This document shows positions 1 to 64,000 of a stretch of 64,000 nt of DNA, piece after piece. The notes under the pieces were generated by a model that saw only the letters and a list, made by a program, of their open reading frames with translations, was not told where the DNA came from and searched no databases. The position numbers were made by a program, and so were the translations under genes. Position 1 is the stretch's first letter, and every line of letters starts with the position of its first letter. The stretch comes from Symbiodinium sp. CCMP2592 (lineage: Eukaryota; Sar; Dinophyceae; Suessiales; Symbiodiniaceae): contig CAJNDT010003402.1 of assembly GCA_905221615.1 (NCBI GenBank), positions 548,750 through 612,749 on the forward strand. Direction: 5' to 3'.

Positions 1-168
1 AAGGGACAAGCGAAGAAGGAGCCGAAGGCGAAAGCAAAGGGACAAGCAAAGAAGGAGCCGAAGGCGACAGCAAAGGGAGAAGCAAAGAAGGCGAAGGGCC
101 AGGACCAAGTGGAAACGCCCGGCACTGTGGAGGAGGACTGTCCGTGGCTTCTCCATTTAAATTTGTAG
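1..168 (+). CDS. Partial Lys/Glu/Pro-repeat exon (copy 1, cut by window start)
   Basis: The window opens inside the low-complexity KAKGQAKKEPKA repeat of the exon seen whole at 17093-17542. The frame stays open to a stop at 166-168, although the true exon may end a little earlier. Only the C-terminal part is present here. The function is unknown. The composition suggests a disordered, basic, possibly nucleic-acid-binding tail. Confidence 0.6.
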   Translation, partial: KGQAKKEPKAKAKGQAKKEPKATAKGEAKKAKGQDQVETPGTVEEDCPWLLHLNL

Positions 169-292
169 CTCGACTCGAAGCAATCATCGTCCAGGCATGC
201 ACGCGAGTCGCGGCGCTCAGTGACTACCAGAAGGACCAATATATTTAATCAAGGGTCGAAAGAATAATCGAACACCCCCCTCGCCCGGGCAG

Positions 293-445
293 GAGAACAG
301 GGACCGCAACATCCGTGCCATCCGGGCCATTGCCAAGGACGACAGTCGCATGAAGATCCCCTCCCAGGATGTCCTCGACGAAACGATGCAACTCGCATGC
401 ATTATGCCAAGTGGCTGCGAGCGAATCCAAGTCGTGCGGCAGTGA
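293..445 (+). CDS. Exon-like segment ENRDRNIRAIRAIAKDD (copy 1)
   Basis: It begins directly after a CAG acceptor and reads GAG AAC AGG GAC with a charged helical composition, through IPSQDVLDETMQLACIM to a stop at 443-445. The one-base difference from copy 2 near position 244 lies upstream of the acceptor, so it would be intronic and leave the exon frame intact. No family was recognised. It resembles the other short charged exons of this plus-strand gene. Confidence 0.45.
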   Translation, partial: ENRDRNIRAIRAIAKDDSRMKIPSQDVLDETMQLACIMPSGCERIQVVRQ

Positions 446-588
446 TAGCACCCAGGTCCTTCACAGTTCGCTTGCCGCAGCAGTCGAGCTCGCAATCTAC
501 GATTGCTGTTCTGTTCCCTGGCATTAATATATTATAACATGAGAGCTTACAGTTTGACTTCAACTCGCGATCTCTGCTTGGAACACAG

Positions 589-727
589 GTTTCAGCTTGG
601 TTGCTTCTATGTCAACAAGACCTCGCTGCCTCACATCGAGAAGTTGAATCGAGCCTGGAAGACAGACGTGAAGGCTAGTCAATACGCCTTTCTCGATAAT
701 ATTTTCCACGATCGCCCGCTTTGATAG
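589..727 (+). CDS. Exon-like segment with LPHIEKLNRAWKTDVKASQY (copy 1)
   Basis: It follows an ACAG acceptor and reads as an amphipathic helix, FQLGCFYVNKTSLPHIEKLN then RAWKTDVKASQYAFLDNIF, to a stop at 722-724. A second frame is also open for about 30 codons, so the frame choice is not certain. The helical, charged character fits a coiled-coil linker exon. No function can be assigned. Confidence 0.4.
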
Positions 728-832
728 GTGAACAAAAAGAAAGGATCCAACTTCTGTTGGGCCGCTCACAAAGGATTCCGGACGGCGAACGGAACTCAGG
801 AATTACGCAAGCCTGCCTGCACTTCACTTTGA
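728..832 (+). CDS. Exon-like segment VNKKKGSNFCWAAHKGFRT (copy 1)
   Basis: It opens with GTG AAC directly after an AG acceptor and stays open for 34 codons, with a KKK cluster, CWAAHKGFRT and NGTQELRKPAC, to a stop at 830-832. It abuts the preceding exon-like segment, so one of the two splice assignments must be wrong, or they are alternative. The function is unknown. Confidence 0.35.
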   Translation: MNKKKGSNFCWAAHKGFRTANGTQELRKPACTSL

Positions 833-2229
833 GCCCCCGTCCTCCGAGGTGGCACCGTGCATGCATCGCTGCGAACTGGAATGACCTTGAGGAGGCCAGG
901 GTTACTTTGGAATTTTGGTTTTGGGTTTTCTCTCTACATGGAAGCCTATAGGCATTACTTAGTGCTGGGGTGCAATTGTATGGGTAGTTTCGGATTTGAT
1001 AGGGTTCGCTTCGGACCTCCCAGAGTCTCTGTTTTGCTGCAGGCTTTGAATCAGCTGATTTCAGGGGTTGGGACTTTCATTCCGGAAGCCTTTGGAATCC
1101 TCAAACCTAAAGACCCTAAACCCGAAACCCCGAAACCGTAAGTCTAGGGTCTGTGGGCTTCTACCCCAAATAGCCACCCCGTCCCGCATCAGCGAAAACA
1201 TCACGATCTTGGAGATCCGTGGGAGCCCTAGGGTGTGGGTTTTATTTCAGAATTCGAATTATAAGCAGGCTTCCGAGGACTGGGGTTTCCATATGACCTG
1301 ACGCTGTTCTGGGTTGATAGGTTTAAAATAAAGGGTTTCCAGGGGGTTCTTGTCGGATCTGCTAAGGATGTCGGACTTATGGACGAGGGTATCGTAGCCC
1401 CCCTCATTCCCGATTGCTACTATGGCCTTAATGCTTCATCCTTCGAACCGGATATATAAGAACCTCAACCCAAAACCCCAAACCCAAACTTTAGGGTTTT
1501 TGTGGGTGTACACGGACGAAGTAACACCGCCCCGCTTCAGTCCTCAGATCCATGCCCCTTGCAAAAGCCATCCATTCCCTCTTAGAATCAAGTAGATTCC
1601 AAAGGCCCAAGACCGACAACATTTAATGTGAAGCCAGGGCCCGATTAAGATCTCCCAGGGCCATCCACGTAGATATAGTTGAAAGAAATGGTTCCTCGGA
1701 TGTTGCTATAAGGATTTGGGGTGGTCCTGTATTTTCGTGTTGTGGATTTTTTTGTTTGAGCTTCGAAGTACGGTGAGATCGGGTGTGTGGGGTTTATATA
1801 TAGATCGGTCCCATCTGACTTTTCGATAAGGATATGATCCTGGCTTTACGGAAGCCTCCATTGTATCTGCCCTAGGGTTGGTGGTTCCAGGACTTAGGAC
1901 TGCTTGATTTTTTTGAGGTTTTAGCTTCAAGGTTTTCGGGGCCCTAGGGTTAAAGGCTATAAGGTTGTTGGTTTAGGCTTTAGGGTTTAGTGTTTGAGGT
2001 TTAAGCTTTTGATTTAAGTTTTAGGGTTTAGTGTCTAGGGTTTTAGGTTTGGGGTTTAGGTTTTAGGGTTTAGTCTTTGGGGTTTGACTAAGGTTTTTGG
2101 TTTAGGTTTTAGGGTTTGCTGTTTAGGGTTTAAAGGCTTGAGTGTCAAGGTTTCGGGAAGAAGGATTTGGGGGCCTGAGGGTTTGAGGCCTTAGGCGCTT
2201 AGGGCTTTGCCGGATTAGGGGTTTGGAAG
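833..2229. other. Intronic stretch with G-rich telomere-like repeats
   Basis: No convincing exon was found. Short open frames here look like noise. From about 1930 to 2220 the plus strand is a run of degenerate TTTAGGG-type units (GTTTAGGG, TTTGGGG, TTTAGTG). A shorter C-rich patch (CCTAAAGACCCTAAACCC) lies near 1102-1120. The same sequence is repeated at 18206-19602. Confidence 0.6.
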
Positions 2230-2563
2230 GCTGGCCAGCACCCAGCTGGGCGGCGATTTTCGGGCATCCAGTGCGGCGACCCGGAGAGATTGGACGAACC
2301 TGGAGAGATCCGAGGAAAAGAACGCTTCCCGCATCGACTCAGTCGGGGACCTGGTCGAAAAGCTCTGCGAGCTCCAATTCAAGCTCGAGCTATACCAAGC
2401 CTTCAACACGGCTCGACCCCGTTCCATTCGACACGCCTCAGATCCCACGACTCCGGACCCTATCGAGGTCATGAGCAAACAGCAGTGGGAACACCGATTC
2501 TACTGGTGGAAAACGACTGGCGACTTCGCAGCCAAGCATGATCAGCTTGAGCCTCTTGATATA
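2230..2563 (+). CDS. Large exon, helical, with QQWEHRFYWWKTTGDFAAKH (copy 1)
   Basis: An open frame without an ATG runs about 111 codons from an AG|G acceptor. It reads LASTQLGGDFRASSAATRRD, then a helical stretch DSVGDLVEKLCELQFKLELY, QAFNTARPRSIRHASDPTTP and QQWEHRFYWWKTTGDFAAKH. Regular heptad-like spacing, aromatic clusters and uninterrupted length make it one of the best-supported exons. It sits between inverted telomere-like tracts (TTTAGGG to the left, CCCTAAA to the right). No named family was recognised. The donor site is unclear. Confidence 0.6.
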
Positions 2564-2807
2564 GGGTTTAGGCCGGGTTTAGGGTTTAGGCTTTTCCTCG
2601 CTCAACCTAGGCCCTAAACCCTGACCCTTAAACCCTAACCCCTAAACCCGAACCCCTAAACCCGAACCCCTAAACCCTAAACCCTCAATCCTAATCCCTT
2701 GTAAACCCTGAACCTGAAAACCCTAGACCGTAACCCCTAAACCCTCAACCCTAAACCCTAACCCCTAAACCCTATAAGCCATGTTGCCTTAATTCGCTTG
2801 CGGCCAG
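2564..2807. repeat. C-rich telomere-like tract (CCCTAAA units)
   Basis: Degenerate CCCTAAA / CCCCTAAACCCG units run from about 2590 to 2770. They follow a short G-rich patch at 2564-2590 and lie opposite in sense to the 1930-2220 tract, so an RNA from this region could pair across the exon at 2230-2563. The tract is repeated in copy 2 at 19937-20180. Confidence 0.85.
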
Positions 2808-2870
2808 GCAAGCGAGACGCCGAAGAAGCCGAAGAGAGGGCGCCAGAACGATGAGGCCCGATCCTGGGAC
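2808..2870 (+). CDS. Basic short exon ASETPKKPKRGRQNDEARSW (copy 1)
   Basis: It starts directly after a GGCCAG acceptor and encodes a 21-residue basic, Pro/Lys-rich piece. It resembles a nuclear-localisation or linker segment. A diverged duplicate of the same exon and flanks lies about 545 bases downstream, at 3353. Confidence 0.45.
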
Positions 2871-3109
2871 ATTGGATTGTTTTTATGGGGTATAAGGGCT
2901 TAGGGGTGTAATTCCATTGTTTTTGGCGGGTATAAGGACCGAAGGGCTTAGGGGTACAGAGCATTTAACATTTCTGTTGTTGGTTGTGTAAGGCCTTGAC
3001 ACCAAGCCTTGAACCCTATACCACACATAGCAAACTAAGGGTATGCGCCGGGAATTATTTTTATGATTATATATAAAATGATTTAGGGGGTTTTCCCGTT
3101 TAAGATATT

Positions 3110-3265
3110 GATACGGTTCTGGTTACGATTTCACGAAATCGTATGAACATCGTATCAGAACCGCATCCAAACCGTATCCAAACCGTATCCAAATCGTAAA
3201 CCATGTCAAAATCGTATCATAATCGTAACCGGAAGGATCCTTGAAATCATAGCAAAACCGTAACA
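3110..3265. repeat. Short interspersed repeat of ATCGTA/CCGTATCC words
   Basis: The 11-base word CCAAACCGTAT is repeated in tandem about three times. Related words (ATCGTATCAG, AATCGTAACC) and their inverted form (GATACGGTTCTGG) are mixed in, and can fold as hairpins around TTCACGAA. The second copy is at 20483-20638. It looks like a local intronic repeat rather than a gene. Confidence 0.6.
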
Positions 3266-3352
3266 TTAGTGTAAAAAAAATTATTCAATGAAATGCCAGT
3301 TTGCTAACACTCTGGGAGTCACAACCCTAAAGCCTTGAAACCGTTATTGCGG

Positions 3353-3415
3353 CCAGGCAGCCGACACGCCGAAGCGGCCCAAGAGCAGAAAATGAAGGAG
3401 CAGGTCCCATCCTGG
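3353..3415 (+). pseudogene. Diverged duplicate of the 2808 exon with an in-frame stop
   Basis: The GGCCAG acceptor and the residues AADTPKRPKSRK match the exon at 2808, but the frame meets TGA after 12 codons. Flanking intron text is also shared (for example CATTTCTG followed by GTTG/GTGG and GGCCTT, then CACCAA.CCTTGAACCCT), showing that exon and intron were duplicated together. It is probably skipped in the transcript. Confidence 0.5.
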
Positions 3416-3659
3416 GAGCAAAGGGTTCAGGGGCTTTAGGTGTGAGGTTCGGAGGATTTAGCATTTCTGGTGGTGGTGGTCTACGGCCTTCACACCAAAC
3501 CTTGAACCCTTAAGCCTGTAAACCCTGCTCTTAATGATGATTAAGGTGTAGGGTTCGGATGGTGTCGCTGATGAGGGAGATGATGGCAGCCATGATGCAT
3601 TGATTGACAGTTTTTTGTTACGTGAAGTTTCGCGGCTCAAATTTGCTGCTGAAGTGTAG

Positions 3660-4082
3660 GCTGCCGGATCTGGGTTTAAAGCCATGAACACTGGAGCGTA
3701 CTTTCGGTGCATGGAAGCCTGGACTGAGGCTCAGAGGCAGCTCGGGCTGGTGGATCAACGCTGGTTGAGCAGCTACGCCGACGAGTTTCAGATGCTTCCT
3801 CCCGACGAGAAGAGTTGGTGGCACAATGAGTTCCACGAGCACTTTCTGGGCTCGGGAAAGAAGGTGTCCAAACTGACGCTCCAGCTGCTCTCGCCGTTGA
3901 CAGTACAAGTTCATGGACTTCAAAACCCAGAGACGATGAGCAAGCTGCTGGAAGGAATGATGGCTAGGGCCAACTGCTCACGTCATATCTGGATTCGCGA
4001 GCAATGCGATATATGGTATTCCGTGATGTTGGAGATGCACACCATTTCTTCGTTGTGCAGCATCTTGGCTTTAATTATATAA
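3660..4082 (+). CDS. Exon encoding MNTGAYFRCMEAWTEAQRQL protein segment (copy 1)
   Basis: The frame is open from an AG acceptor at 3659, with an internal ATG at 3684. It reads as a soluble helical protein: AWTEAQRQLGLVDQRWLSSY, ADEFQMLPPDEKSWWHNEFH, and SKLTLQLLSPLTVQVHGLQN PETMSKLLEGMMARANC. The last 30 or so codons (IWYSVMLEMHTISSLCS) look less protein-like, so the exon probably ends near 3975 and the rest is intron. Codon composition is GC-rich compared with the surrounding intron text. The family is unknown. Confidence 0.6.
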   Translation, partial: AAGSGFKAMNTGAYFRCMEAWTEAQRQLGLVDQRWLSSYADEFQMLPPDEKSWWHNEFHEHFLGSGKKVSKLTLQLLSPLTVQVHGLQNPETMSKLLEGMMARANCSRHIWIREQCDIWYSVMLEMHTISSLCSILALII

Positions 4083-4141
4083 TTTTTTGTTTAATTTTAA
4101 AGATCAATACGTGAGATTTTTGCTGGACTCTTTCATTCAGC

Positions 4142-4312
4142 ATGTGTTACTCAGGCCCGGTCTACAACATGCAATTTGCAACGGTGCAGACGATCACCCA
4201 GTTGCTGCAGCAGATGGCGCCGCCCCCTCCGCAGCAGGTGCCAGCTCCTCTAGTGCCAGTCGCACAGGGTGCACGTGGTCCTCATGGAGCAGGTCCCGCA
4301 GGACAGCCGTGA
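4142..4312 (+). CDS. Gln/Pro-rich exon MCYSGPVYNMQFATVQTITQ (copy 1)
   Basis: It begins at or just before an ATG that follows an ATTCAG acceptor. It encodes 56 residues, including TQLLQQMAPPPPQQVPAPLV and a GARGPHGAGPAGQP tail, to a stop at 4310-4312. The low-complexity Q/P/A/G composition suggests a disordered linker. The stop overlaps a possible donor (CCG|TGAG), so it may be internal to the gene. Confidence 0.45.
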   Translation: MCYSGPVYNMQFATVQTITQLLQQMAPPPPQQVPAPLVPVAQGARGPHGAGPAGQP

Positions 4313-4411
4313 GAAGGTGAAGAGTGATGCCGGATTCACAGCGGTGAGGGAGCAGGTCCCACAGGACAGCCGGGAAAAGGTGAAGAGTGATGTGGGATTC
4401 ACAGCGATGAG
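4285..4411 (+). repeat. Two tandem 63-base units coding for EQVPQDSREKVKSD
   Basis: Two adjacent 63-base units (starting about 4286 and 4349) differ at a handful of positions. Both encode EQVPQDSREKVKSD(A/V)GFTA in the frame that is open from 4269 to 4694. The preserved frame and unit length divisible by three suggest an exon duplication, but this frame overlaps the Q/P-rich one at 4142, so only one can be used here. Confidence 0.55.
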
Positions 4412-4984
4412 GGCTGGCAAGCTTCTAGCCGGCTGGCGTTTTCTGTGCGAGGCGTGTGAAAGGCCTCATGCAAGTCTTTTCATATCGCAAAGCGATATGA
4501 CCTTAATAATCGCATTGCACCGGTGGCCGGTGCGGAATCCGGGCTATGAAAGGACGCACCTCCTAGCCCGCCGAAGGAAAAAAAGGTGTCCCATGCTGTG
4601 CTGGCTGACCCGGTGCAATCACTATTATAGATTACCTTTTGCATCCTGCAGGACCATGCATGGTTATATATCATCCGAAACCTTGAAACCCTAGACCTGG
4701 AAGCTGGCAAATCGCCTGAACCCTGCTGCCCTTAAGCCTTGCTCTCAAAGAAGCCCTTTTTTGGGGGGGGGGGGGTGTTTACAACTCCAAAACTTAACGA
4801 AACTAGAAAGCCTCAAACTAAACCCTAAAACCCTCAGAGAAACCCTTCTGGAAGATACTAATCCCGAAACCCCTCAAAGGACACCCTTGTGGAAGATACT
4901 AATCCCGAAACCCCTCGAAGGACACCCTTTTGGAAGATCCTAAACCCTAAACCCCTCTTAAGAGAAACCTTCGTCGCTCGCCAG

Positions 4985-5065
4985 GTCAGAAGCCAGCCGA
5001 GCCGGCCGCAGCAGATGCAGTCGCCGAAATCCTCGGAGGAGCCCGATAGCCCGAGGGAAGCCTAA
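4985..5065 (+). CDS. Short exon with QSPKSSEEPDSPREA end (copy 1)
   Basis: After a CCAG acceptor the frame encodes 26 residues rich in Ser, Pro, Gln and Glu, ending QMQSPKSSEEPDSPREA then TAA. It is clearly homologous to the exon at 6788-6868 and shares the KSSEE motif with the 48-base exon array at 7956. This indicates a common, repeatedly duplicated exon type. Confidence 0.5.
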   Translation, partial: VRSQPSRPQQMQSPKSSEEPDSPREA

Positions 5066-5237
5066 AGCACGCACCAAAGCCTAGACTGATGGGTATTGGA
5101 GGCCCTTAGCCCGAACTTGTTCCAGCCCTCCACACATATACGACATCGTCCAACCTGTCTTGAAGAAGCAGACCCAAAACCTTCAGCCCAACTGTTCTCG
5201 TGGTGTACATAATAAATAGCGGTTAACCCTGTGATAC

Positions 5238-5606
5238 ATGCTTTGCTGCAGCACTGTGCTCAAAGCCCTGGCTACTGTTGGACGGAGATCCAGCAGGTCG
5301 CTAGCTAGTGTTGGGCGGAGATCCAGCACCTCGCCTCGAGCTATCATGGTGGGCTTCACCAGAAGGGTCCGAAGAAGAAGGCGAAAAGAAAGGCTGGCTG
5401 CTGCCTTGAAGGCAACTCGGGCACTGTTTCGGGCGATCAGGGCCGTCAACAGGGAGGACAGAAGAAAGAAAGATGGTGACAAGAAGAAGGACGACGACAG
5501 CCAAACACCTGAGCAAAGAAGAGAAGACTTCCACAAGTGGTACCTTCGAGTGCTTCACCGTTTGTACAATGCAAACCAAATCCACTGGTTCGTGGAACGC
5601 AAGTGA
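5238..5606 (+). CDS. Basic Arg-rich ORF, 122 codons (copy 1)
   Basis: The frame is open from an ATG at 5238 to TGA at 5604-5606. It has an internal 33-base repeat (VGRRSSRSLAS / VGRRSSTSPRA), a very basic stretch TRRVRRRRRKERLAAALKAT, a helical part ALFRAIRAVNREDRRKKDGD and a tail with FHKWYLRVLHRLYNANQIHW. The two substitutions separating this copy from copy 2 are one synonymous and one Ile/Leu change. It could be one exon or two. A different frame (ending ARMLLAVKA) is also open across its 3' half. The function is unknown. Confidence 0.4.
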   Translation: MLCCSTVLKALATVGRRSSRSLASVGRRSSTSPRAIMVGFTRRVRRRRRKERLAAALKATRALFRAIRAVNREDRRKKDGDKKKDDDSQTPEQRREDFHKWYLRVLHRLYNANQIHWFVERK

Positions 5607-6121
5607 TCATGAGCCGCCGACCAAAAAAGTCGCCCGTATGCTGCTTGCTGTCAAGGCATAGAGGGAGGGGGAGGGTATAGGTAGGGGTAGGGGATAGGGT
5701 TTATTTACGGTAGGGTTTAGGTGGGGTAGGGGCAGGGTACGGTCGGGTTACGGTGTGTGACGGCAAGCTCTGGCAGGACACTTGGACCTGACGCCGGGCT
5801 GCTGCAGCTGATCGCCGTTTTTCCGGTTGCTTGGGCCAGCCATTCCGGGCAAACACTAGGACCCCAAAGTAGCGTGAGAGAAGCGTGAGAAGTCGTGAGA
5901 AGGCCCATCCTTGGCCTGGCCTAAGTCTAGCAAAGCTCTTAATGGAAACCGTGAGCAAACCGTGAGAAACCGTGAGAAGGTCGCCGGCCGGGTGCACAAG
6001 TGGCACGCCTGGGCACTCGCACACGTGCTTTCGGTTGTGGTTTTGTGCTCCAGCAACAGCCAGCATTTTGCTGGCGAGGGTGTTCTCTAGCTAGCAGCTT
6101 TACTTGCCGACGACGGCAGCC

Positions 6122-6307
6122 ATGGATGCCTTCTGTTTGGAGCAGCTCCTCGCCGACGGGCGCCAAGCCCGACATGCACTCCGAAAACAAAGCTCCAGGC
6201 CCGCCCGAAGCCCCAGGAAAAAAAAAAAGCCCACCTATAACGGCCAAGGAGCAGCATCGGCAGCTGCACCACTGGCACAGGCCACCGCAGTGCCTCTGTC
6301 GTCGTGA
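6122..6307 (+). CDS. Small ORF MDAFCLEQLLADGRQARHAL (copy 1)
   Basis: An ATG in a GCAGCCATGG context opens 61 codons with a helical start, followed by SSRPARSPRKKKKPTYNG and an Ala/Pro/Thr tail, to a stop at 6305-6307. A second frame is open over the same bases (NKAPGPPEAPGKKKSPPITA), so the assignment is tentative. Either way the product is a basic, Pro/Lys-rich linker. Confidence 0.3.
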   Translation: MDAFCLEQLLADGRQARHALRKQSSRPARSPRKKKKPTYNGQGAASAAAPLAQATAVPLSS

Positions 6308-6336
6308 TCAGTTAGCACACACAGACACGCATGCAG

Positions 6337-6404
6337 CAGGTACCCCGGAAGAGCAGCCGGTCCTGAGAAGGAAGCGAGCCAAGTCACAGGACCCCTTCCT
6401 CTAG
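6337..6404 (+). CDS. Short exon GTPEEQPVLRRKRAKSQDPF (copy 1)
   Basis: It follows an ATGCAG acceptor and encodes 22 residues with a bipartite-looking basic core RRKRAK, ending at TAG 6402-6404. It may be a nuclear-localisation piece of the larger repetitive protein. Confidence 0.35.
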
Positions 6405-6447
6405 TGTAGGGAGCACAGGAGTCGGGATCTGATTTCCCATTGTGCAG

Positions 6448-6536
6448 GATTCCAATGCATCCACGGATGTTGCTCTGTGGTCGAAGAACCCGAAGTCTGC
6501 TGCTGCCGAACCCAAGAAGATCAAGACCAAGGACCC
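6448..6536 (+). CDS. Exon DSNASTDVALWSKNPKSAAA (copy 1)
   Basis: It starts with GAT directly after a TGCAG acceptor and runs to EPKKIKTKD before a C-rich tract. It is charged and low-complexity, in the same style as the other exons that start GAN after CAG. Confidence 0.5.
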
Positions 6537-6600
6537 CCCCTCCCCCCGCATCTGTTGGTGTAGCCTAGCCACTAAACTCTACATCCCCCCTTTGATCCAG

Positions 6601-6690
6601 GATGTTCGCCGAAGCTTGCAATCTGATCTGGAAGCTGCAGAGGCCATTGTTTTCCAAGCCTCTCGTCGCCTTGAAATTATAGCTAGACTG
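6601..6690 (+). CDS. Helical exon DVRRSLQSDLEAAEAIVFQA (copy 1)
   Basis: It starts with GAT directly after a TCCAG acceptor and encodes about 30 residues of strong helical, coiled-coil character, ending SRRLEIIARL. The next acceptor (CTGTCAG) lies just downstream at 6701, so the intervening intron would be unusually short, or the segments may be joined. Confidence 0.5.
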
Positions 6691-6701
6691 CATCCTGTCA
6701 G

Positions 6702-6762
6702 GACGAGCCGGAAGCGCCGCCCGTGCCAGGGAAGGCCAAGCCCGAAACCCCAACAACCCCAG
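6702..6762 (+). CDS. Pro-rich exon DEPEAPPVPGKAKPETPTTP (copy 1)
   Basis: It starts GAC GAG after a CTGTCAG acceptor and encodes a Pro/Glu/Lys linker that remains open into PDLQTSSLARTQ. The small size and the G-start after CAG match the other exons of the gene. Confidence 0.45.
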
Positions 6763-6787
6763 ACCTTCAAACTTCGTCGCTGGCCAG

Positions 6788-6868
6788 GACACAAGCCAGC
6801 CGGGCCAGCCGCAGCAGAAGAAGTCGCCGAAATCCTCGGAGGAGGCCGCTAGCCCGAGTGAAGCCTAA
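6788..6868 (+). CDS. Short exon with QQKKSPKSSEEAASPSEA end (copy 1)
   Basis: It starts GAC after a GGCCAG acceptor, with 26 residues then TAA at 6866-6868. It aligns residue for residue with the exon at 4985 (SQPxxPQQxxSPKSSEE), and downstream text (AGCACGCAC.AAAGCCTAGAC) also matches. The 4985 and 6788 regions are therefore duplicates about 1.8 kb apart. Confidence 0.5.
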   Translation, partial: DTSQPGQPQQKKSPKSSEEAASPSEA

Positions 6869-7008
6869 TGCCGTGGTCCGTCAGCACGCACTAAAGCCTA
6901 GACCCCGTATCGCGAATCCCAAATCGACGCCTGTGATTTCTTGCCACAGTAGCTTTTTCTGGCTCCGCTTCTTATGTATTGGATTCCCAAAGTACAGGCC
7001 TGCCGCCA

Positions 7009-7484
7009 TGGACACTGTATCAGGTATCGCCGTCTTCTGGGATAGGATCTTCGCTTTCGCAGGCTCTTCTTATTTTTTGTCGATTATCCTCGATGAAGGG
7101 GACGACTATGATGGCAGGTGGACTGAGCACCTCACTCTCATCGAACGCAGAACCGAATACCTCTTGCATCTTTGGGGGCCTTATCATGGAATGTTTGCAG
7201 TGGCTCCTGGTGCATATACTCCATATGAACTTCGTTGGGACAATGTGATCCTGGAGGGCTGCAAACTGGATTTTGTGTTCTTCCGTACCGTGACGGCTCT
7301 GTCTTCGTCATGCTTCATATCGCTATCCGATTATTCCGTTCCTGCATCCTTGTACTATTCTGTGCTGGGTCCACGGAATGAAGCGGAGATGCATTTCAGT
7401 TCGCCGGCATTCCAAGAGTTGCAAGTGAGAGGGGCTGTTTGTGCCATAGCCTTCCCGCCGTGTGACCTCCACACACTGGATTAA
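7009..7484 (+). CDS. ORF MDTVSGIAVFWDRIFAFAGS, 158 codons (copy 1)
   Basis: The frame opens at an ATG in a GCCGCCATGG context and closes at TAA 7482-7484. It carries aromatic and hydrophobic segments (FAFAGSSYFLSIILDEGDDY, RWTEHLTLIERRTEYLLHLW, HGMFAVAPGAYTPYELRW) and reads like a globular protein. The same frame is open further upstream. Several AG|G sites inside could split it. No family was recognised. Confidence 0.45.
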
Positions 7485-7955
7485 TCTGATCTGTGCGGGA
7501 GACATGTGGGAAATATCAAGAGAAGACATGATCGTCGACAGACACGAAAAAACGTATCCCGTGCACAAGCAGTGACTGGCATTTGTAAAGACGGGTTGAT
7601 GGATAAATATATTATATATTCCTGACGGACCCGAAACCTACACCCAATTGGGATCTAGCAGGCCCCCTCCAGGTAAAGAGCCATTCAATAGAGGCCCCTA
7701 CATCACACCCTAAGCCCTACACCCCAAACCCCTGAACCCAAAGTCCTGAACACGGGCCCTAGCCCCAAGCCCTCTTCGATAGCTGATTCTAATAGGCCTC
7801 TACATAACCCTCGCCCCGAAGGCCTCTTGAGTTGCAAAGGTTGGAACTTGAAGGATTGAGTTTCCGGTTCGGGAAAAACCGAACGAAACCCCGAAGCCCT
7901 AGATCCTACACCCTCTTATAATACATATAACCAACTGCAAGAAGTCGCTCTGCAG
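7485..7955. other. Intronic stretch, C-rich short repeats, no gene seen
   Basis: An AT-rich patch (ATATATTATATATTCC, near 7607) is followed by degenerate CCCTAAGCC/CCCTGAACC words. No splice-bounded open frame of coding character was seen. The stretch is repeated at 24854-25324. Confidence 0.5.
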
Positions 7956-8849
7956 GAAGACAGCCAGCTCGAGAAGAAGCAGACCTCGCCCAAGGATTCC
8001 CAGCAGTCTTTGATTCAAGATCCCAAACTCCAACGCAAATCGATCACTGAGCAGGAAGCCATCAAGCCCAAGAAGAAGCACACTTCGCCCCAGGATTCTA
8101 AGGAGCCTTTCAAATAAGCGATCCTTTAAAATCCAATTAACTGCCATTCTGCAGGAAGCGAGAAAGCCCGAGCAGAAGCAGACCCCGGCGAAGAGTTCCG
8201 AGGAGCCGTTCTTTAAGATCCTTAAACTCCCAGACCAAATTACATGTGATAAGTGAGACACTCTGCAGGAAGACAGCCAGCTCGAGAAGAAGCAGACCCC
8301 GCCGAAGAGTTCCGAGGAGGCTGTATAACTCTAAGATCCCAGACTCCTGCTAAACCATATATATATATAGTCACTCTCCAGGAAGACACCAAGCCCGAGA
8401 AGAAGAAGACCCAGGCGAAGAGTTCCGAGGAGCCTTTCTTTTAGATCCTTAGACTCCTATTGAAAATCACATGTGATAAGTCACTCTGGAGGAAGACAGC
8501 AAGCCCGAGAAGAAGCAGACCCCGCCGAAGAGTTCCCAGGAAACTTTAACTTTATAAGATCGCCCAGACTCCTACTATAAACCAGCAGATATATATAGTC
8601 ACCCTGCAGGAAGACACGAAGCCCGAGAAGAAGCAGACCCCGCCGAATGAGGCTGATTCGCTTTAAGACTCCTAAATTCAATGCAAAGCAAATAGAATCG
8701 AAGCCACTCCGCAGGAAGCCGGCAAGAACAAGAAGAAGCAGACTTCGCCGAAGGATTCCGAGGGTGCTTTCTTTAATAGCCCACACACACTGTGCACGCA
8801 GGAAGGCAGCAAATCCGAGAAGAAGCAGACCCCGGCGAAGTCTTCCCAC
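7956..8849 (+). CDS. Array of nine 48-base exons, EDSKPEKKQTPPKSSE type (copy 1)
   Basis: Nine units start at 7956, 8055, 8155, 8269, 8382, 8492, 8610, 8715 and 8802. Each starts with GAAG after an AG (usually CTGCAG). All but one carry about 48 bases encoding variants of EDSKPEKKQTPPKSSE, followed by 40-70 bases with in-frame stops and AT-rich text. Unit 7 loses the motif after its TPP. The 16-codon length keeps the frame when exons are joined, giving a Lys/Pro/Ser/Glu repeat protein segment. The donor base varies (GAG, GAA, CAG, GGT), so the exact 5' splice site is unresolved. Tandem duplication of a whole exon plus intron is the simplest origin. Confidence 0.65.
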
Positions 8850-8949
8850 GAGGCCCTTGTTAAAAACCCGATAGCCCCACTAGGTGCCCTCCAAAAGCCC
8901 TCTCCCTACAACCCTTGAGCCCTACATAAACCCTAGCTGCCCGAGACAG

Positions 8950-9015
8950 GTCGCAGAGCCGCCGAAGAAGATCGCCAAGCAGGACAGACCAGATCGCATC
9001 ATGGCACAGCCTTGA
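8950..9015 (+). CDS. Short basic exon VAEPPKKIAKQDRPDRIMAQ (copy 1)
   Basis: It follows a GACAG acceptor, with 21 residues rich in Lys, Pro and Asp, then TGA at 9013-9015. It resembles the PPKK part of the neighbouring 48-base exons. Confidence 0.4.
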   Translation, partial: VAEPPKKIAKQDRPDRIMAQP

Positions 9016-9364
9016 AAGCTCTGTTTCTCCCTGGATTGTGGTCCATGCTAGCGATGCCCAGCCGAAAACCACAAACCCTCACACCCCAAACGATTCAACC
9101 CTAAAGTCTCCAACCTCCGACTTGTCGCCGAGGATTTAAACATGCTCTCCTGCTTTGCAGGGCTTGAACCCTAAACCCTTGAACCCTTCAACCTTACAGC
9201 CAAAACCCTTGAACGCCAAACCCTCTAAATTCTTCAACACTTAAACCCCAAACCCTTTAGCGGTAAACCTTTAAACCTGAACCCTTAACCCCAAATCCCA
9301 AAACCCCTTAACCCAAAACCCTTAAGCCTAAACCCTGAAACCCTAAACGCTTAAACCCATCCAG
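9016..9364. repeat. C-rich telomere-like intron text
   Basis: It is dominated by AACCCTTGAACCC, ACCCTAAACCC and related words in one orientation up to the acceptor at 9361-9364. No coding segment was seen. Confidence 0.6.
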
Positions 9365-9662
9365 GAGGATGCTGCCGAGAGCGCCGATGATTCCTGGAGC
9401 TCCTGGTCCTGGAATGCAAGTGCCGGACAGGACAACCACTGGTGGTACGGCAACAACAGCAGCTGGTGGAGCGGGGGCTGGGAAAAGTCGTGGGAACGGC
9501 AGCCTGGGGCTTCAGGGGACAATGCAGGTGGCCAGGAGCAGCAGGAGGAGCCATCGGCAGAAGCGGATTCAAAGCAGGATGAGGCCAAGCAGGCAAAGAA
9601 GAGACAAGCCTACTTGCAGGCACATGCGAAGTGGGCCCGGTTCATGAGGAGCCTCGACAGCC
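9365..9662 (+). CDS. Trp/Gly/Asn-rich exon (WWYGNNSSWW) with helical end (copy 1)
   Basis: After a TCCAG acceptor the frame GAG GAT GCT runs about 99 codons without an initial ATG. An acidic start, EDAAESADDSWSSW, leads into a Trp-rich low-complexity part HWWYGNNSSWWSGGWEKSW, a Gln/Glu/Gly spacer and a basic helix KQAKKRQAYLQAHAKWARFM. The Trp cluster resembles the N-terminal Trp/Gly-rich regions that I recall in repetitive dinoflagellate proteins. The exon ends close to the assembly gap. Confidence 0.6.
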
Positions 9663-9686
9663 CCTTGCACTTAATACATATCATGT

Positions 9687-9786
9687 NNNNNNNNNNNNNN
9701 NNNNNNNNNNNNNNNNNNNNNNNNNNNNNNNNNNNNNNNNNNNNNNNNNNNNNNNNNNNNNNNNNNNNNNNNNNNNNNNNNNNNNN
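9687..9786. other. Assembly gap of exactly 100 N
   Basis: One hundred consecutive N is a conventional placeholder for a gap of unknown size. Its left edge coincides with the end of duplication copy 1. Confidence 1.
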
Positions 9787-10816
9787 GGAGGATGTTTGGT
9801 CTTCGGATGGCGGGGGTTGCAGCCACGAGGCCAGTAGAGCGTTCGATGTTTCCAGGACTTTCGCGGTGTCCTGATCAGATTCGGAGGGTTTCTGCGATTT
9901 TGATAGTAAACCCTAAACCCTAAACCGGGTTGACTTATGAACCCCAGAACCCTATATAAACCGAACTTTAACTCTGCACCCCCCCAAACCCTGCTCAGGG
10001 TTTTGGGGTTTAGGGATTAGGACCACTCAGCCCTAAATTCCGGGCCCCAAAACCCTAAGCACTATAGCCCCAAACCGTCAGCCCCTAAACTCTTGACGCT
10101 TTGCCCTTAAGTAACCCATCAACCCTGCGCCCGAAAGTCCAAATCCTAAACCTCGACTCTACCAAGAGCCCGACCACAGCTCCATGGATCATGCTTGGGG
10201 CTTCCATGGGTTTGGGGTTTAGGGGTTTGGGGTCTAGGGTTTTGAATTCAAGCGTTTTTCAACTTAGGGTTTAAGGGGGTTAAGGTTAGGGTTCGGGGTT
10301 TCGGGTTTCAATTATGGGCACCCCAGACACACACGCACCAACGTGCTTTAGGAGCCTCACCGAAGACCAGCTCACGTAAATTGTGGGATATAGCCGGGAT
10401 GAGACTATTCAAGGATAGTCCTCTAGATTGGGTCAGAGATGACCTCCAGCGCTTCGCGGCGTTTGCGACAACCCCGAGAATGAGGCAGAACTCGCAAGCC
10501 ATCTTGAATAATTAATGAATATGGACCTTGAGCCCGACTAGGATCCTCAAAGAATGCAACCTTTGGTATTTTCGGCATATACTGTATACTCCTGAAGTAT
10601 GCCTTTGAAGTGTGATCGGTGCTGAGAGAAAGTTGGGAGTCTAGGACAGACGTGCGCTCCATGCTTTGGGAGAGCTCTAGCTTGAACTACGGACACCTAC
10701 TCTTCTGCATTGAACCTAAGTAAGGTCCGTATAAGCTCTGTGTTACTTGTCGTTAAATATGAGAACGTAGGAAAAATGCACCCTCAGACTCCAAGTTCCT
10801 AAATAGCAATCAGTTT

Positions 10817-10905
10817 CAGGTTTAGGGTTTAGGGGTTAGGGGTTAGGGGTTTAGGGGTTAGGGGTTTAGGGGTTTAGGGGTTAGGGTTTAGGGTTTAGGT
10901 TTGGG
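10817..10905. repeat. TTTAGGG/TTAGGGG tract
   Basis: About twelve imperfect tandem units of 6-8 bases (GGTTTAGG, GGGGTTAG) lie in one orientation. This is the most regular telomere-like tract in the spacer. Confidence 0.9.
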
Positions 10906-11933
10906 CTCGGAAGTCTATAACTAGATAAACCTTCGCTACTTTGGGCGATTTGCGTCAAGGACCAAGGTGTACGTGACAGGGATGTCAAAACCCAGGACAC
11001 TAGATCTCAGAAATCTTGCAGCCGTAAATTAGCCTAGTACTAGACCCCAAGCCGCAAAATCAAACACGCAGCTGGAACAAGGTAGATACGAAACGCAGGG
11101 GGAGTTAGCAGGCTGAATCCGCAAACCGAAGCCATCTCCCCTATCAAGAAGCTAACCCAAGCCCAGCTCCCAAAACCACATACCTAGATAGAAACGAATC
11201 TGATATAGGGGCCTTGAGACTATCCGAGATTCTACACTACTGAATCATTGTAATTTGGAACCCTTAAAGCCGACGGAACAAACCTGCTCGGTTAAGGGTT
11301 TAATCTAAACTGTTTAGGGTTTAGAGCTTAGGGTAGGCAGTCTCGCCAAGCCTGTTGCCTCTATTTTCGGCCTGATCAAACCAAGATCCTAAGCCTAGTT
11401 GTTGAGTATCCTTGGACCTAAAGGACTGTCTTTGGGAGTATATCGGGATCTCATAGGGACTATGCTACCCCGACAAGGTTAAAGGTTACCTACTCTGCTA
11501 CTAGGTATGGAAAGTCGTAGTGTTCTTTGTTCAACGGGCTTTGGGTCTAGGCTTCACAATCCTTTCTTCCTGCACTCCACGTAGAAGCATAACACGACAA
11601 ATGGACAACCCTCACAAGAGAAACCACGACTCGAATGACAAACCAACCAAACTACGTGACCAAGAACCGTCCCTAAGCCCTAAATGCGTTGAGCCCTACA
11701 ACAGCCTCTCCCTTCAGAGCTGACAGGAAGTTATCCACTGCAGGCATCAGGACATTCCTGGCATCTTTCGTCTTTGGCTTTGGTTGATGGAGGCTTTTAC
11801 TGATGGCCCCTACATTAGGGAGTTAAACTTTTACAATGTCCAAAAGACCAACTCAGACTGTTCAGACCTCTGTACTAGGGTGTAGCACCCATGATTTGCG
11901 GATTCTGCTTTGGTCTGGTCAGTGAGATTATTT

Positions 11934-12061
11934 TAAGGATCGGGGGACTTAGTAAGCAGGTGGTCAGTAGACAGGGTGATACGTCCCCTGATCGGGGTTG
12001 ATACCATACATGTACCCGTGCTGAAAACCTATTTACTACATCCACCGGATCTTCAAGTAGG
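11934..12061. mobile_element. Possible degraded MITE-1 copy
   Basis: The left text (AAGGATCGGGGGACTTAGTA) and the right text (GGATCTTCAAGTA at 12049-12061) resemble the MITE-1 terminal inverted repeats seen at 35302 and elsewhere, but the centre does not match. It could be a coincidental or badly eroded copy. Confidence 0.25.
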
Positions 12062-12244
12062 CGTTACCCTGAACCCTGAATCCTCAGCCCTAAACCCTTT
12101 CCCCTCAACCCTGAACCCTTTCTCTCCCCCGTTCTTCATGCATCATGGAGTTTTGCCTCCGCAGGTTATTCGACGCACCAAAAATTCGAAGAACTTCCCA
12201 GCCTACCAACTGGCATCGGGCCTAGCAAGAGAATCAGATAGTTT

Positions 12245-12372
12245 TTAGGGGTTTACTTAGTGGACCATGGGCTATATATAGGGTTATAAGCAAGGTAATT
12301 ATACGTATAACTACTCATAACCCCATAGAAGGTACTTACAACCTTACTTACCCTGTGCTTCCTCGACCATAG
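12245..12372. mobile_element. Diverged MITE-1-like element
   Basis: It contains TTATAAGCAAGGTAATTA, ACTCATAACCCCATAGAAGG and GTACTTACAACCTTACTTAC, the same internal words as the MITE-1 copies near 33.2-37.6 kb, with a degraded terminal repeat (GTTTACTTAGTGGACCATGG). It is adjacent to the AACCACCC repeat at 12378. The same pairing in inverted order occurs at 33000-33322. Confidence 0.45.
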
Positions 12373-12377
12373 TTTTC

Positions 12378-12560
12378 GGGGTGGTTGCGAACCACCCGGT
12401 TTGGGCCCCGAGCGCCCCTACTTTTCCCCACCTGATGTTGTAGATCATGTAACCACAACTTTATGGAAACCACCCTATTTTGCCCCGACACAGCAATCCA
12501 CAATATCAATGTGAACCACCCCGTTTTAGCCTACGCCGACATAATGGAAACGACCCCGAT
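12378..12560. repeat. Interspersed AACCACCC(C/G)GTTT words
   Basis: The words GAACCACCCGGTTTGGGCCC, AACCACCCTATTTTGCCCCG and GAACCACCCCGTTTTAGCC recur at roughly 50-70 base intervals. The reverse complement family (GGGGTGGTTCG) is at 33000-33220. Confidence 0.6.
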
Positions 12561-13571
12561 TTATCCCGCCAATAAGCGACCTAGATTCTACCCCCAAATT
12601 CCCAATATCCCAAACTCTATATCCCGAAACGCTAAACCTTTTGGGTTTCGGGATTCCGGGACTTTGGGATACACTTCGGGCTTCGAGGGGTGCTGTGAGT
12701 TGCTGCACATGACAGGTTCAGCAGTACTTCCCGACTCCAAACCCAAGCCACACCATGTCCCAACTCCAACAATAATTTCAGCCCCAAGGCCCTCTAGTCC
12801 CGGCCCGCATGTAATAATTTCCAGAAACAGCCCTGCACTTACAGGTTTCATGTGAGGGTTGAATCCGACTCGCCATGGGTGTGCCCTCGATCTTCGCTGA
12901 TGTCGGATGGTGCCCCAGGGTCTCGGTTCCTGTGTAATACGACTGTGCACTTTCCTGGACCCAGGTACTTATGGATTGTGGCGGGCTCTCGTGGCGCCGA
13001 TCCCCGAACTATTGGGCTGGTGCCCGAGAATCTCGACTTTAGAGGTGTAATCATCCTAGCGATTTCTACGGGGAGCGAGGTACGGATGGATGATTTCTGC
13101 TGGCGCCGATGGAGGAGATTCCGCTGGTGCCCAAGATTCTGGCAGGGAATTGACTGAAAGTACTGATCCTGAGGTACGGCCTGATTGGCTATGAAAAAGG
13201 CCTTGCTTTCTCGCAGTGATCCCAGCTACTCGGGCAGGGGTTTCCAAATGAAATCGATGCTAATTTCTGTTGGACTCAAGGTCTGGATATTAAGAATGAG
13301 ATTGTGGAAAATGAGACGGACTCGGGCGGTTGCCCCGGCCAGTCTTGACTTATTGAGTGCATGTCATGTCTCACTAAAAGCAGCTTCCGGGCGGTTGCTG
13401 GTGCTCAAGAGCTTTTTTTTCCGTGCATCAGCACTGCTGGTGCCCTGGTGCTGCGGATGCCGAAGAGCAAGCCTCCGTCGCTTCGGGTGCGGTATTTGCA
13501 GGCACAAGGGATCGGGTAGCTGGTTTTTAGGGTGATTGGCCTTATGGGGGGTCCTACCATTTGTCTGTCAG

Positions 13572-13724
13572 GACCTCTACACCGGCATCCTGGAGGCCAA
13601 TGACTACCAGGAGAAAAGGGTCACGGAGCTGTGCAAGATGCAGAATGTGCGAACCGAAAAGATGCAACGGCTGCTGAAGCAGGGGAAGGCCCTCTTCCAA
13701 ACACAAATCCCCAAATCTGTGTAA
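13572..13724 (+). CDS. Coiled-coil exon, paralogue of the 28398 exon
   Basis: It starts GAC after a CTGTCAG acceptor and encodes DLYTGILEANDYQEKRVTEL then CKMQNVRTEKMQRLLKQGKA, to a stop at 13722-13724. A GT donor could lie just before the stop. The core VxELCKMxNxxxxxxxxLxxGKA aligns with KEVCKMRNRLQSFIDAGK in the exon at 28398-28500, so the two are probably paralogous exons of one gene family. Confidence 0.6.
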   Translation, partial: DLYTGILEANDYQEKRVTELCKMQNVRTEKMQRLLKQGKALFQTQIPKSV

Positions 13725-14032
13725 AGCCTTAGCCCTGTAAATGCTGCCACAAGCCTCTGAAAGGCTCCGGTGGTGTTTTCCTTCGTGAACCTCCGGGGCG
13801 GAACCATCGGCCGGGATGAGGTGCTTAGGGTTCTTCGGGTTATGGGCTTTCGGACCTAGAGATCGCCACGAAGATTCCTCACGCCTCAGATGTCGTTTTA
13901 AATTTTATATACGGACCATATATTCCCTATTACCCATTATTTCTAAGCCTTAAACCGTAAACCCTGAAAATTTGGGACCCCAAATACCCCCCCCGGTCGT
14001 ACTCGGTTTAGGATTTCCTGCTTCGGGGGTGG

Positions 14033-14506
14033 ATGCCCAAGCCCTTAACCCCGGCCCAGGTGGAGGATGATTGCAATGCGAAGCTGGTCGCGAGGCTCCT
14101 GACGACCCTAGGCTTGAAGATACCCACTTCTATCGAGATGAAAGCGGCCCTTGAGAACGTCGCCGAAGATCGAAAACTTCTGGGAAAGAAGTGTTCGGTT
14201 GCAGCCCGGGAGGCAGGAAGTTGTTCACGCCAAGCCGCCAAGCCTGCACATTCGGTGTTTCTCGGGCAGGCTTGGGCGAAAACCGAGGGGGACCTCCACC
14301 GGGCCCTGATGTCGCACGTCATGGACCGCAGCCGCCGTAACTTTGATGCCAGGCCGGCCAGGTTCGGTTTTCTTGAGAATCCCTCTCTTTTCGCTCTAGC
14401 CCAAAGGAGCGGCAGCAAGAACATGGCCCTTCTCAAGAAGCTGGTGAACACTTTGCAAGAAGAAAAAGATCAGGACACCCAACAAATAATTGAATCCGAT
14501 TTGTAA
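14033..14506 (+). CDS. ORF MPKPLTPAQVEDDCNAKLVA, 157 codons
   Basis: The frame is open from an ATG at 14033, or from the CCCAG acceptor at 14057, to TAA at 14504-14506. It is helical throughout: LVARLLTTLGLKIPTSIEMK, AALENVAEDRKLLGKK, LGQAWAKTEGDLHRALMSHV and NMALLKKLVNTLQEEKDQD. It reads as a real soluble coiled-coil protein segment. An intron could be hidden near 14230-14270. The family is unknown. It lies between the coil exon at 13572 and the exon at 14531. Confidence 0.55.
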   Translation: MPKPLTPAQVEDDCNAKLVARLLTTLGLKIPTSIEMKAALENVAEDRKLLGKKCSVAAREAGSCSRQAAKPAHSVFLGQAWAKTEGDLHRALMSHVMDRSRRNFDARPARFGFLENPSLFALAQRSGSKNMALLKKLVNTLQEEKDQDTQQIIESDL

Positions 14507-14530
14507 TATCACCTCGCACTCTGATCACAG

Positions 14531-14620
14531 GAGAGAAAGATTCCTCTGGAAGACCCAAATCGGCTGCCGACCAGGGAGTGGGGAGACTTCTCCGAAGGCT
14601 CAGGCGGGGTGGCGGTTTAA
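14531..14620 (+). CDS. Short exon ERKIPLEDPNRLPTREWGDF
   Basis: It starts GAG after a CACAG acceptor, with 29 residues then TAA at 14618-14620. The frame start and size fit the exon style of this gene. The terminal part (SEGSGGVAV) may already be intron. Confidence 0.45.
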   Translation, partial: ERKIPLEDPNRLPTREWGDFSEGSGGVAV

Positions 14621-14818
14621 AGGGTTGGGAATTCTCCGACTTTGAGCTCTACAGAACCCTAACCGTGAGACGCCGATTGATCCAGTCTGCAAGTTTGGGA
14701 TGTTATGGGATCGGTAATAACTTTAAGCCTTGAGCCCACGAGCCCGAGCTATCAGGAACCCAACAAAACTTGCACTTCCTGAGCTCCTGGGTCCGAGAAA
14801 ATTAAATCCCCGCCACAG

Positions 14819-15057
14819 GACCCGCTGAGTACTTGGACGACGAGGACATGGCGGACCACGCTCAGGAGGGCGGTGAAGAAGAGGAGATGGATAATGATGC
14901 AATCATTCCGGACCCCGACGACCCTACCGGCTTCCCAAAGACCCCTTGCAAGCCCCATGCCCCGCCGGCGCCGGTGGACAGCGACACCGAGGCAGCTGCA
15001 GCCGAAGAAGCCTTAGCAGAAGAAGCCGAAAAGAATGCCGATGCCCAGAAGGAGTGC
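14819..15057 (+). CDS. Acidic exon DPAEYLDDEDMADHAQEGGE
   Basis: It starts GAC after a CCACAG acceptor and runs about 80 codons: a strongly acidic block (EEEEMDNDAIIPDPDDP), a Pro-rich spacer (PCKPHAPPAPVDSDTE) and an Ala/Glu helix (AAAAEEALAEEAEKNADAQ). The composition is clearly coding and disordered. The donor is near GGGGCGGGTTGTG. It is consistent with a long charged scaffold protein. Confidence 0.6.
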
Positions 15058-15193
15058 TTCGGGGCGGGTTGTGGGTTTCGGATCGCAGTGCCCTGGCGGG
15101 TTTGTGCAGGGTTCCATTCAGGATTCAGGCTTGGTGCTGTCTAGGAATTCGTTGGCTTAGGAGTACATAGTGCTGAAGACTTGTCATGGGCAG

Positions 15194-15310
15194 GAGCGAA
15201 GAGGTATGAAGAGGCCCGCAGCCGCTGTGAGCGAGGGACTCCAGCAATCGGCCGAGAAGCTGCAGAAGCAGGTCTCCCAGGAGGCCAGCGACAAAGGTGG
15301 CATCCTGGAG
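15194..15310 (+). CDS. Coiled-coil exon ERRGMKRPAAAVSEGLQQSA, 39 codons
   Basis: It is bounded by a clear GGCAG acceptor and a GAG|GTGCCC donor, with 117 bases in frame. It encodes a basic start followed by a heptad-like helix EKLQKQVSQEASDKGGILE. It is one of the few exons with canonical sites at both ends. Confidence 0.65.
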
Positions 15311-15616
15311 GTGCCCGGGTGTGCTTTGTGGCTTTTGGAGAATTGAGGAGGTACTGGAATTCCGGGATGCAGGGTCCATGCTTTAACAACGTAACCTCCG
15401 ATCCCAAACTCGAAACCCAGAAACCAACACATATGGAATGGAAGGGTCTTGATGTGGTCCAAAACCTCTTGTAAAACCCCTAATTCCCGTTCCAACAACC
15501 GAGCCATAATACCTGAAGTAGCGGTTGGGGTTGGCTGGATTGGGTGCAATTGCACATAACTGCAGCCTTTCCTGGCTTCAGGGGTGCACAGGGACCAATC
15601 CCTCAGCCATGGCTAG

Positions 15617-15817
15617 GTTTTTACGGTCGAAGTGGGGCGGGGGGCCGCCGCCCCCGCCCCCGCCACCATACCCCCCACGGATGCTTCCCATCCCCCCGCC
15701 ACCGCCAGCTCCGCTGGCACCGCCTCTCCCGCCGCCCCCGGGGCCGCCTCCGCCAAGTCCTCCGAGATCTCTGCCGCCTATGATTGGGCCTTGGCCAATT
15801 GCGGCGAGCACAAATGA
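15617..15817 (+). CDS. Ala/Pro-rich exon ending ISAAYDWALANCGEHK
   Basis: It is open after a GCTAG acceptor and reads AAAPAPATIPPTDASHPPAT, AGTASPAAPGAASAKSSE and ISAAYDWALANCGEHK, then TGA. Another frame over the same bases gives polyproline, a by-product of the CCGCC-rich DNA. I prefer the Ala/Pro frame because it runs into a normal helical end. Confidence 0.45.
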   Translation, partial: VFTVEVGRGAAAPAPATIPPTDASHPPATASSAGTASPAAPGAASAKSSEISAAYDWALANCGEHK

Positions 15818-15907
15818 GCCGAGCTCGGAGGCATTGGCTATAAGCTAGGGGTTCAAGGATTCTGGGGTGTAGGGTGCATGTATCTTTAAACAGTTAATCC
15901 CTGCAGG

Positions 15908-15940
15908 ATGATCATGAGCCAAGTCCTTCGAGAGTTGCTT
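15908..15940 (+). CDS. Possible micro-exon DDHEPSPSR
   Basis: It starts GAT GAT after a CTGCAG acceptor and is followed within about 35 bases by AT-rich intron text. The same 60-base intron text (GGGTTCAAGGATTCTGGGGT / GGGTTGAAGGATTCTGGGGT) precedes this and the next exon at 16019, so exon and intron were duplicated together. Confidence 0.35.
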
Positions 15941-16018
15941 GGCTATTATATATAGGGGTTGAAGGATTCTGGGGTGTAGGGTGAATGTATCTTTAAAGAT
16001 ATAATCAGTTCCCTGCAG

Positions 16019-16094
16019 GATGAGCCTGCGGATGACTCCACGAAGAAGCGGCCTTTGGCTTTGAAGGCTGGGGCAATGAAGCTTTCGGGCTTAG
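16019..16094 (+). CDS. Short exon DEPADDSTKKRPLALKAGAM
   Basis: It starts GAT GAG after a CTGCAG acceptor and reads DEPADDSTKKRPLALKAG and MKLSGL before a GT donor-like site. It is a charged linker exon in the same phase as its neighbours. Confidence 0.5.
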
Positions 16095-16133
16095 TGCATG
16101 CTTTAGGGCTGTGAAATACTGAGTCCTTCCAAG

Positions 16134-16199
16134 GATCTGCCAGTGGACGTAGACTCGAGCTCCGAGGATAAGCCCAAGTCAAAGGCTGGGACATCTTAG
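16134..16199 (+). CDS. Short exon DLPVDVDSSSEDKPKSKAGT
   Basis: It starts GAT after a CCAAG acceptor and encodes 21 residues with an acidic Ser cluster resembling a casein-kinase-type site (SSSED) and a basic end. It closes with TAG at 16197-16199, which may overlap the donor. Confidence 0.5.
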   Translation, partial: DLPVDVDSSSEDKPKSKAGTS

Positions 16200-16306
16200 T
16201 ATCCGGGTAGAGTCAAGGGCTTCGTCAGGCTTTAGTTAGGGCTTCAGGGTTTTGGGCTGCATGTACGGGTTTTGCCGTTGGGTGTGTATCCGAGCTAGAC
16301 CTGCAG

Positions 16307-16393
16307 GAGCCCTCTGGAAAGAAGCGGCGGCGGCGCCGCTTCATCGGTGTGTACGAGATCGACGTGGCTCGGATCTATTATAATAAGCAGCAG
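16307..16393 (+). CDS. Exon EPSGKKRRRRRFIGVYEIDV, 29 codons
   Basis: It has a clear CTGCAG acceptor and a CAG|GTTAGC donor, with 87 bases in frame. It encodes KKRRRRR, a strong nuclear-localisation-like cluster, followed by FIGVYEIDVARIYYNKQQ. Canonical borders at both ends make this a reliable exon. Confidence 0.65.
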
Positions 16394-16486
16394 GTTAGCT
16401 GTTTCCCAGAAGCCTCCCAGACTACTCCTATCTTAAGGTAAAGGGGGTCTTATGGGAGTACTCTGTAAGGGGGTTCCTTGACCCAG

Positions 16487-16566
16487 GAAGAGGGGGCCTC
16501 GTCGGAAGCTGGGGACAAGGATGTGAAGAAGGACAGGGTCCAAAAAAAGAAAACCACCAAAATCCC
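16487..16566 (+). CDS. Lys-rich exon EEGASSEAGDKDVKKDRVQK
   Basis: It starts GAA after an ACCCAG acceptor. Acidic then basic residues (KKKTTKIPK) run into CCTAAA intron text. It is a disordered linker. Confidence 0.5.
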
Positions 16567-16715
16567 TAAATCCTTAAATTATATAAAGCCACCCGAACCC
16601 CCAAAACCTATGAAACCCTAAACACCGCAACCCCTAGAATGCAGCAAACCCCTAAAGCCTCCCAAAGGCCCAGAAAGCCTACAACTACCAAATTCCCTTT
16701 AAACCCCCAACCCAG

Positions 16716-16766
16716 GAGCCAGCGGATGCCTCGGCGAAACTAGCTGAGGAGTCGCGATCCGAGTGA
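16716..16766 (+). CDS. Short exon EPADASAKLAEESRSE
   Basis: It starts GAG after an ACCCAG acceptor, with 16 codons then TGA. Forty-eight coding bases is the same length as the repeated exons of the 7956 array, and the Glu/Ser/Lys composition is alike. Confidence 0.45.
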   Translation, partial: EPADASAKLAEESRSE

Positions 16767-16987
16767 AGCAACAAAAAATCGGTGACAGGGCTCTATAGCA
16801 GGTTACGGTTTAGGGTCACAATCCTAGTCCTGGATGTTAGCTCCGTAAACAGTTTCTCAACCCCACAATAAACGCCATCTCCTCATCCCTGAATCCCTGG
16901 AACCAACAGTACAAGTTAAACCCAAAAGCCCTAATGCTAAACCCTGGACAAGAGATTCCCAACTTGAGCCCTACACCTTAGAAGCTG

Positions 16988-17030
16988 CCCCCACCCTGTA
17001 ATAGTGGTCTTGAGGGCCCTCATATAATCC
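16988..17030. mobile_element. Half copy of MITE-6
   Basis: The terminal repeat CCCACCCTGTAATAGTGGT is identical to the left end of the element at 35882. The right end is missing. Confidence 0.5.
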
Positions 17031-17092
17031 TTTTACTTATCAGCTTTGGCCCCAGGTTCTAAGTTTCATTGGTTTTAGTCGTGCTCTGGCAG

Positions 17093-17542
17093 GTGCAGCA
17101 GCAGATCCGGAATGCTGCCAGCTTGTCGGAGGTGCAGACAGACGAGGCAGTGCAAGGGCGAGGCAATCCACGCGGTCGCGGCCGTGGCGGCCGTGGCGGC
17201 CGTGGCAGCCGTGGCGGCCGTGGTCGTGGACGAGGCCGCTCAAGGGGCAGCAAGGACGAGGAGGCAGGCCAGGGCGAGGACGACGATCTCGATGCAGAGG
17301 ACGAGAAGGCCACAGATGAGGTACTTTTGGAGGAGCAGGAGGACAAGCTGAAGAACAAAGGCCAGGCAAAAGCAAAGGGACAAGCGAAGAAGGAGCCGAA
17401 GGCGAAAGCAAAGGGACAAGCAAAGAAGGAGCCGAAGGCGACAGCAAAGGGAGAAGCAAAGAAGGCGAAGGGCCAGGACCAAGTGGAAACGCCCGGCACT
17501 GTGGAGGAGGACTGTCCGTGGCTTCTCCATTTAAATTTGTAG
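17093..17542 (+). CDS. RGG-box and Lys/Glu/Pro-repeat exon
   Basis: It starts GTG after a TGGCAG acceptor. Domain order: a short helical part (VQQQIRNAASLSEVQTDEAV); an RGG/RG-rich box (about 27 residues, GRGRGGRGGRGSRGGRGRGR); an acidic spacer (GEDDDLDAEDEKATDEVLLE); then repeats of KAKGQAKKEPKA. RGG boxes generally bind RNA, so an RNA-binding role is possible but inferred from composition only. The frame is open to TAG 17540-17542, and the true donor may be about 17510. The left part, absent from copy 1 only because the window is cut, falls just outside copy 2. Confidence 0.65.
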   Translation: MQQQIRNAASLSEVQTDEAVQGRGNPRGRGRGGRGGRGSRGGRGRGRGRSRGSKDEEAGQGEDDDLDAEDEKATDEVLLEEQEDKLKNKGQAKAKGQAKKEPKAKAKGQAKKEPKATAKGEAKKAKGQDQVETPGTVEEDCPWLLHLNL

Positions 17543-17665
17543 CTCGACTCGAAGCAATCATCGTCCAGGCATGCACGCGAGTCGCGGCGCTCAGTGACTA
17601 CCAGAAGGACCAATATATTTAATCAGGGTCGAAAGAATAATCGAACACCCCCCTCGCCCGGGCAG

Positions 17666-17818
17666 GAGAACAGGGACCGCAACATCCGTGCCATCCGGGC
17701 CATTGCCAAGGACGACAGTCGCATGAAGATCCCCTCCCAGGATGTCCTCGACGAAACGATGCAACTCGCATGCATTATGCCAAGTGGCTGCGAGCGAATC
17801 CAAGTCGTGCGGCAGTGA
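17666..17818 (+). CDS. Exon ENRDRNIRAIRAIAKDD (copy 2)
   Basis: This is the second copy of the exon at 293-445, identical over the coding part. It is the first segment after the RGG exon, so in the continuous copy the order RGG exon to this exon is directly visible. Confidence 0.45.
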   Translation, partial: ENRDRNIRAIRAIAKDDSRMKIPSQDVLDETMQLACIMPSGCERIQVVRQ

Positions 17819-17961
17819 TAGCACCCAGGTCCTTCACAGTTCGCTTGCCGCAGCAGTCGAGCTCGCAATCTACGATTGCTGTTCTGTTCCCTGGCATTAA
17901 TATATTATAACATGAGAGCTTACAGTTTGACTTCAACTCGCGATCTCTGCTTGGAACACAG

Positions 17962-18100
17962 GTTTCAGCTTGGTTGCTTCTATGTCAACAAGACCTCGCT
18001 GCCTCACATCGAGAAGTTGAATCGAGCCTGGAAGACAGACGTGAAGGCTAGTCAATACGCCTTTCTCGATAATATTTTCCACGATCGCCCGCTTTGATAG
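17962..18100 (+). CDS. Exon with LPHIEKLNRAWKTDVKASQY (copy 2)
   Basis: Second copy of 589-727, with an ACAG acceptor and an amphipathic helix. The same frame ambiguity applies. Confidence 0.4.
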
Positions 18101-18205
18101 GTGAACAAAAAGAAAGGATCCAACTTCTGTTGGGCCGCTCACAAAGGATTCCGGACGGCGAACGGAACTCAGGAATTACGCAAGCCTGCCTGCACTTCAC
18201 TTTGA
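18101..18205 (+). CDS. Exon VNKKKGSNFCWAAHKGFRT (copy 2)
   Basis: Second copy of 728-832. It abuts the preceding segment with no room for an intron, so at most one of the two borders is correct. Confidence 0.35.
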   Translation: MNKKKGSNFCWAAHKGFRTANGTQELRKPACTSL

Positions 18206-19602
18206 GCCCCCGTCCTCCGAGGTGGCACCGTGCATGCATCGCTGCGAACTGGAATGACCTTGAGGAGGCCAGGGTTACTTTGGAATTTTGGTTTTGGGTT
18301 TTCTCTCTACATGGAAGCCTATAGGCATTACTTAGTGCTGGGGTGCAATTGTATGGGTAGTTTCGGATTTGATAGGGTTCGCTTCGGACCTCCCAGAGTC
18401 TCTGTTTTGCTGCAGGCTTTGAATCAGCTGATTTCAGGGGTTGGGACTTTCATTCCGGAAGCCTTTGGAATCCTCAAACCTAAAGACCCTAAACCCGAAA
18501 CCCCGAAACCGTAAGTCTAGGGTCTGTGGGCTTCTACCCCAAATAGCCACCCCGTCCCGCATCAGCGAAAACATCACGATCTTGGAGATCCGTGGGAGCC
18601 CTAGGGTGTGGGTTTTATTTCAGAATTCGAATTATAAGCAGGCTTCCGAGGACTGGGGTTTCCATATGACCTGACGCTGTTCTGGGTTGATAGGTTTAAA
18701 ATAAAGGGTTTCCAGGGGGTTCTTGTCGGATCTGCTAAGGATGTCGGACTTATGGACGAGGGTATCGTAGCCCCCCTCATTCCCGATTGCTACTATGGCC
18801 TTAATGCTTCATCCTTCGAACCGGATATATAAGAACCTCAACCCAAAACCCCAAACCCAAACTTTAGGGTTTTTGTGGGTGTACACGGACGAAGTAACAC
18901 CGCCCCGCTTCAGTCCTCAGATCCATGCCCCTTGCAAAAGCCATCCATTCCCTCTTAGAATCAAGTAGATTCCAAAGGCCCAAGACCGACAACATTTAAT
19001 GTGAAGCCAGGGCCCGATTAAGATCTCCCAGGGCCATCCACGTAGATATAGTTGAAAGAAATGGTTCCTCGGATGTTGCTATAAGGATTTGGGGTGGTCC
19101 TGTATTTTCGTGTTGTGGATTTTTTTGTTTGAGCTTCGAAGTACGGTGAGATCGGGTGTGTGGGGTTTATATATAGATCGGTCCCATCTGACTTTTCGAT
19201 AAGGATATGATCCTGGCTTTACGGAAGCCTCCATTGTATCTGCCCTAGGGTTGGTGGTTCCAGGACTTAGGACTGCTTGATTTTTTTGAGGTTTTAGCTT
19301 CAAGGTTTTCGGGGCCCTAGGGTTAAAGGCTATAAGGTTGTTGGTTTAGGCTTTAGGGTTTAGTGTTTGAGGTTTAAGCTTTTGATTTAAGTTTTAGGGT
19401 TTAGTGTCTAGGGTTTTAGGTTCGGGGTTTAGGTTTTAGGGTTTAGTCTTTGGGGTTTGACTAAGGTTTTTGGTTTAGGTTTTAGGGTTTGCTGTTTAGG
19501 GTTTAAAGGCTTGAGTGTCAAGGTTTCGGGAAGAAGGATTTGGGGGCCTGAGGGTTTGAGGCCTTAGGCGCTTAGGGCTTTGCCGGATTAGGGGTTTGGA
19601 AG
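18206..19602. other. Intronic stretch with G-rich telomere-like repeats (copy 2)
   Basis: Same as 833-2229. The G-rich tract is at about 19303-19593, with a T to C difference near 19423. Confidence 0.6.
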
Positions 19603-19936
19603 GCTGGCCAGCACCCAGCTGGGCGGCGATTTTCGGGCATCCAGTGCGGCGACCCGGAGAGATTGGACGAACCTGGAGAGATCCGAGGAAAAGAACGCTT
19701 CCCGCATCGACTCAGTCGGGGACCTGGTCGAAAAGCTCTGCGAGCTCCAATTCAAGCTCGAGCTATACCAAGCCTTCAACACGGCTCGACCCCGTTCCAT
19801 TCGACACGCCTCAGATCCCACGACTCCGGACCCTATCGAGGTCATGAGCAAACAGCAGTGGGAACACCGATTCTACTGGTGGAAAACGACTGGCGACTTC
19901 GCAGCCAAGCATGATCAGCTTGAGCCTCTTGATATA
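19603..19936 (+). CDS. Large helical exon with QQWEHRFYWWKTTGDFAAKH (copy 2)
   Basis: Second copy of 2230-2563, with no difference noticed over about 111 codons. No ATG is required because it is internal. Confidence 0.6.
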
Positions 19937-20180
19937 GGGTTTAGGCCGGGTTTAGGGTTTAGGCTTTTCCTCGCTCAACCTAGGCCCTAAACCCTGACCC
20001 TTAAACCCTAACCCCTAAACCCGAACCCCTAAACCCGAACCCCTAAACCCTAAACCCTCAATCCTAATCCCTTGTAAACCCTGAACCTGAAAACCCTAGA
20101 CCGTAACCCCTAAACCCTCAACCCTAAACCCTAACCCCTAAACCCTATAAGCCATGTTGCCTTAATTCGCTTGCGGCCAG

Positions 20181-20243
20181 GCAAGCGAGACGCCGAAGAA
20201 GCCGAAGAGAGGGCGCCAGAACGATGAGGCCCGATCCTGGGAC
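20181..20243 (+). CDS. Basic short exon ASETPKKPKRGRQNDEARSW (copy 2)
   Basis: Second copy of 2808-2870. The stop-containing duplicate of this exon lies at 20726-20788. Confidence 0.45.
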
Positions 20244-20725
20244 ATTGGATTGTTTTTATGGGGTATAAGGGCTTAGGGGTGTAATTCCATTGTTTTTGGC
20301 GGGTATAAGGACCGAAGGGCTTAGGGGTACAGAGCATTTAACATTTCTGTTGTTGGTTGTGTAAGGCCTTGACACCAAGCCTTGAACCCTATACCACACA
20401 TAGCAAACTAAGGGTATGCGCCGGGAATTATTTTTATGATTATATATAAAATGATTTAGGGGGTTTTCCCGTTTAAGATATTGATACGGTTCTGGTTACG
20501 ATTTCACGAAATCGTATGAACATCGTATCAGAACCGCATCCAAACCGTATCCAAACCGTATCCAAATCGTAAACCATGTCAAAATCGTATCATAATCGTA
20601 ACCGGAAGGATCCTTGAAATCATAGCAAAACCGTAACATTAGTGTAAAAAAAATTATTCAATGAAATGCCAGTTTGCTAACACTCTGGGAGTCACAACCC
20701 TAAAGCCTTGAAACCGTTATTGCGG

Positions 20726-20788
20726 CCAGGCAGCCGACACGCCGAAGCGGCCCAAGAGCAGAAAATGAAGGAGCAGGTCCCATCCTGG
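20726..20788 (+). pseudogene. Diverged exon duplicate with in-frame stop (copy 2)
   Basis: Second copy of 3353-3415. The in-frame TGA is present in both copies, so it predates the large duplication. Confidence 0.5.
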
Positions 20789-21032
20789 GAGCAAAGGGTT
20801 CAGGGGCTTTAGGTGTGAGGTTCGGAGGATTTAGCATTTCTGGTGGTGGTGGTCTACGGCCTTCACACCAAACCTTGAACCCTTAAGCCTGTAAACCCTG
20901 CTCTTAATGATGATTAAGGTGTAGGGTTCGGATGGTGTCGCTGATGAGGGAGATGATGGCAGCCATGATGCATTGATTGACAGTTTTTTGTTACGTGAAG
21001 TTTCGCGGCTCAAATTTGCTGCTGAAGTGTAG

Positions 21033-21455
21033 GCTGCCGGATCTGGGTTTAAAGCCATGAACACTGGAGCGTACTTTCGGTGCATGGAAGCCTGGACTGA
21101 GGCTCAGAGGCAGCTCGGGCTGGTGGATCAACGCTGGTTGAGCAGCTACGCCGACGAGTTTCAGATGCTTCCTCCCGACGAGAAGAGTTGGTGGCACAAT
21201 GAGTTCCACGAGCACTTTCTGGGCTCGGGAAAGAAGGTGTCCAAACTGACGCTCCAGCTGCTCTCGCCGTTGACAGTACAAGTTCATGGACTTCAAAACC
21301 CAGAGACGATGAGCAAGCTGCTGGAAGGAATGATGGCTAGGGCCAACTGCTCACGTCATATCTGGATTCGCGAGCAATGCGATATATGGTATTCCGTGAT
21401 GTTGGAGATGCACACCATTTCTTCGTTGTGCAGCATCTTGGCTTTAATTATATAA
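21033..21455 (+). CDS. Exon MNTGAYFRCMEAWTEAQRQL (copy 2)
   Basis: Second copy of 3660-4082, with the ATG at 21057. The coding part appears unchanged. Confidence 0.6.
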   Translation, partial: AAGSGFKAMNTGAYFRCMEAWTEAQRQLGLVDQRWLSSYADEFQMLPPDEKSWWHNEFHEHFLGSGKKVSKLTLQLLSPLTVQVHGLQNPETMSKLLEGMMARANCSRHIWIREQCDIWYSVMLEMHTISSLCSILALII

Positions 21456-21514
21456 TTTTTTGTTTAATTTTAAAGATCAATACGTGAGATTTTTGCTGGA
21501 CTCTTTCATTCAGC

Positions 21515-21685
21515 ATGTGTTACTCAGGCCCGGTCTACAACATGCAATTTGCAACGGTGCAGACGATCACCCAGTTGCTGCAGCAGATGGCGCCGCCCCC
21601 TCCGCAGCAGGTGCCAGCTCCTCTAGTGCCAGTCGCACAGGGTGCACGTGGTCCTCATGGAGCAGGTCCCGCAGGACAGCCGTGA
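21515..21685 (+). CDS. Gln/Pro-rich exon MCYSGPVYNMQFATVQTITQ (copy 2)
   Basis: Second copy of 4142-4312. It is followed, as in copy 1, by two tandem 63-base EQVPQDSREKVKSD units at about 21658-21784. Confidence 0.45.
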   Translation: MCYSGPVYNMQFATVQTITQLLQQMAPPPPQQVPAPLVPVAQGARGPHGAGPAGQP

Positions 21686-22353
21686 GAAGGTGAAGAGTGA
21701 TGCCGGATTCACAGCGGTGAGGGAGCAGGTCCCACAGGACAGCCGGGAAAAGGTGAAGAGTGATGTGGGATTCACAGCGATGAGGGCTGGCAAGCTTCTA
21801 GCCGGCTGGCGTTTTCTGTGCGAGGCGTGTGAAAGGCCTCATGCAAGTCTTTTCATATCGCAAAGCGATATGACCTTAATAATCGCATTGCACCGGTGGC
21901 CGGTGCGGAATCCGGGCTATGAAAGGACGCACCTCCTAGCCCGCCGAAGGAAAAAAAGGTGTCCCATGCTGTGCTGGCTGACCCGGTGCAATCACTATTA
22001 TAGATTACCTTTTGCATCCTGCAGGACCATGCATGGTTATATATCATCCGAAACCTTGAAACCCTAGACCTGGAAGCTGGCAAATCGCCTGAACCCTGCT
22101 GCCCTTAAGCCTTGCTCTCAAAGAAGCCCTTTTGGGGGGGGGGGTGTTTACAACTCCAAAACTTAACGAAACTAGAAAGCCTCAAACTAAACCCTAAAAC
22201 CCTCAGAGAAACCCTTCTGGAAGATACTAATCCCGAAACCCCTCAAAGGACACCCTTGTGGAAGATACTAATCCCGAAACCCCTCGAAGGACACCCTTTT
22301 GGAAGATCCTAAACCCTAAACCCCTCTTAAGAGAAACCTTCGTCGCTCGCCAG

Positions 22354-22434
22354 GTCAGAAGCCAGCCGAGCCGGCCGCAGCAGATGCAGTCGCCGAAATC
22401 CTCGGAGGAGCCCGATAGCCCGAGGGAAGCCTAA
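22354..22434 (+). CDS. Short exon ending SPKSSEEPDSPREA (copy 2)
   Basis: Second copy of 4985-5065, paralogous to 24157-24237. Confidence 0.5.
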   Translation, partial: VRSQPSRPQQMQSPKSSEEPDSPREA

Positions 22435-22606
22435 AGCACGCACCAAAGCCTAGACTGATGGGTATTGGAGGCCCTTAGCCCGAACTTGTTCCAGCCCTCC
22501 ACACATATACGACATCGTCCAACCTGTCTTGAAGAAGCAGACCCAAAACCTTCAGCCCAACTGTTCTCGTGGTGTACATAATAAATAGCGGTTAACCCTG
22601 TGATAC

Positions 22607-22975
22607 ATGCTTTGCTGCAGCACTGTGCTCAAAGCCCTGGCTACTGTTGGACGGAGATCCAGCAGGTCGCTAGCTAGTGTTGGGCGGAGATCCAGCACCT
22701 CGCCTCGAGCTCTCATGGTGGGATTCACCAGAAGGGTCCGAAGAAGAAGGCGAAAAGAAAGGCTGGCTGCTGCCTTGAAGGCAACTCGGGCACTGTTTCG
22801 GGCGATCAGGGCCGTCAACAGGGAGGACAGAAGAAAGAAAGATGGTGACAAGAAGAAGGACGACGACAGCCAAACACCTGAGCAAAGAAGAGAAGACTTC
22901 CACAAGTGGTACCTTCGAGTGCTTCACCGTTTGTACAATGCAAACCAAATCCACTGGTTCGTGGAACGCAAGTGA
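22607..22975 (+). CDS. Basic Arg-rich ORF, 122 codons (copy 2)
   Basis: Second copy of 5238-5606. Compared with copy 1 it has A to C at about 22712 (Ile to Leu) and C to A at about 22723 (synonymous). Confidence 0.4.
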   Translation: MLCCSTVLKALATVGRRSSRSLASVGRRSSTSPRALMVGFTRRVRRRRRKERLAAALKATRALFRAIRAVNREDRRKKDGDKKKDDDSQTPEQRREDFHKWYLRVLHRLYNANQIHWFVERK

Positions 22976-23490
22976 TCATGAGCCGCCGACCAAAAAAGTC
23001 GCCCGTATGCTGCTTGCTGTCAAGGCATAGAGGGAGGGGGAGGGTATAGGTAGGGGTAGGGGATAGGGTTTATTTACGGTAGGGTTTAGGTGGGGTAGGG
23101 GCAGGGTACGGTCGGGTTACGGTGTGTGACGGCAAGCTCTGGCAGGACACTTGGACCTGACGCCGGGCTGCTGCAGCTGATCGCCGTTTTTCCGGTTGCT
23201 TGGGCCAGCCATTCCGGGCAAACACTAGGACCCCAAAGTAGCGTGAGATAAGCGTGAGAAGTCGTGAGAAGGCCCATCCTTGGCCTGGCCTAAGTCTAGC
23301 AAAGCTCTTAATGGAAACCGTGAGCAAACCGTGAGAAACCGTGAGAAGGTCGCCGGCCGGGTGCACAAGTGGCACGCCTGGGCACTCGCACACGTGCTTT
23401 CGGTTGTGGTTTTGTGCTCCAGCAACAGCCAGCATTTTGCTGGCGAGGGTGTTCTCTAGCTAGCAGCTTTACTTGCCGACGACGGCAGCC

Positions 23491-23676
23491 ATGGATGCCT
23501 TCTGTTTGGAGCAGCTCCTCGCCGACGGGCGCCAAGCCCGACATGCACTCCGAAAACAAAGCTCCAGGCCCGCCCGAAGCCCCAGGAAAAAAAAAAAGCC
23601 CACCTATAACGGCCAAGGAGCAGCATCGGCAGCTGCACCACTGGCACAGGCCACCGCAGTGCCTCTGTCGTCGTGA
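23491..23676 (+). CDS. Small ORF MDAFCLEQLLADGRQARHAL (copy 2)
   Basis: Second copy of 6122-6307. The frame assignment is tentative. Confidence 0.3.
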   Translation: MDAFCLEQLLADGRQARHALRKQSSRPARSPRKKKKPTYNGQGAASAAAPLAQATAVPLSS

Positions 23677-23705
23677 TCAGTTAGCACACACAGACACGCA
23701 TGCAG

Positions 23706-23773
23706 CAGGTACCCCGGAAGAGCAGCCGGTCCTGAGAAGGAAGCGAGCCAAGTCACAGGACCCCTTCCTCTAG
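23706..23773 (+). CDS. Short exon GTPEEQPVLRRKRAKSQDPF (copy 2)
   Basis: Second copy of 6337-6404. Confidence 0.35.
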
Positions 23774-23816
23774 TGTAGGGAGCACAGGAGTCGGGATCTG
23801 ATTTCCCATTGTGCAG

Positions 23817-23905
23817 GATTCCAATGCATCCACGGATGTTGCTCTGTGGTCGAAGAACCCGAAGTCTGCTGCTGCCGAACCCAAGAAGATCAAGACCAAG
23901 GACCC
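23817..23905 (+). CDS. Exon DSNASTDVALWSKNPKSAAA (copy 2)
   Basis: Second copy of 6448-6536. The A/C difference near 23940 lies downstream of it, in the presumed intron. Confidence 0.5.
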
Positions 23906-23969
23906 CCCCTCCCCCCGCATCTGTTGGTGTAGCCTAGCCCCTAAACTCTACATCCCCCCTTTGATCCAG

Positions 23970-24059
23970 GATGTTCGCCGAAGCTTGCAATCTGATCTGG
24001 AAGCTGCAGAGGCCATTGTTTTCCAAGCCTCTCGTCGCCTTGAAATTATAGCTAGACTG
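23970..24059 (+). CDS. Helical exon DVRRSLQSDLEAAEAIVFQA (copy 2)
   Basis: Second copy of 6601-6690. Confidence 0.5.
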
Positions 24060-24070
24060 CATCCTGTCAG

Positions 24071-24131
24071 GACGAGCCGGAAGCGCCGCCCGTGCCAGGG
24101 AAGGCCAAGCCCGAAACCCCAACAACCCCAG
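24071..24131 (+). CDS. Pro-rich exon DEPEAPPVPGKAKPETPTTP (copy 2)
   Basis: Second copy of 6702-6762. Confidence 0.45.
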
Positions 24132-24156
24132 ACCTTCAAACTTCGTCGCTGGCCAG

Positions 24157-24237
24157 GACACAAGCCAGCCGGGCCAGCCGCAGCAGAAGAAGTCGCCGAA
24201 ATCCTCGGAGGAGGCCGCTAGCCCGAGTGAAGCCTAA
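24157..24237 (+). CDS. Short exon with QQKKSPKSSEEAASPSEA end (copy 2)
   Basis: Second copy of 6788-6868. Confidence 0.5.
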   Translation, partial: DTSQPGQPQQKKSPKSSEEAASPSEA

Positions 24238-24377
24238 TGCCGTGGTCCGTCAGCACGCACTAAAGCCTAGACCCCGTATCGCGAATCCCAAATCGACGCC
24301 TGTGATTTCTTGCCGCAGTAGCTTTTTCTGGCTCCGCTTCTTATGTATTGGATTCCCAAAGTACAGGCCTGCCGCCA

Positions 24378-24853
24378 TGGACACTGTATCAGGTATCGCC
24401 GTCTTCTGGGATAGGATCTTCGCTTTCGCAGGCTCTTCTTATTTTTTGTCGATTATCCTCGATGAAGGGGACGACTATGATGGCAGGTGGACTGAGCACC
24501 TCACTCTCATCGAACGCAGAACCGAATACCTCTTGCATCTTTGGGGGCCTTATCATGGAATGTTTGCAGTGGCTCCTGGTGCATATACTCCATATGAACT
24601 TCGTTGGGACAATGTGATCCTGGAGGGCTGCAAACTGGATTTTGTGTTCTTCCGTACCGTGACGGCTCTGTCTTCGTCATGCTTCATATCGCTATCCGAT
24701 TATTCCGTTCCTGCATCCTTGTACTATTCTGTGCTGGGTCCACGGAATGAAGCGGAGATGCATTTCAGTTCGCCGGCATTCCAAGAGTTGCAAGTGAGAG
24801 GGGCTGTTTGTGCCATAGCCTTCCCGCCGTGTGACCTCCACACACTGGATTAA
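24378..24853 (+). CDS. ORF MDTVSGIAVFWDRIFAFAGS, 158 codons (copy 2)
   Basis: Second copy of 7009-7484. The only nearby difference (near 24315) is upstream of the ATG. Confidence 0.45.
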
Positions 24854-25324
24854 TCTGATCTGTGCGGGAGACATGTGGGAAATATCAAGAGAAGACATGA
24901 TCGTCGACAGACACGAAAAAACGTATCCCGTGCACAAGCAGTGACTGGCATTTGTAAAGACGGGTTGATGGATAAATATATTATATATTCCTGACGGACC
25001 CGAAACCTACACCCAATTGGGATCTAGCAGGCCCCCTCCAGGTAAAGAGCCATTCAATAGAGGCCCCTACATCACACCCTAAGCCCTACACCCCAAACCC
25101 CTGAACCCAAAGTCCTGAACACGGGCCCTAGCCCCAAGCCCTCTTCGATAGCTGATTCTAATAGGCCTCTACATAACCCTCGCCCCGAAGGCCTCTTGAG
25201 TTGCAAAGGTTGGAACTTGAAGGATTGAGTTTCCGGTTCGGGAAAAACCGAACGAAACCCCGAAGCCCTAGATCCTACACCCTCTTATAATACATATAAC
25301 CAACTGCAAGAAGTCGCTCTGCAG
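24854..25324. other. Intronic stretch, no gene seen (copy 2)
   Basis: Same as 7485-7955: an AT-rich patch then C-rich words. Confidence 0.5.
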
Positions 25325-26220
25325 GAAGACAGCCAGCTCGAGAAGAAGCAGACCTCGCCCAAGGATTCCCAGCAGTCTTTGATTCAAGATCCCAAACTCC
25401 AACGCAAATCGATCACTGAGCAGGAAGCCATCAAGCCCAAGAAGAAGCACACTTCGCCCCAGGATTCTAAGGAGCCTTTCAAATAAGCGATCCTTTAAAA
25501 TCCAATTAACTGCCATTCTGCAGGAAGCGAGAAAGCCCGAGCAGAAGCAGACCCCGGCGAAGAGTTCCGAGGAGCCGTTCTTTAAGATCCTTAAACTCCC
25601 AGACCAAATTACATGTGATAAGTGAGACACTCTGCAGGAAGACAGCCAGCTCGAGAAGAAGCAGACCCCGCCGAAGAGTTCCGAGGAGGCTGTATAACTC
25701 TAAGATCCCAGACTCCTGCTAAACCATATATATATATATAGTCACTCTCCAGGAAGACACCAAGCCCGAGAAGAAGAAGACCCAGGCGAAGAGTTCCGAG
25801 GAGCCTTTCTTTTAGATCCTTAGACTCCTATTGAAAATCACATGTGATAAGTCACTCTGGAGGAAGACAGCAAGCCCGAGAAGAAGCAGACCCCGCCGAA
25901 GAGTTCCCAGGAAACTTTAACTTTATAAGATCGCCCAGACTCCTACTATAAACCAGCAGATATATATAGTCACCCTGCAGGAAGACACGAAGCCCGAGAA
26001 GAAGCAGACCCCGCCGAATGAGGCTGATTCGCTTTAAGACTCCTAAATTCAATGCAAAGCAAATAGAATCGAAGCCACTCCGCAGGAAGCCGGCAAGAAC
26101 AAGAAGAAGCAGACTTCGCCGAAGGATTCCGAGGGTGCTTTCTTTAATAGCCCACACACACTGTGCACGCAGGAAGGCAGCAAATCCGAGAAGAAGCAGA
26201 CCCCGGCGAAGTCTTCCCAC
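25325..26220 (+). CDS. Array of nine 48-base exons (copy 2)
   Basis: Second copy of 7956-8849, two bases longer because an AT microsatellite in the fourth intron has one more repeat. Number, order and sequence of the exon units are unchanged. Confidence 0.65.
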
Positions 26221-26320
26221 GAGGCCCTTGTTAAAAACCCGATAGCCCCACTAGGTGCCCTCCAAAAGCCCTCTCCCTACAACCCTTGAGCCCTACATAA
26301 ACCCTAGCTGCCCGAGACAG

Positions 26321-26386
26321 GTCGCAGAGCCGCCGAAGAAGATCGCCAAGCAGGACAGACCAGATCGCATCATGGCACAGCCTTGA
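26321..26386 (+). CDS. Short basic exon VAEPPKKIAKQDRPDRIMAQ (copy 2)
   Basis: Second copy of 8950-9015. Confidence 0.4.
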   Translation, partial: VAEPPKKIAKQDRPDRIMAQP

Positions 26387-26735
26387 AAGCTCTGTTTCTC
26401 CCTGGATTGTGGTCCATGCTAGCGATGCCCAGCCGAAAACCACAAACCCTCACACCCCAAACGATTCAACCCTAAAGTCTCCAACCTCCGACTTGTCGCC
26501 GAGGATTTAAACATGCTCTCCTGCTTTGCAGGGCTTGAACCCTAAACCCTTGAACCCTTCAACCTTACAGCCAAAACCCTTGAACGCCAAACCCTCTAAA
26601 TTCTTCAACACTTAAACCCCAAACCCTTTAGCGGTAAACCTTTAAACCTGAACCCTTAACCCCAAATCCCAAAACCCCTTAACCCAAAACCCTTAAGCCT
26701 AAACCCTGAAACCCTAAACGCTTAAACCCATCCAG

Positions 26736-27033
26736 GAGGATGCTGCCGAGAGCGCCGATGATTCCTGGAGCTCCTGGTCCTGGAATGCAAGTGCCGGACA
26801 GGACAACCACTGGTGGTACGGCAACAACAGCAGCTGGTGGAGCGGGGGCTGGGAAAAGTCGTGGGAACGGCAGCCTGGGGCTTCAGGGGACAATGCAGGT
26901 GGCCAGGAGCAGCAGGAGGAGCCATCGGCAGAAGCGGATTCAAAGCAGGATGAGGCCAAGCAGGCAAAGAAGAGACAAGCCTACTTGCAGGCACATGCGA
27001 AGTGGGCCCGGTTCATGAGGAGCCTCGACAGCC
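26736..27033 (+). CDS. Trp/Gly/Asn-rich exon (copy 2)
   Basis: Second copy of 9365-9662. Here it continues into unique DNA and is followed at 27253 by the first exon of the conserved gene, so it is probably an N-terminal part of that gene. Confidence 0.6.
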
Positions 27034-27252
27034 CCTTGCACTTAATACATATCATGTCGGATATAGGCTTAAATGGGGTTTAGTGTATACCCGGTCCTGT
27101 TTGAAGACATAGGCCCACGGTCGCCGAACCAGATCGTTTCGGTGGGCGAGAATGCCAAGTCGGCTGGGGAGGGCAGCCCAAGCCTCAGACGAGATCCCAC
27201 AGTGTACTGATGATCACTTATATTAAATTAATGTTGGGCTTTGCTGTTCCAG

Positions 27253-27501
27253 GACTCACCTGTCTGCACTATCTCTTCGAGTCCTGGTGCAATGCCGAGG
27301 GCGATTGGCGAAAGTCCTGTGTCTACGTAAACGTGTGCTCGAAGAACACCAAAACTCGGAAGGGAGTCAAAAAGTGGCTTACTTTCCAAGAGTTGGTCAG
27401 CAAGCTTGGAGAGACAGTGGCCGAAGCCATAGTGGAGCACAAGCGGTCCGTGAAAGACTCTGCCGAAGTCAGGGATCATCCCGATTGTCCGGGGGTCAAG
27501 G
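27253..27501 (+). CDS. Exon with FESWCNAEGDW and KKWLTFQELVSKLGET
   Basis: It is open after a TTCCAG acceptor. It reads LTCLHYLFESWCNAEGDW, a basic stretch SKNTKTRKGVKKW, then LTFQELVSKLGETVAEAIVE and HKRSVKDSAEVRDHPDCPG. From memory, the pattern F..W...EG.W, followed by KKW.T...L...G, then HP..PG, recurs in many unannotated dinoflagellate proteins. This is recollection, not a search result. The function is unknown. I take it as the N-terminal conserved exon of the gene that continues to 32423. Confidence 0.65.
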
Positions 27502-27591
27502 CTTGTGTTACATTTGTCTATTTTTATACCTAAGTCCTACCAACCCAGCCGTACACATTGCACCTTGCAATTTCTAGCCGCCTGCTACCAG

Positions 27592-27702
27592 GAGGCCCAG
27601 CAATTCTGGGTCCTTGACTCCGAGGCGGAGGAGGATATCCAAGAGGATTGGATTTCCAGGCTTCTCACGGTGTCCGAAGACGGCGGTTCCCCGAACAGAG
27701 GC
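27592..27702 (+). CDS. Acidic exon EAQQFWVLDSEAEEDIQEDW
   Basis: It starts GAG after a TACCAG acceptor and reads EAQQFWVLDSEAEEDIQEDW then ISRLLTVSEDGGSPNR. It continues the acidic segment that follows the HPDCPG motif. The frame is open further into a basic tail (KYPKGRAAKAKAG) that may be the following linker. Confidence 0.6.
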
Positions 27703-28082
27703 TGCAATCGACGAGTGAAGTACCCCAAGGGCCGTGCTGCTAAGGCCAAGGCAGGCCCAGGGAAACCTATACACCCCAAAGCACGAAACCTAAACCTGAG
27801 ACCCTTTCGCCCTGGAAACCTTAAGCCCCAGAAGCTCTAAAGCCCCAAACCCGGAATTCCATAATCAAACCCTCGTGAAGTTCCCGTCCTAGGGTTTAGG
27901 GCTTCTGTTTTTTAGGGATCAGTGTTTGGGGCAGCACAGGTTTATGGTGTTAGGGCTTCCAGTTTAAGGCTTCGGTGTCAGGTTCATGACAAGACGGGTT
28001 CATGTTATAAATGGGGTGTGCCCTTAGGCCTTAGGCCTCCGAAAACCAACAGAAATCCGAAAGACCTGTCCTGCTTCACCAG

Positions 28083-28173
28083 GCGAAGGGCAAAGCAGCC
28101 GCGACGCGGAAGCCGAAGGCCTTGGAGGGCCCGCCGGATGTCATGAAAGATGCCGAGAAGGCCAGAGATTCAG
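28083..28173 (+). CDS. Linker exon AKGKAAATRKPKALEGPPDV
   Basis: It starts GCG after a CACCAG acceptor and reads a basic linker then MKDAEKARDS before an AG|GTGCAT donor. Both borders are canonical. Confidence 0.6.
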
Positions 28174-28231
28174 GTGCATTACAGGGGGTCGTCTAGGCCA
28201 ATTATGCTGCTGCCAGATCCCTGGATTGCAG

Positions 28232-28351
28232 GCTGTTCAAACGGCGAACAATCGCATCCAGTATGTGGGAAAGCTCACTATGAAGTCGCCGGAGCTGGCC
28301 GACATGTCCCTCGTGACCAATCTCTTGCCCTTAACTTTCAAATGTGTCCCA
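28232..28351 (+). CDS. Helical exon AVQTANNRIQYVGKLTMKSP
   Basis: It starts GCT after a TTGCAG acceptor and continues ELADMSLVTNLLPLTFK. It is a soluble helical segment. The donor is near CCAG|GTTC. Confidence 0.6.
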
Positions 28352-28397
28352 GGTTCAACCCTAAACCCTATGCCCCGAAATCTTTGGGTCTCTGGAG

Positions 28398-28500
28398 GTC
28401 CGATGTGCTCCGCAAAGCCTACCTGGACGACTTGCAGATCAAAAGCAAGGAGGTGTGCAAGATGCGAAACCGCCTGCAGAGCTTCATCGACGCTGGCAAG
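28398..28500 (+). CDS. Coiled-coil exon LRKAYLDDLQIKSKEVCKMR
   Basis: It is bounded by a TGGAG acceptor and an AAG|GTCTGG donor. It encodes SDVLRKAYLDDLQIKSKEVC then KMRNRLQSFIDAGK. It is paralogous to the exon at 13572, which indicates that part of this gene was duplicated upstream. Confidence 0.65.
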
Positions 28501-28966
28501 GTCTGGGCACCATCCCCAAAGTCTAAACCTGCTATATAATTATAGTCCCCATCAATTCAAAGCCGATCCCCGAAGTCGGCCCTGGGACCTTCATTGAAGG
28601 GATTGACGGCTTAGGGATCTGTTATATATATAGTAGCATTGGGTTTAGGTACGGTGTCAGGTTTATATCCGGGATTATTATTATTTATACTTAGGGCTTA
28701 CAGGGTTTAGGGGGCATATCAGAATGATCTTGTAATTACTACCAGCAGCACGACAATGCCCGAAAGGTTTAGCAAAATCTGCTGTAGCTCATCCTGAAAT
28801 GCGTAAACCCCAAATTCTGAGCGCCTAAACCCTTAAAGCCCATGGCTAGGCCTAAACCACAAAGAGCATGCAAATGCCAAAGCCGAACCAACCCCGAAAA
28901 CACGAAACCTAACACAAATTCGCCATAGAAGCCCCCTGAAACTCAGCCTAAATCCCAAGCAAGCAG

Positions 28967-29086
28967 GTGAAGGAGATCCCCGACCAACAGGCTGTGGTGC
29001 TCGGCTTGATTGACGCCATCGACCGCTTCCTGCTGTCGGCCAAGAGAACTGACGAGGGAAATCAGGGGAAGCCGGGCTCCAAGTAG
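28967..29086 (+). CDS. Exon VKEIPDQQAVVLGLIDAIDR
   Basis: It starts GTG after an AAGCAG acceptor and reads VKEIPDQQAVVLGLIDAIDR then FLLSAKRTDEGNQGKPGSK and TAG at 29084-29086. The stop could be real, ending a shorter gene here, or lie just inside an intron if a GC donor (CCGG|GCTCC) is used. I favour continuation into the exons below because together they follow the expected order. Confidence 0.55.
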   Translation: MKEIPDQQAVVLGLIDAIDRFLLSAKRTDEGNQGKPGSK

Positions 29087-29492
29087 GATCCTGATCACTA
29101 GCTCTAGGCACTGCTGCCAAACAGCTGATCGTCAGCTAGGGGCACTCGTCCTGTACTGAGCTAGAGAGCTTAAGTATATTCTAGAATATGGATCGAGATC
29201 TAACGTGGAGCCTGGACACAGTGCAGATGCCACTGTGTCGGTGCTTGTGAGATCGCTTTAGATCGATCTGGATGATGCAAATGTGACGATTCTGAGGCCT
29301 CCTGAGGGCTGACTGTTCGTGCAAAGCACGGGTTGGTTGGGTTCGTGCAGGGGGAATGCACCGAATCCTTAGACCCAGCCCCTAGCTATGGCCCGGACCG
29401 ACGATGAAAAGGACCTTGCAGTGGATTCTTGCTGTACAAAGCACATCCCACAATCAACCATGGATCCCTGGTTTCGGCAGCCGCATGCCAGG

Positions 29493-29595
29493 TACGGAGG
29501 ATGAAGATCTGGAAGCGCAAGCCCCTTTTTTCTTGCATATGCTCGAGGAGATTGGTGATGGGGTGTGGCTCTTGGTTCGGTTTCACCCGAGATAG
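29493..29595 (+). CDS. Possible exon TEDEDLEAQAPFFLHMLEEI
   Basis: It follows a TGCCAG acceptor. The frame encodes TEDEDLEAQAPFFLHMLEEI then GDGVWLLVRFHPR and TAG. A second frame (VRRMKIWKRKPLF) is also open, so support is moderate. Confidence 0.35.
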
Positions 29596-29643
29596 TATTC
29601 ACGCCGGCCCTGTACACGTTATACTGTACTAGCTTTGCCCCAG

Positions 29644-29721
29644 GCCTCCAGCATCCAAAGACAGATGAAGGCGGCAGCTGCAGCCGCCAAGGAGCATGGC
29701 AGCCGAAGCCGCAACCCTTAA
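29644..29721 (+). CDS. Ala-rich helical exon ASSIQRQMKAAAAAAKEHGS
   Basis: It starts GCC after a CCCCAG acceptor. It is a short amphipathic Ala helix ending RSRNP then TAA. It is plausible as the linker before the next conserved exon. Confidence 0.45.
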   Translation, partial: ASSIQRQMKAAAAAAKEHGSRSRNP

Positions 29722-29990
29722 CTCCCGAAACCACGAAGCCCCCTAAATCTTAAAGCCGCAACATAAAACCCCATAAAGGCTCAACCCGTGTGCTGATGGA
29801 GTGGGCCCCACGTTTTGGGCAATCTGTTCTTAAGGCCTATAAGCCTCAAGGTTAAGCCCATAACCCCGCTTCAACCCGAAAACCATCCAAAGGCTACACG
29901 TACGGCTACACCCCAAAACTGCTTAAGGTTTATTAGGGGTTAGGGTTGAGGGGTTTAGGTTTATTAAAATTCGAATTCATAAAGCCCCAG

Positions 29991-30113
29991 GATAGCCGTG
30001 GCCATTCGTCTGCGAAAACGAAGAAGCTGGCGAGCTACCAAGGGCGGGGAAATGCTGCCCGGAACTTTACACGTTTCGCGAAACTTCCCTTCGAGCCACG
30101 GGTCGCGATTTAG
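29991..30113 (+). CDS. Conserved exon KKLASYQGRGNAARNFTRFA
   Basis: It starts GAT after a CCCCAG acceptor and ends at an AG|GTCAGG donor. It encodes DSRGHSSAKTKKLASYQGRG then NAARNFTRFAKLPFEPRVAI. The G.NA.R......K....P pattern just before the core matches my recollection of the dinoflagellate family. This strongly suggests that the exons before and after belong to one gene. Confidence 0.65.
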   Translation, partial: DSRGHSSAKTKKLASYQGRGNAARNFTRFAKLPFEPRVAI

Positions 30114-30272
30114 GTCAGGGGCCAGTAGCCTTTTACGTCAAGGTTGTGCTTTTTGTGTGGGGTTTCTTATCAGTACAAGCTCGGGGCTCTTGGTTTTAAG
30201 CTTGCTTGGGGCTTTGCTTTATGCTGGTGGTTCTTAGTACATGCGATACACGTGTTCTGTTCCCTTGCAAGC

Positions 30273-30555
30273 TCGATATAAGGAGATGACTTCGTGCTCG
30301 GTGCCTGTGAAAGTCAGCGAAACCAAAATAGAATACAAGGATATTCCAATCTTCAATGCCGACGAGGTTCTCCGTTTTCTTTGGAACGAGGTGGGTCTCA
30401 AAGTTTCTTCGAAGAGCATCGAGGATTATTGGACGCAGGCCAAGCAAGCCGGGGTCCCTTGGGCTCAACACGTCGACTATTCGACCCAGCCAGGAGGATG
30501 GCCGATTCCCTTGAAAATCTTCGGCGACGATGCTACGTTCAACCAGCATCTCGGC
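30273..30555 (+). CDS. Core exon 1: ends in IPLKIFGDDATFN
   Basis: The frame is open from 30241, with the acceptor probably at CAAG 30270-30273. It reads VSETKIEYKDIPIFNADEVL, RFLWNEVGLKVSSKSIEDYW, KQAGVPWAQHVDYSTQPGGW and PIPLKIFGDDATFN. The GDDA motif after a hydrophobic strand is where the first catalytic Asp of an RNase-H-fold DDE transposase would sit, but this is only an analogy. A stop at 30568-30570 lies in the following intron. Confidence 0.65.
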
Positions 30556-30631
30556 TTTACTCGAACATAGCTTTTTCCAGAAGATGCTTATTCGAATTAT
30601 GATTTTGTTTTTGGTGTTTGTGGAACTGCAG

Positions 30632-31097
30632 GATGGGCGACAAAGCCCTCGCATTCGTGCTCAGCTGTCCGTTGTGGCGGCCACGCAGTGCGAGGAATTC
30701 GCGCTTTTTGCTTTCCATCTTGTCGTTGGATGACAGTTACCTCGGCTGGGCAACCCTGAAACCTGTCATTGGTCATATCGTTGCTGCTTTAAACAGGGCA
30801 GCAGCCACACCATTGACCCAGGACGGTCGCTGCTTCATCGTCACCGAGATCGGTGGGGATTGGAAGTATTTTCGTGAGGCTCTATCCCTGCGGTCCCATT
30901 GGAATTCTCCTTTGATTTGCCACCATTGCCGAATGGTGCGGCAAAACATGGCAGACCTGCCTCTGGCTACTGACCTGGACTTCAGGGACACTCGGGCTTT
31001 TTTGGCTGAGGTTTCAAAGCACGATGCTTCGCCTTTGGTGCTGCTGACGGATTTTCATCCTTCCAAAATCACCTGGTGCTTGCTCCACAACCTCTAC
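30632..31097 (+). CDS. Core exon 2: LSCPLWRPRSARNSRF...CHHC
   Basis: It starts after a CTGCAG acceptor. In order it carries ALAFVLSCPLWRPRSARNSR FLLSILSLDDSYLGWATLKP, CFIVTEIGGDWKYFREALSL, the CHHC pair in SPLICHHCRMVRQNM, and PLVLLTDFHPSKITWCLLHN LYLGL. The order (GDD, R-rich strand, T/E.GDWK, C..C, DFHP, H.NLYLGL) matches a protein family I remember as very abundant in dinoflagellates. The second acidic position (TEIGGDW) and C..C pair resemble Plavaka/CACTA-like transposases. No biochemical role is established to my knowledge. Confidence 0.7.
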
Positions 31098-31197
31098 TTG
31101 GGCTTGTCTCCTGGCAGCATTTGTCCTTAATAAGGTTTTCCGCTTGTCGAGTTTGCTCTAAATTTGGGGCAATGGTCCGAAGAGGCTCTGGACTGCC

Positions 31198-31472
31198 AAT
31201 GGGGGCGCAATGGCATGCCTTCTGGACATGGCTTGGTGGGGGCTGCCGGATGTCGACATCAGACTTCGGCTTCAAAAGGCCTGGGCCGACTTTTGCGACT
31301 GGAAGTCTGCAAACAAGGTTACATGTTCGCAGCGGCAGTTTACACCTGGCATGCTCTACAAAGCGAAGCATGGTGCATATATGAGTTGCAAGGGATTCAA
31401 CAGCCGGGTTCTTGCTTCCTGGCTTGCCTCAGAGGCACAGAAGGCCTGGCAGGGTACTGCAAACCCCAGCGA
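31198..31472 (+). CDS. Core exon 3: FTPGMLYKAKHGAYMSCKGF
   Basis: The frame is open across an internal ATG at 31210. It carries ACLLDMAWWGLPDVDIRLRL, KAWADFCDWKSANKVTCSQR, QFTPGMLYKAKHGAYMSCKG and NSRVLASWLASEAQKAW. The motif (F.P.MLY....GAY..CK..NSR...AWL) is the most family-typical part. The left border is uncertain. Confidence 0.65.
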
Positions 31473-31726
31473 TGAGCTGTGTCTTATGACACATGCACTG
31501 CCCCTCGGCTCCACCCTCATTCAATTTCACTGGGACCTTCACCCTTTCCGTTTTCTTTTTCTGTGGCTAGACAACAATGTCTCATGTGTAGTGGTATTCT
31601 CCTTCTCATTCGAGGACCTCGATCGCCTCCTATATGGACTTGTCCGAGAGATTCCGGCGGTTTTTGAAACCTGGCTTCATGGATTTCTGCACGGGAAGCC
31701 CTAAACCCTAAGCCCGATCAATCCAG

Positions 31727-31837
31727 GACTGTGGACGAAGCCATGCAGCTCTATTCGGCGGGGATGGGCTTCCTGGAGTCACATGTGGCCCTCACAAGGC
31801 TGTGCCAAAGGACTGCTGGGGCTCCTCACTAGAAACG
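31727..31837 (+). CDS. Core exon 4: TVDEAMQLYSAGMGFLESHV
   Basis: It starts after an ATCCAG acceptor and encodes a helical segment TVDEAMQLYSAGMGFLESHV ALTRLCQRTAG. The stop at 31835-31837 is probably intronic. Confidence 0.55.
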
Positions 31838-31868
31838 GTATTCCTTTGCACACATTTCTGCTGGGCAG

Positions 31869-31919
31869 GAAGAATCTGAAAAGATGGCTGCTGAAACCCA
31901 AATTTCATGTGCTCTGCTC
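31869..31919 (+). CDS. Core exon 5: KNLKRWLLKPKFHVLCS
   Basis: It is a 17-codon exon after a GGGCAG acceptor. LKPKFHVLC corresponds to the KPK(F/H)H position that I recall between the helical and terminal parts of the family. Confidence 0.55.
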
Positions 31920-32077
31920 AGCGACTACGGTGGGGGCTTGGAGTTTGCAATTGGGCTGCCGTGGCCGAGGCCTTCCACGAACAGCTCGTCATGACCCGAG
32001 ATTGGTGACACTTGACGGCAAAAAGGACCACGACCGTGTTCTAGCTTCCTGCTGGTGCTCTGAGGTATGAATCAAAG

Positions 32078-32125
32078 GTTTCTTCATGGAGCCCTCGACG
32101 AGGACCACATGTCATATGTGAAAAG
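32078..32125 (+). CDS. Core exon 6: FLHGALDEDHMSYVKR
   Basis: About 48 bases, starting after an AAAGG/CAAAG acceptor, encode LHGALDEDHMSYVKR. The DED(H/Y)M motif is another family-typical element and could supply an acidic catalytic residue. The borders are approximate. Confidence 0.55.
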
Positions 32126-32303
32126 AGCCCCGTCGGCATTGGAAAACCCATAATCGACCTATGAGGGCCCTGGAACTTGAGCCCCAAACCCTGAAGCAAC
32201 CCCAAAGACATCATAGAATACCCCCGGGCCCAAAACCCAGACATATAAGTTCGGCCCCTCAAAGAATTTCTGAAGCCGAGGACTTTCTGCGAGGTCCAAC
32301 AAG

Positions 32304-32423
32304 CGGCGACATTACGAAAGGCATGTCCTGAAAGTTGCTGGGTTCCGGCTTTTGGCGATGAAATATAAAGTTCGCCGATTGGATTTGAATGCCAGTGCGG
32401 CCCAAAGGGCTCGACAATCGTGA
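32304..32423 (+). CDS. Terminal exon: HYERHVLKVAGFRLLAMKYK
   Basis: The frame is open from an AACAAG acceptor through RRHYERHVLKVAGFRLLAMK and VRRLDLNASAAQRARQS to TGA 32421-32423. A short basic C-terminus after a helical R.L......R fits the end of the family. Telomere-like repeats begin right after it. Confidence 0.6.
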   Translation, partial: RRHYERHVLKVAGFRLLAMKYKVRRLDLNASAAQRARQS

Positions 32424-32439
32424 TCCCGAGCGCCCGGAA

Positions 32440-33000
32440 AACATCGATGGGGTTCCGGGGTTTGAGGGTTGAGGGTTTCGGTCCCGAGGGTTTAGGGTTT
32501 TGGGCCCTAGGGTGTAGGGTTTGGGGCCTAGGGTGTAGGGATAAAGGCCCTAGGTTGAGGTTTAGGGTGCTAGGGTTTAGGGTTTCGGGCCTAGGGTTTA
32601 GGGTTTCAGGCTCCAGGGTTTAAGGTTGAGGGGGTCCTAGGTTTGAGGTTTCGGGCCCTGGGGATCCCTGAGCTTTAGGGTTGAGGGTCCGGCGGTTTAC
32701 GGTTTGGGGTCCTAGGGTTTGGCTTAGGGCCCTAGGCCCCAGTACTGTGCCCCAAAATTTAAGTCCAGTCTACGAATTGAGCGAAGCAAACCCGCAAACC
32801 CCAACCCGAGACCCCCACCCAAACTTGGTCCCCGAGCCCCAGACCCCAGAGAAAGTACCAGAGCCCCAAAGCCACGCCACAGCACCCGACCCAGTACGAA
32901 GGCCCTTGGGTTTAGGGTTTCAACCCCAGAATTTAGGGTTGAGGGGTCTACGGTTTAAGGCCCTAGGGTTGAGGGTCATATTGTTGAGGTCTCTTTCGGG
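32440..33000. repeat. G-rich telomere-like tract downstream of the gene
   Basis: Degenerate TTTAGGG units (GTTTAGGGTTTCGGGCC, GGCCTAGGGTGTAGGG) alternate with a C-rich patch at 32775-32895. No gene was seen. Open frames here encode low-complexity GFRVSGLGFR-type text that is an artefact of the repeat. Confidence 0.7.
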
Positions 33001-33220
33001 GTGGTTCGAGTTCCATTCCTCGATTTTCGAATGGGTCATTTCAGGGTGGTTCGGGTCCGCAGGCTCTTGAACATCGTCGGGTCGAATTGAGGTTGTTCGG
33101 GGGATCGTCTCTATTTTATGGAAGGGGGTTTGCTTGGTCCCTAATTAGGTGGTTCGGCCACGATTTCCCAACCACGGGAAAAAGTAGGGTGGTAATGGCA
33201 ACGCCCTAGGTTTCTAGGGT
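33000..33220. repeat. Interspersed GGGTGGTTCG words
   Basis: Words such as TTTCGGGGTGGTTCGAGTTC and TTCAGGGTGGTTCGGGTC recur. They are the reverse complement of the AACCACCC repeat at 12378-12560. Confidence 0.55.
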
Positions 33221-33235
33221 GGTTGGAATCATAGG

Positions 33236-33322
33236 GTAGGGTTATAATTAGGGTAGCTATACTTATAACCCCAATTAAGGTACTTATAAGCTTACTTACT
33301 AAGTCCCATGATCCTCCAAGTA
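33236..33322. mobile_element. MITE-1 copy with eroded left end
   Basis: The right terminal repeat (TTACTAAGTCCCATGATCC) and internal TTATAACCCCAATTAAGG are intact. The left terminal repeat is missing or replaced (TTGGAATCATAGGG). Confidence 0.7.
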
Positions 33323-33585
33323 CGCCTCCTCAGGTTTAGGGCTTAGGGCTTCGGGTTTTGAGGCTTAGGGTCTAGGGTTTATAGGGTGTTGAGTTTAGGG
33401 TTTAGGGTCCATGGTTTCTTGGGTTTAGGGGCTACTGCGACTCTACCTGCTGCTGCTGCTGTTGCTGCCTGCAGCTACTACTGGACCATGCGGATACCTA
33501 CTGCGGCTACATGAGCTGGCCTTCCCCCAATCTTCGTTTCTTCTGGACACATCAGTTTCGGCTTTACAGCAGAATATCGGAGCCT

Positions 33586-33676
33586 TAGTAGTTAGAATAG
33601 GGTTTTGGGGTGTTGTTATACTAAAACTCTAATAAAGAACCCCCCTAAATTATGTTGGTAAATATTGAGGTCCCTG
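33586..33676. mobile_element. MITE-4 copy (partial ends)
   Basis: It shares AGTTAGAATAGGGTTTTGGG, a downstream TAATAAAGAACCCCCCTAAA and the overall spacing with the copies at 36518, 54760 and 61563. The outer TATAGGGGCC repeats are degraded. Confidence 0.55.
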
Positions 33677-33771
33677 TATCCGTGGGGGCTTGCTGCCTGA
33701 ATCTTGGGCTCCCGCCGAGATATGCGGGGCTCCAAGACTATGGGGTCCCAACCACTCAACCCGAAAAATGA

Positions 33772-33881
33772 CTAGGATACCCAGTAACCTAAGAATAAAA
33801 AGGCCTCTCTTTTTGGTATTGGGTAACTTTATAAGGAACCTAGGAACAAAAAGTGAATAAGGGTACTACTGGGCATCCTAG
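33772..33881. mobile_element. MITE-2 copy with 4-bp target duplication
   Basis: It is a 110-bp element with 15-bp inverted ends CTAGGATACCCAGTA / TACTGGGCATCCTAG and a conserved centre (AAAAAGGCCTCTCTTTTTGG). The flanks on both sides read ATGA. Confidence 0.85.
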
Positions 33882-33995
33882 ATGACTAAACCCCCAAACC
33901 CTGTATAAATACTGAACCCTATAAACAGAAAAACGATAAACCCCTGCCAATTCCCTACCACATCCGTGTAAAAACGCCCTCCCTGGCCTTCCTCT

Positions 33996-34205
33996 AAAGG
34001 CCAAGACGCGCCCTAAACCCTAAGCCGCAAACCCTAAACCCTAAGCCCTGATCCCTAAGCCCTAAACCCTAATCCCTAAACCCTCTAAACCCAAATCCCT
34101 CAACCCTAAATCCTAATCCCTACAGTATGCCCTAAATTACTAAACCCTAAACCCTCTAAACCCTAAGGCCCTAAGCCCTCAGCCCCATTATCCCCAAGCC
34201 CTATA
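33996..34205. repeat. C-rich CCCTAAA tract
   Basis: CCCTAAACCC, CCCTAAGCC and CCCTAATCC units are clustered in one orientation. The opposite orientation begins at about 34305. Confidence 0.85.
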
Positions 34206-34304
34206 AAAAGCCAAGCGGCGCCCGCGCAGCTGGTCCTCCCAAGGGAAGAGCTCCTCGTCGTCGGCTTGGGAGCTGGATGCGAAGCTCCCCTGGCCTGGGG
34301 GGTT

Positions 34305-34870
34305 TTAGGGTGTAGGGTTTAGGGTTTAGGGTTTAGGGTTGGGGCGGTAGGGGCGTTCGGGGTTTTTCAAGGGAACTATGATGGCACTATAAGGGATCTA
34401 TAAGGGCTTAGGGTTTAGGGGCTGAGGGTTTAGGGGTTTGGGGTTGAGTAGGGTTTTGTTGTAAGGGGCCTCTTTCCCATCTGCCCCTGGTAGTTTAGTA
34501 GGGCTTCGGGTTTAGAGTTTGGGGTTTGGGGGTTTAGTAGCGTTCAGGGTTAGGGGGCTTAGGGTTGAGTGGGGTGTAGGGTTTGGGAAATAAGGGGCCT
34601 GGGGTGGGGGGTTTGGGTTTACTGGGGTTCAGGGTTTGGGGTTTAGGGTATAGGGTTTAGAGTTTGGAGTTTGCGGTTTAGTGGGGCTAGTGGGGTTTAG
34701 TTGCGTTTCGGGTTTAGTAGTTAGTAGGATGTTCGGGTTGGGGTTGAGGGTTGAGGGCTGAATTCCTCACTGTTCCGGGTGCAAGGTCGAGCACGGAGGG
34801 TTGAGGCCTTGCTCTTGGGGGACAGGGTTTAGGGTTCAGGGTTTAGGGTTCTAGGTGCGGGGTTAGGCCG
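34305..34870. repeat. G-rich TTTAGGG tract
   Basis: It is a long degenerate tract starting with four near-perfect TTTAGGG units at about 34316-34340, facing the C-rich tract at 33996. No gene was seen. Confidence 0.85.
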
Positions 34871-35301
34871 GGTAATACAGGGGTCGGAATGATTGCTCAT
34901 AGTTTCGCCCCTTGCTCATCCTATGCTATTCTGCGATGATGAACCCTAACGCCGTCTTCTGAATATTCCCCCCACCCCCCCACACTGAATCCTGAGTGCT
35001 CGAAACAAGATCGCTTCAGGAGTTTTTGGGCTTGAGGTTTGCGGTCGCAAGGGTCTAAGCTTAGGAGTTTAGGGGTTTGCGATTGCTGTGGCAGCGGTTT
35101 GGCATTTGGGTTTCTATGCTGCGGAGGGTTGGAGTTTAAGGTTTGGATCTTAAGGGGCATAGGCTTCCGCCTTGGGCCATTGGTGTTTAGGCTTATACGG
35201 TGTAGGATCCCAGGTATGTTGTGGGCGTCTGCAAACAAATTGAGCAGGCGTGCTGCTACAGCCTGCTGGCTTGCCCAACATCAGTGCTGGCTTCCGGAAC
35301 A

Positions 35302-35422
35302 TACTTGGAGGATCATGGGACTTAGTAAGTAAGGTTATAAGTAACTTAATTGGGGTTATAAGTATAGTTACCCTGATTATAACTTTATAACCCTAGTTAC
35401 TAAGTCCCATGATCCTTTAGGT
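35302..35422. mobile_element. MITE-1 copy A, near-palindromic
   Basis: The inverted ends read (TA)CTTGGAGGATCATGGGAC and the reverse GTCCCATGATCCTTTAGG(TA). The interior is itself palindromic (GGTTATAAGTA...). The TA flanks suggest a TA target duplication, as for Tc1/mariner-type elements. The right end carries a short extra repeat of CCTTTAGGT. Confidence 0.85.
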
Positions 35423-35578
35423 CCTTTAGGTACAGTCCGACATGCAGCCACACAACACCTTCGGTGCACGTGGGTAGAAGCGACTGAAGCAAGGCGCGTG
35501 CTAAAGCGATTTCCGCAGCCTCGAGGATGAGATATACCCAGCTGCGTCGATCAGTCCTGCTATCCGGCGTGTACTATG

Positions 35579-35814
35579 CTAGCTGCTGAACACAATCTTC
35601 CAAAAAGTTCTTGGCGGCGTCAATCCTCCGAAGGATTTGCTTGGCTGCATCGGATAAGAAGTAAATCCCGGACGGCCTTCAGCTTGCGAGTCTTCACGCT
35701 CTGTTTTTCTGACCTGGAAGTGCGTGAGATCCATCGGCGCGTCTTTCCAGAGAGCCACTTCATCTTCGGTGCGCCAATCTTCTTCCGCGGGAAGAGCGTT
35801 GACACTAGGTTCCC
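35579..35814 (-). CDS. Minus-strand C-terminal exon, EEDWRTEDEVALWKDAP
   Basis: The minus-strand frame without an ATG reads SVNALPAEEDWRTEDEVALW, KDAPMDLTHFQVRKTERED, then GRPGFTSYPMQPSKSFGGL and RTFWKIVFSS to TAG (plus-strand 35579-35581). Acidic/aromatic composition and about 78 uninterrupted codons support coding. Shadow frames exist on both strands but read less like protein. The family is unknown. Confidence 0.5.
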
Positions 35815-35881
35815 CTAAGCTTTAGGGTTTAGGGTTTACCGCCCAGTTTTGCATGTTTTGGGGTTTACTTTAGAAGGGGCC

Positions 35882-35958
35882 CCCACCCTGTAATAGTGGT
35901 ATAATAGGAATATAATAGGACCCTAATAAAACCCTTATAGTCACTATTACAGGGTGGG
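35882..35958. mobile_element. MITE-6, 77 bp with 17-bp inverted ends
   Basis: The ends read CCCACCCTGTAATAGTG and the exact reverse complement CACTATTACAGGGTGGG. The AT-rich centre is TAATAGGA-like. It lies inside the presumed intron between minus-strand exons 35971-36037 and 35579-35814. Confidence 0.85.
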
Positions 35959-35970
35959 TTTACTGTCAAC

Positions 35971-36037
35971 CTTGTCTGGACAAGAGGCCCCGCCGCGCTT
36001 CTTGGAGCTCCTGCGGAAAGAGTTGGGGATTGAGATC
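35971..36037 (-). CDS. Minus-strand exon DLNPQLFPQELQEARRGLLS
   Basis: On the minus strand it starts GAT after a CTGCAG acceptor and ends at AAG|GTTGAC, with a 67-base exon encoding a helical segment. The opposite strand is also open (APPRFLELLRKELGIEIL), so the strand is inferred from the matching splice signals and from neighbouring minus exons. Confidence 0.45.
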
Positions 36038-36047
36038 CTGCAGGGAC

Positions 36048-36161
36048 TACTTGGAGGATCATGGGACTTGGTAAGTACGGTTATAAGTAGCTTAACTGGG
36101 GTTATAAGTATAGTTACCCTAATTAAAACCCCAGTTACTAAGTCCCATGATCCTTTAAGTA
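36048..36161. mobile_element. MITE-1 copy B, complete
   Basis: TACTTGGAGGATCATGGGAC ... GTCCCATGATCCTTTAAGTA. It is a full-length 114-bp element with TA at both edges, placed 10 bases upstream (minus sense) of the exon at 35971-36037. Confidence 0.9.
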
Positions 36162-36233
36162 CTGGAATCCCAAAGAACATGCCTTCAACCAATTGGAAAG
36201 AGTTAGAACACGGCATCGCGCATGGAGTGATAA

Positions 36234-36305
36234 TCAGGATGAGAATGATGATAATGATGGTGGTGATGGTGATGGTGATGATGATGGTGATGGTGAAGGC
36301 AATTA
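36234..36305. repeat. GATGATGGT-type trinucleotide microsatellite
   Basis: Imperfect GAT/GGT units produce acidic (plus) or Ile/Thr-rich (minus) open frames that should not be read as genes. Confidence 0.8.
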
Positions 36306-36517
36306 TTCGCAGCTGTACATCTGTTTCCTTCATAACCACTACTTCACTAGCCTCACGAGCACAACAGAACCAACCTTGGTTGTTGTTTCACATCTTGCTA
36401 CCCCTAAACCCTAAACCCTAAGCCCTACCAGTTCACTCGTTCTTGGTATCTCGCTTGCAACGGTTCACTCCGTCGTTGTCACGATCGGTTGCAACGGTTG
36501 CTCTTCCGCTTTTCAGT

Positions 36518-36605
36518 ACTATAGGGACCGTATTAACAGTTAGAATAGGGTTTGGGGGCCCATTATACTATAAATGTAGTAAGGAACCCCCAAGAGAGTA
36601 TAGGT
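36518..36605. mobile_element. MITE-4 copy
   Basis: It shares TACTATAGGGACC at the left, AGTTAGAATAGGGTTTGGGG inside and AGAGTATAGGTATGTA at the right with other copies. Confidence 0.7.
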
Positions 36606-37014
36606 ATGTACCGTCACCGTTCCTAGTGGCCGTTGCTGCTACTAAGAGTGCTTTCACTGCTGCTCTTGCTTTTGCTGTGCCCTTCGCGCATCGGATCTGC
36701 TTCATGCCTCTAGGGTTTAGGGTTTAGGGTTCAGGGTTTAGGGTTCAGGGTTTAGTACCCACCGTATTGGTAAAAATGCCCGAGACCCCGCAACCACCCC
36801 TAAACCCTGCAGCATAAATCATTAAAACCCTTCCTAGGTGGGGCTTTTAAAGCCTTTGAAAAATATTAGTAAATAAGATCCTCTTAATCCCAATAAGGGA
36901 AAATATAAAATGTCCCAAAGCCCTACCTAGCTTCAACCCTCAAGCTTTACAAGCCACTACACCACCAGAACGCCAGCCCGAAACTCTCCGCTCTCTATGC
37001 AGGGTTTGAAGGGA

Positions 37015-37142
37015 TTTAGGGTTTAGGGTTTAGGGTTTAGGGTTTAGGGTTTAGGGTTTAGGGTTTAGGGTTTAGGGTTTAGGGGTTTAGGGTTTAGGGT
37101 TTAGGGGTTTAGGGTTTAGGGTTTAGGGTTTAGGGTTTAGGG
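37015..37142. repeat. Near-perfect (TTTAGGG)n interstitial telomeric array
   Basis: About 18 consecutive TTTAGGG units, with two single-base G insertions. This is far more regular than the degenerate tracts elsewhere. TTTAGGG is the plant-type telomere unit and has been reported for dinoflagellates. Confidence 0.95.
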
Positions 37143-37427
37143 GCTAGAGTTAACACGAAGCTCCACATCAGCGCACCGTACTCGTTACCGGATTCCCAGG
37201 ACCTGGAAAAAGACCCAAACATGAAACTGAGCCCTGAGCCAAACAGCTGTATAGCCCCACGCCCCCAAACGCAAACCCCCAAACCGAGACCCTGATAGTA
37301 AAATAGGGCAATAAATGCTGAAAATAGGGTTCCTGAGAGTCCTGAATATGAGGATTCCTCTCGTTCCTCTCGTACACACCAAAACCCAAGTCTAATGAAC
37401 TTGACAGCATCCTTTCGGCCAGGGTAC

Positions 37428-37514
37428 CGACTGCAGCGCCGCGATTTGCCGATCCCGAAGCTGGTCCGTGAAGTCGGATGCCGGCGCACCCTCCGTTGGA
37501 AAATTCGCGGGTTC
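37428..37514 (-). CDS. Minus-strand exon DFTDQLRDRQIAALQS
   Basis: A minus-strand frame of 29 codons reads EPANFPTEGAPASDFTDQLR then DRQIAALQS and ends at TCG|GTACCC. Its 5' edge lies five bases from MITE-1 copy C, so the acceptor may have been supplied or destroyed by the insertion. The function is unknown. Confidence 0.4.
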
Positions 37515-37518
37515 GGTT

Positions 37519-37642
37519 TACTTGGAGGATCATGGGATTTAGTAAGTAAGGTTAGAAGTACCTTAATTGGGGTTATGAGTATAGTTACCCTAATTATCCC
37601 TAGTTATAACCCTAGTTGCTAAGTCCCATGATCCTTTAAGTA
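37519..37642. mobile_element. MITE-1 copy C, complete
   Basis: TACTTGGAGGATCATGGGAT ... TAAGTCCCATGATCC plus TTTAAGTA, with TA edges. The right half carries a duplicated CCCTAGTTATAACCCTAGTT. Confidence 0.85.
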
Positions 37643-38769
37643 GGGGTTCAGGGCTAAGGGGTGAAGGTGTGAGGACACAGGCTTTAGGGTTTAGGATCTG
37701 AGTTCTGGGTGGGTGTGGGGCTTCAGAGCTGAGGGCTTTGGAATCTAGAACCTTCAGCATTTAGGGCTCAGAACCTCGCGTTCTGAGCTACACAGACTGG
37801 CGTTTTAGGACATGGGTCGCTGCTACCATTCATGGCTCGTAGCAAGGATTGTCACAGCGACCCCATCCGTGATACTGCGGGCCATAAACTTAGCATCAGG
37901 GCTTATGGTTCAGGGCCGAGGCTTGACGAATGCTGCTCGTATTATGGAATTGCCCGTCGACTCACCCACTGGCGAGAAGTTGAGGGCGTTGTGCGGGAAT
38001 TGTAGGGTGGTTACATAGCAGTCCTGGGAGTTGTTCGCTTTTGATACACGCTTTGCCCTAAACCCTAAACCCGTTTAAGATACTTGGTCTTGCAGTGCTT
38101 CAGGTTTCTGTCGGAGAGGCTAAACGTACGGCAGGACAGAAGACCGACGTTGTTAGTTTAATATCATCCTGCCAGGGTTGCTGTCCTCATTCTGGTTGTA
38201 TCAGCAATATACTAGTGCTCTTCGACAGAAGCCCCAAACTTAAACTTCGACGGATCCCTGACCCGAAAACCACAAACTAGGAGGCCAAGATCCGAAGCGC
38301 GAGACCAAAAAGTCCAAGCCCGAAACCCATTGCCTTGTTGACGGTCTAGGGCTTAGCACTTGAAACCTAGACCCTGAGTCCTAAACCCGGAAACTAGGAT
38401 TTGGTGTTCTGCATTTGGGATTTCATGACGGTTCGGAATTGACGGTGTAGGGGTCTTACCGCTGAAGGTCTCCGGGATTTTGGTGTTAATTCGGGTTTGG
38501 GGCGTGGGGTGTTTAGAGTTTACGACTCAGAATTCAGAGTCTATGCATACAGGCTAGTAAAGGCCTGCATCCAGCTCGTGCGCCATGTGGACCGACCTCT
38601 CAGGAGGCTTTGTCTGGCTTCCCGCAGACATTTCTCGCTGTTCCTTCGGTCTTATACACGACGTCTCGACTAGGGGCTGCGATAGAGCTAAACCCTGAAC
38701 TCCAATCCCTAAACCCCAAACCCAAAACCCCAAACCCTAAACTATCTACAAGCCACACACACACAAGTT
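37643..38769. other. Spacer without a firm gene
   Basis: Open frames on both strands (plus 37812-38018 beginning MGRCYHSWLVARIV, plus 38095-38280, minus near 38560-38640) are of similar quality and none has clear splice signals. Telomere-like words are sparse. Confidence 0.4.
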
Positions 38770-38962
38770 TCTCACGCTAGTCTGTGGGGTTGGGCACTCC
38801 AGGGATTCTCACGGCAGTCTGTGGGGTTGGGCACTCCAGGGATTCTCACGGTAGTCTGTGGGGTTGGGCACTCCAGGGATTCTTACGGTAGTCTGTGGGG
38901 TTGGGCACTCCAGGGATTCTCACGGTATTCTCACGGCAGTCTGTGGGGTTGGGTACTCCAGG
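38770..38962. repeat. 37-bp minisatellite, about five units
   Basis: Units of the form TCTCACGGTAGTCTGTGGGG followed by TTGGGCACTCCAGGGAT are repeated in tandem with one or two changes each and one truncated unit near 38921. Confidence 0.95.
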
Positions 38963-39049
38963 AGGTAATCTCAGCGGGCGAGAAGTAATAGCTGAGTTTA
39001 AAATCTAACAGCCCGACACCGAGACACCGAGGGTGGGCAAAAATGTGGT

Positions 39050-39323
39050 GAATACACACGCACACGCATCTGCATACTTACAGACATGCATACATACGTA
39101 CATATTTACGTATGCACAGAAAGACAGACACACTGACTAACTGACTGAATGAATGAATGAAATACTTGATGTTATACTGACATGCATGCTGGTATACATG
39201 GTTAAGTACATACGTCAATACATACTTAACTGCACACATAAATGCGTTACAACTACAAATACAGACTTAATACGGACGCCAATAGCATACGATACAATGC
39301 TATGTATGCTATACATACATACA
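39050..39323. repeat. Degenerate ACAT/ATAC microsatellite, 3' flank of the LINE
   Basis: CATACATACATACATGC, ACATACGTACAT and related words, mixed with GAATGAATGAATG and CACACG. A related ATAC tract lies at the other LINE flank (52346-52440). Confidence 0.85.
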
Positions 39324-39336
39324 TACATGCATACAT
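39324..39336. repeat. Target-site duplication, LINE 3' side
   Basis: TACATGCATACAT, identical to 52333-52345. It directly borders the element end on the plus strand (CGCTTCGCTTTCGC). Confidence 0.8.
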
Positions 39337-39399
39337 CGCTTCGCTTTCGCTTTCGAGGCAAAGAATCCGAGTTGGATGCAGCCTAAAGTGCAAAACTAA

Positions 39400-42300
39400 T
39401 TAGAAAAAGGTGAAACGCCGTGGGTACTCGCCAGCACCGGGAAAGTTGGCGAGAATCTGGTATCCTCCACAATCGATGCTTACAGGAGCAATCTTCCTAA
39501 CTACTTCGAGGCCTGGACATGGAAAGTGCTGCACGACACAGAAGGCAGGTCGCCCGGCAGTCCAGAGCTGCAAAGTACCACGCACAGCATCGGCAAAAAG
39601 CCGGAGGCGCAGGAGGTGAGGAAAGAGTTGCTTGTAAGAGCGCAAGGATGTGGGGAAAACCAGGGAGGACAGCAAACCAAGGAGACAAAACCCTCGAACC
39701 GGACCAGCACTCTGGCACCAGGAGGTGATGTCAATCAAACTCGGGTCGCGGAAGCAAGAATCGTGGGACACAAACTCAAGTTTGTCGTCATCCGAGCAAC
39801 CTGATGGCCGATTACGGGCACAAAGCCATGTCCCGGTGCAACAATCTGCTGTCGAACACTCGATGTGTAACAGCTCAGTAATCAGCCAAGGCAGGATGGT
39901 TGCGGCATCACGAAAGGTCGCGATACCATGCTGCACAGCGGTAGGGTCAGGGACAAGCCAAGCAACAAAATCAACTCGAGTAAGGAAATCGGCAATTCGA
40001 TGGTGCCAAGTTGCCCATTCTACGGAGATCTCCTCACACCTCTCAAGCTCTTGATGCAGAGCTTCTTGCCAAGCAGTGGCAGTAGCCCGGAGTCTGGTAA
40101 CTTGCAGACACTGACCCTGAAAGGCAGACCGTACTGCCTCGAGGAGCTGCGCGAAATCCCCTTCTAGGGAGGGGTGTGCGAAAATATCTTCGAGCTTACG
40201 GAGGACCTCCTCAGAGGCTCTTTGGCTCTCGGGGATGTACAATGGATTACATCCTCTTGGCACAGGACCAGAGGCAGTAACAGCAGGGCATGGCTGATCA
40301 GCTCCGGAGTAGAAGCGTTTACTGCCTTTGCCTGGCTGGGGGTCACACGTGGCTCCGGCAGTTGCAAGAGCAGCAAGGCATGCGCGAGAGTGCTTGAGAT
40401 GGTTGCAGAGGCGGAAGTTGGACGCAAAATGTCTGAGACAAATCTTGCATCTCTGGCCCTCGGCAAAATATCGTTCCTCTCGGACACGACCGTGACACTT
40501 GAAGGCGTGGTGACTCCATTTACGGAGGTCCGAAAAGACCTGTCCACACACAGCACAGAGTTCGCTGGCATTCTGGCCAACAAGCAGGTCGTTCGCCGGG
40601 TGTGCTCCCTTAGCAAGGAGGAAGCGCAACAACAAACCATGGTAGTGCCCAACTTCGGCACTCCAGGTATCTTGTAGTTGTGCGTAGTGGACAGCCTGTG
40701 AAATGAGCCTTTTCCAAACCTGGGGCTTTTCCTTGGTCAGTGTTGTCAAGGCCTGCCAGTCAGCGAAGGCAGAAATGTCATTGCCAGCGCGGCTGTGTTG
40801 GCCCCTGATCCAGGCAAGGGAATCCTGCACAAGAAGGAGCCACTGACAATCATAGTGGAGGATGGCCCAAAACTCTGGAGGAGCTTTGGCGAGGGTGATG
40901 GAAAGGTGGCGAAGCCGAGCAGCATGAAGTTCGGTACAGACATTGGGGAGCCTGGCGACAGCAAGGATAAGCCCAGCGCCAAGATGTTGTGGAGCCTCTC
41001 GATGGTACGTTGGACGTAACATCTGCCGTGCCATTGCTAGCAACGCCCCTTGGAGGGGTTGCAATGCAGCCTCTTCCTGGTAAACCCAGGTACCCGCACC
41101 GAAGTATAGAGTTGAGGCAACAACAGATCGAAACAACAAGGCCTTCTCACGGTGCGTGATCAAAGGTGATGCAAAAACTGCTCGACGGTGCTTGCGAAAC
41201 GCCTGCCAAGCTTGTGCAACACGGGCGCGTAGTTCAACACTCAAAGAACCCTGCCAGTGCAGAATCCCACCTAGGTGTTTGTACTTGGCAACAAAGCGGA
41301 GCTTAGACGCGGGGTAGACCTGTGGCTGGAGCTCTATCCCAGGTTGTGGGTTGCGGAACAAAGCAGCGCGCAACTTGCGTGAGCCCCTTCCAACAAGAGA
41401 AACGATGGCCTCTGACTTGCCAGGATCTAAGTTGGGGTGCAGAAGAGCACGCACACACTCATCAAGCAGAACTTCTGCGGCTAATTTGGTGTCAGATATG
41501 AGACCATCTGCACTGGCGGACCAAAGCAGCAAAACAAGGTCATCCATCCATGACACGTCGATCGGCGCAAGCTGGTCAGTGGCAACAGCGGCTTTGTCAA
41601 GTCGACCGGCCCAGGCGGGATTCCAAGGGAGATGCACGGTCAGGCCAGCTCCGAGGAGGGCCTGGCGCACTCTTCGCAAAACAGCGGAGAAGAGGTAGGA
41701 AAATACTACGTCTGCTAGGGAATCACCAGGACGCGTACCAGCCTGCACGGCAGCAAGATGGCCATTGATACTGAACCAGGAATCTGTTTGAAATTCTGCG
41801 AGAAGTGCTGAAGCCCAGGGCGACGCGCCAGCCTCCCTGATGAGAGAGGCTTCACGAACGTATGTATGGAGTTCCTCGATGCCTGCAGGAGGTATGCCGA
41901 ACGTTTTCAAGACATACGCGACGTGCTCATCACTGAGATCGCCACCGTGAACAAGTGGGCGTGCGACACGGTGGAAGGCTTCACGGAGATCGAGGAAAAT
42001 TAGTGCAACGCTGTGGCCCTGCCTCAAAGCTGCCTGTTGGAAGGATCTTGCAGCTTGCGCTGCCAACTGGACAGGGAAGCCTCGCCTTCCTCCAATTTGT
42101 AGGGGGGAGGCAAGCGTTTCTAGCCAGGCCCCGCATTTGCTTCTGAAGGCAGAGTGTATGCACTTGCCTGCGTTGCTGGAGACTAAGATTCCTCGGTAGC
42201 TTGCACACTCCTGCTGCGGTCCTTTGGCTTTCCAAATCTTATGCATGGTCCCCCCTTTCATTTGCAATGGCTCTGTAAGCCGAAGTGCAGTCTTAAGCAT

Positions 42301-42903
42301 GATGGGGTACAGCACGGCAGAAAGGACAGGCGCTTGACATTTCCAGACTTCTGCAGGGAGCTGGTCGTTCCCAGCTGCACGTCCTACTTGGGACCGACGC
42401 ATTGCGTCCTCAAGTTCAAAGCGCGAAGGAAGCTCGGCAAGAACAACTTCGAGATCTGAGGTGTCAACGGCATCCTGTCGAGACAGACAGTGCGTGATGT
42501 GCTCCTCAGGAATGACTGGACCACCGTGCTCAATGCTACTAAAATGTCTGAGCCAACGCTCGTCAGCAGCATCAGGGGTGGCAGCATGTGTGCCATCCTC
42601 AAGGAGGACAGCCGGCAAAGGAGCAGGCCCACGCTGTTTGCGGCGGGGTGGCCCGACAAGCGGCCGGAGCTTCGCAACAACGTCGCGCGTAGCAAGGCTG
42701 CAAGCAGAGGTCGCAACCTCTGAGAGGTATGCCCTTCTGTCTTGTCCGAGGGACTGTCGAAACACAGGCTTTAGAGTCCTATAAGCTCCTTGACAGCCTC
42801 GAGCAGATGGGCAACTTGCGTAAGGACACGGAAAAAACCGATCACAACTGTCCTCAGAAGCAAATCGCCGTGCGACCAGGCAGCAAAAGCCCAGTGGAGG
42901 CAA
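39400..42903 (-). CDS. LINE reverse transcriptase with twin zinc finger, C-terminal frame
   Basis: This frame has 1167 codons. A linker (about residues 40-230) precedes the RT: CASYRGILVSSNAGK at 235, LIFLDLREAFHRVARPLVHG (first catalytic Asp region), QAGTRPGDSLADVVFSYLF and WMDDLVLLL with M453-D454-D455, the catalytic pair. A thumb/linker region includes YKHLGGILHW. Residues 783-842 form two Cys/His fingers (CAVCGQVF...H..KC and CKICLRHF...H..H). About 325 residues of unknown C-terminal domain follow. The frame overlaps the upstream ORF by 133 bases and its first 35 or so residues are probably not used. Translation would need a -1 shift from the upstream frame, or the break is a mutation. 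Confidence 0.9.
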   Translation of the reverse strand: MPPLGFCCLVARRFASEDSCDRFFPCPYASCPSARGCQGAYRTLKPVFRQSLGQDRRAYLSEVATSACSLATRDVVAKLRPLVGPPRRKQRGPAPLPAVLLEDGTHAATPDAADERWLRHFSSIEHGGPVIPEEHITHCLSRQDAVDTSDLEVVLAELPSRFELEDAMRRSQVGRAAGNDQLPAEVWKCQAPVLSAVLYPIMLKTALRLTEPLQMKGGTMHKIWKAKGPQQECASYRGILVSSNAGKCIHSAFRSKCGAWLETLASPLQIGGRRGFPVQLAAQAARSFQQAALRQGHSVALIFLDLREAFHRVARPLVHGGDLSDEHVAYVLKTFGIPPAGIEELHTYVREASLIREAGASPWASALLAEFQTDSWFSINGHLAAVQAGTRPGDSLADVVFSYLFSAVLRRVRQALLGAGLTVHLPWNPAWAGRLDKAAVATDQLAPIDVSWMDDLVLLLWSASADGLISDTKLAAEVLLDECVRALLHPNLDPGKSEAIVSLVGRGSRKLRAALFRNPQPGIELQPQVYPASKLRFVAKYKHLGGILHWQGSLSVELRARVAQAWQAFRKHRRAVFASPLITHREKALLFRSVVASTLYFGAGTWVYQEEAALQPLQGALLAMARQMLRPTYHREAPQHLGAGLILAVARLPNVCTELHAARLRHLSITLAKAPPEFWAILHYDCQWLLLVQDSLAWIRGQHSRAGNDISAFADWQALTTLTKEKPQVWKRLISQAVHYAQLQDTWSAEVGHYHGLLLRFLLAKGAHPANDLLVGQNASELCAVCGQVFSDLRKWSHHAFKCHGRVREERYFAEGQRCKICLRHFASNFRLCNHLKHSRACLAALATAGATCDPQPGKGSKRFYSGADQPCPAVTASGPVPRGCNPLYIPESQRASEEVLRKLEDIFAHPSLEGDFAQLLEAVRSAFQGQCLQVTRLRATATAWQEALHQELERCEEISVEWATWHHRIADFLTRVDFVAWLVPDPTAVQHGIATFRDAATILPWLITELLHIECSTADCCTGTWLCARNRPSGCSDDDKLEFVSHDSCFRDPSLIDITSWCQSAGPVRGFCLLGLLSSLVFPTSLRSYKQLFPHLLRLRLFADAVRGTLQLWTAGRPAFCVVQHFPCPGLEVVRKIAPVSIDCGGYQILANFPGAGEYPRRFTFF

Positions 42904-45900
42904 CCCGACTCAATTCCAACACTAGCACGGTGTGCTTGTTTGCGCCACCAGACACGTTGCTGGCGGAAGTTCCAAGTCGTGTCTGAAAAGAAGGTCCTCC
43001 GTCGGGAAGTTCGCTGCTTGGGAAAGGCTTCGGCGAAGCCCTTCACAAGATGCTCAGTAACGGCATGGTAGTGATTATGCACATTGACACTCCAAGGCAC
43101 ATCCGGTACAGTGCTGCAGATTCGGTGGATTGTTTGGCGGGACTCAGGCAACAGAAGCCTGGCAGTGTCAAAGCGTGTGTTCTTTGGGCCATGACGAAAC
43201 CCTGGGGGGAGTGTGACCTCGACGTCGAGTCTCACCGCAAAATGGTCGAGTCCGGCCTGCCCGAAATCGACTTCATATAACACAGCAGAACCTCCTTCGC
43301 CAACAGGCCAAGAGGTGGGGATAAGGATATAATCGATCCTTGAAACTGCCTGGCCAGCAGGAGCAACCCATGTATGGCTCAAGCCATGATGGCAGGCAGT
43401 GTATGTCGAAGGGAGCCAAAGGTCGAGTCGTTGTATAAGGTCGAAGAAGGCAGAGGGAGGCTCGTGCTCGTTCTCCCAAACGATATCGCCGATTCGATCA
43501 TGCACTGGAGCGCAGATGCGTGCATTCAAATCACCGAGAATGATAACCCGATCATGCCTAGCACAGCTGTAGGCCTTGGCACAGAACTCTTTCCACCAGC
43601 CGTCCCTCTCAGCACTTCCGGAGGTGGGCGCATGACACACGATGATCACTAGTCGAAAAGAATCCTTGACAAGCCGGACAATGAGGCATCTTGGGGACCA
43701 ATGCAGAACACTGAAGTCGGCAGTGTCACAATGGATTGGCCGGTTGCCAAACCATCCAATCGGGATTGATCGCGATATCCACAGCTCTACACCTAGATTG
43801 CCTTGCCCGTCGCATGCGGAGATAAAGCGAATGTGGCTCTGCGACGTGACTGTAGAGGTGGTCTTGGCTCTAGTTTCCTGCAGACCAATGATGGAACAAC
43901 CAAGGAGCTCTAACTGCTCTCTGACAAAGGGTACCCTGTTGGGCTGGGCACCTGGGGCTTCGCAGAGTGTCTGCACATTGACAGAGACGATCCGAACTGA
44001 AAGTTGGAAGGCAGTGCTATCAGTAGATTTGTTGGTTGCAGCAGCAAATGCCGTTCCAAAGAAGGCCTCTGGTTCAAGCCGTCGTGCCTCTGAAGCACCT
44101 TGGCCTCCTGGGTCAACTAGGAGACCATCGAGCAGGACTGGTAGTGTGCCATCAGCGGGAAGCGCAGCAATGGTAAGCCAGAGCCATTCAAGGGTTTGGT
44201 CCCTGGCACAACTGCAATACCACCAGAGAAATTCTGGTATCGTGCTGTTTTCTACAAGTTCATTGCCTGCAAGCACATCAGCGAGTTCATTGTATGGGTC
44301 CCCGGAGTGGCCCTTAACATGCCGAATAACAAGACGATTGTTTTTGTGCAGGGCGTCATGGACCTGAACAATCGCCCGACAGGCTTTGACAAATGCAACA
44401 TCTGTGTTGGCACCATAATGTCCCTCAGCCTGGTTGGCTGCAATGAGGCAGTCGCTGTGCAGAGTCCTGGGAAGACTCTTATCGATACCGAGCAGCCAGC
44501 AGGCAGCCCAGAAAATGGCAGTTCTTTCCCCATTAACTGCACTGTGACCTTCAGCCCCAGGGTATAGCGACTCATCTGGGTCGGCAACTGTGCCCTTGGC
44601 CCATGCAAAAAGAAAGGAGCCAGCAGCAGTGTGCCCGATGGCAACAAAGGCCCAGGAACCGATCTTTCCATTGTAGGAACCATCGGTGTATACATCGAGG
44701 CTGCCTATGCCAATCCGCAGTCCTTGCTCAACAGGGATATGCTCTGAAAGGATACCAATGGTGGCAGGGTGCAGATCTAAATTGTCAGGCAGTGCAGAGG
44801 GGAGGATCCATGAATGGGCGAGGGCCTCAAATAAGTCAGCAATGCGAAAGGGCGACGGCATCTGGGGAAGGGCAAGGTTGTGACAAACAGTGCTAGGGAT
44901 TGTCTCAGCAAGCCTCAAAACACGTGCGTTGACAGGAGCATTGTCAGGCTTGGCAAAGTGTGCAACAAGTGTGTCAAGCAGTGTCGCAGCAAGGAAAATG
45001 GGGTGGTCGTCACTGTCTTGTCTACTTTGCTCAAGTAGAGTGACAAGCCCTTGAGCAAACCAATCTTCTTGGGAATTGTCGTCAACCGCATGACAAGGTC
45101 CGGCAACAGACCCCCAAGCACTGCTAGGTAACCTGGTGTCTCGCCGACACGGTGTCGGAATGGGACGAAGCGATGCTAGGGCACTGGTTGCACCAGACTC
45201 GACACTGGGCTTATCAGTACGTATCTGAACAGCCCCGACTTGCGCAGGAAGAGTGGTAAGGAAACAAAATCCAAGCAAAAGACGGTTGCGCATGAGGCAC
45301 TTGACACCCTTACAAATGACATCGGCAACAGAGAAAGTGGCTCGCGAGCAACCTGGGTCATTGCCAAATAAGAGCGCGCTGCTGGCCCCGGTGCCTTTTC
45401 CGGCACCATGTGAGGTGCCATGCGTTGCTGTGGGGAGTGTAGTTGCGGAGGTAAGACGATCCTCGGTGTGCGGTGCCCCAGCAACTGGGCGTGCTGGGGC
45501 AGGCAGGGAGGTGCGCGGGGAAGCGTCAGGGGAACTCCCGCCATCATCGTCTGGCAGGGCTGTGGACGGTCCAGAGAGTTCTGACCTTGGAGAGGCGGGT
45601 ATCTCCCTTACATAGAAAGCTACAAGGACCTGACCCGGTGCAAACCAGACCCAATCCCAATGTGATGGGCACCCAACAAATTCAACATCAAAACCAGCAG
45701 GTGCTGTTTGACGAAAACTATTGCGTAGCGGGTGAAGAGGGAGCCAATCGGAGTGGGAAAAGATGCGATACCATCCTTGCAACAGCAAGCGGCAGTCAAC
45801 GAACCCAATGGCCCGGTTAGCAGCGACCTCACTGTCATTCTCGCCAACAGCAACAACATTCTGGCAGAGCCGGCCATATACACAGGCATCCCGAATACCT

Positions 45901-47396
45901 GGAACTGCTGGAGTGATTGCGAGGTACTCAAGCCTAAGGCCATGCCGACTTGCAAGGTCTGCTCTGTACAGGAAAGAGCGAGCAGGTGATAGCAAGAAGG
46001 TGGAGTAAGCTAAGTCAGTCACAACACAGAAGTGACTGTCCTGAGCACCGTCAACAACTGTGTGGCTGGTACCATATTCCTCTTCAGGGGAGAAGTGGTA
46101 CGTAGCTGGTACCCCACTGGGGCAAATGCAAACCCTCTGTCCAGAGTAGGTGCGGATCTCGCGACCGTCCTCGAGAGCAACATGGTGTGCCTGGCAATAT
46201 ACCTCAACGTCTGCGCCTGTGGCGAGGCCTGCAAACTGCAACAGCATGAACTTGTCCGCATAACGAGGAATCTGCTGTGCAAACAGTCTACCGTCAAGTG
46301 TGCGAAGATCGAAGAGGACAGTGCTGGAAGTACACGGCCAAGCTGGGCAAGCAACACAAATGACAACGTGATCAGTGTCGGGATGCTGCACAAGAACAGC
46401 ATCGGGGAAGTAGGGCAGGAGTGGGTCCTGCCTTGCTCTCTCAACCCGCTCAAGGAGTTCAAACTCACCTAGTCCGACAGACCCTTGGCATGCGAAAACG
46501 ATGACGGGGAAGTTGGGCACAAAGAGCTTGACGGTGGTGGGACCAGAGGGCCTCACAATTGTATCCTGGCCTTCAGTGCGCTGAAGATCGCTGCCAAGGA
46601 CAATTTGGAGTCCAGGATCTCCACTTGGTGGACCGAGATTGGATTGATCTCCAGGAGCATGCTCATTTACAGGACTCTGCTCGGGTAGGAGGACAGAGGT
46701 GGAGTCAACATGCTGTGTGTTCTCGAGAACACTGGCAGAGGTCGGAGACCACGTGGCTACTCTACTACCAGAGGCTACACTTTCATCAAGCGCAGCAAGT
46801 CCATCAATGCTTGCGGCAGGGGCTTGGCCATGGCTCTCGGGAATGAATCGAGGCGATCTACTCCTTTGGTCTGGCTGATTATGACGATTCCTCCACCGAC
46901 TGTTTCCTCGACGTCCTGAGCGTGTGTGCCGATCGTCATCAGGACCGTCGGGCGCATTGTCATCAGGAGGGTCATTATCACTGTCCTCTAGCAAATCCTC
47001 AAGAAAATGGACGGATAAAACCCCCCCTCTAACGAGCTGAAAGAAAGGCCCATCAGGCCCGTTGCTAACACTAGCACCCTTGACTATGACTGCATAACCC
47101 TGCGGACACTCGGGCTGGAAGGCAGCAACAACATCTTGGACAGGAACGATGCCGTTGTTATACAAACGCCATTGAAACCCTCTCAGCACAGGCCGAGCAT
47201 CAATGAAAATCGGGACCCGCCTTTGTGGCAATGAGAACCCCTGACGTCGGAACACCTTGTGTGTAATGGTCAGCAGTCTGGGGTGCGGTGGGAAGCACTG
47301 TGAGGAAGGTGGCGCGACTGCGCAGGGCTTGGATAAGATCCTGCCGGAATGCAGACCTTCGGCCAGCTTGGACCTTAAACAGAAGCGGCATCCCAT
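42771..47396 (-). CDS. LINE polyprotein middle frame: module 3, RNase H, AP endonuclease
   Basis: This frame has 1541 codons. The start (residues to about 60) overlaps the upstream frame and is unlikely to be used. In order: second half of module 2 and an acidic linker (to about 165); module 3 (about 280-600) with VLFDLRTLDGRLFAQQIP and GFVDCRLLLQGWYRIF; a hydrophobic LLLGFCFLTTLPAQVGA; RNase H with DVYTDGSYNG (D905), NGERTAIFWA, LHSDCLIA and HVKGHSGDPYNELAD; AP-type endonuclease with SVNVQTL (N1140), GLQETRA, ILGDLNARI, VSRIDYILIP and GLDHFAV (D1384-H1385). All expected catalytic residues are visible. RNase H upstream of the endonuclease is unusual, since LINE RNase H normally lies after the RT. 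Confidence 0.9.
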   Translation of the reverse strand: MGCRFCLRSKLAEGLHSGRILSKPCAVAPPSSQCFPPHPRLLTITHKVFRRQGFSLPQRRVPIFIDARPVLRGFQWRLYNNGIVPVQDVVAAFQPECPQGYAVIVKGASVSNGPDGPFFQLVRGGVLSVHFLEDLLEDSDNDPPDDNAPDGPDDDRHTRSGRRGNSRWRNRHNQPDQRSRSPRFIPESHGQAPAASIDGLAALDESVASGSRVATWSPTSASVLENTQHVDSTSVLLPEQSPVNEHAPGDQSNLGPPSGDPGLQIVLGSDLQRTEGQDTIVRPSGPTTVKLFVPNFPVIVFACQGSVGLGEFELLERVERARQDPLLPYFPDAVLVQHPDTDHVVICVACPAWPCTSSTVLFDLRTLDGRLFAQQIPRYADKFMLLQFAGLATGADVEVYCQAHHVALEDGREIRTYSGQRVCICPSGVPATYHFSPEEEYGTSHTVVDGAQDSHFCVVTDLAYSTFLLSPARSFLYRADLASRHGLRLEYLAITPAVPGIRDACVYGRLCQNVVAVGENDSEVAANRAIGFVDCRLLLQGWYRIFSHSDWLPLHPLRNSFRQTAPAGFDVEFVGCPSHWDWVWFAPGQVLVAFYVREIPASPRSELSGPSTALPDDDGGSSPDASPRTSLPAPARPVAGAPHTEDRLTSATTLPTATHGTSHGAGKGTGASSALLFGNDPGCSRATFSVADVICKGVKCLMRNRLLLGFCFLTTLPAQVGAVQIRTDKPSVESGATSALASLRPIPTPCRRDTRLPSSAWGSVAGPCHAVDDNSQEDWFAQGLVTLLEQSRQDSDDHPIFLAATLLDTLVAHFAKPDNAPVNARVLRLAETIPSTVCHNLALPQMPSPFRIADLFEALAHSWILPSALPDNLDLHPATIGILSEHIPVEQGLRIGIGSLDVYTDGSYNGKIGSWAFVAIGHTAAGSFLFAWAKGTVADPDESLYPGAEGHSAVNGERTAIFWAACWLLGIDKSLPRTLHSDCLIAANQAEGHYGANTDVAFVKACRAIVQVHDALHKNNRLVIRHVKGHSGDPYNELADVLAGNELVENSTIPEFLWWYCSCARDQTLEWLWLTIAALPADGTLPVLLDGLLVDPGGQGASEARRLEPEAFFGTAFAAATNKSTDSTAFQLSVRIVSVNVQTLCEAPGAQPNRVPFVREQLELLGCSIIGLQETRAKTTSTVTSQSHIRFISACDGQGNLGVELWISRSIPIGWFGNRPIHCDTADFSVLHWSPRCLIVRLVKDSFRLVIIVCHAPTSGSAERDGWWKEFCAKAYSCARHDRVIILGDLNARICAPVHDRIGDIVWENEHEPPSAFFDLIQRLDLWLPSTYTACHHGLSHTWVAPAGQAVSRIDYILIPTSWPVGEGGSAVLYEVDFGQAGLDHFAVRLDVEVTLPPGFRHGPKNTRFDTARLLLPESRQTIHRICSTVPDVPWSVNVHNHYHAVTEHLVKGFAEAFPKQRTSRRRTFFSDTTWNFRQQRVWWRKQAHRASVGIESGCLHWAFAAWSHGDLLLRTVVIGFFRVLTQVAHLLEAVKELIGL

Positions 47397-50300
47397 CTGT
47401 GAGGATGTAGTAGTGGCTGCCAGGGTGCGCTTCAGGACCAGGAATCATGACATCTAGGCTCCATGGCATGGGATCCTGTAGCATTTCAGCGATGTCATAC
47501 ACTGCTGGAGCGCCGGCTGTGTGCGCAGTGATGATCAGCATGAGACCTGAGAAAAGGGTGATGTGTTGCTGCATTGCCAAGGGCTGTATCAGCCCATGCA
47601 CAAAGACTTGATGTGGCACATCATGGCTGAAGCCGGCTGCAACAAGAATGGATTCACGGCTGAGTGTCAAGGGAACAACAGCAGCAAATACACTCCCATC
47701 GATCCTTCTGCAATCGATGAGAACAATGGCACGATCTTGCAACCAGTCTGGAGCAGCTACGAAGACAGCTGAATCTTGACATGGCTGCGGTTGCACCGGA
47801 ATGAGCCTGGGGAACCTATCCCGATAGCCTTCACTTCTGCACTCCTGTAGTGCTTGCACAGCCTGTTCAATCCCACACGGAATGGGAAAAGACAATACAA
47901 TGAGTTCCGGCATGTATTCAGGTGTGTAAGTGAGTGTCAGGACTGGCGTCCGGGCTCGTTCTGCTATGGCGAGGTTTTCGGGAGCGACAGGCAACATGGG
48001 GGTGTCTGCTGTCCCGCCATCGGTTGCAGCCTCACCTGGTGCTGGCGTAGAGACAGGAGGTCCCTGGCTGGACCCACGAGCCTCATTTCCAGTATCGTGG
48101 GCGAGGCTGGAAAGTGCATTCCAACTATGGCCAGAAGGAAGCGTGGAATCTTCCTGCCAAGTTGTTTGATGATGGACAACGCTGGGAACCCCGAAAGTGC
48201 CGTCAATCGGGAAACCCCTCTCATCAAAGGATGGGTCCCTGAGCCACTCGTTCCAAGCAACAGTTGCTGGTGCAGGTGGCGGAACGGAGAGAATGCTGAC
48301 GTCCTCTGCCTCAGGAGGCAACGCCGGCAGAACACGATGGCCTACAGGCTCGTCTTGCACATCGTGGTCAGCACTCGAACTTGAGTCCTCAGAATCGTCT
48401 GATGGAATGCCTTCTGCGAAGAAAAGCAGGGTAGAATTGGGGGCGAAGTGTACATCCTCACCTTGTCGACTTCCCCCAGTAACCCCAAGCCTAAGGGCGG
48501 CAGAGAGGACTAAACCGAATCGGGCTGCAAGGGAGGGAACATGTAGCGCCGGGTAGTTCGTGTATATGAAACACGGCTTGTACCCAAGTGGTCGAAGGTC
48601 ACACAACACAAAAATATCCCGGCGACCACTTCTATCTTGCGTCCTAGCATTGTGGGGACTAATGCTATGGGCTGCTATGATGTGCTCGCAATGCTGTCCT
48701 TGCACGTCAAGGTTGGAGATGCGAAAAGAGCACATTATGGCCTCACCTGCCTGAATGCCGAGTCGTTGAGATACAAACTCAACAGTGGTGAGCCCATAAT
48801 GATGGGATGGCTGGCACGTGTATCTCTGATCATTGCTGTTCAGCACACACACAGCATCAGGAGACTCTATGCGCGGCAGGTGGGCAACGGGCGCCCATTG
48901 GAATGGCTCTCTGAAAAGGGCCTCGGTGCTTATCGTGCCGTTTGGAGTGTCTGGATACCACGAAGCGACAATGACGTCACCATCATGCAAATCGACTTCT
49001 GCAACCTCAGGCCATGCTCTTCGCCTACCCCCAACGAAATAGTAAACCTGTCCCTCCTGCTCACTGGTGAGGGGAACAACATATTCGTTGAGGCGATCGA
49101 GAGAGAGCTTGCGGGGAAGGACATTGGCAAAATAATGTCCACCAACCCTTGTCAAGTCGAGAATGACAGATGCAGTGCCGACAGGTCCGATGTACCTAGC
49201 AGAGTTTGGAACCCTAACTAGAGTAAGAGACCCTGGATGTCTTTGTGGTCTGGCAGGAATGAGCGTGTGAAAAAGCCCTCTTGGCACACCTGGGGCTTGT
49301 TCCTTGATGATATCTAGGATTGGGTGGATTCCAGCCCGCGGATCAGCCTCAACTGCACAGGTGATAGTGCAGTAATGTGGGGTATACACATGAACTCCAA
49401 GCCATTGCCGATCTGCACCTTCCTGGGTCGGCGGCAAGTCTCGCACATCCTGTAAACAGAGCCTAGGGTCGGGTGGGGGTATGTCGTCGGGGTGCTCCCA
49501 AGAGAGAACAACATGATTCGTACCGACATAGGCTGTGAGTTCCTCGGGAGGAATCTCATGGGGCCGTCTGGGCCTAGGGTCGTCTGGAGGCTCACCTGAT
49601 CGTGCCATCGCAAGGGAGCCAACTGGGAGAGCCCAAGCAAATTGGGAAACCCATGGCGAAGCAGCACCGGAGGCTGTTGGGATTGCGAGAAAGCAAAAAA
49701 TACTACCCCAAAAACGACTCCAGCGACCAATCCGTGGCACTTTACAATGGCCACCTCCACTGCGAAGTTGCCTTTTCCCTGCCCATGGCTTCCACGAAAG
49801 TGGGCCATCGAGCTGCCCAACCTGGCCAAGTGGGACAGCCCAGCAACTCTGAAACCCAATCTTATGTGCAATGCCAAACACAGATGAGAGGGTTCTGCAT
49901 GGTCGAAAGCAGAGCGCGCACAAGGCTCCAGCTAACATTGCAAGCAGGGTCCTGAAGAAAGCGACAGCGAGTGACCCAAGAAAACAAAGGCCAGAAGCAA
50001 GGGTGGCTGCACATGCTTGTCCAAAACGGGAAACACGAGCGGGTGGTGGGCGTCCCAGAGCAACCGATACGCCTCTTATGCACTCACCCTTTGCCAAAAA
50101 GGCAACAGCAGCTTTAGCTCTAAAATGCTCCTGTGGTGTGCTGTTCCCTTTCTCAAAACTGCTGCCCCTAGCTGCACAGATTGGTCCAGAAGGGTGGACA
50201 GGCTCACCCGTATCATCAACAGAATCTGCCAAAACTGCATCCGGGGTGCCATTGCTGCAGAAGTCAAAACTCCTGGGCGGGCAGCCAAAAGAAGAGGCGC

Positions 50301-50541
50301 CTTGCACCCAGTGGGCAGTAGAGGAAGAGAATGCCCCGTCACGACCAAAGGGAAGAAGCCACTCACACTCAAGGGTAGCCGGCCCAGCGCCACCGATCCG
50401 ACTTTTAGGCACTCCTTGGAGGTGTGAGTAACACAAAGGCAAAGAAAACTGCCAAGAACCGGCAGATGGCGAGGCCCAGCTACCAACTGTGAAAGCCCAA
50501 CACAGTGGTAACTGAGCAGAGGAGACTGACAAAGGGGGCAT
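47200..50541 (-). CDS. LINE polyprotein N-terminal frame: modules 1 and 2
   Basis: The frame is open upstream to 52245, but there it only shadows ORF1a. The first Met after ORF1a ends is at 50541, giving 1114 codons. The N-terminal 300 residues are hydrophobic-rich, with two membrane-like segments (LASGLCFLGSLAVAFFRTLL and WGSIFCFLAIPTASGAA). Module 1 (plus 48400-49410) has WLGVHVYTPHYCTIT, SVILDLTRVGGHYFANVLP and FVLCDLRPLGYKPCFIYTNY. An acidic Ser/Asp linker follows. Module 2 (plus 47200-47960) begins TLTYTPEYMPELIVLSF and IVLIDCRRIDGSVFAAVVP but its second half lies in the next frame. The frame change falls inside a module, so this ORF and the next were once continuous. Confidence 0.75.
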   Translation of the reverse strand: MPPLSVSSAQLPLCWAFTVGSWASPSAGSWQFSLPLCYSHLQGVPKSRIGGAGPATLECEWLLPFGRDGAFSSSTAHWVQGASSFGCPPRSFDFCSNGTPDAVLADSVDDTGEPVHPSGPICAARGSSFEKGNSTPQEHFRAKAAVAFLAKGECIRGVSVALGRPPPARVSRFGQACAATLASGLCFLGSLAVAFFRTLLAMLAGALCALCFRPCRTLSSVFGIAHKIGFQSCWAVPLGQVGQLDGPLSWKPWAGKRQLRSGGGHCKVPRIGRWSRFWGSIFCFLAIPTASGAASPWVSQFAWALPVGSLAMARSGEPPDDPRPRRPHEIPPEELTAYVGTNHVVLSWEHPDDIPPPDPRLCLQDVRDLPPTQEGADRQWLGVHVYTPHYCTITCAVEADPRAGIHPILDIIKEQAPGVPRGLFHTLIPARPQRHPGSLTLVRVPNSARYIGPVGTASVILDLTRVGGHYFANVLPRKLSLDRLNEYVVPLTSEQEGQVYYFVGGRRRAWPEVAEVDLHDGDVIVASWYPDTPNGTISTEALFREPFQWAPVAHLPRIESPDAVCVLNSNDQRYTCQPSHHYGLTTVEFVSQRLGIQAGEAIMCSFRISNLDVQGQHCEHIIAAHSISPHNARTQDRSGRRDIFVLCDLRPLGYKPCFIYTNYPALHVPSLAARFGLVLSAALRLGVTGGSRQGEDVHFAPNSTLLFFAEGIPSDDSEDSSSSADHDVQDEPVGHRVLPALPPEAEDVSILSVPPPAPATVAWNEWLRDPSFDERGFPIDGTFGVPSVVHHQTTWQEDSTLPSGHSWNALSSLAHDTGNEARGSSQGPPVSTPAPGEAATDGGTADTPMLPVAPENLAIAERARTPVLTLTYTPEYMPELIVLSFPIPCGIEQAVQALQECRSEGYRDRFPRLIPVQPQPCQDSAVFVAAPDWLQDRAIVLIDCRRIDGSVFAAVVPLTLSRESILVAAGFSHDVPHQVFVHGLIQPLAMQQHITLFSGLMLIITAHTAGAPAVYDIAEMLQDPMPWSLDVMIPGPEAHPGSHYYILTDGMPLLFKVQAGRRSAFRQDLIQALRSRATFLTVLPTAPQTADHYTQGVPTSGVLIATKAGPDFH

Positions 50542-50840
50542 GCCGAACCCAAAAGTCCAAAGGGCACGACAGCTCCCTCGTCTGCAAGGTGGGGCAGCAG
50601 TCGATTCTTCAAAAGTGCAGGCCTCGATTCCTATTGACTCGGCTGTGTGAGACCAGTAATCTCGACGGCTTTGCCCAATGTCAGGCCTTTCCGAGCTGCA
50701 TTGACCAGGGGGATGTGAACAAAGAGTGATCACAACCCCAAGTTGTGATCGACTCGCGTAAGGTCCCCATAGCCTGCCAACCCAGAAAGCTTGACACAAA
50801 GCTCGCCGCGAGATTACTCTACTGAAGCTCACGGCAGATC

Positions 50841-52097
50841 TCAGGTGTCTGGCGGCAGAGGCTTGGTAGATCCGTTGGCCTCGTCCGGCTCCTCGAAATG
50901 CTCGTCGTCGGTCTCGGAAACCTGGACCTCTAAGGGCTGGCCGTTGTGCGAGAACTTGAAAAGTCCAACACTCTGGGCTTCTTGTGGTCCGGTGCCACCA
51001 GATGGTGCAGGGCCCGTGCCAAAAGGGCGCATAGCTTTCCCAGCTTCCATGGCCTGTAGCATGGCTGCTGCCCTGACTGCCTCCAGCTTGTCCGCCAGGG
51101 GAACACCACCAGTGGTTGTATGTGCCACGCCACCCGGGTGGCTTGACTTGACTGGTTTCCTGGGCTGAGCGTTCTCCTTGGGCGCTCGGGTCTTTGGCCG
51201 GCTGCCACTGCGGGCACCTTCCATCGGATCCAGGCCTGGAGCTCCTGAAATCGTGGGTCGAACCGCAGTTGGAGAAAGCTGTTGAGGTTCTCGAGCACCA
51301 CCATCCCCGTATAGGGTCTCCCGTCCATCTGGCTGTGGAGGAAACGATGGATGTGGCGAACGTGGTGTTGCAAGCACACGTCGCGGAGGGGTGCCCCCAT
51401 CTTCCCCACACGGTGGGCGAGGACGGAGTCCTTGGCGGAGGGCTCCAAGCTGGGCCCTCCTCGCAGCTTCCAAAGCATCGCGAAAGAAGCCCGGTTCCGT
51501 GTCCATTTCCATGGTCGAACCCTGAGCCATCATTTCGTCCCAAGCTTGCTCCACTTCTTGGGCTTCGGTCGCCTGCTGCTGTCGCTCCGTGGAATGTCCG
51601 TACAGTGCTAGCAGTTGAACATCTTGTGCAGCTGTCTGCCCTGCAGCTGTGGCATTCTTGATCTCCTCTGCATTGCGAGCGAGGTCCGCGTCGTACTGCT
51701 TCTTCTGTTTGGAAAACGCCTGCTTCATCAAAGTGGAGTATTTTTCGAATTGCGTCTTGCGGTGGGCCGCTTCCATCCGCAACTTCTTGACCCTCATGTC
51801 CGCTTTCTTTGCCTGGGTCAAGGCACGCTGTACTTCTTTGTAGGCTACTGGGAGGTCCGTTTCGATCCCCTCCTCGGGTGCCTCTGCTGTCGGGGCTGCA
51901 GTAGCCCACCATTCCTGTCCAGTTTCGGCCTGGTCGTAGCGGAGGTGCACGGGGTTCTTCGCTGAGGCCTTCGGGGAGGCTGAGGCTGCACCACCCCACA
52001 GTCGCCATGACTGCCCATGTCCATGCCCATGTCCCTGGCCGCGTGAGTGCCAGGAGTCGTCGTCGTTCTGCCATGACTTCTTGCTTCCTCTTCCCAT
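50841..52097 (-). CDS. LINE ORF1a: basic coiled-coil protein
   Basis: The start is taken at MGRGSKKSWQ (52097). An upstream in-frame ATG at 52163 is possible but adds 22 residues without the typical start. The N-terminus is Gly/Ser/Trp-rich (RGQGHGHGHGQSWRLWGG), followed by a coiled coil (about residues 85-165: EVQRALTQAKKADMRVKKLR), a Gln/Glu stretch, a Pro/Arg-rich basic region (SRPKTRAPKENAQPRKPVK) and an acidic tail. LINE ORF1 proteins generally bind element RNA. Here the coil plus basic region fits that role, but no RNA-binding fold was recognised. It ends 300 bases before the first Met of the next frame. Confidence 0.75.
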   Translation of the reverse strand: MGRGSKKSWQNDDDSWHSRGQGHGHGHGQSWRLWGGAASASPKASAKNPVHLRYDQAETGQEWWATAAPTAEAPEEGIETDLPVAYKEVQRALTQAKKADMRVKKLRMEAAHRKTQFEKYSTLMKQAFSKQKKQYDADLARNAEEIKNATAAGQTAAQDVQLLALYGHSTERQQQATEAQEVEQAWDEMMAQGSTMEMDTEPGFFRDALEAARRAQLGALRQGLRPRPPCGEDGGTPPRRVLATPRSPHPSFPPQPDGRETLYGDGGAREPQQLSPTAVRPTISGAPGLDPMEGARSGSRPKTRAPKENAQPRKPVKSSHPGGVAHTTTGGVPLADKLEAVRAAAMLQAMEAGKAMRPFGTGPAPSGGTGPQEAQSVGLFKFSHNGQPLEVQVSETDDEHFEEPDEANGSTKPLPPDT

Positions 52098-52332
52098 ATG
52101 CACTCCCAACTCGCGATATCGAGGTGCTGTATGATGAGAAGCTAGCAAGGCTAGCGATCTCAAAGGAGGGAGCCGGCCTTGAGCACGGCAACGGTGTATA
52201 ACACCGCGAGCCAGACTTCGCCGCCTGCGAAGTCTTCTGTGCCACGCCGGACTATTGCAAATCGTGGTCTACCGAAAGGGACCACTGGGGTCTACAGGCA
52301 ATGCCGCTCTCGGCTGGCTCGATCCCGGACCC

Positions 52333-52345
52333 TACATGCATACAT
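52333..52345. repeat. Target-site duplication, LINE 5' side
   Basis: TACATGCATACAT, matching 39324-39336 exactly. Confidence 0.8.
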
Positions 52346-52440
52346 AGATACATACATACATACATACATACATTTTTAGATACATACATACATACAGCCA
52401 TACATACATACATACATAGATACATACATACACAGACAGA
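52346..52440. repeat. (CATA)n microsatellite, 5' flank of the LINE
   Basis: Tandem ATACATAC units with a few GATA interruptions. Together with 39050-39323 this indicates insertion into an ATAC-type microsatellite. Confidence 0.95.
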
Positions 52441-52960
52441 CCCAAAGACGGCTCATGTGGGGCCTGCTGCGGGTGGCGCCGCTGGCTGCTGGGACCTGCC
52501 GTGTTTTCAAAGGGTGGCTTTTTGTAGTGCTTTTACGGGTATTTCTCGGGTTGGTGCATTGCCTGCAAAAGGTTGTACTATCTGGTTTTATATAGCTGCA
52601 AGGATATCGACACTATCGGCGTGGAGGGAAGTCCCGATCAGGGAGTTTGGCTTGGTCCTCACAGGCTGGTCTTTGTACTTGTCAGCTCCCTGCTGCGAGT
52701 AGCCGCACGCCAGCACAAGACAGGGGACGGCTGGTGCTCACTGCGCCCATCTCCATCCGGGTTTAGGGTGTTATTGATAGTACTTGCGGCGTTTTTGCTG
52801 AATCGGTTCTGGGCGGGCTGTGCAGGCTTCAGCCTTGCGACCTTCAGCGCTGCGGACCCAGCACGATGGTTCTAGGCTCTGAGAACAGCGCTGGACCCTG
52901 AACCTGAGCACCACCTCCACCCCCACCACCTCCGCCGTCGCAGCCCCCAATCACCCACAG
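52441..52960. other. Spacer, no firm gene
   Basis: GC-rich, with open frames on the plus strand (for example LVLVSSLLRVAARQHKTGDG) that lack splice support. Confidence 0.35.
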
Positions 52961-52963
52961 CAC

Positions 52964-52994
52964 TTTGAGTAGCAGCAGCAACAGCAGCAGCAGG

Positions 52995-53080
<86 letters not shown>

Positions 53081-53082
53081 TG

Positions 53083-53113
<31 letters not shown>

Positions 53114-53115
53114 TG

Positions 53116-53199
<84 letters not shown>

Positions 53200-53235
53200 C
53201 TAGTAGTAGTAGTAGTACGAGTAGCAAAAGTAGTA
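52964..53235. repeat. (AGT)n trinucleotide microsatellite, about 260 bases
   Basis: A nearly uninterrupted AGT/TAG run with a few TGG and CGA variants. All long open frames over it (poly-Ser, poly-Val, poly-Leu, poly-Thr) are artefacts. Confidence 0.98.
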
Positions 53236-53462
53236 GGAGTAAGTATGGGTAGGAGGGCCAGCAGGAGCAGGAGTAGGAGTAGGCGTAGGAGTAGGAATAG
53301 GAGTAGGAGTAGGAGTAGGAGTAGGAGTAGGAATAGGAGTAGGAGTAGGAGTAGGAGTAGGAGTGGGAGTGGGAGTAGGAGTGGGAGTCGGAGTAGGAGT
53401 AGGAGTAGGAGTAGGAGGAGTAGGAGTTGGAGTAGGAGTAGGAGTAGGAGAAGGAGCAGCAG
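53236..53462. repeat. (AGGAGT)n hexanucleotide satellite
   Basis: GGAGTA units with GGAATA and GGGAGT variants directly continue the AGT tract, suggesting that one array evolved from the other. Confidence 0.97.
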
Positions 53463-53538
53463 TAGCAAGCAGTACGTAGTAGCAGTAGCAGGCGCCAGTC
53501 TGCGACTCAACATAATTCATAAACTAAGGCTTAACATG

Positions 53539-53647
53539 ATATGGGAGTTTCAGAAAACTAGGGGTACCTCATTTGGGGTCCTTTTCATAAGGATCCTACT
53601 GTTTAGGGTGCTATATTAGGGTCCCCTATTTTCGGAAACTCCCATAT
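53539..53647. mobile_element. MITE-3, complete, 109 bp
   Basis: The inverted ends read ATATGGGAGTTTCAGAAAA and TTTTCGGAAACTCCCATAT. The centre includes GGGGTACCTCATTTGGGGTC and AAGGATCCTACTGTTTAGGG. Confidence 0.85.
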
Positions 53648-53654
53648 TGGCTCA

Positions 53655-53735
53655 GCAACAGAGGAGCCTCAGCTCTGCCCGCAGTGTCGCCAGCTCCTCC
53701 CGCTGCGCCTTTGCAGGAAGCTCAGAGTTTTGGAT
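53655..53735 (-). CDS. Possible minus-strand coil exon REELATLRAELRLL
   Basis: The minus strand reads LPAKAQREELATLRAELRLL with heptad spacing after a GCGCAG acceptor. It is short and unconfirmed, but similar in style to other minus-strand coil fragments at 55684, 58400 and 62003. Confidence 0.35.
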
Positions 53736-54012
53736 ACGTAGGTTTTGGGTACAAGCATTACCAGGTTTGGGCCCCTTACTTAAACACCTTAAAACAGAAG
53801 GAAAAAAAACAAAAACCCTAAACCCTTAAACCGAAAACCCCAAACCCCTGAACCCTAAACCCCTAAATCCATTCCATGTAAGACATACCGACCCTATAGA
53901 GCCTCCCATAAAGAATCCGAAAATGAGGGGTACCTTAAGGTTCGTTTGAAGCGTTGCTATAAGGGCACTTTAAGGGCTCCTTTAAAGGGCTCTATAGGGG
54001 TTTAGAGTCTAG

Positions 54013-54183
54013 AGCTTCCGAAAAAATTAGGGGTACCTTATTTGGGGGGTCCTGGGGTTCCTTTGAGGTTCTATACGGGATCTGAAAAGGGCTTTAGGGT
54101 TTAGAAGTGCCTTCTTTTGGGGTCCTTGTAATAAGGATCCTACTATTTAGGGTACTATGTTAGGGGTCCCTTTTTCGAAACTT
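54013..54183. mobile_element. MITE-3-related element, enlarged
   Basis: The left end CTTCCGAAAAAATTAGGGGT and right end GGGTCCCTTTTTCGAAACTT match the MITE-3 ends with changes. The centre is about 60 bases longer and contains a partial duplication. Confidence 0.55.
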
Positions 54184-54317
54184 GGATAGCGGCCACTGTC
54201 GGGCAACCTTTGGCCGAATTTAGCCGCAGTGCACTGCTTCGTCGTGTTCGGCTTCTTAAAGGGATCTTTGCATCTATAAAGGTTTCTTTAAGGGGATCTA
54301 CAAGGGTTCCTTTAAAG

Positions 54318-54440
54318 TCATCTACGGCCAACCATCTCAGCGTACATCTTAGCCATATGCTGCACGCGAAGTAAGATGTTGTCGCAAAGGACGGAGCCCA
54401 CACAAAGCTTCCTTGCATGGTAGTATAGACCACCCGCCAC
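54318..54440 (-). CDS. Minus-strand exon VAGGLYYHARKLCVGSVLCD
   Basis: It starts GTG after a TCACAG acceptor on the minus strand, with 40 codons VAGGLYYHARKLCVGSVLCD then NILLRVQHMAKMYAEMVGRR and TGA. Good protein character. The stop may be intronic. The family is unknown. Confidence 0.5.
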   Translation of the reverse strand: MAGGLYYHARKLCVGSVLCDNILLRVQHMAKMYAEMVGRR

Positions 54441-54544
54441 CTGTGAATGAACCCTAAGCGGCCCAAAATCCCGAAGTTGGGCCAAAAGTCTCTGACTGTG
54501 TCCGTTTCTCAGGCAAAAGCCAAAGTAGATCACAGAAAACACCG

Positions 54545-54612
54545 TGCCAAAAGAAGTTTAGCAATCTTCCTCAGGGTCGACTTTTCGCGATCACCCCAAT
54601 GCCCTGCTGAGA
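54545..54612 (-). CDS. Minus-strand exon DREKSTLRKIAKLLLAR
   Basis: The minus-strand frame reads AGHWGDREKSTLRKIAKLLL AR before an ACG|GTGTTT donor. It lies just upstream (minus sense) of the exon at 54318-54440, consistent with one gene. Confidence 0.45.
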
Positions 54613-54759
54613 GTGTTCTGCGCAACCTGTGGAGTAACCTTTATACACCCCTTTCACAGGAACCCTTAAAGGAAGACTATTCTGATTACTAAGGCCTAAA
54701 CCGTAAACCCTGAAACCCTAAACTCAAAAACCCTAAAACCCTAAACCCTAGAACCATTG

Positions 54760-54845
54760 TATAGGGGCCCCGATAGTTAGAATAGGGTTTAGGGGCCCAT
54801 TGTACCATAATTATAATAAGGAGCCACCAAAACAGTATAGTAATG
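54760..54845. mobile_element. MITE-4 copy
   Basis: TGTATAGGGGCCCCGATAGT, AGAATAGGGTTTAGGGGCCC and ACAGTATAGTAATGTA are as in the other copies. Confidence 0.7.
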
Positions 54846-55061
54846 TATCTTTAGGAGCTTTCGCAGGGGTGACAGACGCGCATTGATGCACTATATATCA
54901 CCTTCAGTAGAACACTAAGCTGCTGTTCTGATTTTGATTTAATGCTTTTCTTTAAAGCTTAGCTTCAGGCGAGCTTTCTGTCGCTCAGCTTCAGTTCAGC
55001 AACGAATTGCACAAAGGGGTATGGAAAGTTCTGGAGGTCTCTTTAGTGAGCCTTTCACTAA

Positions 55062-55403
55062 TCAGGTGGAGACAAGTTTCGAGTACCACCAATGGCGTCC
55101 CGAATAGTTCCTCCTGTTATGGTTCAATGCCCGCTTGTTAGACCACACCTCGCCTTCATTGTCCTCGAAGCCCTCCCGTTTGTCTTCGAGGAAAAGTTTG
55201 TCAGTGTCTTTTCCTTCGACCAGCATTCTTCCAGCATCTGCAAGGTTGTACAGGGCACGAAGCTCTCTACCGTCAGAGAAGGTGTAAACCTGGGAGTTGA
55301 TCTTCAGGCTGAGTTGCGATCCTCCCGATGTTGGCCAGCTCACAGCACGCTCAGCGAGGTAGAGAGAGATACTGAGGCAGGTTTTTCTCCCCAGCCGTTG
55401 CAA
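55062..55403 (-). CDS. Minus-strand coding region SQVYTFSDGRELRALYNLAD
   Basis: The minus-strand frame reads SLSISLYLAERAVSWP..., then NSQVYTFSDGRELRALYNLA, GRMLVEGKDTDKLFLEDKRE and GFEDNEGEVW to a stop at 55062. Internal CAG|GTTTAC and GAG|GTGTGG sites suggest one or two introns or exon ends. Its strong protein character makes it the best minus-strand segment outside the LINE. No family was recognised. Confidence 0.5.
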   Translation of the reverse strand: MQRLGRKTCLSISLYLAERAVSWPTSGGSQLSLKINSQVYTFSDGRELRALYNLADAGRMLVEGKDTDKLFLEDKREGFEDNEGEVWSNKRALNHNRRNYSGRHWWYSKLVST

Positions 55404-55541
55404 GAGGAGGTAAGAGCCTTCTCCTGCTGGGGATTCATCCCAGTTCAGGGCATCAGGCCCTTCTCTGGGATAATTCTGAAGGCACCTATACTAAATCCCC
55501 CTTATAGTAATCTTATAGACCCCTTTCAAAGGAACCCTTTA

Positions 55542-55653
55542 CTAGGATACCCAGTAACCTAAGAATAAAAAGGCCTCTCTTTTTGGTATTGGGTAACTTT
55601 ATAAGGAACCTAGGACTACAAAAAGGGAATAAGGGTACTACTGGGCATCCTAG
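55542..55653. mobile_element. MITE-2 copy, complete
   Basis: 112 bp, CTAGGATACCCAGTAACC to GTACTACTGGGCATCCTAG. No target duplication was seen. Confidence 0.9.
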
Positions 55654-55683
55654 CCATTCTAACCCTTCAAAGGCCCTTTTTAC

Positions 55684-55729
55684 CGGCCTCTTCCTCGCCC
55701 CGAGCTGCTTTGACCTCGGCCTGAAGCTC
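55684..55729 (-). CDS. Minus-strand coil micro-exon ELQAEVKAARGEEEA
   Basis: The minus strand starts GAG after an AAAAAG acceptor and ends at CCG|GTAAAAAG. The 46-base exon encodes a coiled-coil segment. Confidence 0.45.
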
Positions 55730-55838
55730 CTTTTTCAAGGGTTTTAGGGTTCCTTAAAGGGGATCTTTAAGGGTTCCTTTAAAGGGATCTATAAGGGTTC
55801 GATAAGGGGATCTATAAGGGGGCTTAGGGTTTAGGGTC

Positions 55839-55952
55839 TACTTGAAGGATCATGGGACTTAGTAGGTAAGGTTATAAGTACCCGAATTGGGATTATAAGT
55901 ATAGTTACGCTGATTATCACCCCAGTAACTAAGTCCCATGATCCTTTAAGTA
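55839..55952. mobile_element. MITE-1 copy D, complete
   Basis: TACTTGAAGGATCATGGGAC ... GTCCCATGATCCTTTAAGTA. This copy has the closest match between its two ends. Confidence 0.9.
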
Positions 55953-56556
55953 GGGTTTTGGGCTTTAGGACTTTAGGGTTCAGGGTTTAGGGCTTCAGGG
56001 TTCAGGGCTTTAGGGTTTGGGGCTTGGGGCTTTGGGGGTTTAGGGCTTTAGGGCTTAGGGTTCAACTTGAAGGGCGTTCAACTTCAACGACTTAAATCCT
56101 TTTAAAGGGCGTCTAGAAGGGTTCCTGCAGAGGTTTTACTGACCCAACTCACCCGCCGAACCCGTACTAAATCACCCTGAAACTCACACCTATACTAAAT
56201 AACTGGTATAGCCCTCCAATACCTGCATCCTACTAAAACCTACTCCAAGCCCCAAACCTGCACTAAGAACCCTATGCCAAACCCCAAACCGAAACCAAGC
56301 AACCGAAATCGCAACCTGAACCCTTCAAAACTAACTCACTTCTATCGATAAAACCCTAGTGCCGTCCTCCTGCATCTCTCGGCTACGGGCTGCCTTCCGG
56401 ATCAGGCTTTGGGTTTGGATGTTCGGGCGCGGGCATGTTGGCATAAAGGTTGTTTTGCCGGTATTGAAGTATCTCTTACACCAATGTATAGAAACCCTTA
56501 CAGTCCCGCTAAACGGAACCCATGAAGGAACCCTTAAAGGACCCGTACACAATAAT

Positions 56557-56668
56557 GTAGGAACCTGATTAAGCAACCCTGAGCCTATAACCCCAAAATA
56601 GTAGGATTCATATAAGGAACCCTACGTAGCCCTAACAAAGGCGCGAGGTTTCTTAATCAGGTTCCTAC
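56557..56668. mobile_element. MITE-5, complete, 112 bp
   Basis: The inverted ends GTAGGAACCTGATTAAG and CTTAATCAGGTTCCTAC are exact reverse complements. A lone right end (TGAATCAGGTTCCTACATTA) lies at about 56736-56756. Confidence 0.85.
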
Positions 56669-56896
56669 ACCCCTTTTGGATCCCTTATCGTAACCCCTAT
56701 AGATCCCTTTAACGGACCCCTAAAGCCCAAGGTTTCTGAATCAGGTTCCTACATTACCCTCAGGAATCCCCTAGACCCTAAACCCTCAAAGGAACCCCTA
56801 AACCCCGTACCCTTAAAGGGTTCTAAAAGGACCAACGGACCCTTCAAGGACCCTTAAAGGACCCTTAAACTATACCCCCAGGAATCCCCACATCAC

Positions 56897-56929
56897 CTCC
56901 TCGAAAGCTCGCAGGGAACGTCGGCGCTC
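56897..56929 (-). CDS. Minus-strand 33-base micro-exon ERRRSLRAFEE
   Basis: On the minus strand CCGCAG|GAG...GAG|GTGATG bounds exactly 33 bases encoding 11 residues. The exact frame-preserving length and canonical sites support it, although a segment this short is easily found by chance. Confidence 0.4.
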
Positions 56930-56954
56930 CTGCGGCTTCTTTGGGAGCTTCGGG

Positions 56955-57085
56955 TTTTGGGGTTTAGGGGTTTAGGGGTTTAGGGGTTTAGGGGTTTAGG
57001 GTTTAGGGGTTTAGGGATGAGAGGTTTAGGGGTTTAGGGGTTCGGGTTTAGGGTTTAGGGGTTTAAGGGTTTAGGGGCTTATGAC
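56955..57085. repeat. (GGGGTTTA)n tract
   Basis: Eight-base GGGGTTTA units in regular tandem. This differs from the seven-base TTTAGGG unit at 37015 by one G. Confidence 0.9.
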
Positions 57086-57101
57086 GCCAATCCCATGAAT
57101 G

Positions 57102-57213
57102 GTAGGATTCCCAATAACCTCGGAATAAAACGGGCTCCCTTTTTGGTAGTGGGGACCTTTATGAGGAACCTAGGACTACAAAAAGGGAATAAGGGTCCTA
57201 CTGGGCATCCTAG
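57102..57213. mobile_element. MITE-2 copy, diverged
   Basis: GTAGGATTCCCAATAACC to GGTCCTACTGGGCATCCTAG, with AATG on both flanks as a 4-bp target duplication. Confidence 0.8.
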
Positions 57214-57318
57214 AATGGTACTTAGGGCTTCTAGGGTGTAACATTACTACAATGCGAACACTACTGCTACTATTGTTTGGTATTTGCTACCGTTGTTCAT
57301 GTTTGATGATTGTGGCTA

Positions 57319-57423
57319 CTATAGGGGCCTAAATAACTACCAATACCACTTCGGTGGTTCCTTAGAAATAATTGTAGCATAATCGGCCCCAGAACCCTAT
57401 TCTAATTATGAAGGCCCCTATAA
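57319..57423. mobile_element. MITE-4 copy, opposite orientation, intact ends
   Basis: The ends TACTATAGGGGCCTAAATAA and ATTATGAAGGCCCCTATAATA form the inverted repeat. The interior matches the reverse of the other copies (CCCTATTCTAATTATG). Confidence 0.75.
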
Positions 57424-58399
57424 TATGGTCGTGGTGCTATACCAAGCCTTGACACGGCTGTTCCGCCTTGCACGGGTTCACCCTCGGCTCTCCTCAATGC
57501 CTCTTTGGGAGCTATACATATAAGCGCCATGTCACTAACTAAGCAGGGTTCTTTGGTATAAGAGATGCATTGGGTTTTGTAGGGTGTCAGGGGCCTGAGT
57601 AACTGATGCGTAGCTCTCTAAATTAGGGCCCCCTTTTCAGGTCCCAAAAATAGTACGGCATCCTTATGAAAAAAGACCCCCAAAGGAGACCCTAAACCTT
57701 AAACCCCTCGTTTAGATAACGACCCTTTTGGAGGTCCTTGGGCTGGATATCACGGCCAACTTTCCGTGCGAACACTTAGGAGTTTGGGGTGGGCCAAGGG
57801 GGTTCGGGGTTATAGGGTTTTAGGATTGGGTTCGGGGCTTAGGGTGTAAGGTTGGGGTTAGGGTTTAGAGTTTAGGGTGCCAGGTTTGGGAGTAGGCATG
57901 CCTTCAGTTCCTACAACCGACTCGTTTGCGTAGCATTCCTATAAAGTCTTGTTTGGTGCTTGAAACAAACTCCTACCGAAGAGAAGCAGGTTCTGGACCA
58001 ACCCGCAGAAGAGGAGTCATTGTGTGCTTGAGGGACGCACCCAGAGCCGAGAGTTCTAGGAGAGTAGGTTCATCAAGAGGCCTTAACAAAATGAACAGGT
58101 GGTTTTGGGGTTGTGTCATAGCGCTTAACACTAGGAACCCCGAAGGCTAGTGCTAGAAATTACTCACGCTTCTTCTATACTAGGTTAGATCACTGTCGGG
58201 CTTGCACCATGATAAGGATAAAGAACGAACGGCCCCTCATCCGAACCCGTACGCATCAACTTTTAGGGCTTAGGGTTAAAACCCTTATAGTAGCCCTTAT
58301 AGACCCCTCTCTACCATTAACACTCTATATAAAACCTTACCTAAAGACCAACACCCCGTAATTCTAGAAAAGCTGCCCGAACCTCGGCGGCCAACTGAC

Positions 58400-58432
58400 C
58401 TGGCAGCAAGTCTCGAAAGCATCGAAGCTCGG
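58400..58432 (-). CDS. Minus-strand 33-base micro-exon AELRCFRDLLP
   Basis: The minus strand shows CTGCAG acceptor, 33 bases, CCAG|GTCAGT donor, encoding a helical AELRCFRDLLP. It is the same length as the micro-exon at 56897. Confidence 0.4.
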
Positions 58433-58475
58433 CTGCAGGCTTAGGGAAAAGGGTTAAACATGATTAGGGTTTCAT

Positions 58476-58637
58476 TTGGGAGTTTCCAGAACTAGGATAC
58501 CCAGTAACCTAAGAATAAAAAGGCCTCTCTTTTTGGTATTGGGTAACTTTATAAGGAACCTAGGACTACAAAAAGGGAATAAGGGTACTACTGGGCATCC
58601 TAGACTATGTAGGGTCCCCTATGATCGGAAACTCCCC
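58476..58637. mobile_element. MITE-3 copy interrupted by a MITE-2
   Basis: The left end TTTGGGAGTTTCCAGAA and right end TAGGGTCCCCTATGATCGGAAACTCC belong to MITE-3. A complete MITE-2 sits between them, so the MITE-2 inserted later. Confidence 0.7.
58492..58603. mobile_element. MITE-2 copy nested in MITE-3
   Basis: A 112-bp element, almost identical to the copies at 55542 and 61072. No target duplication was seen. Confidence 0.9.
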
Positions 58638-58702
58638 TTTTTTGAGGGCTTAAGTCATCATCAGCATCGTCATCATCAGTAGCAGCAGCATCATCCGGGA
58701 AG

Positions 58703-58951
58703 TTAAATCTTAACCCCATCTGGCTTACGAAGTGAAACCTCAGGATCTAAGGTCTCGTCTCCGGTCACGGGAGATTCGCCGCATAGGATTGGTCGGGGGA
58801 CGATGATGACGATGAGAGGGATCACGATGATCAGAATGATCAGCATCAGCACCATATCCTTGGAACTGTTACTGTTCTCCTGGGTTAATAATCCGGTACA
58901 TCTCAAGCGCAGGCTTCGTCGTCCTTGTCTCCCTTCGCACAGACTCCCCAA
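58703..58951 (-). CDS. Possible minus-strand segment with a membrane helix
   Basis: The minus frame reads ENSNSSKDMVLMLIILIIVI then PLIVIIVPRPILCGESPVTG and DETLDPEVSLRKPDGVKI to a stop. The hydrophobic part overlaps an ATCATG-type simple repeat, so the apparent membrane segment may be a repeat artefact. Confidence 0.3.
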   Translation of the reverse strand: MGSLCEGRQGRRSLRLRCTGLLTQENSNSSKDMVLMLIILIIVIPLIVIIVPRPILCGESPVTGDETLDPEVSLRKPDGVKI

Positions 58952-59126
58952 AGATTTTGAATGGCGTCAACGGGGCTGCGGAGCGAAGAAAAAGTGACGC
59001 AATCCACTGCAGGACTTGAATCTCGGTACCACAAGAGGGTTGACAGAGCTGGGTGAATGAAGGCTGCTGGCCTCGGGCCGTCCGATGGGCCTGGGAGCAG
59101 TCTTTGATGTCGCTGCCAGATGCTGG

Positions 59127-59238
59127 CTTGCAGGATCATGGGACTTAGTAAGTAAGGTTATAAGTACCTGAATTGGGGGTATAAGTATAGTTACCCTAAT
59201 TATAACCCTAGTTACTAAGTCCCATGATCCTTTAAGTG
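59127..59238. mobile_element. MITE-1 copy E
   Basis: The left end is CTTGCAGGATCATGGGACTT and the right end AAGTCCCATGATCCTTTAAG, with the outer TA lost on both sides. It lies inside a minus-strand open frame (59431-58967). Confidence 0.85.
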
Positions 59239-59519
59239 GGGGTTGCGGAGGTGGCTGCGCGGCCAGTTGGAGGGTCGTGGCGGCGTGCAGATGAGGAGGA
59301 ACAGCTGCAATGAAGGCGGCAGTAGTGGCCCTTCCTCCCTTCTTCGAAGGATCAAAGGTATTCGAAGGATCAAAGGACGTAGTATTTTTAGTAAGTAGGC
59401 TGTACATAGGGTGACACGCACAGAAACTCAACTAACTAAGGTACGTGCATCCCTGCTTACACCCTGCACTGCTATGCACCTGCCTGTGAAGCCACAAAAT
59501 CCGTCAAGCAGGTTCGAGG

Positions 59520-59620
59520 GCCCCTAAACCCTAAACTCCAAACCCCGAAACCCCAAACCCTAAACCCTAAACCCCAATACCCTAAACCCTAAACCCCTGA
59601 ACCCTAAACCCTAAACCCTT
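59520..59620. repeat. CCCTAAACCC tract
   Basis: Regular CCCTAAA units mixed with CCCCAAA and CCCCGAAA. A G-rich GGTTGAGGGT tract of opposite sense follows at 59960-60012. Confidence 0.85.
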
Positions 59621-60367
59621 TGGGATGGTTGAGGCTTCATTCAGGGCCTATAAAGGAACCCGTATGGGAACCCTTTAAGTAATTAAGCCCTAAAGGAAAC
59701 CTTATCGGAACCCTGATCCTACACCCCCAAAACCCCGGAAACCTTAATGGAACCCTTATCCTAAACCCAAAACCCTCAACCCTCAACCCTCATTAAGGGA
59801 TGCAAACTGTTGGGGTGTTCCTTCTATAATCATAGTATAATGGGCCCCAAAACTCTAAACGGATCCTTAAGGCGGGCACAATTTCCGAAGCTCTCATAGA
59901 CTGCAAGCCCTGCCTGCTCGCAGGGCAGACTCCTCAAGAAACATCTCATGTTGGGTTGAAGGTTTAGGGCTTAGGGTTGAGGGTTGAGGGTTCAGGGTTG
60001 AGGGTTTAGGGTAACTCTCTTGGGTACCTAGACTACATGCATTGTAAGTAGAGGATTTAACCATGACTTAGGATACTGGACTGCCCTCGTCAGGGAATGA
60101 GATGCGACATGAAAGCCTTCACTTACCCAATAAGCCACAGAAATGAAAGGTTAAACTTTCCTATTCCTACTAAACTATGAGAGCCCAAAAAGTTTAAAGG
60201 TTGGGTATTGGGGATCTTAGTTTAGGGTTGAGGGTCTCGGGCTCAGGGCCCAAAAGCCTAAAATCACAAAGCTTGTACCACTTGAACATTCAAGCCCCAA
60301 GCCCTGACTCTAAAGCCCCGAAGCTTCCGCCCCCCCCCCCACCCCACCCCCCTGCACCAAGATTTGT

Positions 60368-60503
60368 AGTATCCTTAAGGGAGGGGGGTCCAAGGGGGGT
60401 ATATAGCCTAGTGATCCCTAGTACTCCCTAAGGTTCCCTTACAGTCCCCTAAGGATTCCTTATACCTCTCCCCCCTAGAACCACCCTCCCTTAAGGATCC
60501 TAT
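60368..60503. mobile_element. MITE-7, complete, about 136 bp
   Basis: AGTATCCTTAAGGGAGGGGGG at the left (first 20 used here) and CCCTCCCTTAAGGATCCTATA at the right form an inverted repeat. The interior contains TAGCCTAGTGATCCCTAGTA. Confidence 0.8.
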
Positions 60504-61071
60504 AAAAGATGTGTATCCATCCTTGGCCCAATGGACCTACTGACTTGCTCTTGCACAAACAGCAGGCTGTTTTTACTGCCACGCAGAGACAAGTATGGTG
60601 TCTTGAACCACTTGAAAGAGAACGGGTAACGGAATATTTGCGTGTGAGTATGCCACCATACCATTGCTGTAAGTACCTGTGTAGAATACATCATACCGCC
60701 TGAGGGCGTACATTATTTTAGGTTTCACCCCCCCGCCCACTCCCCCACCCCCCCTGTGTGTCCTGACGGACTTATCAACGAAGTTAGCAAAAATCTTAAC
60801 AAAAGCAGATACGTGCGCGTGTGGGCTTAGGGCTTAAGGTTTGGGGTTTGTTAAAGCCCACAAGCTTCCACTGCCCTTTCACCTGATGCATGCTTCTCTC
60901 CCCCCGGATCGGTCTGCTTCGGCACTTTGGACCTATCCGAAACCAGAAAACCCTAAACCTAAATATCAACGGAAAACTGAACTTCTTTCGTGAGATTTGA
61001 GGGCTCAAGCGAGGGTTCGGGGCTGAGTCGCAGCCTGAACCCTAAGCCCGGCTCATGTCGGAACTCCTTCC

Positions 61072-61184
61072 CTAGGATACCCAGTAACCTAAGAATAAAA
61101 AGGCCTCTCTTTTTGGTATTGGGTAACTTTAGAAGGAACCTAGGACTACAAAAAAGGGAATAAGGGTACTACTGGGCATCCTAG
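61072..61184. mobile_element. MITE-2 copy with TTCC target duplication
   Basis: A 113-bp element with intact ends. TTCC precedes and follows it. Confidence 0.9.
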
Positions 61185-61230
61185 TTCCATGTTGCCCAGC
61201 ATCCCCTTTCGGATTAGGGTGCCCTTTCTC

Positions 61231-61272
61231 CTAGGGTTTAGGGTTTAGGGTTTAGGGTTTAGGGTTTAGGGT
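61231..61272. repeat. Short perfect (TTTAGGG)n
   Basis: About six uninterrupted TTTAGGG units. Confidence 0.95.
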
Positions 61273-61374
61273 TTCGGCTTTGGCAAGGAAAACCTGCACA
61301 GGGCACTTCCTGTCTGTCTGCGGTACTTAAACCCAATAAGGAATAAAAAACATACATTTGTAATCCTCTCCCAA

Positions 61375-61442
61375 CTATGAAGTAGTGTTTGCGTCCTTGG
61401 CTTCCTGCGTCGTTGCCGCCATGGCTTGAGCTGAGGCCGCCT
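61375..61442 (-). CDS. Minus-strand exon AASAQAMAATTQEAKDANTT
   Basis: It starts after a TTCAG acceptor on the minus strand and encodes 21 Ala/Thr-rich helical residues to TAG 61375-61377. Confidence 0.4.
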
Positions 61443-61562
61443 CTGAAGGACACAAGGCTTCAGGGCTCGAAAAGAGGGGCGTTGAGAATTGAAACGGTGT
61501 TCCTTTAAAGGGGTCGAAAAGGGCGATAAAAAGGGCTATCTTAAGGATTGGGAATGGGCGCC

Positions 61563-61636
61563 TCAATAGTTAAGATAGGGTTTTGGGTGCCCATCATGCT
61601 ATATTTACTGTTAGGAACCCCCATCATAGTATAGGT
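61563..61636. mobile_element. MITE-4 copy
   Basis: AATAGTTAAGATAGGGTTTTGGG, GTTAGGAACCCCCATCATAG and TATAGG at the right are shared with the other copies (first 20 bases of each word considered). Confidence 0.6.
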
Positions 61637-61888
61637 TCTTACGGCCTCTATATTAGGCAGACAGAGATTCAGGGCTCCCCCTGAATCCTGGCCCTGTGCC
61701 AGGGTTTAGGGTTTAGGGCCATAAACCCCTAAAGTCCTGAATCAGGTTTTCTGAACCCCAGAAAGTTGGAACATAGATTTGGAATGATTCATGCCCTACC
61801 TGTGACCCCAAACCCTACAAAATAGTAGGTTATGACCCCTTAATTAGAGGGTAGAACCCTTAAAACGGTAGGGTTTCGGATCCCCAGG

Positions 61889-61997
61889 TAGCCTAGTGAT
61901 CCCTAGTTCTCCCTAGTACTCCCTTTGGTTCCCTTACAATCCCCTAAGGATTCCTTATACCCTCCCCCCTTGAACCACCCTCCCTTAAGGATCCTAT
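61889..61997. mobile_element. MITE-7 copy, left end truncated
   Basis: It shares TAGCCTAGTGATCCCTAGT through CCCTCCCTTAAGGATCCTAT with 60368-60503. The left inverted repeat is lost. Confidence 0.75.
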
Positions 61998-62002
61998 AAA
62001 CA

Positions 62003-62088
62003 ACGAAAGGTCCGACGCTCTCCGGTAGGCCTCCATCTGCCGCAGGGCGCCCTCGAGGCCCCGGAGCTCGGCGCCGGCACTCCACCTC
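62003..62088 (-). CDS. Minus-strand coil exon AELRGLEGALRQMEAYRRAS
   Basis: The minus frame after a GCCAG acceptor reads RWSAGAELRGLEGALRQMEA then YRRASDLSL, a clear coiled-coil pattern. Its downstream edge touches the MITE-7 copy. Confidence 0.45.
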
Positions 62089-62127
62089 CTGGCTCTTAAA
62101 ATACGATAGACTATAATTATATGTATT

Positions 62128-62128
<1 letters not shown>

Positions 62129-62174
<46 letters not shown>
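62129..62174. repeat. (AT)n microsatellite
   Basis: An uninterrupted AT run. Further TATATA tracts lie at 62283-62330 and (AACAC)n-like words at 62220-62255. Confidence 0.97.
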
Positions 62175-62181
<7 letters not shown>

Positions 62182-62751
62182 CATGTATATGTATATTTCT
62201 TGTATTATTCTTGTATAATACAATATAACATAACATAACACAACACAACACAACATACATTAGTACAAGATATTATAATGTGTGTATATATATACACATA
62301 TATAATTATATATATATATATATATAGCTATAACATAATATACTAAAGCATACTTTAGTAAAATATGCTATACCTCTTGGTTTCCCTTCGCTTTCTGGTG
62401 CTTGAGAGCGCTTGGGGTTTAGGGTTTTTTGACGGGTTTAGGGTTTAGGGTTTCGGAGTCTTGCGTGCGTCGTGCGGTATGGGGGTTCTTGGTGTTGTTT
62501 GGGCCTTGGTCTTCGTCATGTTTGGGTTTAGGGTTGTTTTTTGAGGCTTGTGGGGTTTATAAAGGTGCCCTTAAAGGGATCCATAAGGGTACTTTAAGGG
62601 ATCTCTAGGGTTTAGGGTTTTGGGTTTTTGACGTATGGTTTTGCCTGTGTTCCTGCTTCTTGTAGTGCATCTAGAATCCAGACGGTTTCTATGCGGGCTT
62701 TGCGGGGCGGGACATACGTATGGGGTTTCCGTACGCCATCAGTCATCTAGT

Positions 62752-62846
62752 TCATAGTTGGGATGGGATTAAAATTAAAAATCTACATTTTTATTCCTTG
62801 ATGGTTTAAGTACCCATAAAAATCCAAAAATGTTACCCAACTATGA
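62752..62846. mobile_element. MITE-8, about 95 bp
   Basis: The ends TCATAGTTGGGATG and TTACCCAACTATGA are inverted repeats (two mismatches). The centre is AT-rich (TTAAAATTAAAAATC). A related right half occurs at 61338-61381. Confidence 0.65.
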
Positions 62847-63396
62847 CAAAGTCATCGGCGTGTGTTACGTGTGTTGCTGTTGCTCTTCAGGCTTGAGTTT
62901 GGGGTGTCGGGCCCCGAGCTGGCCCAGGCTTTCGGGTTTAGGGTTGGGGTGTAGGGCCATCGACTTGGCTTCGGGGATTTTGGTTTTGGCTTCTGGGTTG
63001 AAGGTGTTGCCTAAGGTTCGAGTTTAGCACTTGCGGCTTGCGAGGTGACGCTTTTTTTGTTTGAAAGACACACTACCCTCGGACGTGCATGGCAACCGTA
63101 AACATCCCGAACCACGAAAACTCACATGTGCCCCAAACTGCCAGAAAACCTGGACATCAAACCTCCGTATGCCCCGAGGGCACCAAAACGACAAAACGAA
63201 AGATCCAACATTGGAAGTGCAAAAACCAGTAGTATACAGACCGCTCAAGCAAGATCCCTATAATGATGTGGTCTCAGAGCCCCTCATGCTGGGATCTGAA
63301 TAAAGCCTTGCTGAAACTGATCAAAACCCAGAAACCTTCATAGAACCTAGCATAACCCTATTAGGTTTAGGTTTTAGGGTTTAGGGTATTAAAGCC
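62847..63396. other. Spacer, no firm gene
   Basis: Open frames on both strands near 63024-63303 lack splice signals and overlap one another. Telomere-like words are scattered through it. Confidence 0.35.
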
Positions 63397-63434
63397 CGCA
63401 TAAAGCCCACACACACACGCACACACACACACAG

Positions 63435-63508
<74 letters not shown>
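63397..63508. repeat. (CA)n microsatellite
   Basis: A CACACA run with a few GCAC interruptions at its start. Confidence 0.98.
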
Positions 63509-63510
<2 letters not shown>

Positions 63511-63530
63511 TCATACTTGGTCAGCCCTTA

Positions 63531-63632
63531 ATATAGGGGCCTTAATTGGAACAGGGCTTTGGGGTATATTCTCCCATGACTGTACGAAGGAACCCCCAAA
63601 ATGGGATTGGTACATAACTATTAAGGCCCCTT
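63531..63632. mobile_element. MITE-4-related copy
   Basis: The ends ATATAGGGGCCTTAATTGG and ACTATTAAGGCCCCTT form the inverted repeat, and an AAGGAACCCCCAAAA word inside matches other copies. Confidence 0.65.
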
Positions 63633-64000
63633 CTACTAAATCCTTATAGTAGCCGCTTATAGTAATCCTCATAAACCCCAGTAATCCTTAAACCCCTTGA
63701 CAGGAACCCTTTAAACGGAACCCCATTCTAAATTCTAAACTTGTAAAGCCCCTCCCTAAACCATGAAGGAACCCTCAACCCTCATTTTCATTTTGGGTTT
63801 ATAAACACCCCTTTAAAAGGAACCCCATTCAAACCCTTTCAAGGCCCCAATATTATTTGGGGTCAAGCCCCTGTATTATTCTGTGGGCTCCCTTTAAAGG
63901 AACCCCTATAAACCCCTTTAAGGGAACCCTAAACCCATTAAAGCCCCACAGAGCTTTGGGGTGTCTGGCGCCTGCAGCCCCCGGCTTCTTCGGAGCGAGC

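Follow-up and report, generated by a model that had tools for sequence, protein, structure and literature searches.

A repeated array of an undescribed domain in ORF2 of an APE-type LINE family of Symbiodinium

The ORF2 of LINEs is usually viewed as conserved and compact. SymbioLINE-Dnmt of Symbiodinium has an ORF for a cytosine methyltransferase ahead of its reverse transcriptase (RT) ORF (PMC5890265). The Jockey superfamily carries one or two RRMs and zinc-knuckle modules in ORF1, and its ORF2 is described as highly constrained and tree-like (PMC4120745). In the oomycete Utopia elements, an RNase H lies upstream of the RT, a position called unique there (PMC4640811), and insect TRAS/Jockey LINEs carry a helicase of viral origin (PMC5563155, PMC6338049).

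The window analyzed here, a stretch of 64,000 nucleotides from Symbiodinium sp. CCMP2592, contains a LINE copy (Table 1) that is a member of a large family in this dinoflagellate genome. TATG repeats flank the copy at either end, and the 5' start block at 52332 is common to other copies (judged by eye). The window copy is broken, with frame shifts within unit 2 and ahead of the RT (three frames in total). ORF1, units, RNase H, endonuclease and RT follow one another in an unusual order. The RNase H motif HVKGHSG was taken to be of the H type. The Cys/His motifs 3' of the RT gave a Pfam match to zf-C2H2_4 in the C746 copy that was below the cut-off (E 0.036).

The element is a LINE of the APE type, with the acidic motif of the RT, an APE endonuclease in the same ORF, a separate ORF1 and no LTRs. 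MDD or ADD was present in six of seven rows of the RT alignment, the seventh stopping before the motif. RVT_1 was detected in three of the 15 copies scanned, at E 0.00053 in the best case; many of the fragments stop before or within the RT. PF03372 (APE endonuclease) was detected in 10 of 15 (best E 8.6e-12), and C746 encoded both enzymes in a single open frame. No LTRs were found in the two elements tested: the ends of the window element shared no direct repeat, and 13 short matches (17–87 bp) from C746 all lay outside the element. A separate upstream ORF1 in another frame was seen in the window and in all seven copies inspected (L012, L022, L024–L028).

SymbioLINE-Dnmt is likewise a dinoflagellate LINE with an extra coding domain, whereas the array here is unrelated and located in ORF2 (PMC5890265). 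Pfam listed no DNMT domain for the 15 polyproteins scanned or, at E ≤ 1, for ORF1 of the window and L012. The Jockey superfamily also has paralogous modules within a LINE protein, with shuffled domains and a reticulate history, but its modules are RRMs and zinc knuckles of ORF1, not an ORF2 array (PMC4120745). Utopia has its RNase H 5' of the RT, as here; its restriction-like endonuclease follows the RT, whereas an APE-type enzyme lies between RNase H and RT here, and its RNase H has R at the conserved His position, in contrast to HVKGHSG (PMC4640811). TRAS/Jockey LINEs also retain an accessory domain in the polyprotein over time, a viral helicase rather than a tandem array of a new domain (PMC5563155, PMC6338049). 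A LINE with such a repeated array was not found in the literature searched.

The array consists of three or four paralogous units of ~308 residues in ORF2, between an N-terminal hydrophobic segment and the RNase H-endonuclease-RT region. A sequence-only reading of the window had described a two-part module, of no known family, repeated three times in tandem in a LINE. All nine motifs that it quoted were located, on the minus strand, the three units were homologous over their full length, and RNase H, APE-type endonuclease and RT were found in the same element. The second motif of unit 2 lies in another frame because the reading frame changes inside that unit. The copy number of three held for the window but not for the family: among 20 long-frame copies, at least three units occurred in 11 and at least four in nine, and each of eight further copies, picked via the RT, had at least three. 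Four units comprise 1230 residues, about a quarter of a 4881-residue frame. The array is an undescribed but real domain array within a known kind of element. The split of the window copy over three frames might suggest an assembly error, or a LINE lying beside a host multidomain gene to which it is unrelated; this has almost no probability, because in copies on different contigs a single open frame (up to 4881 residues) holds units together with endonuclease or RT.

Table 1. Features of the LINE copy in the window (positions within the 64,000-nucleotide stretch).
Feature	Position	Strand	Basis or remark
Whole LINE copy	39337..52332 (ends approximate)	minus	5' start block at 52332 and flanking TATG repeats
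ORF1, 418 aa, coiled-coil-like	50841..52097	minus	no Pfam family above cut-off
TM-like hydrophobic segment before unit 1	49909..49965	minus	hydropathy
Unit 1 (class I)	48418..49386	minus	unit HMM; class by leave-one-element-out HMM
Unit 1 VYTPHY	49372-49389	minus	motif located in sequence
Unit 1 ILDLTRVGGHYFANVLP	49114-49164	minus	motif located in sequence
Unit 1 LCDLRPLGYKP	48574-48606	minus	motif located in sequence
Acidic linker 1	47917..48417	minus	net charge -11, first 40 aa
Unit 2, first ~234 of 308 positions	47203..47916	minus	unit HMM; frame of unit 1
Unit 2 TYTPEY	47914-47931	minus	motif located in sequence
Unit 2 LIDCRRIDGSVFAAVVP	47671-47721	minus	motif located in sequence
Unit 2, last part, other frame	47007..47207 (start approximate)	minus	frame broken within unit
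Unit 2 FIDARPVLRGF	47175-47207	minus	motif located in sequence
Acidic linker 2	46512..47006	minus	net charge -6, first 40 aa
Unit 3 (class III)	45615..46511	minus	unit HMM; class by leave-one-element-out HMM
Unit 3 LFVPNF	46509-46526	minus	motif located in sequence
Unit 3 LFDLRTLDGRLFAQQIP	46266-46316	minus	motif located in sequence
Unit 3 FVDCRLLLQGW	45771-45803	minus	motif located in sequence
Hydrophobic segment 3' of unit 3	45231..45281	minus	weak in window copy: hydropathy 1.53, shuffle p 0.55
RNase H	44259..44696	minus	Pfam PF00075 E 1.8e-7
APE-type endonuclease	43290..43925	minus	Pfam PF03372 E 2e-5
RT core (query stretch)	41230..42462	minus	PF00078 E 0.026, below cut-off; aligned with 6 other copies
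WMDD motif of RT	41536-41553	minus	sequence
Cys/His zinc-finger-like motifs, 3' of RT	40426..40557	minus	sequence

Similarity among the units by chance is excluded. With unit 2 represented only by its first-frame part, BLASTP between window units gave E values of 1.6e-11 (units 2 and 3), about 8e-6 (units 1 and 2) and 0.005 (units 1 and 3), and Smith-Waterman z scores were 17.8, 10.5 and 8.4, respectively; 0 of 500 shuffles reached any of the three Smith-Waterman scores. The sequence-only reading had named a profile-profile comparison without significant similarity as the outcome that would speak against it. This was not the outcome, since profiles built from copies of each unit matched significantly in all three pairs (hhalign E 1.5e-9 for units 1 and 2, 3.5e-39 for units 2 and 3, and 6.7e-13 for units 1 and 3). 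Profiles of the three unit classes, compared pairwise, gave E values of 2.3e-34, 7.7e-39 and 2.5e-60.

Both parts of the proposed module were found, and they are probably homologous to each other. The two "D.R" motifs within a unit align one to the other (E 1.1e-6 for the pooled units, less clearly for single classes), and each unit is thus probably itself a duplication of half-units, judging from sequence. Within class III this symmetry was absent or weak (N versus C half, E 0.17). The first quarter of the unit showed no similarity to the third, so clear symmetry is confined to the second part of each half. HMMs of unit quarters found no extra unit pieces in the long frames; one match in the window RT (E 0.035) was taken as chance.

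As far as the Pfam and PDB libraries reach, the unit family appears to be without a known match. Among 69 units the best Pfam match, in one unit, was not significant (E 0.021), and the best E in a PDB sequence search with the unit profile was 0.9. The unit was given no known-family name by Pfam scans of the window frames, 15 long copies, the 69 units, two ORF1s and two 3' pieces, nor by PDB sequence searches with the RT, the RNase H/endonuclease (RNase H E 0.36) and ORF1. Query A3 gave 25 pattern matches in viral contigs and query A2 gave 23 in genome contigs, none of them confirmed; a search of phages with unit 1 gave none.

Two AlphaFold models of units were of low confidence (mean pLDDT 39.7 and 34.9). 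A strand-strand-helix-strand-strand order, as in the ThiS beta-grasp, appeared in the N half of both and the C half of one, which is only a hint that the unit halves may be beta-grasp-like. Foldseek searches with these models returned nothing at E ≤ 0.001; the top rows were astrovirus spikes (E about 1), followed by non-significant matches to ThiS (3cwi, E 4.0) and LC3/GABARAP chains. By sequence a beta-grasp was unsupported: Pfam ThiS matched one of 69 units without significance (E 0.04), and a genome scan for ThiS gave three places, one over the cut-off and none at listed unit places.

Across the alignment of 69 units, G213, D239 and R241 never varied, and D68 hardly did. Such columns would suit an enzyme with a catalytic D-x-R, e.g., a protease processing the giant polyprotein, in which no Pfam protease was found (three window frames and 15 copies scanned). 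This reading is nevertheless unlikely: enzyme matches in Pfam and PDB were not significant, Ser, Cys and His are absent from the invariant or nearly invariant columns, and three or four diverged copies would be odd for a single enzyme.

Purifying selection on the units is about equal in strength to that on the endonuclease and RT, and the linkers are much freer. With synonymous differences close to saturation, dN between L024 and L027 was 0.095, 0.146 and 0.187 in units 1–3, 0.123 in RNase H, 0.088 in the endonuclease and 0.42–0.50 in linkers. Between L009 and L013 it was 0.31–0.50 in units, 0.49 in both endonuclease and RT, and 0.66–0.82 in linkers; the values for L009 and L010 were 0.23–0.53, 0.59, 0.76 and 0.59–0.85, respectively. 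The linkers are still under some constraint, because their dN is also below saturation. Compared with L002, the window had 15 synonymous and no non-synonymous differences in unit 2 (230 codons), and 15 and two in the first part of unit 1 (180 codons). Dinoflagellate polyprotein genes with tandem copies have been attributed to retroposition (PMC11453091), and the units could likewise descend from a host gene that was captured, became duplicated by chance and travels along as a passenger without function. This is very improbable and is contradicted by the dN values, since they show far stronger purifying selection on units than on linkers; units were also retained by every element in the sets of 20 and eight, each of which had been selected for long frames.

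The units fall into three classes whose order differs among subfamilies, and the array is older than the split of the subfamilies. Two elements looked mosaic, with the switch point between units 2 and 3; blocks of units were likely swapped between elements by recombination in the linkers. The donor of the 3' half of one mosaic, L012, was searched for and not found. Conceivably, though with rather low probability, the array serves as a combinatorial cassette of adaptors, in which each class has its own partner and recombination between LINEs reshuffles the classes. Each lineage would then have its own ordered series of binding domains, and would differ accordingly in its host interface or its choice of target.

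We tentatively favor a multivalent binding scaffold for the element ribonucleoprotein, a reading that falls somewhat short of even probability. The array, predating the subfamily split, likely grew by half-unit and then whole-unit duplications, with likely recombination in linkers exchanging blocks of units among elements. Each unit may comprise two beta-rich folds, possibly of the beta-grasp type, and bind a partner, for which element RNA, ORF1 protein or a host protein are candidates, and the acidic linkers may be flexible spacers. Several weak sites could jointly hold the ribonucleoprotein, or deliver it to its target, ahead of target-primed reverse transcription. If it binds in this way, the array would represent a naturally occurring modular device by which a retrotransposon is steered, and the role of extra ORF2 domains would become directly testable. 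That so large a share of the long frame belongs to a domain family that has been duplicated, shuffled and kept under selection contrasts with the usual view of ORF2. The family also adds to the proteins of a host group whose predicted genes are without annotation in about half of cases or more (PMC11453091).

All 13 elements with 350 residues ahead of unit 1, that of the window included, had a TM-like 19-mer (mean hydropathy ≥ 1.6) in that stretch. Such a segment also occurred within 380 residues downstream of the last unit in 16 of the 21 usable rows, compared with 6 of 51 inter-unit linkers, which are shorter stretches (61–319 residues) and have lower hydropathy maxima for that reason. This distribution would fit an array that has its role at a membrane or forms a shell, e.g., freed from the polyprotein by host cleavage. 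That reading is doubtful: the linker maxima are depressed by length, the calls are based on hydropathy only, and p was < 0.05 against shuffles of the own region in 3 of the 13 regions preceding unit 1, in 10 of the 22 rows following the last unit (one of these rows being void) and in 12 of the 51 linkers. The flanking hydrophobic segments are not accounted for by a scaffold role alone.

The acidic linkers noted in the sequence-only reading were recovered in most places. The first 40 residues after window unit 3 had a net charge of -3, but the 150 residues after it were not acidic overall (12 D+E, 14 K+R). Of the 72 stretches of 60 residues that follow a unit in the long frames, 68 had a net acidic charge.

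A 308-position HMM of the unit, run against the six frames of the window, recovered just three units, with unit 2 divided over two frames. All nine motifs quoted in the sequence-only reading were present, and the triplicated module it had described held up: similarity among the three units exceeded chance, and profiles built from the copies of each unit aligned end to end. The acidic linkers it described were real: of 72 segments spanning the 60 residues behind a unit, 68 were net acidic; the stretch after unit 3 of the window was acidic at its start only.

The LINE copy contained a separate ORF1 and a giant ORF2 broken into three frames. Pfam matches followed the order RNase H (1.8e-7), APE-type endonuclease (2e-5) and a weak reverse transcriptase (RT; 0.026, below the cut-off); the RT could be aligned with six other copies, and WMDD was present. 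The RNase H sits upstream of the endonuclease and RT. Among 15 relatives, Pfam detected it in no more than eight; gain or loss inside the family may explain this, as may excessive divergence or truncation of some fragments. The element opens at its 5' end with a block common to the copies (judged by eye), and this end lies within (TATG)n. C746, a copy with one open frame of 4881 aa, and L026 lie in TA-rich repeats. These three elements adjoining (TATG)n or TA-rich repeats suggest a microsatellite target preference, although three others (L012, L022, L025) had no long simple repeat in the stretch read.

Features located in the window
Feature	Position	Strand
LINE copy	about 39337-52332	minus
ORF1, 418 aa, coiled-coil-like stretch		minus
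ORF2 frames	47200-52251, 42771-47444, 39400-42909	
RNase H	44259-44696	
(TATG)n	52333-52432; also about 39336	
Tandem duplication	1-9686, 17375-27057	
265-aa open frames	6687-7484, 24056-24853	

Searches of the assembly holding the window (1.098 Gb, 5383 contigs) gave lower bounds for family size: at least 150 places for unit 2 (150 scored of 1220 candidates, two units in one element counting as two places), many of them within one open frame of 3000-4881 aa; at least 125 for unit 1 (422 candidates, 124 scored); and at least 101 for the RT (1356 candidates, 101 scored). The same assembly contained 429 exact matches to the 21-base core of the dinoflagellate spliced leader, against none for the reversed control, and on this basis we take the host to be a dinoflagellate. 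Among 20 copies selected for frames of 4094-4881 aa, 11 contained three units and nine contained four, counts that are minima because several fragments were cut at the 5' side; the upstream piece of C746 yielded no additional unit. When elements were selected by RT instead of by unit, at least three units lay upstream in eight of eight (taken from the 101 RT places, again with long frames, and none used in building the unit HMM).

In a tree of 81 units, first units formed a separate group (24 rows, 100/99), while the remaining units, apart from one loose row, fell into a clade of 27 rows (87/84) and another of 29 rows (98/97). Units were assigned by leave-one-element-out HMMs to classes taken from this tree, an assignment that is thus not independent of it. 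Class orders in the 21 of 27 rows with all units (six incomplete rows, the window included, were left out) were I-II-III (9), I-III-III-II (7), I-III-II (3) and I-II-III-II (2), with a weak call for unit 2 of L011 (+29 bits). The window reads I-(broken)-III.

Copy L009 was closer to L010 until about residue 960 and closer to L013 from about residue 1021, a switch falling in the linker that joins unit 2 to unit 3. Two segments (1861-1921) were exceptions, and segment-wise dN agreed with the switch. Identity between L012 and L028 was 0.86 in unit 1 and 0.80 in unit 2, and 0.17-0.33 from residue 1861 onward; the 3' half of L012 was not close to either of two further elements compared. By these comparisons L009 and L012 are apparently mosaic LINEs, each changing affinity in the linker that precedes unit 3, and recombination in linkers, e.g., template switching, is the simplest account.

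Each unit has an N half and a C half with one D-x-R motif apiece. The N and C halves were homologous in their second parts (hhalign E 1.1e-6, split 69-sequence alignment), and the alignment placed D-x-R on D-x-R. Its score was 39.7, compared with 20.0 for the best of 100 column shuffles and 12.3 for the reversed control. Class by class, six of nine pairs reached 6.7e-6 to 9.1e-4, among them the class II N half against the class II C half, which covered only 37 columns; the three pairs using the class III N half were weaker (0.0036, 0.021, 0.17). Internal duplication is thus a likely origin of the unit, less firmly so for class III. G213, D239 and R241 were invariant in 69 of 69 units.

For the pair L024-L027, dN was 0.095, 0.146 and 0.187 in units 1-3, 0.123 in RNase H, 0.088 in the endonuclease and 0.42-0.50 in linkers, with synonymous differences near saturation. 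Judged by dN, linkers are freer than units, yet not unconstrained. In two other pairs, dN of the units did not exceed that of endonuclease and RT, within a margin of 0.01. Across 14 unit comparisons, three of them from L024-L027, dS was saturated and dN was 0.095-0.37. Between the window and L002 (96% identical), unit 2 carried 15 synonymous and no non-synonymous differences in 230 codons, and the first part of unit 1 carried 15 and two in 180 codons.

Pfam and PDB sequence searches gave the unit no family name. AlphaFold models from window sequences alone had mean pLDDT of 39.7 and 34.9, and with these low-confidence models Foldseek returned no significant match, the best rows being astrovirus spikes (E about 1), with ThiS at E 4.0. 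In both poor models the N half has a strand-helix order in its second part, and one of them has it in the C half as well; together with the hydropathy pattern, this order offers a hint of compatibility with a beta-grasp fold. The units occur as repeats, have diverged into classes, are spaced by acidic stretches and are under selection, with no catalytic set apparent; the array would therefore likeliest serve as a multivalent binding scaffold. All 13 elements compared had a TM-like segment ahead of unit 1, and 16 of 21 had one behind their last unit, compared with 6 of 51 linkers, which are shorter stretches. Against own-region shuffles, 3 of 13 segments before, 10 of 22 after and 12 of 51 in linkers were significant, most single cases being non-significant.

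A search of mainly open-access literature listed no LINE with a comparable array. Dinoflagellate LINEs carrying DNMT in an upstream ORF have been described (PMC5890265), domain shuffling of LINE ORF1 is known (PMC4120745), and a 15-genome comparison handles Symbiodiniaceae LINEs as repeats (PMC8045281). An RNase H placed ahead of RT is described in PMC4640811 as a unique trait of oomycete Utopia; the window LINE has this upstream RNase H in common with Utopia and pairs it with an APE-type endonuclease. At least 124 places in the genome matched DNA_methylase (PF00145). Among them is a series of roughly 563-aa frames that score almost equally and resemble in this the published SymbioLINE-Dnmt elements.

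Elsewhere in the window, a 9.7-kb stretch is duplicated in tandem, the period being about 17.4 kb and the identity 99.87%; both copies hold a 265-aa open frame, with no Pfam match at E <= 0.1. Degenerate TTTAGGG/CCCTAAA-like repeats were scattered in non-coding DNA, at many places of the window outside the LINE copy and in L029 and L030.
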